From: Leisingera sp. ANG-Vp
GTDB lineage: Bacteria > Pseudomonadota > Alphaproteobacteria > Rhodobacterales > Rhodobacteraceae
Assembly: GCF_000813725.1 (NCBI RefSeq)
Contig: NZ_JWLD01000029.1
Span: forward strand, 1-32,376
DNA length: 32,376 bases
Reading direction: 5' to 3'
Shown here: positions 1 through 32,376 of the stretch, one piece after another
How the letters are laid out: every line of letters begins with the position of its first letter
Position numbering within the stretch: position 1 is the stretch's first letter
The notes under the pieces: model-generated
The model's database searches: none
What the model saw: the letters and a program-made list of their open reading frames with translations, nothing else
What the model was told of the DNA's origin: nothing
Translations under genes and position numbers: made by a program

Positions 1-3000
1 GCATCAAGCTTGGCCATGGCAGCAATGCGATCGATGCGGGCGCCGGCAAGAACCGGATTTCTGCAGGCGATGGCGGCAACACGGTGCAAACCGGCGATGG
101 CAAGGATGACATCAAGCTGGGCCATGGCGCCAACACCGTCACGTCAGCGGGCGGAGACAACCGTATCGCCGCGGGCAACGGCCAGAACACGATTGAGACC
201 GGCGGCGGCGCGGATCAGATCAAGGCCGGAGATGGCGGAAACACCATTGTCTCTGGCGGCGGTAATGACCGGATTCAAACCGGCAGAGGCGACGATCGGA
301 TTGACAGTGGCGAAGGCAGTGACGACGTCAATGCCGGGGCAGGCTACGATGTCGCGGTATACAGCGGCAGCTTCGATGATTACGCAATTGACCTGAACCG
401 CTACAGGGACGGAAAGGGAAGTATCTCCATCACAGGCCTGGCAGACGGCGCTGGCGATCAAGGCAGCGATGTCCTCAGCGGTGTCGAAGCACTGTATTTT
501 GAGGCTGAGGACTTTTTGTTCGATTTGACCGATGCAGGCAGTATCACGCCGCAGGACAGCGCGGTTGCTTTCGAAAACGCTGGTGATACGTCTTTCGCCA
601 TCGAAACTCTGATGGGAACTGACTGGGGGCAGCAGTCCCGCTTTGCCAGCGTGTCTTTTGACGCGCAAAGCGCAGGCGGAGTTCAAGTGGAATTTGACGG
701 TGAAACCGTTACCTACAGCGCCGAGGACCTGCTGGAAGGTTTGGGGGCCGGGGAAGAGTTTCAGGACAGTTTCACCTACACCGTTACCGATCTGTTCGGG
801 GATGAACGGACAGCAACGGTTGAAGTGACCCTGATCGGGGAAAACGATGGGCCGGTTGCTGGAGACGACAACCTGAATGGTGGTTTGAAACCATTCAACG
901 GCTATACTCCTTTGCCGGAAACGGTTGTTCAGTCGGAAGGGACAGTGCTTCCCTGGGGGACGGCAGTGGCTCAATTGAAAGGCGGCGGGCATGTTGTAGT
1001 CTGGCAAGCACACGAGGTGATCGGCTCCGATGAGAGAACGGACATTTGGGCCAAGATCTACGATGCCGATGGCAATGTCGCGACTGAAACGTTCCGGATA
1101 AACAGCTTCACCGAGCTCAATCAGGTTGATCCGGACGTCACCGTTCTTAGCAATGGCAACGTGCTGTTTAGCTGGCTCACCGACTACGATGCCGAAGATG
1201 ACAAAAACGATTTCGCAATCCGTATTTTCACCGCAGAGGGAGAGCCGGTAACCCAAGAATGGGGAATCAATGGGAGCGCTGAGGAAAATGTTGGGGACAC
1301 AAGAATAACCGCGCTGAAAGACGGCGGCTTTGTTGCGGTCTGGACAACCTCCAACAACCAAACTGAAACTGACTTCCGAATGGCTGTGTTCGACAATGCG
1401 GGACAGAAAGTCAGCGAGGAGATCTTACACAATCTGCCAGGAGAAGGCACCGCCGACGCAATTTCGGTAACTGCTTTGGAAAACGGGGGCTATGCGGTGG
1501 CTTGGCCTCAATCTGATTACGACTATTATTCGCCAGGCGGCACGAAGGCGATCAAGGTCCAAGTCTTCGACAAAAACGGTGAAGCCGCTTCGGATGTATT
1601 CGAAGTATCCGGATTGAAGGGGCGGATCGGCAGCGTGCCTGACATCACGGAAGGCCCTGACGGACAGCTGCTGGTCGCTTGGAAAGCGTACACTCCAAAC
1701 TCTTCTGAAGAATTTGGTGTCTTCGCGAAAATCATCGACCAGCAAGGAAATGAGCTCACTGGCACAATCGAGGTCAGTGATAGAATGGGCTCCTCTTCTT
1801 CAACTGTTGAGATAGCCTGGCTGGATGACGGCAATTTTGTCATCGCCTGGAGCGCGCCTGGAGACAGCGATGCATCAAGCCCCTGGGCAAGGCATCCTGG
1901 CATCTGGGCCCGTGTTTACAGTTCGGATGGGGATCCGCTTGGTGACGCCTTTGCGGTCAATCAGCAAACCGCGGACAATCAATCATATCTCGGCATTGAT
2001 GCGCTTGAGGGGGGACGGTTTGTTATCACGTGGGGCGACAATCATGGCGGTGATGCAGTCAGGTCCCGTGTGTTCGAGGGGAGCGGTGCCTCCGCTGAGC
2101 TGCCTTTCGGCACCGAGGATGAAGTCTCAAGTATTTCTGTTGCAGACCTGTTGGCGAACGACAACGATCCGGACGGCGAGCCCCTGGTGTTTTCACTTTC
2201 ATCAGCCACCAGCGAAAACGGCGCCGCGCTCACCTATGATCCAGCGACCGGCACGGTGTTCTATGATCCTACCGGCGCCGCGGCAGTGCAAGCGCTGAAC
2301 AGCGGTGAAACGCTGACAGACAGTTTTACCTACACGGTCACTGACCCCCATGGAGCGTCTTCCGAAGCCACGGTTACGATTGTGGTCGGTGGGAAAAATG
2401 AGGCCTTCCTGGCCGTCGATGATCAACTGGGTGAGATGCCAGTGCAGGTTGGCGACCTGCACGCAGATGATGAGTTCACGGTCAACGAAACGGATTTCCA
2501 GCACAGCATCCGGCCTGCGGTGGCCGCCAAGGGAGATGGCGGCGCGATTGTGGTTTGGGATGTGTTCTCAAGCTCAACAGGCAAGTCATCAAGCGGCATC
2601 TGGGGCCGGATCACCGGTGCCGACGGCAGCACATCGGTGGCCGAGTTCGAAGTGACGGGAGCTGACGTGATGGCTTCGACCCCGTCTGTGACGCTGCTGG
2701 ACAATGGGCGGTTTGCGGTATCCTGGTCGGAAAGCGCGCCGGCCGAAAACGAATACGGATATGCGACAGTTGTCAAAGCCCAGGTATTCAATGCTGATGG
2801 CTCTGCCGGCAGCAGCATATTCCAAGTGTCCGGCTCCTATCCCGGCAATCAGTCCGATGCTGAAATCACAACGCTCAGCAATGGAAATATTGCCATTGTG
2901 TGGCTGTCCAGAGACGCGGAATACGATCAGGGTGTGCAGCTGAAGGCAGCGGTCTATGCGCCTTCCGGCGCAGCCGTCGCTGCCGAATTTGTGATTGACG

Positions 3001-5579
3001 GCGTGCAGGACCTGAGCACCGGTTTCCTGGGGACACCGCAGATTGCGGCCAAACCCGAAGGCGGTTTTATGGTCAGCTGGAACGACACCGATTCCGTTCG
3101 AACCGCCGCCTTCAGCAACAGCGGCGCAGAGACCGCCGCTCCCAGTGAAATGACTGCGGACAGCGGAAATGGTGCCTTTGGCAGCGCGAGTGTTTCAGTC
3201 AGCGATGACGGCAGCTATGTGGTGGTCTGGAAACACCGTGATGCCAGCGACCATCACACCGGCGACGCCAGCCTGCATGCCGCAGTGTATGAGGCGGACG
3301 GCTCGCTCCGGGTAGAGGAGTTTGTCATAAAAGCCGCCGATGGCTCCATGCGCTATGGCACAATGAGCCAGGTCGAAGTGCTGCCGAACGGGCAGTTCCT
3401 GGTTGTCTGGGATGCCTATCCTGAACCGGGCAATTATGCCTTTGACATCTACGCGCAGATCTTCAATCCGGACGGCACCGCCGCCGGGGATGAGTTCAAG
3501 GTGAACGAGTATTCATCTCACCACCAGTACCAGGCTGACATTGCCGTTCTGGATGATGACAGTTTCATGATCACCTGGGAATCCTATACCGCAGCGCACT
3601 ACAGCAGCAGCGAGATTGTGGCCCGGGTGTTCGACCTGGACGGGACAGTGATCGAAGGGCATTTCTCGACTGAAGACGAGGTTGCTGAAATTTCGGTGCA
3701 GGATCTTCTTGCAAATGATGACCTTGGCAATCGAGGTGACCTCATTTTTGCCCTGCCGGAAGCCGTCAGCGAACATGGCGCGGCCCTCCGTTACGACGCG
3801 GCAACCGGAACTGTGTTCTACGACCCCTCTGAAGCCGAAGCCCTGCAGGCTCTGGCAGAGGGCGAGGCATTGGAGGACAGTTTTAGCTACACATTGACCG
3901 GCGCAGATGGCAGCACGAGCACTGCATCCGTGACTGTCGTCGTCCGCGGGCAGAAGGACGTTGTCGTGGCATCCGACGACCGCCTGTTCTCTCACGGTCC
4001 AGTCCAGGACATGAGCCTCGACAGCACCGGAGAATGGACCATCAGCGCGGCTGAGCGTGAAAACCACATCGCCTCTGACCTGGCTCATTTGGAGGGGGGC
4101 GGATTTGTGGTTGTCGGGGCCAGGGACGGCGATTCCTTCAGCCTTTCGAAGAAGGACGGTGTATGGGGGCAAATATTTGATGCATCCGGGAGCGAGGTTA
4201 CGGCCCAGTTCCAGATTTCCAATGTAGACGGATACTACAAGACCCCGAAAGTTGCCGATATCGGAAACGGCCAGTTTGCAGTCGTTTGGGAAGTTCATGG
4301 GTCGCTGCGGGACGGCGACAGCTCTTTCGGTCCATTACATCGCCACGTGAAAGCCCGTATCTACAACGAAGATGGCTCCCCTGTGACGGATGTCTTCTTG
4401 GCAGCTGCTTCGGAGACCGAGAGGCTTTCTGATCCGCAAGTGGCTGGGATAGGTGACGGAAAGTTTGTTGTTTCCTGGCATGCCAGGGACACTCAGCATA
4501 AACCTCCTGAGAAGATAAATGCCGCGGTTTTCGACGAGAACGGCACAAGGCTGACCGAGGATTTTCCGGTCTCCCAATCATGGGAGTCTGCCGGGGACAT
4601 CCATTCGGTGACTGCGCTGGCGGATGGCCGGTTCACTGTCGCCTGGCAATACGACAGTCTGGACGACTCAACAAAAGAAACCTATTTCCGCATCTTTGAA
4701 GAAGACGGGCAGGCAGTTACAGGGGAAATGCTGGTCGCAACTGGGCATGGCGCAAACTACGCCTATGTGGAAACCGCCCCCCGTGAAGACGGCGGATTTA
4801 TCATCCTCTGGGAAGATACCGACTACGTGCAAATAGAACTGAAAGCGACGATCTATGATGCCAGCGGTTCAGTTGAGGTTGAAGATATCACCCTTTCTAC
4901 AAGCTCAAGCAGCTCCAATTTTACCACCTTGCCCGATGTCGAATTCCTGCCGAATGGCCAGTTTGTTGCAGTTTGGAATGACAAGAGTGAACACCCATCA
5001 ATCGACGGAGACGTTTCCGAAATTTGGGCGCGCGTGTTCAATGCCGACGGCAGCCCGGCCACGGAAATAATTCTTGTGAATGACCAGATCCAAGGGTACC
5101 AGCTGGGGGCAAGGGTTGCGGTTGCCGGGGAAGATAGTTTCGTGATCACTTGGCATTCGCCGGACGCCGAGGGGACTGGCTCCTCGGAGGCCCGGGCCAA
5201 GATCTTCTCCTTTGACGGGACTGTTGTCGAAGAAGCCTTTACCGATGAGGATCAGGTGGCAAAAATAGATGTCGCCGGCCTGCTGGAAAATGATGACCAG
5301 GCGGAAGCAGATGAGCTGATTTTTGCTCTGGCGGATGCCCAGAGCGAATACGGGGCCGCCCTCAGCTATGACGCTGATGAGGGGACTGTGTTCTATGACC
5401 CAACAGCCGCGGCCGGCATCCAGGGCCTGTCGGACGGCGAGGTTCTGGAAGACAGTTTCGCTTACACCATTTCCGACGGAAACGGCGGCACTTCCACCGC
5501 GACGGTGACCATCGTGGTCGGCGGTTTGGATGATCCTGGCACCGGCATCTCCCCTGAGGATCACGGCATGCTGATCTAG
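1..5579 (+). CDS. Giant RTX / cadherin-like / beta-propeller repeat exoprotein (5' end outside window)
   Basis: The reading frame is open to the left edge (first whole codon at base 3), so the N terminus is missing; the GTG at 84 is internal. Visible order: glycine/aspartate-rich RTX nonapeptides (bases 3-351), a cadherin/VCBS-like segment (about 565-870, ending in an ENDGPVAGDD-type linker), then three modules of about 520 residues. Each module holds seven repeats of the type xVxxLxDGxFVVxW...VFxxxG followed by a cadherin-like domain with conserved TEDEV, DLLAND, GTVFYDP and DSFxYT motifs. RTX and cadherin-like repeats are typical of calcium-stabilised proteins exported by type I secretion, often adhesins, so an extracellular or surface adhesive role is inferred. 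No enzymatic motif or T1SS gene is visible. The C terminus is short and acidic after the last domain, ending HGMLI. Confidence is high for coding and low for exact role. Confidence 0.93.
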   Translation, partial: IKLGHGSNAIDAGAGKNRISAGDGGNTVQTGDGKDDIKLGHGANTVTSAGGDNRIAAGNGQNTIETGGGADQIKAGDGGNTIVSGGGNDRIQTGRGDDRIDSGEGSDDVNAGAGYDVAVYSGSFDDYAIDLNRYRDGKGSISITGLADGAGDQGSDVLSGVEALYFEAEDFLFDLTDAGSITPQDSAVAFENAGDTSFAIETLMGTDWGQQSRFASVSFDAQSAGGVQVEFDGETVTYSAEDLLEGLGAGEEFQDSFTYTVTDLFGDERTATVEVTLIGENDGPVAGDDNLNGGLKPFNGYTPLPETVVQSEGTVLPWGTAVAQLKGGGHVVVWQAHEVIGSDERTDIWAKIYDADGNVATETFRINSFTELNQVDPDVTVLSNGNVLFSWLTDYDAEDDKNDFAIRIFTAEGEPVTQEWGINGSAEENVGDTRITALKDGGFVAVWTTSNNQTETDFRMAVFDNAGQKVSEEILHNLPGEGTADAISVTALENGGYAVAWPQSDYDYYSPGGTKAIKVQVFDKNGEAASDVFEVSGLKGRIGSVPDITEGPDGQLLVAWKAYTPNSSEEFGVFAKIIDQQGNELTGTIEVSDRMGSSSSTVEIAWLDDGNFVIAWSAPGDSDASSPWARHPGIWARVYSSDGDPLGDAFAVNQQTADNQSYLGIDALEGGRFVITWGDNHGGDAVRSRVFEGSGASAELPFGTEDEVSSISVADLLANDNDPDGEPLVFSLSSATSENGAALTYDPATGTVFYDPTGAAAVQALNSGETLTDSFTYTVTDPHGASSEATVTIVVGGKNEAFLAVDDQLGEMPVQVGDLHADDEFTVNETDFQHSIRPAVAAKGDGGAIVVWDVFSSSTGKSSSGIWGRITGADGSTSVAEFEVTGADVMASTPSVTLLDNGRFAVSWSESAPAENEYGYATVVKAQVFNADGSAGSSIFQVSGSYPGNQSDAEITTLSNGNIAIVWLSRDAEYDQGVQLKAAVYAPSGAAVAAEFVIDGVQDLSTGFLGTPQIAAKPEGGFMVSWNDTDSVRTAAFSNSGAETAAPSEMTADSGNGAFGSASVSVSDDGSYVVVWKHRDASDHHTGDASLHAAVYEADGSLRVEEFVIKAADGSMRYGTMSQVEVLPNGQFLVVWDAYPEPGNYAFDIYAQIFNPDGTAAGDEFKVNEYSSHHQYQADIAVLDDDSFMITWESYTAAHYSSSEIVARVFDLDGTVIEGHFSTEDEVAEISVQDLLANDDLGNRGDLIFALPEAVSEHGAALRYDAATGTVFYDPSEAEALQALAEGEALEDSFSYTLTGADGSTSTASVTVVVRGQKDVVVASDDRLFSHGPVQDMSLDSTGEWTISAAERENHIASDLAHLEGGGFVVVGARDGDSFSLSKKDGVWGQIFDASGSEVTAQFQISNVDGYYKTPKVADIGNGQFAVVWEVHGSLRDGDSSFGPLHRHVKARIYNEDGSPVTDVFLAAASETERLSDPQVAGIGDGKFVVSWHARDTQHKPPEKINAAVFDENGTRLTEDFPVSQSWESAGDIHSVTALADGRFTVAWQYDSLDDSTKETYFRIFEEDGQAVTGEMLVATGHGANYAYVETAPREDGGFIILWEDTDYVQIELKATIYDASGSVEVEDITLSTSSSSSNFTTLPDVEFLPNGQFVAVWNDKSEHPSIDGDVSEIWARVFNADGSPATEIILVNDQIQGYQLGARVAVAGEDSFVITWHSPDAEGTGSSEARAKIFSFDGTVVEEAFTDEDQVAKIDVAGLLENDDQAEADELIFALADAQSEYGAALSYDADEGTVFYDPTAAAGIQGLSDGEVLEDSFAYTISDGNGGTSTATVTIVVGGLDDPGTGISPEDHGMLI
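3..351 (+). repeat. RTX nonapeptide repeats with 36-residue higher-order period
   Basis: Nine-residue glycine-rich units of the GxGxNxIxx / GxGxDxIxx type run from the left edge. The phrase IKLGHG(S/A)N recurs at bases 3 and 111, and IKAGDGGN at 219. Spacing is exactly 108 bp, or four nonapeptides. Such repeats form calcium-binding parallel beta-rolls. The array starts before the window. Confidence 0.85.
960..5530 (+). repeat. Three tandem modules, each seven blade-like repeats plus a cadherin-like domain
   Basis: The first blade-like repeat of each module starts near 960, 2511 and 4074. The closing cadherin-like domains start at the F before TEDEV or TDEDQV at 2106, 3663 and 5238, giving periods of 1557 and 1575 bp. 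By hand I count seven repeats in every module, each centred on a (D/N)G-x-(F/L)-V-V-x-W core about 45-60 residues apart. Examples are VLSNGNVLFSW, LLDNGRFAVSW and LADGRFTVAW. Seven repeats per closed unit is what a seven-bladed beta-propeller would need; the fold is inferred. Confidence 0.75.
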
Positions 5580-6247
5580 ACTTGCACCTGCCGCAAGGCC
5601 CCTCACTATGATGCGGAGGCTGCAGTGCAGCCTTGGCCTCACCCCGCTCCCTGTCTGATCCTCATTGGTGTTGCCAATCCTTTAACCGTTCATCCTCGCA
5701 TGGGACTTTTCCATGGAACTAAGCCATGACGCATTGAGGCGACCCTGTCGCAATTGGCCGCTTAAGACTCCGTTGTCAGAGTATTGCGGTACAAATGGAT
5801 ACTCACACGAACCGATCCTCAAGCGAGCTGGTTGCTGCAATGTGGGCCAGCTTGGCAAAAGGCCTGATTTGAAATGAAGAATGGCCGTTCCCGCGGTGGT
5901 TTTCGGCCAAGATTGATCGGCTTATCGGCACACAGGCCTGCCGATGAAGGCTGAAGTGCTACCCGGCCTGGCATCTGTTTATCTGGGCCTTGGCCGGGCG
6001 AGGCAACCTCTCCCTGCCGACGATATTGCATAGCCACTGGAGGGAGCAGTCTGACTTCATGTTTCACTAGATGAGCGCAGCGGTCTGCCAAGAATACTTT
6101 TGCGCCGGCGTTGAAAAGGCAATTGAGAGCAGATGTTTCCTTGTTTCGGCTCCAATGCCTATTCGGCTGCCCTGGCCGCCGGGCTAATACACAACGATAC
6201 AAAACTCCCGCGGATCTTTGCGGCGGACTGGTCTATGGTTTGAGGCC
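5580..6247. other. Intergenic stretch without a recognisable gene
   Basis: This 668-base gap separates the exoprotein from the two-component genes. A perfect 7-bp hairpin (AGGCTGC / GCAGCCT, loop AGT) lies at 5617-5633, 38 bases after the exoprotein stop, but has no T tract and is only a weak terminator candidate. Open frames here, including one on the minus strand at 5819-6202, show no familiar motif and no convincing ribosome binding site. The promoter for the response regulator should lie near the right end but I could not pick it out. Confidence 0.5.
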
Positions 6248-6973
6248 ATGAACAATGCCCCCCATATTCTGATTGTCGATGACCATCGTGAGATCCGGAC
6301 GGCGATAAGCCGCTATCTGGAGAAAAACGGAATGCGGGCTTCCTGCGCCAAAGACGCGGGGGAAATGGATTCGCAGCTGGCTGCGTTCAAGTTCGACCTG
6401 ATAGTTCTGGATGTCATGATGCCGGGCGAGGACGGGCTGTCTGCCTGCAGCCGGCTGTCGCGTGCCGGGCAGCCGCCCGTTCTGCTGCTGACCGCACTGG
6501 GTGAAGAGGACAGCCGCATCGCCGGGCTGGAAAGCGGAGCCGACGACTATCTGCCAAAACCGTTCAACCCGCGGGAGCTATTGGCCCGCATCCGCGCGAT
6601 CCTCCGCCGCACAGCAGGACAGGCGCCGCCTGCGGGCCGGTTTGCGGGGCAGCGGGTGCGGTTCGCGCAATGGGTTCTGGACTGCGACCGGCGTGCTCTG
6701 ACCGATGAGGAGGGGCAGGAAACGGGCTTGACCGGAGCGGAGTTCAAGTTGCTGGTCACGCTGCTTGAACGCAACCGGCTGGTTTTGAGCCGGGACCAGC
6801 TGATGGAGCTGACGGCCGGGCGGCCTGCGGCGCCGGCAGACCGGACGATCGATAACCAGATCAGCCGGCTGAGGCGGAAAATTGAAATGGACCCTTTGCG
6901 CCCGCGCCTCATCGCAACGGTCCGCAACGAGGGCTACTGCCTGGCGGCAGAAATCGAAGTTGAAGGCGAATGA
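6248..6973 (+). CDS. OmpR-family response regulator
   Basis: This 241-residue DNA-binding response regulator is the cytoplasmic output half of a two-component system. The receiver domain (about 5-120) shows the acidic pair D11-D12, the phospho-acceptor D55 in LDVMMP, T82 in LLLTA and K104 in LPKPF. The C-terminal winged-helix domain (about 140-238) shows the usual TGAEFKLL, SRDQLM and DRTIDNQISRLRRKIE stretches and ends in a VRNEGYCLA wing. I chose the ATG at 6248 because the protein then begins MNNAPHILIVDD, as the family does; an upstream TTG at 6218 in the same frame would add ten residues unlike the family. The stop overlaps the kinase start by four bases (ATGA), so the pair is co-translated. 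The target genes are unknown; the neighbouring copper locus is one possibility. Confidence 0.93.
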   Translation: MNNAPHILIVDDHREIRTAISRYLEKNGMRASCAKDAGEMDSQLAAFKFDLIVLDVMMPGEDGLSACSRLSRAGQPPVLLLTALGEEDSRIAGLESGADDYLPKPFNPRELLARIRAILRRTAGQAPPAGRFAGQRVRFAQWVLDCDRRALTDEEGQETGLTGAEFKLLVTLLERNRLVLSRDQLMELTAGRPAAPADRTIDNQISRLRRKIEMDPLRPRLIATVRNEGYCLAAEIEVEGE

Positions 6974-8364
6974 AAGTTTTTCCGCAGAGCCTGCGTGCCC
7001 AGTTGATGCTGCTGGTTCTTATGGCGCTGGCGGCGGCGCAGGTTGTTAACCTGTTCTGGTTCGCCGATGAGCGCAGTTTGGCTGTCCGCGCAGCATTGGG
7101 GGCCGAAGCGGCAGAGCGCGCTGCCAATGCGGCGCTGCTGCTGGAGGAGGCGCCGCCGTCGCTGCACCCGTCGATAATCCGCGCCGCCAGCACACCGCTG
7201 GTTCGTTTCGGTATTGCCGGCAGGCCATCGGTAGACCACAGGACGCATGATCAGGGGGGCGCTGCGGAAGCACGGGTCCGGGCCTTTCTGGGAGAAGGCT
7301 TCGGCGGCGAAGTCCGCGCGGAACTTCATGAGATTGACAGCGCCAAGCTGCCGCTGGCCTATCTGAACCCCGAAATGGCCAAAGCGCACCGCGAGATGAT
7401 GCGGGGGCAGATGCTGGCAATTGAGCTGAAATTCTCCATCGAGCTGAGCGATGGCCAATGGCTGAATGCAGGCACCCTGTTTGAACGGCCTCCGCTGCAA
7501 TGGCCGGTGCATTCAATTGTCACCTTCGCGCTTTCGGCCGGTTTCATCCTGACTGCGGTTTTCTGGTTCGTGCTGGCACAGGTGGCCAGGCCGCTGGGCA
7601 GGCTCGCCATAGCGGCCGAAAACCTGGGGCCGGAAAAGAAGGTTGCGGTGCTGCCGGCTGCCGGGCCGCAGGAGGTCCGCGAGCTTGCTGGTGCCTTTGA
7701 CCGGATGCAGGACCGGATCTCCGGGCTGGTCGCTGAGCGGACCAGAATGCTGGCGGCTTTGGGGCATGATTTGCGGTCGCCGCTGACTGCGATGCGGGTC
7801 CGGGCCGAACTCATTGAAGAGGATGAAACGCGGACCAGCATGGTATCTCTGATCGAAGAGATGCAGGAAATGGCGGAAACCACCCTGTCCTTTGCGCGCG
7901 GCCTCTCGGCCTCGGGCCAAGCTGAGGACTGTGATCTCGGACAATTCCTCGAAGATCTGTGCAGGGAGATGCCGGAGGGGTTTCTGCTGGAGCATGGGGA
8001 GCAGGTTTCCGTTTGCCTGCACACCGCCGCAATGCGCCGGGCGCTGCGCAATGTCATCGAAAATGCACTGCGCTATGGCGGTTCCGCGCGGGTTTCTTAC
8101 GGTGTGCACGAGGGCTGCGCCCGGATCGCAGTTGCGGACGATGGCCCAGGCATCGCGGAGGCCGATCTCGAAGCGGTTTTCGAACCCTTCCTGCGGCTGG
8201 AAAACTCGCGGTCTCTGGCAACCGGCGGCCATGGGCTGGGGCTGCCGATTGCGCGCTCGATCCTGCGCGCGCATGGAGGGGATGTTTCATTGCGCAACAG
8301 TGCTGGAGGCGGTCTCTGCGCTGAGCTGACCCTGCCGCTGGGCAGTGCCGGGCGGCAGGGCTGA
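6970..8364 (+). CDS. Membrane sensor histidine kinase (EnvZ-type layout)
   Basis: This 464-residue inner-membrane sensor kinase partners the response regulator just upstream. Order: a first membrane helix (about 9-32), a periplasmic sensor region (about 33-178), a second helix (about 181-203), a HAMP-like linker, a HisKA domain with phospho-acceptor H266 in ALGHDLRSPL, and a HATPase domain with the N box at N365, DGPGIA at 391-396 and GGHGLGLP at 419-426. All catalytic motifs look intact. The periplasmic region has several His and Met residues (for example AHREMMRGQM at about 139-148), which would be compatible with a metal signal but proves nothing. The gene ends 24 bp from the end of the convergent copper locus. 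Confidence 0.92.
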   Translation: MKVFPQSLRAQLMLLVLMALAAAQVVNLFWFADERSLAVRAALGAEAAERAANAALLLEEAPPSLHPSIIRAASTPLVRFGIAGRPSVDHRTHDQGGAAEARVRAFLGEGFGGEVRAELHEIDSAKLPLAYLNPEMAKAHREMMRGQMLAIELKFSIELSDGQWLNAGTLFERPPLQWPVHSIVTFALSAGFILTAVFWFVLAQVARPLGRLAIAAENLGPEKKVAVLPAAGPQEVRELAGAFDRMQDRISGLVAERTRMLAALGHDLRSPLTAMRVRAELIEEDETRTSMVSLIEEMQEMAETTLSFARGLSASGQAEDCDLGQFLEDLCREMPEGFLLEHGEQVSVCLHTAAMRRALRNVIENALRYGGSARVSYGVHEGCARIAVADDGPGIAEADLEAVFEPFLRLENSRSLATGGHGLGLPIARSILRAHGGDVSLRNSAGGGLCAELTLPLGSAGRQG

Positions 8365-8387
8365 TAAAGGCGTGCCGGAGGCTTGAG

Positions 8388-9620
8388 CTAAATGCAGTCA
8401 TCAGGAGTATTCTTCACGGCTCCATCTGGACCTGCCAGGAAGATCAGTATCTCCTTGTAGCGGATCCGGGTGTCCTCGTGCTGCTGATAGAAGCGGAACA
8501 GCTCTTTGAGCGGGGCAGAGAAATCCTTGTGCGCCGCGAGCACCGCGATCAGGGCGCCCAGGGTGATGCGCTCCTCCAGCACAAAGTATCCGCCTAGGGA
8601 ATAGAACAGGAACGGTGTCAGCGCTGTCAGGAAATTGTTCAGGGCCTTGGCAAAGAATTTCACCCGGTGGATGCGGCGGCGGATTGCTTCCAGCTGCCGC
8701 AGCGCCGCTGCGGTCGCTAATACCTCGCCCGGATAGTCCAGCTCCGGGTTCAGCTGCCCTGCCAGGCTGCGGGCAAGGCGGCGCATCTCCTGAATGCGCT
8801 CCCGGCTCAGCCGGTTCACGATCCGCTGCAGATAGGGCAGCAGAAAGAGCTGCAGCGGCAGAATGGTCAGTGCAGCCGCGCCCAGGATCGGGTCCTGGAT
8901 GAACATGAACAGCAGTATCGTCAGCAGCGTCCCGCCCTGGGTCACCGGCAACGCCGCCAGATCTGCTGCGAAGCCGCCGATCGGTTCGGCTTCCTGACCC
9001 GGAATCTGCACAAGCTCGCTTTTGCGGGTGCGGCCGGTTTGTTTGCGCCAATGGCGGTAGATGTGCAGCCGCAGGCGCCTGAGACAGCGTTCGGCGAGCC
9101 GCCCTTTCAGCACATTCAGCAGATATTTCCCGGCGCCGTTCAGCGTGATCGCCAGCAGGAAAACACCGCTTAGAACTGCCAGATGCTGCGCGGCGCTGAG
9201 GTCGTAGCCCAGCAGGTTCAGCGGAGCGTGCGATTTGCTCAGGACGTTGTTCACGATCTGCTTGGGCAGTTCCAGCGAGAGATACAGCACCGGCAGCAAT
9301 GAAAGGCTCAGCACCAGCAGGGGAAACTGCTGGCGGCGGGTGGTCCGCACAATGTGGGCAAGCAGATTGCGGTCAAGCCCCGCAACGGACCCGCTCGCAG
9401 GGAGGGCTTGGCTGGCGCTGGGAGGCCGCCGCCGCAGGCGGAACGCCCGGATCAGCAGGTACCCGGCGAAAACCGCTAGCAGCGCAGGCGCCAGCAGTAA
9501 GACCAGATGCATCGCCGGATGCACCCATTCCGGCGAGGTTTCATCATAGCTGAAGCCCAGCCGCTTGGCGGCCTCATGGGCAAAGGAATGGTAGTGCGGA
9601 AGCGGGTGCTCGGCCGTCAT
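8388..9620 (-). CDS. ABC-exporter-type transmembrane domain protein lacking an ATPase domain
   Basis: This 410-residue polytopic membrane protein resembles the type I ABC exporter membrane domain. Hydrophobic spans lie near residues 40-60, 110-130, 155-180, 240-275 and 340-375, with long amphipathic coupling regions between. It stops at the point where a fused nucleotide-binding domain would begin (RYKEILIFL then a short tail), and no Walker A, LSGGQ or Walker B motif follows in any nearby frame. I chose the ATG at 9620 because a strong minus-strand terminator at 9645-9676 lies inside the longer frame that runs up to 9713. The N terminus has a His-rich start (HPLPHYHSFAH). It follows the cupredoxin gene of the copper locus, but behind the terminator, so it may have its own weak promoter or depend on read-through. 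The partner ATPase is not in the window. Function unknown. Confidence 0.8.
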   Translation of the reverse strand: MTAEHPLPHYHSFAHEAAKRLGFSYDETSPEWVHPAMHLVLLLAPALLAVFAGYLLIRAFRLRRRPPSASQALPASGSVAGLDRNLLAHIVRTTRRQQFPLLVLSLSLLPVLYLSLELPKQIVNNVLSKSHAPLNLLGYDLSAAQHLAVLSGVFLLAITLNGAGKYLLNVLKGRLAERCLRRLRLHIYRHWRKQTGRTRKSELVQIPGQEAEPIGGFAADLAALPVTQGGTLLTILLFMFIQDPILGAAALTILPLQLFLLPYLQRIVNRLSRERIQEMRRLARSLAGQLNPELDYPGEVLATAAALRQLEAIRRRIHRVKFFAKALNNFLTALTPFLFYSLGGYFVLEERITLGALIAVLAAHKDFSAPLKELFRFYQQHEDTRIRYKEILIFLAGPDGAVKNTPDDCI

Positions 9621-9644
9621 TGAAACCGGAATTCTGAAAGGAAG

Positions 9645-9676
9645 AAAAACGCGGCGGCCCATTGAGAGCCGCCGCG
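9645..9676 (-). terminator. Rho-independent terminator after the cupredoxin gene
   Basis: Read on the minus strand, a perfect 9-bp GC stem (CGCGGCGGC / GCCGCCGCG, nine-base loop) is followed by TTTTTCTTCC. It lies 46 bases after the cupredoxin stop and before the ABC-type membrane gene, so it should end most copper-operon transcripts. Confidence 0.85.
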
Positions 9677-9721
9677 CTGCGGTACCGCTGCCTGAGGGGC
9701 GTGGCAGCGGCACTCAGCAGA

Positions 9722-10216
9722 TCATTGAACCGCAACCTGGCCGAACATGCCGGATTCGTAGTGCCCCGGGATCAGGCAGGCGAATTCGAATGTGCCGCTA
9801 TTGCTGAAGGTCCAGATGATTTCGCCGCGCTTGCCGGGCGCCAAAGTGACCGCGTTCGGCGTGTTGTGCTGCTCCATGCCTCCGGCCATGGCCTCCTTGT
9901 GCATGGCGTTGCGTTCGGGCGTGTCCAGAACAAACTCGTGATCCAGCTCGCCCTTGTTCACCACCAGGAAGCGAATGGTTTCGCCCTGTTTGAACTGCAT
10001 GGCGGAAGGGGTGAAAATCATCTCCCCGTCGTCAGTTTCCTTCATAATCACTTTCACTGAGCGGCTGGCCTTGCTGCGGGTGCCGGGCATGCCAGCTGCC
10101 ATCTGTTCGCTGTGGCTGTCATGGGCGCCATGGCCGTTGCCGTGGTCCGAAACACCAGCCAGAACAGGTGCGCCGGCCTGGGCGGCCAGCGCCGCGAATA
10201 TGAAAAGCTTCTTCAT
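9722..10216 (-). CDS. Periplasmic cupredoxin-like copper protein
   Basis: This 164-residue exported protein has a Sec signal peptide (residues about 1-20, MKKLFIFAAL...), then a His/Met-rich linker (DHGNGHGAHDSHSEQM) and one cupredoxin domain (about 52-164). The expected type 1 copper ligands are visible: H93 in ELDHEF, then C147, H152 and M157 in CLIPGHYESGM. Related cupredoxins often sit beside copA and copB and are thought to bind or carry copper in the periplasm. I chose the ATG at 10216 because GGAG lies seven bases upstream and the signal peptide then starts with MKK; an ATG four codons earlier overlaps that ribosome binding site. It lies 103 bp downstream of copB and ends before the terminator. 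Confidence 0.9.
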   Translation of the reverse strand: MKKLFIFAALAAQAGAPVLAGVSDHGNGHGAHDSHSEQMAAGMPGTRSKASRSVKVIMKETDDGEMIFTPSAMQFKQGETIRFLVVNKGELDHEFVLDTPERNAMHKEAMAGGMEQHNTPNAVTLAPGKRGEIIWTFSNSGTFEFACLIPGHYESGMFGQVAVQ

Positions 10217-10319
10217 TGGTATCTCCATGATTTCGAGAGGGAAATTGCCCTTCAGCCACCGAAACCGTGGCGGGAAGGGGTTGAGCCAGGCCAGGCTGCC
10301 CCGGCCGGGTTTGGTAGCT

Positions 10320-11027
10320 TCAGAACATCAGACGCGTCCCTATGACGACTGAGAACACGCCGTTCTCTTCACCGCTGGCACGCAGCAGATCGGCTGTGCC
10401 GCCAAAGGATTCCTCGTAGTTGACGCCGATGTAGGGAGAGACCGCCCGGTCGATCAGGTCATAGCTGAGCCGCAGCCCGGCCTCGATCGTGGCGCCGCCA
10501 GATGCTTGATCGTAGACAAGGTCATCCTGCAGCGGCACCGTCAGTTCCAGGCTCGGGACCAGGATCAGGCGGTTGGTCAGCAGCGCCTCATACTCGCCTT
10601 CAAAGCGGAAGAACGAATGGTCCGACAGGTACAGATCAGCGTCGATCTCGAACCATTGCGGCGCCAGTCCTTTGAGGCCCAGCACCGCGTTGTAGCGGTC
10701 CGGCAGACCGTCCGGCGTGCTGGCCTGCACTCCCACGACAGCGTCGAAAAAGGTGGAGACCGGGAACTGCAGCCGCAGCTGGTTTTCCAGGGCTTCGAAC
10801 CCGCCGGCTCCCTGTACCCGTTCGCCTTCGCTGCGCCAGACGAGTTTCAGCTCGTCGGTGCCGATCATGGTGTCGAAATCCCAGACAAAGGCGTCATCGC
10901 CGTCGCTTTGCCTGTATTCCAGCTGCTCGGCCTGAAAGCCGTAGATCAGCTGCTCTGCGCCGGCGGGGGCGGACCAGAGTGCCGCCGCACCGGCCGCGGC
11001 GAGGGCCGCGTTGCGTGTCTTGCTCAT
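10320..11027 (-). CDS. copB: Outer-membrane copper resistance protein CopB family
   Basis: This 235-residue protein has a Sec signal peptide (about 1-24, ending SAPAGAEQ) and a beta-barrel-like body typical of the CopB/PcoB family. It shows alternating hydrophobic strands, an FETMIG-like early motif (FDTMIGTDELKLVWRSEGE), LVPSLEL, a GLRLSYD strand, SPYIGVNYEESFGGTADLLR, and a C-terminal aromatic residue (RLMF) as in outer-membrane barrels. CopB works with CopA in copper sequestration or export at the outer membrane. Unlike some CopB proteins, it has no long Met/His-rich N-terminal stretch, so metal binding may be left to CopA and the cupredoxin. It starts 26 bp after copA and is almost certainly in the same transcript. 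Confidence 0.9.
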   Translation of the reverse strand: MSKTRNAALAAAGAAALWSAPAGAEQLIYGFQAEQLEYRQSDGDDAFVWDFDTMIGTDELKLVWRSEGERVQGAGGFEALENQLRLQFPVSTFFDAVVGVQASTPDGLPDRYNAVLGLKGLAPQWFEIDADLYLSDHSFFRFEGEYEALLTNRLILVPSLELTVPLQDDLVYDQASGGATIEAGLRLSYDLIDRAVSPYIGVNYEESFGGTADLLRASGEENGVFSVVIGTRLMF

Positions 11028-11053
11028 GTGTGTCTCTTTCTAGTCTGTCGCGG

Positions 11054-12886
11054 TCAGGCCGGGCCGCCTTCGATGATCACCTTGCGGAACATGCCCGCAT
11101 CAGCGTGGTAGGAGAGGTGGCAATGGAAGGCCCACTGGCCGGTCACATCGACTTCGGTCTCGGTATAGACGGTGGTGCCTGGCGCCACGCTGATGGTGTG
11201 CTTGATGGGATCGCGGCGGCCCTTGCCGGTGTCCAGGATCGACCACATGCCATGCAGGTGCATCGGATGCGCCATCATGGTTTCATTGACGAATTTGAAC
11301 CGGACCCGCTCGCCGTACTGCAGCCGCAGCGGCTCGGCCTCGGACAGTTTCTTGCCGTTGATCGACCAGATGTAGCGCTCCATGTTGCCGGTGAGGCGCA
11401 GCTCGATCTCGCGTGTCGCCGGACGGTCCCTATAAAGCGGCCTGCGGGCGCTCAGGTCGTCATAGGACAGGAACTTGCCGCCGTTGGCCGCACTGGGGGT
11501 CAGCCCGCTGCCCGCCGCGTAAAAACCCTCTTGCTCGCCCGCCATCGCCATCTGATGCCCGCCATGGTTCATCCCGGCCATTGTGCCGCCTTTGGATGCC
11601 TTGGCGCCGCCCATGCTGTGCTGGCTGTGGTCCATGCCGGCCATCACCTCGGCCTTGGCTGGCGCGGCCATATTGTGCTGGCTGTGATCCATTCCTGCCA
11701 TGGACGGGCTGTCAGAGGCGGCCTGCATCTGGTGCTGGCTGTGATCGGTGCCCGGCATCATCATCACGCTGTCGGACATGCCGGTGTCGCTACGCATCAC
11801 ATGGCCTTCCATGCCCATGTGGCCCATCATGCCGGACATATCGGCCATCGTCAGCCGCGGCTTGGGCCGCATTACGGGAACCGGCCCGGCCAGGCCTTCG
11901 CGCGGTGCCAGGGTGCCGCGCACCATCGCGGTGCGGCCCATGGATTCCGCCACAATGCTGTAGGCGCGGTTTTCGCGGGGCTGCACGATCACGTCATAGG
12001 TCTCAGCCACCGCAATGCGCAGCTCATCCACGGTGACCGGCTTCACGTCATTGCCGTCGGCCTGCACCACGGTCATCTTCAGCCCTGGGATCCGCAGGTC
12101 GAAATAGGCCATCGCGGACGAGTTGATCAGCCGCAGCCGAACCTTCTTGCCCGGCCTGAACAGGCCGGTCCAGTTCTGCGCCGTGCTTTGGCCGTTGATC
12201 ATCGGGGTGAAGCCTTGGACGTCTTCGATGTCGGTCGGCATCATCCGCATCCGGCCCCACATCTTGCGGTCTTCCAGTACCGCCTTCAGGCCCATGCTGC
12301 CGGAATCCTCGATCAGATCCTGCAGCGTGCGCTGCGAGCGGTTGTAGTAATCCGCCGACATCTTGAGATTGCGCATGATCCGCTTGCCGCGGTGCGGGTG
12401 GGTGTCGGTCAGCTGCACCACATAGTCGCGATCCGCCCGCACCGTTTCGCCGCGTTTCGGTTCGATGACGATGGCGCCATAGGCCCCGTCCGGCTCCTGA
12501 AAGCCGGAGTGGCTGTGGAACCAGTAGGTGCCGGCCTGCACGATCGGGAACTTGTAGGTAAAGGTTTCACCCGGCTTGATGCCGTCAAAGCTGATCTTCG
12601 GCACCCCGTCCTGGTCGAACGGCAGGATCAGCCCGTGCCAGTGAATTGAGGTGTCCTGGCGCAGATTGTTGGTCACATTCAGGGTGACTTTTTCGCCCTC
12701 CCGGAAGCGCAGGATGGTCGGGGTCTGGCTGTTGTTGTAGCCGACACCGGACTTGCGGAAGTCCCCGGCGTCGATGCGGATCTTGTCCACGGTGATGTCA
12801 TAGGTCCCGGCCTGGGCCGCGGCAGCCGCGGACAGGGCAAGGGCCGCGCCGGCAATGGCCGCGCGCAAAAATACGATGGGTGGCAT
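11054..12886 (-). CDS. copA: Copper-resistance multicopper oxidase CopA (PcoA type)
   Basis: This 610-residue periplasmic multicopper oxidase probably oxidises Cu(I) and binds copper. Visible ligands: HWHG (82-85), HSH (124-126), HPMHLHG (540-546) and the type 1 site HCHLSYHADAGMF (588-600, Cys589). Residues about 347-448 form a Met/His-rich insert with four DHSQH/NHGGH-type repeats (near 381, 400, 419 and 440), as in CopA copper-binding loops. The ATG at 12886 has AAGGAC upstream; an earlier in-frame start at 12928 lacks a signal-peptide-like N terminus. The signal peptide has a single arginine followed by a long Ala-rich core, so it looks Sec-type, whereas many CopA proteins carry a twin-arginine signal. 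It is followed by copB and the cupredoxin on the same strand. Confidence 0.95.
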   Translation of the reverse strand: MPPIVFLRAAIAGAALALSAAAAAQAGTYDITVDKIRIDAGDFRKSGVGYNNSQTPTILRFREGEKVTLNVTNNLRQDTSIHWHGLILPFDQDGVPKISFDGIKPGETFTYKFPIVQAGTYWFHSHSGFQEPDGAYGAIVIEPKRGETVRADRDYVVQLTDTHPHRGKRIMRNLKMSADYYNRSQRTLQDLIEDSGSMGLKAVLEDRKMWGRMRMMPTDIEDVQGFTPMINGQSTAQNWTGLFRPGKKVRLRLINSSAMAYFDLRIPGLKMTVVQADGNDVKPVTVDELRIAVAETYDVIVQPRENRAYSIVAESMGRTAMVRGTLAPREGLAGPVPVMRPKPRLTMADMSGMMGHMGMEGHVMRSDTGMSDSVMMMPGTDHSQHQMQAASDSPSMAGMDHSQHNMAAPAKAEVMAGMDHSQHSMGGAKASKGGTMAGMNHGGHQMAMAGEQEGFYAAGSGLTPSAANGGKFLSYDDLSARRPLYRDRPATREIELRLTGNMERYIWSINGKKLSEAEPLRLQYGERVRFKFVNETMMAHPMHLHGMWSILDTGKGRRDPIKHTISVAPGTTVYTETEVDVTGQWAFHCHLSYHADAGMFRKVIIEGGPA

Positions 12887-13052
12887 CGTCAGTCCTTGTA
12901 TTGATTGGGAGTTCGTCTGGGGATCCACTGCAGGCAGCCGCGGGCGCTGCGCTCAGTCAGGTGCTGAGACACGAATTCAGTGCGCGCGAGGTTTGCCGGT
13001 TTGCACCTCAGGCTGATGGCGGCCCGGCAGCAGTGGTTTCAGTCTTGGAATT

Positions 13053-13376
13053 CTACGCTTTGGGAGGCGGAAGATGCGCCTCGGGCGCTGCCGATGACAG
13101 ACCGGCGCCGTTTATTAGAACGGTCAGTTTGCCTGTGTTTTCGGCAATGGAAGGCTGCTGCCACGGCTGGAGCGCAACAGGCACCTCGCAGGCCGCCGCC
13201 TTGTGGCAGGGGCCGGGGCTGGCGTGGCTGTGACCGTCTGCCTTTTCATGCTGGGCGACGGCTGCAGCCGCAGACTGACCTTCTGTCTCCGCGGTCAAGG
13301 GGGCAAGAAGCGCGGACATCGCCAGCATCAGTGCCAGCGCCAAAGCTGTCCACAGTTTCGCCGCCCTTTGGCGCAT
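13053..13376 (-). CDS. Small exported His/Cys protein at the head of the copper locus
   Basis: This 107-residue protein has a clear signal peptide (about 1-30, basic MRQRAAKLW then a hydrophobic core) and a short region with clustered possible metal ligands: HEKADGHSHASPGPCHKAAAC (about 43-63). A good ribosome binding site (AAGGGA) lies about nine bases before the ATG. Small secreted proteins of this look (DUF2946/CopL-like) are often found upstream of copA, and a periplasmic copper-binding or regulatory role is plausible. The assignment rests on signal peptide, ligand cluster and position; no strong family signature is visible. The 166 bases between it and copA hold no other gene. Confidence 0.65.
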   Translation of the reverse strand: MRQRAAKLWTALALALMLAMSALLAPLTAETEGQSAAAAVAQHEKADGHSHASPGPCHKAAACEVPVALQPWQQPSIAENTGKLTVLINGAGLSSAAPEAHLPPPKA

Positions 13377-13406
13377 CCGGAATCCCTTCTCTTTGCTTAC
13401 CCCGTT

Positions 13407-13435
13407 TAGCTAGCCGTCGCAGGGGCGCAACTCAA
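13407..13435 (-). promoter_or_regulatory. Candidate promoter of the copper locus with an imperfect dyad
   Basis: On the minus strand, TTGAGT (13430-13435) and TAGCTA (13407-13412) are separated by 17 bp. An imperfect inverted repeat, GTCGC/GCAAC, spans 13416-13431 within the spacer. A dyad placed between the hexamers would fit a MerR/CueR-like copper activator, but the -10 match is poor and no such regulator is in the window. Tentative. Confidence 0.25.
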
Positions 13436-13655
13436 GGATACGTTTTGATACATTGAACTGCAGCTGCTCAACAGGCAGCCTGTCTGTCGGGCCTTGCAAC
13501 GACGAGCCGCTAGATGTTCGCAGCGAATGTCCGGAACAATGGGTTGCAACGCAGCATGGCGTTGAGTTGAAGAATGGCAGGTGTGGACCTTTGGGACAGG
13601 ACCGATTGATTTCGTTTGATCATCATAATTCACCGGTTGAAAATCGAGCGGTGGC

Positions 13656-13981
13656 CTGTCTGATCTCTTTAGCCTGAGCGACGCGCAGATGGCGCGACTG
13701 GAGCTTTACTTCCCAAACTCTCTTGGCAACTTGGGGTCGATGGCCGCCGCGTCCTAAGCGGCATTTTCTTCATCATCCGCAATGGCTTGCGCCGGCGGAG
13801 TGTGCCGAAGGAATGCCGTCCGCACAAGAGTTTGCATAGCCGTTGGAAGCGATGGAGCGATAAGGGGAACTTCGCCCAGATGGTGGCAGGACTTGCGGCC
13901 CGCGTCATTTGCTGGCTTTGGAACCCAATTTTGCCAGAGCCTGGAAGACTGCCTCGAAGTCAACTCGGCTGCAGGATATAG
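13656..13981 (+). pseudogene. Degenerate IS5-family transposase remnant (frameshifted, internally deleted)
   Basis: Two frames carry recognisable pieces of an IS5/IS427-type transposase N terminus. Bases 13656-13735 give LSDLFSLSDAQMARLELYFP, matching the conserved start. From 13736 the match continues one frame over as VDGRRVLSGIFFIIRNGLR, then PHKSLHSRWKRWSDKGNFAQ and MVAGLAA. After that, where a full transposase would continue with its DDE core, the frame jumps to RVICWL, which resembles the C-terminal tail of the same family, and stops at 13981. The DDE catalytic region is missing and no clear terminal inverted repeats were seen. The element is dead. Bases 13377-13655 hold no gene I can support. 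Confidence 0.75.
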
Positions 13982-14015
13982 TTTGACTTATCCAAGACCG
14001 GGAAAGGGAAGATAA

Positions 14016-14588
14016 ATGTACCGAATCCGCTTGTTTGCCATACGCCATTCAAGAGCCTTTGAGTGGATATACCAGCGGGTCGAGCAGGTTATGGTCGCTT
14101 TGGATCCGGTCTTCGGGAAAATCGGATACGACAGGATAGAACGCCCGGTCGCATTCACCGAGAGATGCATCAAGACTGTTCTGTTTGATTGCAAAATGTG
14201 CGGTCAGTGTGTGCTGTCTTCGACGGGTATGTCCTGCCCGATGAATTGCCCCAAACAACTTCGAAATGGCCCCTGCGGCGGCGTCAGGCCAGGGGGCTAC
14301 TGCGAGGTGAAACCGGAGATGAAATGTGTCTGGGCGCTGGCATGGGACGGGGCCTCGAGGATGAAAAACGGAGCCCAGATCGAAACCGTGCTGCCGCCGG
14401 TGGAGCGCAATTTGGAAGGGTCATCCTCGTGGCTGCGGGTCAGCCGCGAAAAGGCTGCGAGGCTGCGCGAAGCAAAAGAAAAAGGCCGGGCGGCGGTAGC
14501 GGAGGCCTTTGCGGATGCGCGGGCTAAGGAGCCCGCTTCGGCACCGCTGGCCGAAGAGCCTGCCCGCGCCTGCGGAGGGAATAAATGA
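14016..14588 (+). CDS. MetV-like iron-sulfur protein (methylenetetrahydrofolate reductase C-terminal domain family)
   Basis: This 190-residue cytoplasmic protein has a dense cysteine domain. After C51, the motif C59-x2-C62-x2-C65-x8-C74-x3-C78 is followed by C87 (NGPCGG), C96 (GGYCEV) and C104 (KCVW). This is the zinc/iron-sulfur domain that partners MetF in the MetFV-type reductases of acetogens and some proteobacteria, where MetV probably feeds or takes electrons from the MetF flavin. The C terminus from about 145 is charged and low in complexity (Lys/Glu/Ala rich). A good ribosome binding site (AAAGGGAAG) precedes the ATG. The stop overlaps the metF start, so the two are coupled. Whether the pair reduces methylene-THF or oxidises methyl-THF from demethylation cannot be told here, but the nearby demethylase-like genes favour a catabolic role. 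Confidence 0.85.
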   Translation: MYRIRLFAIRHSRAFEWIYQRVEQVMVALDPVFGKIGYDRIERPVAFTERCIKTVLFDCKMCGQCVLSSTGMSCPMNCPKQLRNGPCGGVRPGGYCEVKPEMKCVWALAWDGASRMKNGAQIETVLPPVERNLEGSSSWLRVSREKAARLREAKEKGRAAVAEAFADARAKEPASAPLAEEPARACGGNK

Positions 14589-15556
14589 TGGAGCATATGC
14601 TGCCCAGTTCGTATGCGCCGCCGCCGGAAGGGCACGTATCGCACAGCAGGCTTGAAAAGGTTCTGCGCTCCGGCCGGTTTGCGATCACAGCGGAACTGAA
14701 CCCCCCGGACAGCGCTGATCCGTCGGATGTCTACGACGCAGCCCGCCCGCTGGCAGAGGTGGCCGATGCAATAAATGCCACCGATGCTTCCGGGGCGAAC
14801 TGCCATATGTCGTCGATTGGCATCAGCGCGCTGCTGACCCGCGCGGGTTACTCGCCGGTCTATCAGATTTCCTGCCGCGACCGGAACCGGATTGCGATCC
14901 AGGGCGATGTTCTGGGGGCGGCTGCAATGGGGGTTAGCAACGTCCTGTGCTTGACGGGGGATGGCGTGGGGGTTGGCGATCAGCCGGGCGCCAAGCCGGT
15001 TTTTGATTTTGACTCGCTGTCCCTGCTCAGGACGATCAAGACAATGCGGGACAGCGGCACTTTTCTGTCCGGCCGGAAGATCACAAACCCGCCCCGCTTG
15101 TTCCTGGGTGCCGCAGAAAACCCCTGTATTCCGCCTTATGAGTGGCGGCCCGAAAGGTTGGCCAAAAAAGTGGCGGCAGGTGCTGAATTTATTCAGACAA
15201 ACTACATTTTTGATATTCCGCTCTTTGAGAATTTTATGTCGCGGGTGCGCGAAATGGGATTGGACAAAAAGGTCTTCATTCTGGCTGGCGTCGGGCCATT
15301 GGCCTCGGCCCGCGCAGCACGGTGGATGCGCTCGAATGTACCGGGCATTCATGTCCCGGATGCCCTGATAGACCGTATGGAAAAGTCCTCCAGCCCTGGC
15401 GAAGAAGGCAAGAGAATCTGTGTCGAGCTCATACAGCAGATCCGCGAGATAAACGGTGTTTCCGGTATTCATGTTATGGCCTACAGGAAGGAGCACCAAG
15501 TTTCTGAAATAATAAATGAATCCGGTGTTCTGTCTTCCCGTTCCGAACTGGCATGA
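14585..15556 (+). CDS. metF: Methylenetetrahydrofolate reductase (MetF family)
   Basis: This 323-residue flavin-dependent TIM-barrel enzyme interconverts 5,10-methylene-THF and 5-methyl-THF in the cytoplasm. Family marks: the catalytic-type glutamate E37 in TAELNPP, a conserved NATDASGANCHMSS stretch (64-77), CRDRNR (97-102), LTGD with D126, and GAAENPC with later GAEFIQTN. The length suits the short bacterial form, which lacks the regulatory domain of eukaryotic enzymes. Two adjacent ATG codons (14585 and 14588) could both serve; the first overlaps the metV stop as ATGA. The MetV partner suggests electron donors other than plain NADH. No terminator is visible downstream. A TctA-like remnant faces it on the other strand. 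Confidence 0.92.
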   Translation: MMEHMLPSSYAPPPEGHVSHSRLEKVLRSGRFAITAELNPPDSADPSDVYDAARPLAEVADAINATDASGANCHMSSIGISALLTRAGYSPVYQISCRDRNRIAIQGDVLGAAAMGVSNVLCLTGDGVGVGDQPGAKPVFDFDSLSLLRTIKTMRDSGTFLSGRKITNPPRLFLGAAENPCIPPYEWRPERLAKKVAAGAEFIQTNYIFDIPLFENFMSRVREMGLDKKVFILAGVGPLASARAARWMRSNVPGIHVPDALIDRMEKSSSPGEEGKRICVELIQQIREINGVSGIHVMAYRKEHQVSEIINESGVLSSRSELA

Positions 15557-15699
15557 TGAGTTCTTGTATGCTTGCAGGACCGGATGGGTTCGTTTGGGAC
15601 GTTTTATGCAGCTTGAATGTGGAAGTGAGATCCAATGGATTTGACATGGGTCTCATGAGGCAGAGGCCGGGCTGCGCACGGCACGCTTGAAGCTGGCCA

Positions 15700-15975
15700 T
15701 CACGGCCGTTCGCCGGCAGCGGCCATGATCAGTCCCAGCAGCGCCGTAAAGAACGCCTTGCCAACCTGGCCCGAGCCAGAAAAAGCTGCAATGGCCGAAG
15801 GCTCTGCCGCCATCGGAGCGAGGTGCCTGGTCATGCGAAACAGCAACGCAACAGCCGGTGCAAAGACCATAAGAACGATGGCGCCGATGGTGCTGCCCGA
15901 GAAGGGCGCAATAGCTGCAACTGTCCGCGCCTTGCTTGATCTGCACTTTTGGGGGGTCGCCATTTTAGAGGTCAA
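15700..15975 (-). pseudogene. Fragment of a TctA-type tricarboxylate transporter membrane protein
   Basis: The minus-strand frame encodes about 90 residues resembling an internal stretch of TctA, the large membrane subunit of tripartite tricarboxylate transporters. It contains KARTVAAIAPFSGSTIGAI, then VLMVFAPAVALLF and KAFFTALLGLIMAAAGERP. These follow TctA order (the AAIGSF-AGT-IGAI-like helix, then LLGLxxAxxG). A complete TctA has about 500 residues with further helices on both sides, and none of that is found here. No TctB or TctC is nearby. The rest of the 15557-16108 gap holds no other gene that I can see. The identification is by motif memory only. Confidence 0.5.
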
Positions 15976-16108
15976 TGTCGGAAGCAGTGAATTCTAACCA
16001 GATCAACCCAAGTAGCATTCCTCCGGCAACCCACCTGATCAGGCAGTATAGCGGCTTGGCTGAGCCGGCCAAAGGCGGTCTTCGAACTGCTGATACAACC
16101 GAAGGAAC

Positions 16109-18142
16109 ATGTTTGTGGCCAAACTTCTGGATCCCTTTCAGCTCAAGCACCTGACGCTGCGCAACCGTATTGTCAGCACCTCCCACGCGCCCAACTATGT
16201 TGAAGACGGCCACCCGCGGGACCGTTACAGGCTGTATCACGAAGAAAAGGCCAAGGGCGGCGTCGCTATGACCATGATCGGAGGGTCGACCAATATCGCC
16301 CCTGACAGCCCCTCGGTGTTCGGCCAGCTTTACGCGGGCGACGACAGTATCATTCCATGGTTTCGGAAACTCACGGATGGCGTTCACGGGCACGGGGCCG
16401 CTGTCATGTGCCAGATCACTCATATGGGCCGCCGGACAGCATGGGATGATGGGCATTGGCTGCCTGTTCTGGGACCGTCTGGTGTTCGCGAACGCGCGCA
16501 CCGCGCTTTTCCCAAAGTGATGGAGCAAGAGGACATCGACCGGGTCATCGGCGATTTTTCCGCTGCGGCGCGGCGCTGCCAGGAGGGCGGGTTTGACGGG
16601 ATCGAACTGTTGTCCCACTCGCACTTGCTTGGCCAGTTCCTTTCCCCGCTGACCAACCAGCGCGACGACAGCTATGGCGGAACGCTGGAGAACCGCATGC
16701 GCCTGACCCTGCAAGTGCTGGATGCCGTGCGCGCAGAGGTGGGGCCGGATTTCCTGCTGTCCATGCGCATCACTGGCGATGAATTGACCAGCGGAGGGCT
16801 GAGCGCCGCGGACTGTGCCGCGGCTGCCCGGATGCTGGAAGACAGCGGCCATGTCGATTTGCTCAACATTCTGGCCGGCGCGCCATACGATGATCTTGGG
16901 CTTGCAGAATGGGTGCGTCCCATGGGACTGCCTGCGGCGCCGCATCTTACTGTGGCGGGCCGCATCCGTGAAGCTGTCAGCCTGCCGATCCTGCATGCGG
17001 GCGGTATCGCCGACATTGCAACGGCCAGCCATGCTGTTTCAGGCGGATATGTCGATCTGGTCGGGATGACGCGTGCTCAGATGGCCGATCCTCATCTGGT
17101 GGCAAAACTTGCACGCGGGGAAGAGGAGCGCATCCGTCCCTGTGTTGGTCTTGGCTACTGCGTGGACCGGGTCAATCAGGGCAAGCCGGCTGTATGCGGG
17201 CACAATGCCGCCACCGGGCGGGAACAGGTATTGCCCCATGTCATTCGGGCCAGCGGAACCCGCAAGAAAGTTGTTATCGTGGGCGGGGGTCCTGGCGGTC
17301 TGGAGGCTGCGCGGGTCAGCGCCCTGCGCGGTCACGATGTTGTTCTATTCGAGGCATCAGACCGGTTGGGGGGGCAGCTTGTTCTGGCCGCAAAAGGCAC
17401 AACCCGCAGGCAGGTTTGGGGTGTTGCGGATTGGCTGATTTCCGAGGTTTCCGCACTTGGGGTTGATCTCCGCCTGAATACCTATGCGGAAGCTGAGGAC
17501 GTGCTGGCGGAAGCCCCGGATCTGGTTGTGATTGCCACCGGTGGCTGGCCCGGGCCACTGGCTATTCCTGGCGGTGAACTGGCGCACTCCAGCTGGGAGG
17601 TGCTGTCTGGAGAAGTGCGTGTTTCAGGCAAAGTGCTTTTGTTCGACGAGATAGGCGACCACCCTGCTGCGGTCACAGCCGATGCACTCGCTGAAGACGG
17701 CCGCGGCGTCGAGCTTGTTTCCCCTGACCGGACGCTTCTGCATGATCTTGGTCCAACGACCTCAGCCGCCGCCTTGCGCGGCCTGGCTGCCAAAGGGACC
17801 GGCTTCACCTGTCTTCACGAGCTTCACTCCCTGGCCCGTGAGGAAAACCGTATTCGCGCCCGCCTGCGCCATGTATTGACCGGTGAAATTTCTGAGCGCC
17901 TTGTCGACCACGTGGTTGTCGAACATGGCCTTGTTCCCATGGACGACCTGTATCACTGCCTTAAACCGTTGTCGCATAACCTGGGGCAGCTCGATCACAA
18001 CGCCCTGATCCATGGCGAGGCCCCATTCAAGAACCTGCAGGCGGACGGCCAGTTCCATTTGGCCCGCATTGGGGATGCGGTAGCGGGACGCAACGTGCAT
18101 GCCGCAATTCTCGACGCGATGCGCCTCTGTGTTAGGGTGTAA
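16109..18142 (+). CDS. FMN/FAD/iron-sulfur oxidoreductase of the dimethylglycine/stachydrine demethylase (DgcA-like) group
   Basis: This 677-residue cytoplasmic flavoprotein has the layout of 2,4-dienoyl-CoA reductase and trimethylamine dehydrogenase. It has an N-terminal old-yellow-enzyme TIM barrel (about 1-340; LLSHSHLLGQFLSP at 167-180 and SYGGTLENR at 188-196), an iron-sulfur segment, and an FAD/NAD(P) domain beginning KVVIVGGGPGGLEAAR (about 387-402). The cysteines read C345-x5-C351-x11-C363, one fewer than the usual C-x2-C-x3-C-x11-C. I recall a similar CVGxxYC pattern in DgcA-type N-demethylases, which supports that subgroup. There is no cysteine for covalent FMN near the N terminus, unlike trimethylamine dehydrogenase. 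The likely role is oxidative N-demethylation of a betaine-like compound, giving formaldehyde or methylene-THF units. AAGGA sits three bases before the ATG. No electron-transfer partner (DgcB) is adjacent. Confidence 0.75.
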   Translation: MFVAKLLDPFQLKHLTLRNRIVSTSHAPNYVEDGHPRDRYRLYHEEKAKGGVAMTMIGGSTNIAPDSPSVFGQLYAGDDSIIPWFRKLTDGVHGHGAAVMCQITHMGRRTAWDDGHWLPVLGPSGVRERAHRAFPKVMEQEDIDRVIGDFSAAARRCQEGGFDGIELLSHSHLLGQFLSPLTNQRDDSYGGTLENRMRLTLQVLDAVRAEVGPDFLLSMRITGDELTSGGLSAADCAAAARMLEDSGHVDLLNILAGAPYDDLGLAEWVRPMGLPAAPHLTVAGRIREAVSLPILHAGGIADIATASHAVSGGYVDLVGMTRAQMADPHLVAKLARGEEERIRPCVGLGYCVDRVNQGKPAVCGHNAATGREQVLPHVIRASGTRKKVVIVGGGPGGLEAARVSALRGHDVVLFEASDRLGGQLVLAAKGTTRRQVWGVADWLISEVSALGVDLRLNTYAEAEDVLAEAPDLVVIATGGWPGPLAIPGGELAHSSWEVLSGEVRVSGKVLLFDEIGDHPAAVTADALAEDGRGVELVSPDRTLLHDLGPTTSAAALRGLAAKGTGFTCLHELHSLAREENRIRARLRHVLTGEISERLVDHVVVEHGLVPMDDLYHCLKPLSHNLGQLDHNALIHGEAPFKNLQADGQFHLARIGDAVAGRNVHAAILDAMRLCVRV

Positions 18143-18354
18143 ATAGATCGCCCTGCATCAACCGCTGAACAGCAGAAGCCCGGCGGCCGGAACCAGTTGG
18201 TGCCGCGTCCTGATGGTGCCTGTACCGGCAGGCAGGTGATCCGCCTGTGCAGGGGCGTTCAGTCTGACGGGGAATTCTGCTGGCTCGCTGCCGTCACGGC
18301 TCAGCGGCTGATGCCTAAGCCGCTCAATGGGCTGCGTTTTTGAGTTGAGCTTTT

Positions 18355-18399
18355 ATGCAGTAAAATTACAGCACTTTACATGCAGTAATTTTACTGCAT
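18355..18399. promoter_or_regulatory. Two tandem palindromic operators in front of the ArsR-type gene
   Basis: A perfect palindrome, ATGCAGTAATTTTACTGCAT (18380-18399, two 9-base arms around TT), is preceded at 18355-18374 by a second copy matching 7 of 9 bases in its right arm. The centres are 25 bp apart. They lie 10-54 bases before the regulator start, so this is the likely autoregulatory site. Upstream, 18143-18354 holds no gene; a weak 7-bp hairpin (18303-18324) follows the flavoprotein. Confidence 0.8.
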
Positions 18400-18408
18400 A
18401 TTGGAGTC

Positions 18409-18717
18409 GTGAAAGATGACCAGCTCGACCTGATATTCAAGGCCCTATCCGACAGCACGCGCCGTCGCATCATCGACCGCCTGAGTAAACAGCCAGCTCA
18501 GTCGCTGTTCGAAGTGTGCGCCGCGTCGGTTGCTGAAGATGGGGTTGCGCTGTCCCGGCAAACGGTCTCCCAGCATCTGGCTGTTCTGGAGAAGGCCGGT
18601 CTAATCGAGATCGCGTGGAAGGGACGCACAAAGACGCATTCATTGAGCATCAGCGAAGATCATATCGTGGCCGCTTTGTGGCTCACAAACTACAAAGAAA
18701 GGGGATCCAAAACATGA
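18409..18717 (+). CDS. ArsR-family winged-helix transcriptional repressor
   Basis: This 102-residue regulator begins with the standard ArsR sequence DLIFKALSDSTRRRIIDRL and has a recognition helix in SRQTVSQHLAVLEKAGLI (about 49-66), followed by a beta wing (WKGRTKTHSLSI). It has no CxC metal-binding pair near the alpha-3 helix, so it is probably not a classic arsenic or metal sensor. The single cysteine (C38 region, FEVCAAS) may or may not matter. The start is a GTG with GGAG very close (two-base gap), which may limit translation. It almost certainly binds the two palindromes just upstream and controls itself and the overlapping VOC gene. The inducer is unknown. Confidence 0.88.
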   Translation: MKDDQLDLIFKALSDSTRRRIIDRLSKQPAQSLFEVCAASVAEDGVALSRQTVSQHLAVLEKAGLIEIAWKGRTKTHSLSISEDHIVAALWLTNYKERGSKT

Positions 18718-19115
18718 AAATCTACGTCACCAGCGTCTTTGTCGATGACCAGGATAAGGCCGAAAAATTCTATACCGAGGTTCTCGGATTTACCGTGAAA
18801 CACAACATCCCATTGGGAGATTTCCGTTGGCTGACGGTTGTGTCTAAGGAAGATCCGGAGGGGACTGAACTGCTGCTGGAACCCAGCGACCACCCAGCTG
18901 TCGGACCATACAAAGAAGCAATTGTCGCCGATGGTATTGCTGCTCATTCTTTTCAGGTGCAAGACCTTGATGCCGAGTGGAAGAAACTGACTGGTCGGGG
19001 GGTGACATTTGTTACTGAGCCGATGGATGCGGGAGCAGTGCACATGGCTGTTTTCGATGATACATGCGGAAACCTGATCCAGCTCATCCAGATGAAGGAT
19101 ATGGCATCTGCCTAA
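18714..19115 (+). CDS. VOC (glyoxalase/bleomycin-resistance fold) protein
   Basis: This 133-residue cytoplasmic protein has one VOC module: MKIYVTSVFVDDQDKAEKFYTEVLGF (strand-helix with the FY-LGF signature), WLTVVSKEDPEGTELLLEP, HSFQVQDLDAEW and VAVFDDTCGNLIQL-like closing strands. VOC proteins bind a metal and act as glyoxalases, dioxygenases, or drug and toxin binders; the exact activity cannot be told from fold alone. The ATG overlaps the ArsR stop (ATGA) and has GGGGATCC upstream, so it is co-translated with its repressor. ArsR-VOC pairs are common and often answer to a small organic compound. Nothing gene-like is seen between it and tetR (19116-19373). Confidence 0.85.
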   Translation: MKIYVTSVFVDDQDKAEKFYTEVLGFTVKHNIPLGDFRWLTVVSKEDPEGTELLLEPSDHPAVGPYKEAIVADGIAAHSFQVQDLDAEWKKLTGRGVTFVTEPMDAGAVHMAVFDDTCGNLIQLIQMKDMASA

Positions 19116-19373
19116 GGTGCATGCCAATCAACCTGATCGCGCGACAGGAGGCATTCAACCAGCTTGCAGCATTTGGCAGTTTGGACTGAAATCTACCCTG
19201 CACTGCAGTGAGACCAGGCCGCCGGCCCGAATTCCATGCAGGTTTCGGGCGAGGCTGCGAGTTTTGTTTGCGCAGCAGTCCCGGAGCCGGAGAAGTGCGC
19301 GGAGCGAGCCGGGCTGTTTTTTCTTTCGCTGTTCCGTTGGTTAACCAGGAAACTGGTTGGGCCTTCGGCTGGC

Positions 19374-20030
19374 TTAACTGCCGGGTTTCTCCTGGAAAGC
19401 GTCCGCGTGACTAGGAAACAGCGTTTGAAGGAAATTCAGTGTCTGTGTCAGCGCCCCCTCACGGGTGTAGCTGTGCGGGAACAGGTGCAATTTCTGCCAA
19501 TACCCATCAGTCAGCGTATCAATCCAGCCACTGGCCAAGCTTGCCTTGCCGGAATCCTCCGGTGCTAGCTGCCGGCAAATGTCGCTGAGCATTCTGGACC
19601 TTTTTTCCTCAAACTCGCCGGTGATCTCGGCGTATTGCGGTACGAAGTTCTGCTCTCCGAAGAAGGCGAACCAAATGGCAAGTGAACTGGGGTTGCAGAT
19701 CTTTGGGCTAAAGTCAGCCTCGATGATAGTGCGAAGCCGGGCTGCGGGGGCTTCAGGCGACTTGTCGAGCGCTGCCTGCCAGTGGGCCTCGTAGGTCTGG
19801 TACTGATCCCGCAGCGCTTCGGTCAGAATGCCGGTCTTGGATTTGAAGTAGAAGACGGCAACCCCCTGCGAAAGCCCGGCCTCGTTGGCCACTGTCGCCA
19901 GGGTCGTCTTGGCCAGCCCGTTGGCCACAATCGACTTCAGGGTCGCATCGAGAATCTGCCGCCGCCGCTTGTCGGCGTTTTCCTTGCGTTCCTTGCGCGG
20001 CTTCCTGCCGCTGCCTTCCGATGCCGCCAT
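19374..20030 (-). CDS. TetR-family regulator (BetI-like) of the catabolic cluster
   Basis: This 218-residue DNA-binding regulator has a basic tail (GSGRKPRKERKENADKRRRQ), then the TetR helix-turn-helix (about 24-70: ILDATLKSIVANGLAKTTLA, TVANEAGLSQGVAVFYFKSK). Its C-terminal domain resembles the BetI group, whose best-known member responds to choline. I chose the ATG at 20030 over an upstream GTG at 20069 because family proteins start with a short basic tail and the longer version would add a hydrophobic stretch. It is transcribed divergently from the oxidoreductase operon across a gap holding the palindrome TTTGAGCGCTCAAA. The same core recurs at 28238, so I infer that it controls both promoter regions, most simply as a repressor relieved by the substrate. 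Confidence 0.88.
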   Translation of the reverse strand: MAASEGSGRKPRKERKENADKRRRQILDATLKSIVANGLAKTTLATVANEAGLSQGVAVFYFKSKTGILTEALRDQYQTYEAHWQAALDKSPEAPAARLRTIIEADFSPKICNPSSLAIWFAFFGEQNFVPQYAEITGEFEEKRSRMLSDICRQLAPEDSGKASLASGWIDTLTDGYWQKLHLFPHSYTREGALTQTLNFLQTLFPSHADAFQEKPGS

Positions 20031-20102
20031 GAGAATTCCAAAAAATACCAATTTTCTCCCTTGTTCCACAATTCGCTGCGCCTGTCAGCCGGATTATTTT
20101 TA

Positions 20103-20116
20103 TTTGAGCGCTCAAA
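20103..20116. promoter_or_regulatory. TetR operator candidate, copy 1
   Basis: TTTGAGCGCTCAAA is a perfect 14-bp palindrome in the tetR/oxidoreductase divergent region. A possible plus-strand promoter follows six bases later: TTTACG (20122-20127), 17 bp, then TAGGCT (20145-20150), with the ATG 32 bases further. The 12-bp core is identical to the site at 28238-28249. Confidence 0.75.
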
Positions 20117-20182
20117 AAAACTTTACGGCAAAAATCTTCTCCACTAGGCTCCGGTGGACCGCAGCCGAGTCAGGAGAATTTC

Positions 20183-21820
20183 ATGGGGCAGCACGACAGA
20201 TACGATGCCATCGTGGCCGGGGCCGGGCACAACGGGCTGACTGCGGCCTGCTATCTGGCCAAGGCCGGGCTGAAGGTTCTGGTGGTGGAAAAGAACGATT
20301 GGATCGGCGGTGCGGCGGTGAGCCGTTCGCTGCATGAGGGCTGGACCTACTCCAACTGCTCCTATGTCTGCTCGCTGCTGCGGCGCGAGATCGTGCGCGA
20401 CCTGGAGCTGCCGAAATACGGGCTGCAGGTAATCCCCTATGAAGGCGGCGCCAGCTTCAGCAGCGATGGCGGTTACTTTGCCTACATGTCGGACCATGAT
20501 GCCCTGCGCCGGGAGATAGCCCGCCACAGCGCCCATGACGCCGACGCTTATGACCGGTTCAGCCAGACGGTGATCCGCCAGTGCCGCTTTATCCGGCCCT
20601 TCCTGCTGCGCAACGCGCCGGACCCGACCTCGCTCAAGCCGCGCGACATCGGCGAGCTGCTGTTCCTGATCAAACAGGCGCACGGGCTGGGCAAGAAAGA
20701 GCTGGGCGAGACGCTGCGGTTCTGGTCGATGTCGATCGGCGATTTCCTTGACGAGCATTTCGAGAACGACCTGATCAAGGCCCATATCGCCGGAGCAGGC
20801 ATCATCGGCACCGGCCTGGGCGTCTATTCGCCAGGCACTGCCTATGTGCTGCTGCACCACTATATGGGTGACGTGGACGGCGCGATCGGCGCCTGGGGCT
20901 TTGCCCGCGGCGGTATGGGGGCGATCTCCAACGCGCTGGGCGCCTGTTTCGAGGAGGCCGGCGGCACCATCGTCACCGGCTCCGGCGTCGACCGTTTCCT
21001 GGTGGAAGGCGGCAAGGTGACCGGCGTTGCGCTGGACAATGGCGACGAGTACCGCGCCCCCATTGTCGCGTCGAACATGGACGTGAAACGCACCTTCCTG
21101 CAGCACACCGGCCAGCAGCATCTGCCCGATGACTTCGTGAAAGCCGTCAAACGGTTCAAGATCCGCGGCTCCTCGGGCAAGCTGAACATTGCCTTGGATG
21201 CACTGCCCGAGTTTCCGGCCGCCCCCAAAGGCGCGCCTTTCCTGCGCGGCGATCTGCATTGCGCCGAAAGCCTGAACGAGCTGGAACGCGCCTATGACGA
21301 CTGGAAGGAGGGGCGCTGGTCGCAGAACCCCTATTTCGACATGCTGATCCCCAGCCAGATCGATCCGACCATGGCGCCGCCGGGCAAGCACATGATGACC
21401 GTCTTTGTGCAATACGCGCCTTATGACCTTGAGGTCGGCGGCGTGCGCGCTGGCACTAATTGGAACGGCCAGACCCGCGGCGCCTTTGCCGACTGCGTCT
21501 TTGACAAGCTGGAGCAGGCCTGCCCCGACATCCGCAGCAAGACCGTGCACGCCGAGGTCCGCACACCTTGGGATATTGAGCAGGAAGTGAGCCTCACCGA
21601 AGGCAACATCTTCCAGGGCGAGCTGACCTTTGACCAGCTGCTCTTTAACCGCCCGGTGCCGGGCTATGCGCAATACGACACCCCGATTGACGGCATGTAT
21701 ATCGTCGGATCCTCGGCGCATCCGGGCGGAGGGGTGATGGCGGCGCCGGGCGCCAATGCGGCGCGGGAAATCCTGCGCAACATCGGGCGCGGCGGCAACA
21801 TGACCGGTTATGCGGCCTGA
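20183..21820 (+). CDS. FAD-dependent oxidoreductase, phytoene-desaturase/PYROXD2-like (first of pair)
   Basis: This 545-residue cytoplasmic flavoprotein has an N-terminal Rossmann motif YDAIVAGAGHNGLTAACYLA (residues 7-26, GAGHNG) and VVEKNDWIGGAA, the phytoene-desaturase-like middle (GARGGMG-type stretch FARGGMGAISNAL), and a C-terminal FAD-closing motif GMYIVGSSAHPGGGVMAAPG. Proteins of this group (human PYROXD2, bacterial CrtI relatives) oxidise C-C or C-N bonds, and most have unknown substrates. CAGGAG lies nine bases before the ATG. It is the first gene of a four-gene run under the TetR palindrome. Its presence with a GcvT-like protein and an aminotransferase points to amine or amino-acid oxidation, not carotenoid synthesis, since no carotenoid gene is nearby. 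Confidence 0.88.
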   Translation: MGQHDRYDAIVAGAGHNGLTAACYLAKAGLKVLVVEKNDWIGGAAVSRSLHEGWTYSNCSYVCSLLRREIVRDLELPKYGLQVIPYEGGASFSSDGGYFAYMSDHDALRREIARHSAHDADAYDRFSQTVIRQCRFIRPFLLRNAPDPTSLKPRDIGELLFLIKQAHGLGKKELGETLRFWSMSIGDFLDEHFENDLIKAHIAGAGIIGTGLGVYSPGTAYVLLHHYMGDVDGAIGAWGFARGGMGAISNALGACFEEAGGTIVTGSGVDRFLVEGGKVTGVALDNGDEYRAPIVASNMDVKRTFLQHTGQQHLPDDFVKAVKRFKIRGSSGKLNIALDALPEFPAAPKGAPFLRGDLHCAESLNELERAYDDWKEGRWSQNPYFDMLIPSQIDPTMAPPGKHMMTVFVQYAPYDLEVGGVRAGTNWNGQTRGAFADCVFDKLEQACPDIRSKTVHAEVRTPWDIEQEVSLTEGNIFQGELTFDQLLFNRPVPGYAQYDTPIDGMYIVGSSAHPGGGVMAAPGANAAREILRNIGRGGNMTGYAA

Positions 21821-21830
21821 GGAGCGGAAG

Positions 21831-23402
21831 ATGACCACAGCAACTTACGACGCAATTGTCATCGGCGCCGGCCACAATGGTCTGGCCGCGGCTGCGACCC
21901 TGGCCCGCAAGGGCAAATCGGTCTGCGTGATTGAAAAGAACAATACCGCCGGCGGCATGGCCCGCAACACCACGCTTGCGGGCGGCATCGAGGTGCCCGA
22001 GATTGCGCATCTGCTCTACAACCTGCATCCCAAGGTGAAAAAGGAGCTGGGACTGGGCACTTCCCGCGCGCCGCTGGAAGTACAGGAACTGCCCGCCGTT
22101 TCGCTGTCAGCAGACGGCAATCACGCGGTGATTCGAAATGGCAGGGCGGAGTTGCCGGACGGGCGCCCGCACCCGGAAGCAGAGCCCTTTGCCGAACTGA
22201 TGCGCCGCCTGACCCTGTTTGCGGATCTGCTGGGGCAGCTGTCTACAAAATCCCCGCCCTCGCTTGAGGGCGGTTTGACCAGCCTGGAAACGCTTACAGA
22301 ACTTGCTGGTCTGGCCAAGCTGGGGCTGGATCTGAAGCGGATGGGCAAGAAGGACATGCGCGAGTTCCTCCGCGTGCTCCTGTCCAACGCCTACGACCTG
22401 CTCCTGGACGATCTCGAAGACGGCCCGCTGGCCGGGGCGCTGGCGGCGGATGCGGTGCACGGCGCTTATGCCGGGCCGCGTTCCCCCGGAACTGTGTTTT
22501 CCCTGATGTACCGCCTGGGGCAGGGCGGCGGTGCGCAGCTGCCGATGGGCGGTATGGGCGCTGTCTCAGCCGCGTTTGAGAAGGCTGCCCGTGCTGCCGG
22601 AGCCGAAATCCGCACCGGCCTGGGCGTGGCCCGGGTACTGGTCGAAGGCGACCGCGCAGCAGGTGTGGTGCTGGAAGACGGGTCTGAATTGTCCGCCAGG
22701 ACGGTTCTAAGCAACACCGGCCCGATGCCCGCGATGATGCTGGCGGGGGCAGAGCATTACGACACCGAAATGGTGCGCCGGATGCGCAACCAGCGCTGCA
22801 AGGGCGCGGCGGCCAAGGTCAATCTGGTGCTGAGCGGCGCGCCGGAGTTCACCGGCCTCAGCCCGAAGCTTGCCGCAGGGCGGCTGCTGATTGCCCCCAG
22901 CGCAACCTATGTGGAGCGCGCTTTCAACCCGGCCAAGTATGGCGAACTGCCGGAAAACCCGGTGATCGAGGCCGTGCTGCCCAGCTTGTCTGACCCGGCT
23001 ATGACGGCTGGCGGGCAGCATGTGCTGTCGGCCGTGGTCAGCTCGGTTCCTTACGGGCTGGAGAGCGGCTGGGACGAGGCAGCCCGCAGCAAACTGGCGT
23101 CCGTCACACTCGCCGCTCTGGAGAAATACGCCCCCGGCATCGGCGCGTTGGTCACGGAGGCACAAGTGCTCAGCCCGGCCTGCATCGAAGCCCGCACAGG
23201 TGCTCCCGGCGGCCATTGGCATCATGCCGAGATGGGCATCGACCAGATCCTCACGGTGCGGCCCGCCAACGGCATGGCGCAGTACCGCTTCGGACCAGAG
23301 GGCTATTACCTTTGCGGCGCGGGTGCCCATCCGGGCGGCGACGTGACCGGGCTGGCGGGGCGCAACAGCGCATTGCAGCTTCTGAAAGACGGGGTTCTCT
23401 GA
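21831..23402 (+). CDS. FAD-dependent oxidoreductase, PYROXD2-like (second of pair)
   Basis: This 523-residue flavoprotein is a clear paralogue of the gene before it: YDAIVIGAGHNGLAAAATLA (6-25, GAGHNG at 12-17), VIEKNNTAGGMA, PMGGMGAVSAAFEKAA, and a C-terminal GYYLCGAGAHPGGDVTGLAG. I chose the ATG at 21831 because GAGGAG lies a few bases upstream, inside what would otherwise be the first codons of a longer frame starting at 21810. It begins 10 bp after the upstream stop, and its own stop overlaps the next ATG by one base. Two adjacent paralogues suggest either successive oxidation steps on one substrate or a heterodimer. The sequences differ too much for a recent duplication. Confidence 0.88.
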   Translation: MTTATYDAIVIGAGHNGLAAAATLARKGKSVCVIEKNNTAGGMARNTTLAGGIEVPEIAHLLYNLHPKVKKELGLGTSRAPLEVQELPAVSLSADGNHAVIRNGRAELPDGRPHPEAEPFAELMRRLTLFADLLGQLSTKSPPSLEGGLTSLETLTELAGLAKLGLDLKRMGKKDMREFLRVLLSNAYDLLLDDLEDGPLAGALAADAVHGAYAGPRSPGTVFSLMYRLGQGGGAQLPMGGMGAVSAAFEKAARAAGAEIRTGLGVARVLVEGDRAAGVVLEDGSELSARTVLSNTGPMPAMMLAGAEHYDTEMVRRMRNQRCKGAAAKVNLVLSGAPEFTGLSPKLAAGRLLIAPSATYVERAFNPAKYGELPENPVIEAVLPSLSDPAMTAGGQHVLSAVVSSVPYGLESGWDEAARSKLASVTLAALEKYAPGIGALVTEAQVLSPACIEARTGAPGGHWHHAEMGIDQILTVRPANGMAQYRFGPEGYYLCGAGAHPGGDVTGLAGRNSALQLLKDGVL

Positions 23403-24580
23403 TGACCAAACATGTTCCTATCGGCCTGATCGAAACCCCGTTCCATGCGCGGCTTGAGATGCTCAGTACGGCCAAGAGCTGGACCAACTGGGCCGGTTTC
23501 ATCTCGCCCGCGGCTCTGGACACGGTGGAGTTTGAATACTTCGCCATCCGCAACCAGTGCACCCTGTTCGACATCTCGCCGATGCACAAATACCGCATCA
23601 CCGGGCCGGATGCCTTGAAAGTGGTGAACCGCCTGGTCACCCGCAACGCTGCCAAGCTGCGTGACGGGCGGGTCGGCTATGTTCTGTGGTGCGATGAAGA
23701 GGGCATGGTGATCGACGACGGCACCTTGTTCCGCTTCTCCGAAACCGACTTCCGCCTGTGCTGCCAGGAGCCGATGTACACGTGGCTGCTGGACACCGCC
23801 TGGGGCTTTGACGCCGAAATCACCGACGAAAGCCACGGTATTGCCGCCCTCTCGCTGCAAGGGCCGACCTCGTTTTCACTGCTGCAGGACGCCGGACTGG
23901 GCGCCGTGGCTGATATGAAGCCCTTCGACTGGAGCGAGATCGAGCCGGACCTGTGGGTTTCGCGCACCGGATTCACCGGCGATCTGGGATATGAGCTTTG
24001 GGTGCCCAACGAAAAGGCGCTGGAGCTGTGGGACCGTCTGTGGGCCGCAGGCGGCCATTGGGGCCTGAAGGCCATCGGCTTTGAGGCGCTCAACATCTGC
24101 CGGATCGAGGCCGGGTTCATTGCCGCGGGCTTTGATTTCCAGCCGGTGCATACCGCGATGCGCTTGGGCCGCGGCCGCAGCCCGCTGGAGCTGGGCTTTG
24201 CCAAGATGGTGGATTTCACCAAGGGCCACTTCAACGGCCGCCGTGCGCTGCTGAAACAGCAGCAAACCGGCCTGCGCTACCACCTGCGCAAAATTGATAT
24301 CGGCGGCTTCAAACCCGCGGACGGCGCGCTGATCTACCACAAGAAAAAGAAAGAGGTGGGGCATGTGACCTCCGGCGTTTGGTCCCCCACCACCAAGCGC
24401 AATATCGCGCTGGCCGAGTTCAAGGCGCCTTACGCCGAGGGCATCACCGATGATCTCTGGGCCGAAGTCTACGTCAACGAGGAAGGCCAATGGGACAGGC
24501 GCCTGGTGCCGGTTTCCATCGAAGACAAGCCCTTCTTCATCCACAGCCGCGCGCGGGCAACCCCGCCGCGCCCGTTCTAA
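23402..24580 (+). CDS. GcvT-like aminomethyltransferase family protein
   Basis: This 392-residue cytoplasmic protein is related to the glycine-cleavage T protein and to the THF domains of dimethylglycine and sarcosine dehydrogenases. The folate-binding fold shows FDISPMHKYRITGPDA (56-71), the family aspartate in GMVIDDGTLFR (D105/D106), SLQGPTS and FTGDLGYELWVP, then the C-terminal barrel with FTKGHFNGRRALL and VGHVTSGVWSPT. The expected role is to pass a one-carbon unit, or the formaldehyde level of a demethylated amine, to tetrahydrofolate. It is not fused to a dehydrogenase, so a flavoprotein from the same cluster probably works with it. It has no H-protein or P-protein neighbours, so it is not the normal glycine cleavage operon. 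The longer frame starting at 23216 overlaps the preceding gene; the ATG at 23402 is coupled to that stop. Confidence 0.88.
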   Translation: MTKHVPIGLIETPFHARLEMLSTAKSWTNWAGFISPAALDTVEFEYFAIRNQCTLFDISPMHKYRITGPDALKVVNRLVTRNAAKLRDGRVGYVLWCDEEGMVIDDGTLFRFSETDFRLCCQEPMYTWLLDTAWGFDAEITDESHGIAALSLQGPTSFSLLQDAGLGAVADMKPFDWSEIEPDLWVSRTGFTGDLGYELWVPNEKALELWDRLWAAGGHWGLKAIGFEALNICRIEAGFIAAGFDFQPVHTAMRLGRGRSPLELGFAKMVDFTKGHFNGRRALLKQQQTGLRYHLRKIDIGGFKPADGALIYHKKKKEVGHVTSGVWSPTTKRNIALAEFKAPYAEGITDDLWAEVYVNEEGQWDRRLVPVSIEDKPFFIHSRARATPPRPF

Positions 24581-24598
24581 TCCGTAACAGGTGCTCCA

Positions 24599-25978
24599 AT
24601 GACCAAGATGACCCCGAACAGCTTTACCAACGAACCGAGCCCGGACACCCTGCACGAGTGGGACCGCACCCATCAGCTGCACCCGTGGATGGCCATGGAC
24701 GACTGGCGCGGCTACGACAACATGCTGATGGAAAGCGCGGACGGCATCCATCTGTGGGACGCCTCCGGCAAGCGCTATATCGACGGCCCGGGCGGCATGT
24801 GGTGCACCCAGATCGGCTATGGCCGCCGGGAAATGGCCGATGCCATTGCCGAACAGGTGATGAAGCTGCCCTACACGTCTCCTTTCACCAACACCACCGA
24901 ACCTTCGGCAGTGCTGGCAAGGAAGATCGCCGAAATGGCGCCGGGCGATCTGAACAACGTCTTCTTCACCACCGGCGGCTCCACCGCGGTGGATACGGCG
25001 CTGCGCACCATGCAGTACATGAACAACCGCCGCGGCAAGCCGGAAAAGAAGAAGATCCTTGCCCGCGAAAAAGGCTACCATGGCTCCACCTATCTGGCCC
25101 ATTCGGTAACCGGCAAGGAGCGCGACAAAAGCCATTTCGATTTCGAAACCCGGCTGGTGCATTTCCTGCCCGACGTGAACCCCTACCGCCGCCCCGCAGG
25201 CATGAGCGTCGAGGACTGGTGCGATGCCAAGGTAGCGGACCTTGAAACCGCCATTGCCGAGATCGGCGCGGACAACATCGGCGCCTTCATAGCCGAACCG
25301 ATCCTTTCCTCCGGCGGCGTCATCGTTCCGGCGCCCGGCTATCACAAACGGACCTGGGAGCTGTGCCGGGCCAATGACATCCTCTATATTTCCGACGAGG
25401 TGGTGACCGGTTTCGGCCGCCTAGGCCATTGGTTCGCCTCCGAAGAGGTCTTTGGCATCCAGCCCGACATGATCACCTGCGCCAAGGGGCTCACCTCCGG
25501 CTATCTGCCGCTGGGCGCCTGCATCATCTCGGACCGGGTGATGGAGCAGATGAGCCATCTGGGCTCCCCGTCCTCCTACACCAATGGATACACTTACTCC
25601 GGCCACCCAGTGTCCTGCGTTGCGGCACTGAAGAACATCGAGATCATCGAGCGTGAAGGCATTCTGGAGCATGTCCGCGCCGTCACCCCGCATTTCCAGT
25701 CCCGCCTGCGCGACCTGATGAAGTTCGACATCGTCGGCGACGCCCGCGGCGAGGGACTGCTGGGCTGCATCGAATGCCAGGCCGAGGATTTGGAGGCCGA
25801 GCGCAAGCTGGGCTCGATGATCGATGCGGCTTGCGAGGAGATGGGCCTGATCGTGCGCCCGCTGATCAACATGGCGGTGTTCTCGCCGCCGCTGGTCATC
25901 ACCCTCGAGCAGATTGACGAGATGTTCGACATCCTGGAGCGCGCCATCCAGCAGGTGGAGGCGCAGCTGGCTGCCTAA
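24599..25978 (+). CDS. Class III (omega-amino acid type) PLP aminotransferase
   Basis: This 459-residue cytoplasmic transaminase has the family motifs in order: YIDGPGGMWCTQIGYG (60-75), FFTTGGSTAVDTALR (122-136), YHGSTY (160-165), ISDEVVTGFGR with the PLP-pairing D266 (264-274), and the Schiff-base lysine K296 in DMITCAKGLTSGYLPLG. Length and motifs match the putrescine/taurine/beta-alanine:pyruvate transaminase group. It probably removes a terminal amino group from the substrate or an intermediate, using pyruvate or 2-oxoglutarate. It starts 18 bp after the GcvT-like gene with GGTGC as a weak ribosome binding site. A strong terminator lies 47 bp past its stop, closing the four-gene operon. 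Confidence 0.9.
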   Translation: MTKMTPNSFTNEPSPDTLHEWDRTHQLHPWMAMDDWRGYDNMLMESADGIHLWDASGKRYIDGPGGMWCTQIGYGRREMADAIAEQVMKLPYTSPFTNTTEPSAVLARKIAEMAPGDLNNVFFTTGGSTAVDTALRTMQYMNNRRGKPEKKKILAREKGYHGSTYLAHSVTGKERDKSHFDFETRLVHFLPDVNPYRRPAGMSVEDWCDAKVADLETAIAEIGADNIGAFIAEPILSSGGVIVPAPGYHKRTWELCRANDILYISDEVVTGFGRLGHWFASEEVFGIQPDMITCAKGLTSGYLPLGACIISDRVMEQMSHLGSPSSYTNGYTYSGHPVSCVAALKNIEIIEREGILEHVRAVTPHFQSRLRDLMKFDIVGDARGEGLLGCIECQAEDLEAERKLGSMIDAACEEMGLIVRPLINMAVFSPPLVITLEQIDEMFDILERAIQQVEAQLAA

Positions 25979-26024
25979 AGCTGGAGGGGGTGGCACCAGG
26001 ACTCCCGTCACCCTTCCCCGAACT

Positions 26025-26062
26025 GGCGGGCGCAACCGGTGGTCCCGGTGCCCGCCTTTTTT
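26025..26062 (+). terminator. Terminator of the four-gene oxidoreductase operon
   Basis: GGCGGGC (26025-26031) pairs with GCCCGCC (26050-26056), an inner ACCGG/CCGGT stem extends it, and TTTTTT follows at 26057-26062. It lies 46 bases after the aminotransferase stop. Confidence 0.9.
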
Positions 26063-26099
26063 GTGCATAGTTTCCGGGGTGCTCTCTTTCAATGACACG

Positions 26100-26143
26100 A
26101 AAAAGCCAGCCGTCCCGCGGTATGTCCTGCGGGAGGGCTGGCT
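26100..26143 (-). terminator. Terminator of the TMADH-like gene
   Basis: On the minus strand, AGCCAGCC (26136-26143) pairs with GGCTGGCT (26104-26111), with an inner TCCCGC/GCGGGA stem, and is followed by TTTTT. It starts 13 bases after the flavoprotein stop. It stands back to back with the plus-strand terminator, insulating the two converging genes. Confidence 0.88.
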
Positions 26144-26155
26144 GAGCTTGCGTAT

Positions 26156-28195
26156 CTAAACTGTGTGCTCGCGGCGGCCGTATTTCTTCGCCAGATCCAC
26201 GTCCTGCCCGAGGTCCATCGCGGCGCGGTAGCCGCTTTGCACAGCCGCGGCGATGATGTGGGGCGCTTCGGCATCGCCGATGCGGGACACCGATTTGATC
26301 CCGGCCACCTGCAGCCCGTCTCCCATTGCCTTCAGCCCATCATAGAGCCCCAGCACCGGCAGACGGCGGGTGAGAGGGATGATGGCGTCGCAGGCCAGCG
26401 AACTGCGGGCGCCCGAGAACATGCAGGCCAGCACCGCTTCGCCTTTTTGCGCGGCCACCAGCGTCCGGTTGGGCACCACGGCCACACCTGCCTCGATCAG
26501 CGCGGCGTTGGACTGGTAGACCTCGGTGGTCCATTGGCCCCAGTCGCAGGGCCGGCCCGCAGGCGTGACCAGAGTGACCCGGTGCCCCTCCTTGCGCAGC
26601 TGCAGCGCCAGGACCGAGCCGAGGTAGTAGTGGTCGTCGTCATAGATCACCACGTGATCCGCATTGAGCCTCTCGCTGTTCAGAACGGTTTCGGCGGAGA
26701 CGATCATGCCGGGGGCTTCCTCCTCCAGCCCGGTATCGGAGTGGCGCCCGATGGTGTCCGTGGCCCAGACCGCCCCGGTGGCGGCGATCACATGCGAAAC
26801 ACCGAGGTCCAGCACATCGGCTGCTTCCAGCGGGCTTTCCGGGTAAACCTCGACGTTGGACAGCTTTTCGATCTGCCCCACGCGCCAGTCACGCACACGG
26901 GCCCATTCGCTCATGCCTGGCAGGCGGGATTCACGGGAAACACGCCCGCCCAATGTCCTGCTTGCCTCGGCCAGCATCACCGGGTGGCCGCGTTCGCCCA
27001 GGACCCGGGCGGCCTCCAGTCCGGCAGGGCCAGCACCGACAACCAGCACTTTCTCGGGCCTTTCACTGCGCCCGGCCTTCTCGGGGTGCCAGCCCTGGCG
27101 CCATTCCTCTCCCATGGTGGGGTTCTGGGTGCAGCGCAGCGGCACCCCCAGCGAGTCATGCGCATAGCAGATGTTGCAGCCTATGCATTCGCGGATGTCC
27201 TCGCTGCGGCCTTCCTCGATCTTCTTTGGCAGGAACGGATCGGCAATCGAAGGCCGCGCTGCGCCGATCAGGTCCTGGCCGCCCTGGCGGATCACCTGCG
27301 CCATGGTGTCGGGCGAAGTATAGCGGCCGACCGCCACCACGGGTTTTGAAGTCAGCGCCTTCGCCTGGGCAATGCTGTCCGAGAAGGAAGCTTCCTTTAC
27401 AAACCGGCTTGCCCCCATTTCAACGCCATAGTCCGGCACCACCAAATCCCATAGATCCGGCAGGTCTGCCAGCATGGCAAAGGCGTCATAGCTTTCGGCA
27501 TCTCCCAGCCCGACGCTGAAACGGGTGGCGACGGCGCATTTGTGACCGACGGCCTCCTTGGTTTCCTCGATCAGTTCGCGCACCAGCCGAACCCGGTTCT
27601 CTAATGAGCCGCCGTATTCGTCGCTGCGGGTGTTGTTCACCGGGTCCAGGAACTCGGACAGAAGATAGCCGTGGGTGGCGTAGACATACACAATGTCAAA
27701 CCCCGCCTCGACGGCTCGCAAGGCGGCATCGCGGTGCCATTTGCGGATGTTGCGGATATCCTCGCGGTCGATCTTGCGCGCCTGGCCGGGGTGCAGAACG
27801 GTGGCATCCGTCTGCGGCCGGTTGCGCATCCCCAAAGGGGCCAGCCGGGTGCCGAAATTGGTTACCATGCCACCGCCGATCCACAGCTCCACCCCGGCCA
27901 GCGCACCGTGTTCATGCACCGCGTCCGTCATCAGCCGGTTGGCGCGGATGTCATCCGCGTCCCACAGTGCTGCATAGGGGTAATAGTCATTGTCCGAGGT
28001 CGGATGGATCGAGCAGAACTCGGTGTTCACAACCCCCCAGCCGCCTTCCGCCTTCATCCCCCGCATTGCCGCCACCGTGCGCGGCCGCCGCCAGCCCATG
28101 CCGGCGCAATGCGGCACCTGGTAAAACCGGTTCTTCGTCTCCACGGGGCCGATTTTCAGCGGCTGAAACAGGATGTCATGGCGGGGATCGCGCAT
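26156..28195 (-). CDS. Trimethylamine-dehydrogenase-like FMN/4Fe-4S/FAD flavoprotein with altered substrate site
   Basis: This 679-residue cytoplasmic flavoprotein matches trimethylamine dehydrogenase throughout: RDPRHDILFQPLKIGP at the start, FYQVPHC with C30 at the position of the cysteine that links FMN, YVYATHGYL (Y172, H175), EYGGSLENR, cluster cysteines C337-x2-C340-x2-C343-x11-C355, and an FAD/ADP-binding VLVVGAGPAGLEAARVLG domain (about 383-400). From memory of the family, the aromatic bowl that holds trimethylammonium (Tyr60, Trp264, Trp355) is replaced: F60, no tryptophan in the DYGVEMGASRF segment, and D347. The enzyme therefore probably demethylates or oxidises a different amine. 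The ATG at 28195 (AAGGG upstream) is chosen because the longer frame starts inside the palindromic operator. It is divergent from the binding-protein gene. Confidence 0.9.
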   Translation of the reverse strand: MRDPRHDILFQPLKIGPVETKNRFYQVPHCAGMGWRRPRTVAAMRGMKAEGGWGVVNTEFCSIHPTSDNDYYPYAALWDADDIRANRLMTDAVHEHGALAGVELWIGGGMVTNFGTRLAPLGMRNRPQTDATVLHPGQARKIDREDIRNIRKWHRDAALRAVEAGFDIVYVYATHGYLLSEFLDPVNNTRSDEYGGSLENRVRLVRELIEETKEAVGHKCAVATRFSVGLGDAESYDAFAMLADLPDLWDLVVPDYGVEMGASRFVKEASFSDSIAQAKALTSKPVVAVGRYTSPDTMAQVIRQGGQDLIGAARPSIADPFLPKKIEEGRSEDIRECIGCNICYAHDSLGVPLRCTQNPTMGEEWRQGWHPEKAGRSERPEKVLVVGAGPAGLEAARVLGERGHPVMLAEASRTLGGRVSRESRLPGMSEWARVRDWRVGQIEKLSNVEVYPESPLEAADVLDLGVSHVIAATGAVWATDTIGRHSDTGLEEEAPGMIVSAETVLNSERLNADHVVIYDDDHYYLGSVLALQLRKEGHRVTLVTPAGRPCDWGQWTTEVYQSNAALIEAGVAVVPNRTLVAAQKGEAVLACMFSGARSSLACDAIIPLTRRLPVLGLYDGLKAMGDGLQVAGIKSVSRIGDAEAPHIIAAAVQSGYRAAMDLGQDVDLAKKYGRREHTV

Positions 28196-28236
28196 TGATG
28201 TGAACCCTTTGCTAGGCAGATTGGATCTAAAGTTTG

Positions 28237-28265
28237 ATTGAGCGCTCAAATAATTCTTGTGTCAA
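28237..28265 (-). promoter_or_regulatory. TetR operator candidate, copy 2, inside a minus-strand promoter
   Basis: TTGAGCGCTCAA (28238-28249) is a perfect 12-bp palindrome identical to the core at 20104-20115. On the minus strand it lies between TTGACA (28260-28265) and CTCAAT (28237-28242), spaced 17 bp, so a bound protein would block that promoter. Plus-strand hexamers TTGTGT (28257-28262) and TAACCT (28280-28285) could serve the binding-protein gene. Confidence 0.75.
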
Positions 28266-28361
28266 GCCGGATTCCCTCCTAACCTTTTTCTATCACGGCC
28301 GGACCTGCGCCGGAGGAGGCAACAGGCAGGAAAACAGGGCCGCGGCAACAGGGAGACTTTC

Positions 28362-29423
28362 ATGAAAATTTTGAAAACAGCCACGGCGCTTGGCACGGTT
28401 CTGTCTTTGCAGGCAGGGGCAGCCATGGCCGCCGATGCAGAGCTGACCGTGTTCGACTGGGCGGGCTACGAGGACCCTGAGTTTTTCTCTGCCTATATCG
28501 AACAACATGGCGACGGCCCCACCTTCGCCTTTTTCGGAGATGAGGAGGAAGCTTTCCAAAAACTGCGCTCGGGGTTCCAGGCTGATGTCGTGCATCCCTG
28601 CTCGCAGTCGGTGCCAAAGTGGATCGAGGCCGGGCTGCTGGCGCCGCTTGATACCTCCAGAATTGAGCGCTGGGACGAGCTGGAACCCAGCTTCCGCGAT
28701 ATCGCGGCCTACACCAAGGACGGGCAGAGCTACTTCATCCCGGCCGATTGGGGCAACACCGCGGTTACCTACCACACCGAACACCTGAGCGACGCAGATG
28801 TCGCCACTCTGCAGGCCTTTGCGGATCCCAAGCACCAGGGCCGGATCTCGATTGGCGACAATGTTGACGACGCCTATGCGCTGGGTTTCCTGGCCACAGG
28901 CGTCACCGACTGGACCAGCGCAACCGACGCGCAGTTCCAGGCGGCCTCAGCATTCCTGCGGCAGGTGCACCAGAACGTGCGGACCTATTGGTCGGACGGG
29001 GCTTCGCTGGCGCAGCTGATGCAAAGCGGCGAGGTGTATCTCGCCTGGGCGTGGAACGAGACCTATTCGACGATGACCTATGAAGGCCATCCGATTGCGG
29101 TGAACCGTGACACTGCGGAAGGTGCCTCAAGCTGGGTGTGCGGATACTCGAAGCTCGCCAACGCGCCAGGTTCTGAAGACAAATTCTACGACTTCATCAA
29201 CGCCTGGCTGGAGCCGAAAACAGCCAATTACCTGGTCACCCAATGGGGCTATGGCCATGGCAATGCCAAGGCCATGGCCGAGATGAGCCCCGGCGATCTG
29301 GCGGCTGTTGGGCTTGAGAGCAACGAGAAGCTTCGGGAAAAGACGCTTTGGCAGGGGCCTGTTCCTGCGGCGCTGCGGGAAAAGATGATTGCCGAGTTCG
29401 AGCTGATCAAGGCTGGCTTCTGA
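28362..29423 (+). CDS. Periplasmic solute-binding protein, PotD/PotF-like
   Basis: This 353-residue exported binding protein of an ABC importer has a signal peptide of about 23 residues (ending GAAMAAD). The mature protein starts LTVFDWAGYEDPEF, like the first strand of spermidine/putrescine-binding proteins, and shares SYFIPADWGNTAVTY and a W-containing ligand region (LAWAWNETY, ASSWVCGY). Compared from memory with PotF, the acidic ligand contacts D39, D247 and D278 seem to be G, N and C here, so a plain polyamine is doubtful. GGGAG lies about seven bases before the ATG at 28362; an earlier in-frame start at 28257 has no signal-like N terminus. The gene is divergent from the TMADH-like gene and convergent with its likely permease/ATPase operon. 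Confidence 0.9.
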   Translation: MKILKTATALGTVLSLQAGAAMAADAELTVFDWAGYEDPEFFSAYIEQHGDGPTFAFFGDEEEAFQKLRSGFQADVVHPCSQSVPKWIEAGLLAPLDTSRIERWDELEPSFRDIAAYTKDGQSYFIPADWGNTAVTYHTEHLSDADVATLQAFADPKHQGRISIGDNVDDAYALGFLATGVTDWTSATDAQFQAASAFLRQVHQNVRTYWSDGASLAQLMQSGEVYLAWAWNETYSTMTYEGHPIAVNRDTAEGASSWVCGYSKLANAPGSEDKFYDFINAWLEPKTANYLVTQWGYGHGNAKAMAEMSPGDLAAVGLESNEKLREKTLWQGPVPAALREKMIAEFELIKAGF

Positions 29424-29445
29424 GCTCTGGGCAAGTCCTTATGAA

Positions 29446-29477
29446 AAGAACGCCCCGCCAATCGGCGGGGCGTTCTT
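29446..29477. terminator. Strong bidirectional terminator
   Basis: A perfect 14-bp stem (AAGAACGCCCCGCC / GGCGGGGCGTTCTT) with loop AATC ends in T-rich sequence on the plus strand (TTCTTT) and has A-rich flank (AAAA) for the minus strand. It separates the converging binding-protein and ATPase genes. Confidence 0.9.
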
Positions 29478-29525
29478 CTTTGCTGATCAGGGCCGGAAAA
29501 ACAGCTGGGGCAATGCCCCGGCCGC

Positions 29526-30629
29526 TTATTGGAACAGAACGATTGAATCCGCGCCCCAGCCAACCGGCACTTTGCTGCCTGCAGGTGCGATGGAACGGCC
29601 GGCCGTGTTGCGCATCGAAATGGTCACATCCTCGCCGTGGCCGGGCAGGCGCACACTGTAATAGGTCATGTCGCCGTAATAGGCGGTGCTGGTCACAGTG
29701 CCTGTTGTGACCTGTTCGGTCTGTTCGCTGCCTTCGAACAGAATGGTCAGCATTTCAGGCCGGATGCCGACAGTATCAATGTTCTGCAGGTCCAGCCCCT
29801 CGGGAACCAGAGATGAGGGCATTTCGATATTGCCCAAAGCAGGAATATCAAGCGCCAGATGGCCGTTCATACCGCCCATGGCTTTGGCGTCGAGAAAATT
29901 CATCACACCAATGAAGGACGCAATGCGCTTGTCTGCCGGGCGGCGGTACAGCTCTTCGGGGGTGGCCAGCTGGGCAATCCGGCCGTCGAACATCACCGCA
30001 ATCCGGTCGGACATGGTCAGGGCCTCCTCCTGGTCGTGGGTCACCAGGATGAAGGTGATGCCAAGCTTCTGCTGCAGCTGGCGCAGCTCCACCTGCATCT
30101 GGTCGCGCAGCTTCTTGTCGAGCGCCGACAACGGCTCGTCCAGCAGCACCACCTTGGGCTTCATCACCAGCGCCCGGGCCAGCGCCACCCGCTGCCGCTG
30201 GCCGCCGGACAGCTCATGCGCGGCGCGGGACCCCAGCCCGCCCAGGTCCACCATCTGCAGCGCCTGCTCCACCTCGCGGGCAATCTCGGCCTTGGGCAGC
30301 TTGCGGGTCTTCAGGCCGTAACCGACGTTTTCGGCGACGCTCAGATGCGGGAAGATCGCATAGGACTGAAACACCATATTGGTGGGGCGGCGGTTGGCAG
30401 GCACGCCTGCCATGTCCTGGCCTCCAATCATGATGGTGCCATCGGTCGGCGTCTCGAACCCGGCGATCATCCGCAGCAGGGTGGTCTTGCCGCAGCCTGA
30501 TGGCCCCAGCAGCGAAAAGAACTCGCCTTCGTTTATGGTTGCGTCGATACCTTTCAGAGCCTGGAAGGTGCCGAAATTCTTGGTGACGCCCGCAAGGTCG
30601 ATAATGGGCTGAGGGGATGGGCTGGCCAT
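29526..30629 (-). CDS. ABC importer ATPase, PotA/PotG-like
   Basis: This 367-residue cytoplasmic ATPase powers the adjacent permeases. Motifs: Walker A GPSGCGKT (42-49), Q-loop Q88 in VFQSYAIFPH, signature LSGGQRQR (140-147), Walker B VVLLDEP (160-166), H-loop H198 in LVTHDQEEA, and a C-terminal TOBE-like regulatory domain (about 285-365) usual in spermidine/putrescine-type ATPases. The ATG at 30629 begins one base after the upstream permease stop and has GGAGG eleven bases before it; a TTG at 30638 would sit too close to that site. It is last in the operon permease-permease-ATPase on the minus strand. Confidence 0.93.
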   Translation of the reverse strand: MASPSPQPIIDLAGVTKNFGTFQALKGIDATINEGEFFSLLGPSGCGKTTLLRMIAGFETPTDGTIMIGGQDMAGVPANRRPTNMVFQSYAIFPHLSVAENVGYGLKTRKLPKAEIAREVEQALQMVDLGGLGSRAAHELSGGQRQRVALARALVMKPKVVLLDEPLSALDKKLRDQMQVELRQLQQKLGITFILVTHDQEEALTMSDRIAVMFDGRIAQLATPEELYRRPADKRIASFIGVMNFLDAKAMGGMNGHLALDIPALGNIEMPSSLVPEGLDLQNIDTVGIRPEMLTILFEGSEQTEQVTTGTVTSTAYYGDMTYYSVRLPGHGEDVTISMRNTAGRSIAPAGSKVPVGWGADSIVLFQ

Positions 30630-30630
30630 G

Positions 30631-31464
30631 TCAGGCAAATCCTCCGGTGGCTGAAGCTTCGATACCCTGTTTCCGGGCGGCGCGGCGGCGGAACCATTCG
30701 GCCAGGATCAGGAGCAGGACGGACAGGGCCAGCAGGATGGTCCCCAGCGCCATCACCGACGGCAGCTTGGTGGGGAAGCGCAGCTGGCTCCAGATGTAGA
30801 CGGGCAGGGTGACTTCGGTGCCGGTCAGGAAGAAGGCGATAATGAACTCATCCAGCGAGATGGTGAAGGTGATCAGCAGGCTGGACACCACGCCGGGCAT
30901 CACCAAGGGCAGTACAATGCGGCGGAAGGTGCCCCAGCGGCTTTCGCCCAGGTCATAAGAGGCTTCCTCCAGGCTGAGGTCCAGTCCCTGAAAGGCTGAG
31001 TTCAGAATGGCGATGGCAAAGGGTGTGCAGATCAGCACATGGCCCAGCACCACGGTCACCAGCGACAGCGGCATGCCCAGCTGCATCAGCAGGACCAGCA
31101 GTGCAACAGCCACAATGATTTCCGGCAGCACCAGCGGCAGCATGATAAAACTCATCATGCTGCGTTTGAGCGGAAACCTGTAACGGGCTGCGGCCCGCGC
31201 CGCACAGGCGCCGAGCATGGTGCTCAGCACGGCTGAAGACAGGCCAACGATCAGCGAGTTGCGCACGGCCCCGTGCAGCGCCTCGGTTTCCCAAAGCACG
31301 CCGAACCATTTGCTAGTGAAGCCGGACAGCGGAAAGGAGATCACCGTGGCGTCATTGAAGGCGAACATCGGCAGCAGGATGACCGGCGCGTAGAGAAACA
31401 CCATGTAGGCAACGGCGTAAACTGCCAGCCACTTGGCTGAGAAAAGCTGAAGCCAGGATTTCAT
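30631..31464 (-). CDS. ABC importer permease, PotC/PotI-like
   Basis: This 277-residue inner-membrane subunit has about six hydrophobic helices, starting near residues 13-35. The cytoplasmic EAA loop that docks on the ATPase reads EASYDLGESRWGTFRRIVLPLVMPG (about 165-190), followed by the typical SLDEFIIAFFLTGTEVTLPVYIW segment of PotC/PotI proteins. The C terminus is Arg-rich. Its ATG overlaps the preceding permease stop by four bases, so the two are coupled. It forms the channel together with the other permease. Confidence 0.93.
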   Translation of the reverse strand: MKSWLQLFSAKWLAVYAVAYMVFLYAPVILLPMFAFNDATVISFPLSGFTSKWFGVLWETEALHGAVRNSLIVGLSSAVLSTMLGACAARAAARYRFPLKRSMMSFIMLPLVLPEIIVAVALLVLLMQLGMPLSLVTVVLGHVLICTPFAIAILNSAFQGLDLSLEEASYDLGESRWGTFRRIVLPLVMPGVVSSLLITFTISLDEFIIAFFLTGTEVTLPVYIWSQLRFPTKLPSVMALGTILLALSVLLLILAEWFRRRAARKQGIEASATGGFA

Positions 31465-32318
31465 TGCACTTTGCCTCCGAACCGTTTGCCAAGCAGGAAA
31501 ATGACGGCACTGATTGCTGCGACTATGGCCATCGAGGAGATTGCCAGTGCTGCACCAAGCGGGGCGTTGTTCGCCTTGCCGAATTGGATCTGGATCATGT
31601 TGGCGATCATCAGCCCGTCGGTGCCGCCGACCAGCTTCGGCGTGATGAAATCACCGATTGTGGGGATCAGCACGATCAGAGTGGATGCAACAACACCGGG
31701 CATCGCCAGCGGCAGGGTGATCCGGAAGAACCGCCGCACCGGCCCGTCGCCGAGGTCTTCGGCGGCCTCCAGCAGCGAGCGGTCGATCTTCTCCAGCGCC
31801 ACAAAGATCGGCAGGATCGCAAAGGGCGCCCAGGCATGCGCCAGGGTCAGAACCACGGCGTTGGCGTTGTACAGAAGGAAGGTCAGCGGCTCATCGATGA
31901 CGCCCAGCCCCAGAAGCGCCGTGTTCAGCACGCCGTTATAGCCCAGGATCACTTTCCACAGGAACACCCGCAGCAGATAGCTGGTCCAGAACGGCACCGT
32001 GATCAGGAACAGCCACAGCGCCTTGCGGCTCTTGACGTGGAACGACAGGTAATAGGCAATCGGAAAAGCCAGCAGCACGGTGACCGCCGTGACGATCAGC
32101 GAAATCGCCAGCGAGCGCAGCACCAGCGTCCTGTAGATCGGTTTGCTCCAGGCTTCGCGGTAATTGTCCAGCGTCAGCGTGGTGTCGAGATCCAGATAAT
32201 TCTGGGTCCAGAAACTGAAGGTCACCACCATGGCCAGCGGCGCAGCCAGCAGCAGCAGCGAATAGAGCAGCGTCGGGCTGATCAATGCGAGGCCCTGGCG
32301 CCTCTCTCCTGTTAACAT
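31461..32318 (-). CDS. ABC importer permease, PotB/PotH-like
   Basis: This 285-residue inner-membrane subunit has about six helices. Visible family marks: SLLLLAAPLAMVVTFSFW near the N terminus, PFWTSYLLRVFLWKVILGYNGVLN in the periplasmic/membrane middle, the EAA loop EAAEDLGDGPVRRFFRITLPLAMPG and the following PTIGDFITPKLVGG, typical of PotB/PotH. I chose the ATG at 32318 because GGAGGAG lies nine bases upstream; a GTG at 32345 would put that site inside the gene. It is the first gene of the transport operon visible here; the promoter is at or beyond the right edge. Confidence 0.92.
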   Translation of the reverse strand: MLTGERRQGLALISPTLLYSLLLLAAPLAMVVTFSFWTQNYLDLDTTLTLDNYREAWSKPIYRTLVLRSLAISLIVTAVTVLLAFPIAYYLSFHVKSRKALWLFLITVPFWTSYLLRVFLWKVILGYNGVLNTALLGLGVIDEPLTFLLYNANAVVLTLAHAWAPFAILPIFVALEKIDRSLLEAAEDLGDGPVRRFFRITLPLAMPGVVASTLIVLIPTIGDFITPKLVGGTDGLMIANMIQIQFGKANNAPLGAALAISSMAIVAAISAVIFLLGKRFGGKVQ

Positions 32319-32345
32319 TCCTGGCTCCTCCTGGCCGGTATTCAC

Positions 32346-32371
32346 GGCGCCGCCCTGGCGGGGGCGGCGCC
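32346..32371. other. GC-rich hairpin at the right edge, upstream of the transport operon
   Basis: GGCGCCGCC (32346-32354) and GGCGGCGCC (32363-32371) form a perfect 9-bp stem. No T tract follows on either strand within the window. It could be the end of a preceding gene's terminator or a leader structure; the edge prevents a decision. Confidence 0.35.
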
Positions 32372-32376
32372 CGCCT

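Follow-up and report, generated by a model that had tools for sequence, protein, structure and literature searches.

The DNA analysed here (the window) is a stretch of 32,376 nucleotides from Leisingera sp. ANG-Vp (GCF_000813725.1, NZ_JWLD01000029.1, positions 1-32,376, forward strand) and is the entire contig C66; the locus of interest covers 19374-32318 and continues beyond. Open reading frames combined with Pfam and NCBIfam scans placed ten genes in one unit at 19374-32345, confirming the TetR-linked gene region proposed in an earlier sequence-only reading. At one end lies the gene for a TetR-family regulator with a BetI-type C-terminal domain (PF13977; 19374-20069, minus strand), for which a later in-frame ATG is a possible start. 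On the plus strand follow two paralogous FAD oxidoreductases of the CrtI/PYROXD2/amine-oxidase group, which we named PyrA (20183-21820) and PyrB (21810-23402, with ATG 21810 or 21831 as start), a stand-alone GcvT-like THF-binding aminomethyltransferase (23402-24580) and a class III aminotransferase (24599-25978). OYE2, a TMADH/histamine-dehydrogenase-type flavoprotein (26156-28195, minus strand), is followed by a solute-binding protein of the PotD superfamily whose ligand residues are altered (28362-29423, plus strand) and, all on the minus strand, a PotA-like ABC transporter ATPase with a TOBE domain (29526-30638), a PotC-like permease (30631-31464) and a PotB-like permease (31461-32345). The final 20 bases of the window are identical to the initial 20 of contig C74, and the locus runs on into C74 with a Rieske oxygenase (C74:21-1262, minus strand) and an MttB homologue (C74:1343-2884, plus strand), which have the operator described below in common with it. 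The sequence-only reading had the core genes right but overlooked the operator, the residue changes at ligand positions of the importer's binding protein, and the two genes for the Rieske oxygenase and the MttB homologue.

The palindrome TTGAGCGCTCAA occurs at exactly three sites in the 5.15 Mb genome, versus none for the reversed-pattern control. All three sites lie in divergent promoters: TetR/PyrA (TTTGAGCGCTCAAA, 20103-20116), OYE2/binding protein (ATTGAGCGCTCAAA, 28237-28250) and Rieske oxygenase/MttB-type methyltransferase (C74:1269-1282). The last of these, past the end of the window, indicates a regulon larger than the one first seen. Since the palindrome stands at three promoters and is matched exactly nowhere else in the genome, it argues against independent expression of the parts. 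It is a candidate operator, to which the TetR protein would bind as a repressor. With two mismatches allowed, 12 genome sites were found versus 6 for the control; with three, the 2 matches in the window showed no enrichment over a chance mean of 1.46. In relatives, the operator (at most two mismatches) was present in 39 of the 55 TetR-side gaps examined, that is, in 39/41 of those left when clade III and the Rhizobium/Shinella records are set aside, and it also precedes other genes of the locus, Rieske genes included. The 16 gaps lacking it were all 14 of clade III and Rhizobium/Shinella, where no convincing alternative palindrome was seen, plus those of loci L024 and L027.

PyrA, PyrB and GcvT (hereafter the triplet) lay side by side in the same orientation in 58 of 60 loci, the contig ending before PyrA in the remaining two; this order is kept far beyond chance. 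Neighbours were counted in the 52 loci flanked on each side by 5.5 kb or more. The importer was present in 49 (exceptions L033, L043 and L093), the class III aminotransferase in 50 (exceptions L033 and L085) and a further demethylase-type gene (Rieske, OYE, MttB, PhyH or DMGDH) in 51 (exception L016). Some loci in these counts depend on each other: L079 and L112, whose contigs have the same length, probably belong to one replicon, and L022, L147 and L181 probably represent a single locus, as do L076 and L169. In class- and phylum-wide searches PyrB adjoined PyrA in 25/25 loci, and the triplet was found in all 12 of the distant loci that were enlarged. Within these 12 stretches the importer gene was not seen in L176, L177, L182 and L183 and was only partial in L174 and L179, and no class III aminotransferase was seen in L174, L177, L182 and L183; in those loci the triplet may thus act on other substrates. 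The conservation as a unit that had been proposed earlier is borne out for the whole set in near relatives and for the core triplet more widely, with importer, aminotransferase and other demethylases varying.

Occurrence of the triplet without the importer in distant loci would fit two separate catabolic sets lying side by side and acting on different compounds, PyrA-PyrB-GcvT-aminotransferase on the one hand and importer-OYE2-Rieske-MttB on the other. Ruegeria loci L035-L039 and L042, in which triplet and aminotransferase have other neighbours, and another Rieske-OYE2-like-Pot module, lacking PyrAB, that lies close by in two related genomes point in the same direction. So do three genomes of the window's genus which keep TetR and the aminotransferase, the triplet being lost or reduced to remnants; the importer was not found within ~10 kb in these genomes, and an aminotransferase alone under the same TetR site suggests some independent use of this enzyme. 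However, the same operator stands at all three promoters of the locus, and both halves recur together, in changed order, from Roseobacter-type loci to Rhizobium and Shinella plasmids. Two separate sets are very unlikely.

The CrtI-type flavoprotein family is known mainly for carotenoid desaturation. PyrA and PyrB share 31% identity and match CrtI/CrtO- and amine-oxidase-type models, scoring under the cut-off for each of the best 25 NCBIfam models listed; we take them to be PYROXD2-like. An AlphaFold2 model of PyrA (mean pLDDT 83.5) resembled a carotenoid desaturase most closely in fold; amine and nicotine oxidases ranked lower. This model gave only the expected CrtI/amine-oxidase fold. The GcvT-like protein contains a GCV_T domain (PF01571, 186.9 bits for a gathering score of 25.6) and falls short of the glycine-cleavage GcvT model (TIGR00528, 147 bits, cut-off 235.85); among NCBIfam models it matches best that of the TMAO demethylase, in the model's C-terminal part. 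Nor is it a SoxA-type alpha subunit of heterotetrameric sarcosine oxidase, being a separate protein of ~390 aa that scores 132.5 versus 1164 bits with TIGR01372. As to a putative THF-dependent demethylase, the sequences showed only the DD motif, kept in 10 aligned family members, the L001 control row, an antisense ORF, not being counted. In an unrooted tree, in which the L001 row was taken by tblastn, GcvT proteins of the locus formed one clade (support 100/99) against 8 of the genome's 42 GcvT-domain places. With 42 GCV_T matches in the genome, a lone stand-alone GcvT is unremarkable, and it is the fixed place after PyrA and PyrB that is remarkable. The GcvT start overlaps the PyrB stop by one base (TGATG), which together with the single clade points to a partnership between GcvT and PyrB.

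The desaturase-like fold of PyrA, with amine and nicotine oxidases further down, and a weak match of GcvT to DmdA (131 bits, cut-off 410) could also be accommodated by an N-methylated heterocycle of the pyridinium or pyrroline type. PyrA and PyrB would then desaturate or oxidise the ring, GcvT would be a DmdA-like redox-neutral demethylase, and the aminotransferase would act on the opened product. The overlap and the clade favour partnership with PyrB instead, and annotation of ten accessory gene clusters revealed no ring-opening hydrolase, which makes this substrate class improbable. Homarine in particular was rejected as substrate, since Mgd, reported to be involved in homarine catabolism (a citing passage in PMC13390433), was absent among the ORFs scanned. 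We put at about even the odds that the triplet is a novel alphaproteobacterial N-demethylase with three components and linked to THF. In such an enzyme a CrtI/PYROXD2-fold pair would replace the DAO-fold subunits of sarcosine oxidase and dimethylglycine dehydrogenase, and the module would be combined with one or another first demethylase (Rieske, MttB, TMADH-like or 2-oxoglutarate oxygenase) and importer to degrade a methylated amine. If so, a flavoprotein family of carotenoid desaturation would acquire a one-carbon role, and the triplet would provide a model for stand-alone 'aminomethyltransferase' genes of unknown substrate. One such gene is found in SAR11 (SAR11_1303/1304), where, in the part of PMC3160333 available, an aminomethyltransferase of unknown substrate lies beside a predicted monomeric sarcosine oxidase. 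In both cases a separate GcvT-like protein adjoins an amine-oxidising-type flavoprotein, but the partner in our locus is a CrtI-type pair.

OYE2 belongs to the TMADH family: the Cys that we take to form the 6-S-cysteinyl FMN link and the three cysteines of the CxxCxxC motif presumed to hold the 4Fe-4S cluster in TMADH and HADH are invariant in 19/19 sequences, as are the positions of Tyr169 and His172. Among the trimethylamine and histamine dehydrogenases compared (3k30, 6de6, 1djn), the histamine dehydrogenases align with OYE2 over almost its full length, and OYE2 has the flavin-link and Fe-S cysteines. Unlike TMADH proper, it lacks the aromatic bowl, presumably formed by Tyr60, Trp264 and Trp355. 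The first position is Tyr in 11 and Phe in 8 sequences, the second is Tyr in all 19, and the third is Asp in 18 and Glu in one, Asp being the residue seen in histamine dehydrogenases; Glu also replaces Asp267.

Rieske enzymes of the GbcA type and MttB proteins are families typically associated with quaternary amines. The substrate is probably quaternary. GbcA (NF058607) was the sole NCBIfam match of the Rieske protein at 1e-30, at 130.6 bits for a cut-off of 670; the MttB homologue matches the wider PF06253 and scores 221.2 bits with the pyrrolysine-type MttB model (TIGR02369, cut-off 525). No Rieske reductase was recognised among the ORFs scanned. As described in the available part of PMC12093977, the gbcAB-dgcAB-soxBDAG route of glycine betaine (Pseudomonas aeruginosa, Vibrio natriegens) uses a Rieske enzyme, then an NADH:flavin oxidoreductase and then THF-linked sarcosine oxidase. 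The proposed enzyme logic of the locus, from Rieske oxygenase through a flavin-oxidoreductase-type demethylase to a THF-linked last step, is alike and, with the GbcA match and with BetI as best match of TetR (TIGR03384, 105.6 of 201.3 bits; NF001978, 103.4 of 118 bits; both below cut-off), would suit a rearranged textbook glycine betaine/dimethylglycine/sarcosine pathway. Yet the predicted last step of the locus has two CrtI-type paralogues and a separate GcvT in place of SoxBDAG, soxBDAG and dgcB were absent among the ORFs scanned, and the proteins score under the GbcA, SoxA-family, GcvT and BetI cut-offs. The locus also adds TetR regulation, a Pot-type ABC importer and a class III transaminase, the latter two being no part of the glycine betaine route. 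Moreover, Ruegeria pomeroyi demethylates glycine betaine by MtgBCD, according to the available text of PMC12478193, with an MttB-superfamily methyltransferase. The locus has a member of this superfamily too, but no corrinoid-protein gene was recognised among its ORFs scanned and the MetF-type genes of the window have no operator. Altogether, a rearranged glycine betaine pathway is extremely unlikely.

PotABCD polyamine importers were the best-matching family for all four importer proteins, the ATPase scoring above the potA subfamily cut-off (TIGR01187, 366.7 versus 355.6 bits). The binding protein, in contrast, remained far under that of PotD (NF007048, 78.4 versus 582 bits). Of the six aromatic ligand positions of PotD it keeps five, which do not vary in 35 sequences, and it has Gln or Ser at the position of Tyr85. 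The carboxylates that we take to be PotD ligands, E36, D168, E171 and D257, correspond to G, N/S/A/G, D and C, with G and C in 35/35; a literature check on these residues found nothing. Loss of three of the four speaks against a polyamine. The aminotransferase scored above the NF005447 (PRK07036) cut-off (665.1 versus 618 bits), and its solved relatives include putrescine aminotransferase. Two class III subtypes adjoin the triplet, AT3 after GcvT (44/60) and a GntE-like one before PyrA (9/60). An N-methylated polyamine or diamine, imported by the PotD-type system, transaminated at its free end in a SpuC-like manner and demethylated at the other by OYE2, PyrAB and GcvT, would be in keeping with the importer superfamily and the ATPase score, with the histamine-dehydrogenase Asp of OYE2, with this solved relative and with a PuuC-like aldehyde dehydrogenase between GcvT and aminotransferase in one relative. 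Such a substrate is possible but unlikely, given the replaced carboxylates, two of them invariantly so, the low PotD score and the presence of Rieske and MttB families.

We favour, with a probability of about 0.6, a single TetR-repressed regulon whose products would take up a small methylated amine (probably a trimethylammonium compound), strip it stepwise of all its N-methyl groups and deaminate it. The reactions and their order are predicted from the gene set and residue patterns. The PotD-type ABC importer would take up the amine, and the first methyl would be removed by the Rieske oxygenase, the MttB homologue or both, whose genes lie just past the window. TMADH-like OYE2 would remove the second. 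PyrA and PyrB would oxidise the last N-methyl and GcvT would pass the one-carbon unit to THF, as a three-part counterpart of sarcosine oxidase. Finally, the class III aminotransferase would convert R-CH2-NH2 to the aldehyde. The earlier proposal of a single catabolic unit for an N-methylated compound outside textbook pathways gains support from conservation, and no close characterised homologous cluster was found in a partial full-text literature collection; the gene set, present in marine and soil bacteria, is apparently undescribed. Methylated amines are described as a major component of the dissolved organic nitrogen of the sea (PMC13390433). Most roseobacter importers are without a verified substrate, and in the accessible text of PMC10130141 only 18 of 126 organic-carbon importers of R. 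pomeroyi have one. In this locus an importer, a regulator whose candidate operator is mapped and a candidate enzyme module come together.

The genes at 14016-19115 (MetV/MetF-like, a second flavoprotein, OYE1, and a VOC protein) were considered as parts of the regulon and rejected: they have no operator within three mismatches and were not found in the other loci compared. An OYE1-type enzyme is present in the Shinella locus.

Between positions 19374 and 32345 of the window, ORF calls and profile scans identified ten genes: a TetR regulator and nine with catabolic or transport functions. The window is one entire contig (C66), and the genome measures 5.15 Mb. To the right of the regulator, four genes form a tight operon on the plus strand: the paralogous FAD oxidoreductases PyrA and PyrB (31% identity), GcvT and a class III aminotransferase. 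The ATG of GcvT overlaps the PyrB stop codon by one base, and the aminotransferase starts 18 bases past GcvT.

The final 20 bases of the window are identical to the first 20 of contig C74 from the same genome. C74 opens with a Rieske oxygenase gene (C74:21-1262, minus strand), followed by an MttB homologue (C74:1343-2884, plus strand). Related genomes carry PotB and then the Rieske and MttB genes in the same order. Within the genus, a search at E≤1e-60 detected the Rieske gene in 7/21 genomes, counting the own genome. In two related genomes (L104 and L105) a second module adjoins the MttB gene; it lacks PyrA, PyrB and GcvT and consists of TetR, a Rieske gene, Pot importer genes and an OYE2-like gene (48-49%).

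The boundary of the locus is defined by a palindrome common to its three divergent promoter regions. The core TTGAGCGCTCAA occurs at three sites in the genome: C66:20104, between TetR and PyrA; C66:28238, between the binding protein gene and that of the TMADH-type flavoprotein OYE2 (26156-28195, minus strand); and C74:1270, between Rieske and MttB. A reversed-pattern control had no genome match. When two mismatches to the 14-mer were allowed, 12 genome sites were found versus 6 for the control, and only the three locus sites among those 12 had at most one mismatch. At three mismatches the window alone gave 2 sites against a chance mean of 1.46, which is not above chance, so that exact matches, placement and conservation carry the argument for one regulon. 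The palindrome is presumably bound by TetR.

Conservation of the site was assessed in the TetR-side gaps of relatives, 39 of 55 of which contained it with at most two mismatches. It was present in 39/41 gaps of window-like and Roseovarius/Ruegeria-like loci (exceptions, L024 and L027). All 14 gaps of clade III, Rhizobium and Shinella loci lacked it, and the TetR proteins there reach just 30-38% identity. Operator-like sites also precede other locus genes in relatives, Rieske genes among them. Within the genus, the exact 12-mer was found in 14 of 21 genomes, seven of which are those with the Rieske gene. Sites in G398, G399 and G408 have similar flanks and no adjoining locus gene, and G401 carries the 12-mer at another site. 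The remaining three genomes (G402, G403 and G410; loci L143, L144 and L145) retain TetR, operator and aminotransferase, with PyrA, PyrB and GcvT lost or reduced to remnants; PyrA/GcvT remnants were seen in two of the three, and the importer was not found within about 10 kb. The locus is undergoing piecemeal loss in these genomes. That TetR and aminotransferase survive there by themselves fits a primary-amine end product that also arises elsewhere.

The sequence-only reading had proposed that importer, oxidoreductases, GcvT and transaminase could act as one catabolic system, and co-occurrence of the gene set in relatives supports this. We examined 60 loci: 36 named loci from a related-locus search, 20 from a further search and four plasmid records. 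PyrA-PyrB-GcvT (the triplet) was contiguous and co-oriented in 58/60; the two others, L017 and L031, stop before PyrA. Neighbours were counted on the 52 loci whose flanks extend 5.5 kb or more in both directions, and the Pot-type importer was present in 49, the class III aminotransferase in 50, and at least one further demethylase-type gene in 51. In the named Leisingera loci, GcvT is 91-94% identical to that of the window. To the left of TetR, the Leisingera loci L009, L012 and L013 have no ORF cluster in common, either among themselves or with the rest of the 36 (criterion, 35% identity across 60% of length), and they share every gene from TetR through PotB to Rieske and MttB; conservation therefore concerns the locus and not its neighbourhood. 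SAM-methyltransferase genes were found in 36/52 loci; across all 60, a class I SAM-dependent methyltransferase occurs in 39 (in the L014-L094 range and L112), in loci of a presumed demethylating pathway.

The family-wide search was positive in 39/394 genomes (E≤1e-90). PyrA homologues (E≤1e-170) were detected in 17/385 genomes of the class and 11/398 of the phylum, all of the latter falling within the window's class; each of these three counts includes the own genome. PyrB adjoined PyrA in all 25 loci fetched from the class and phylum searches, and the triplet was present in all 12 of these that were enlarged. Among these 12, six had an importer with binding protein, L174 and L179 a partial one, and L176, L177, L182 and L183 no importer gene; the aminotransferase was present in eight (not in L174, L177, L182 and L183).

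Around the triplet, parts vary from locus to locus in the 60. In L009-L013, OYE2 occurs together with MttB and a Rieske gene. Three Rieske genes are found in Heliomarina (L020) and in Albibacillus (L040), where OYE2 was not found within the stretch. A PhyH-type oxygenase occurs in 9/60 loci, Roseovarius types included, and Ruegeria loci L035-L039 and L042 combine a DMGDH-type gene with a 54% OYE2. All ten clade III loci L076-L085 combine two Rieske genes with a PotF-type binding protein; a GntE-like aminotransferase occurs in 8/10 and a DMSP-lyase-family cupin in 9/10 (also in L112). This cupin (PF16867, scanned in L077) follows the importer, and several loci also encode an Amidohydro_3 protein. 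Rhizobium and Shinella plasmids carry TetR, the triplet, importer, aminotransferase and Rieske, Shinella also an OYE1-type flavoprotein. The variable parts are mostly members of families with N-demethylases among them, and this is one of the chief reasons for reading the locus as demethylating. Starting from a quaternary amine, Rieske or MttB would remove one methyl, OYE2 would then take a second, and PyrA/PyrB with GcvT the last, passing it to THF; the aminotransferase would then remove the amino group. A PuuC-like aldehyde dehydrogenase between GcvT and aminotransferase in L180 (557.5 bits, below the 850 cut-off) is as expected for an aldehyde product.

Residues were read against roles that we presume for PotD and TMADH positions. 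In OYE2, the flavin-link Cys and three examined Fe-S cysteines were kept in 19/19 sequences; the Trp355 position holds Asp (18/19) or Glu (1/19), Tyr60 holds Tyr (11/19) or Phe (8/19), and Trp264 holds Tyr (19/19). In the binding protein, PotD positions W34, Y37, W229, W255 and Y293 were kept in 35/35, whereas E36 became Gly, D257 Cys and E171 Asp in all 35, Y85 Gln (33/35) or Ser (2/35), and D168 Asn, Ser, Ala or Gly. The clade II proteins among them are only 33-36% identical to that of the window and yet alike, so that the same changed pocket was kept. Its residues appear to suit a mono-cationic methylated amine better than a polyamine; an opposing point is that the ATPase scores above a polyamine-transporter subfamily cut-off. 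GcvT keeps the DD motif (10 family members aligned), and in an unrooted tree of 22 rows its family forms one clade apart (support 100/99) from eight of the genome's 42 GcvT-domain places. The PyrA model is predicted to adopt a CrtI/amine-oxidase fold (mean pLDDT 83.5); its best PDB match was the carotenoid desaturase 4rep, followed by 3ka7, CrtI 4dgk and a Rab-GDI, with monoamine, cyclohexylamine and nicotine oxidases lower.

The proposed route follows the same logic as the GbcAB, DgcAB and SoxBDAG pathway for glycine betaine (PMC12093977), but its final demethylase is made of different parts. No locus protein reached the equivalog cut-off for GbcA, GcvT, BetI or PotD. The R. pomeroyi glycine betaine route is reported to be MtgBCD (PMC12478193), and in SAR11 a stand-alone aminomethyltransferase of unknown substrate adjoins a predicted sarcosine oxidase (PMC3160333). 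No description of the cluster was found in the full-text literature searched, which includes few subscription papers or preprints. The locus is probably a catabolic regulon, ordinary in kind and unusual in build, with a strongly conserved core, and offers a specific enzyme hypothesis.

In L173, a small ORF with a short cupin match and an M19 dipeptidase lie 3′ of GcvT (13594-14931), near the triplet, recalling the pepD-hypothetical pair beside dgcAB in the known system (PMC12093977). Upstream of TetR, window positions 14016-19115 encode a MetV-like (DUF5981) and MetF-like pair, an OYE/2,4-dienoyl-CoA-reductase-type flavoprotein (OYE1) and a VOC protein, and the operator is absent at these genes. 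The Shinella locus has a 49% relative of OYE1, and OYE2 was not detected there. Farther left (84-12928), and apparently unrelated to the catabolic locus, are a large cadherin/RTX-like protein, a kinase-like ORF adjoining a response regulator, and copper-resistance CopB with a multicopper-oxidase-like ORF.
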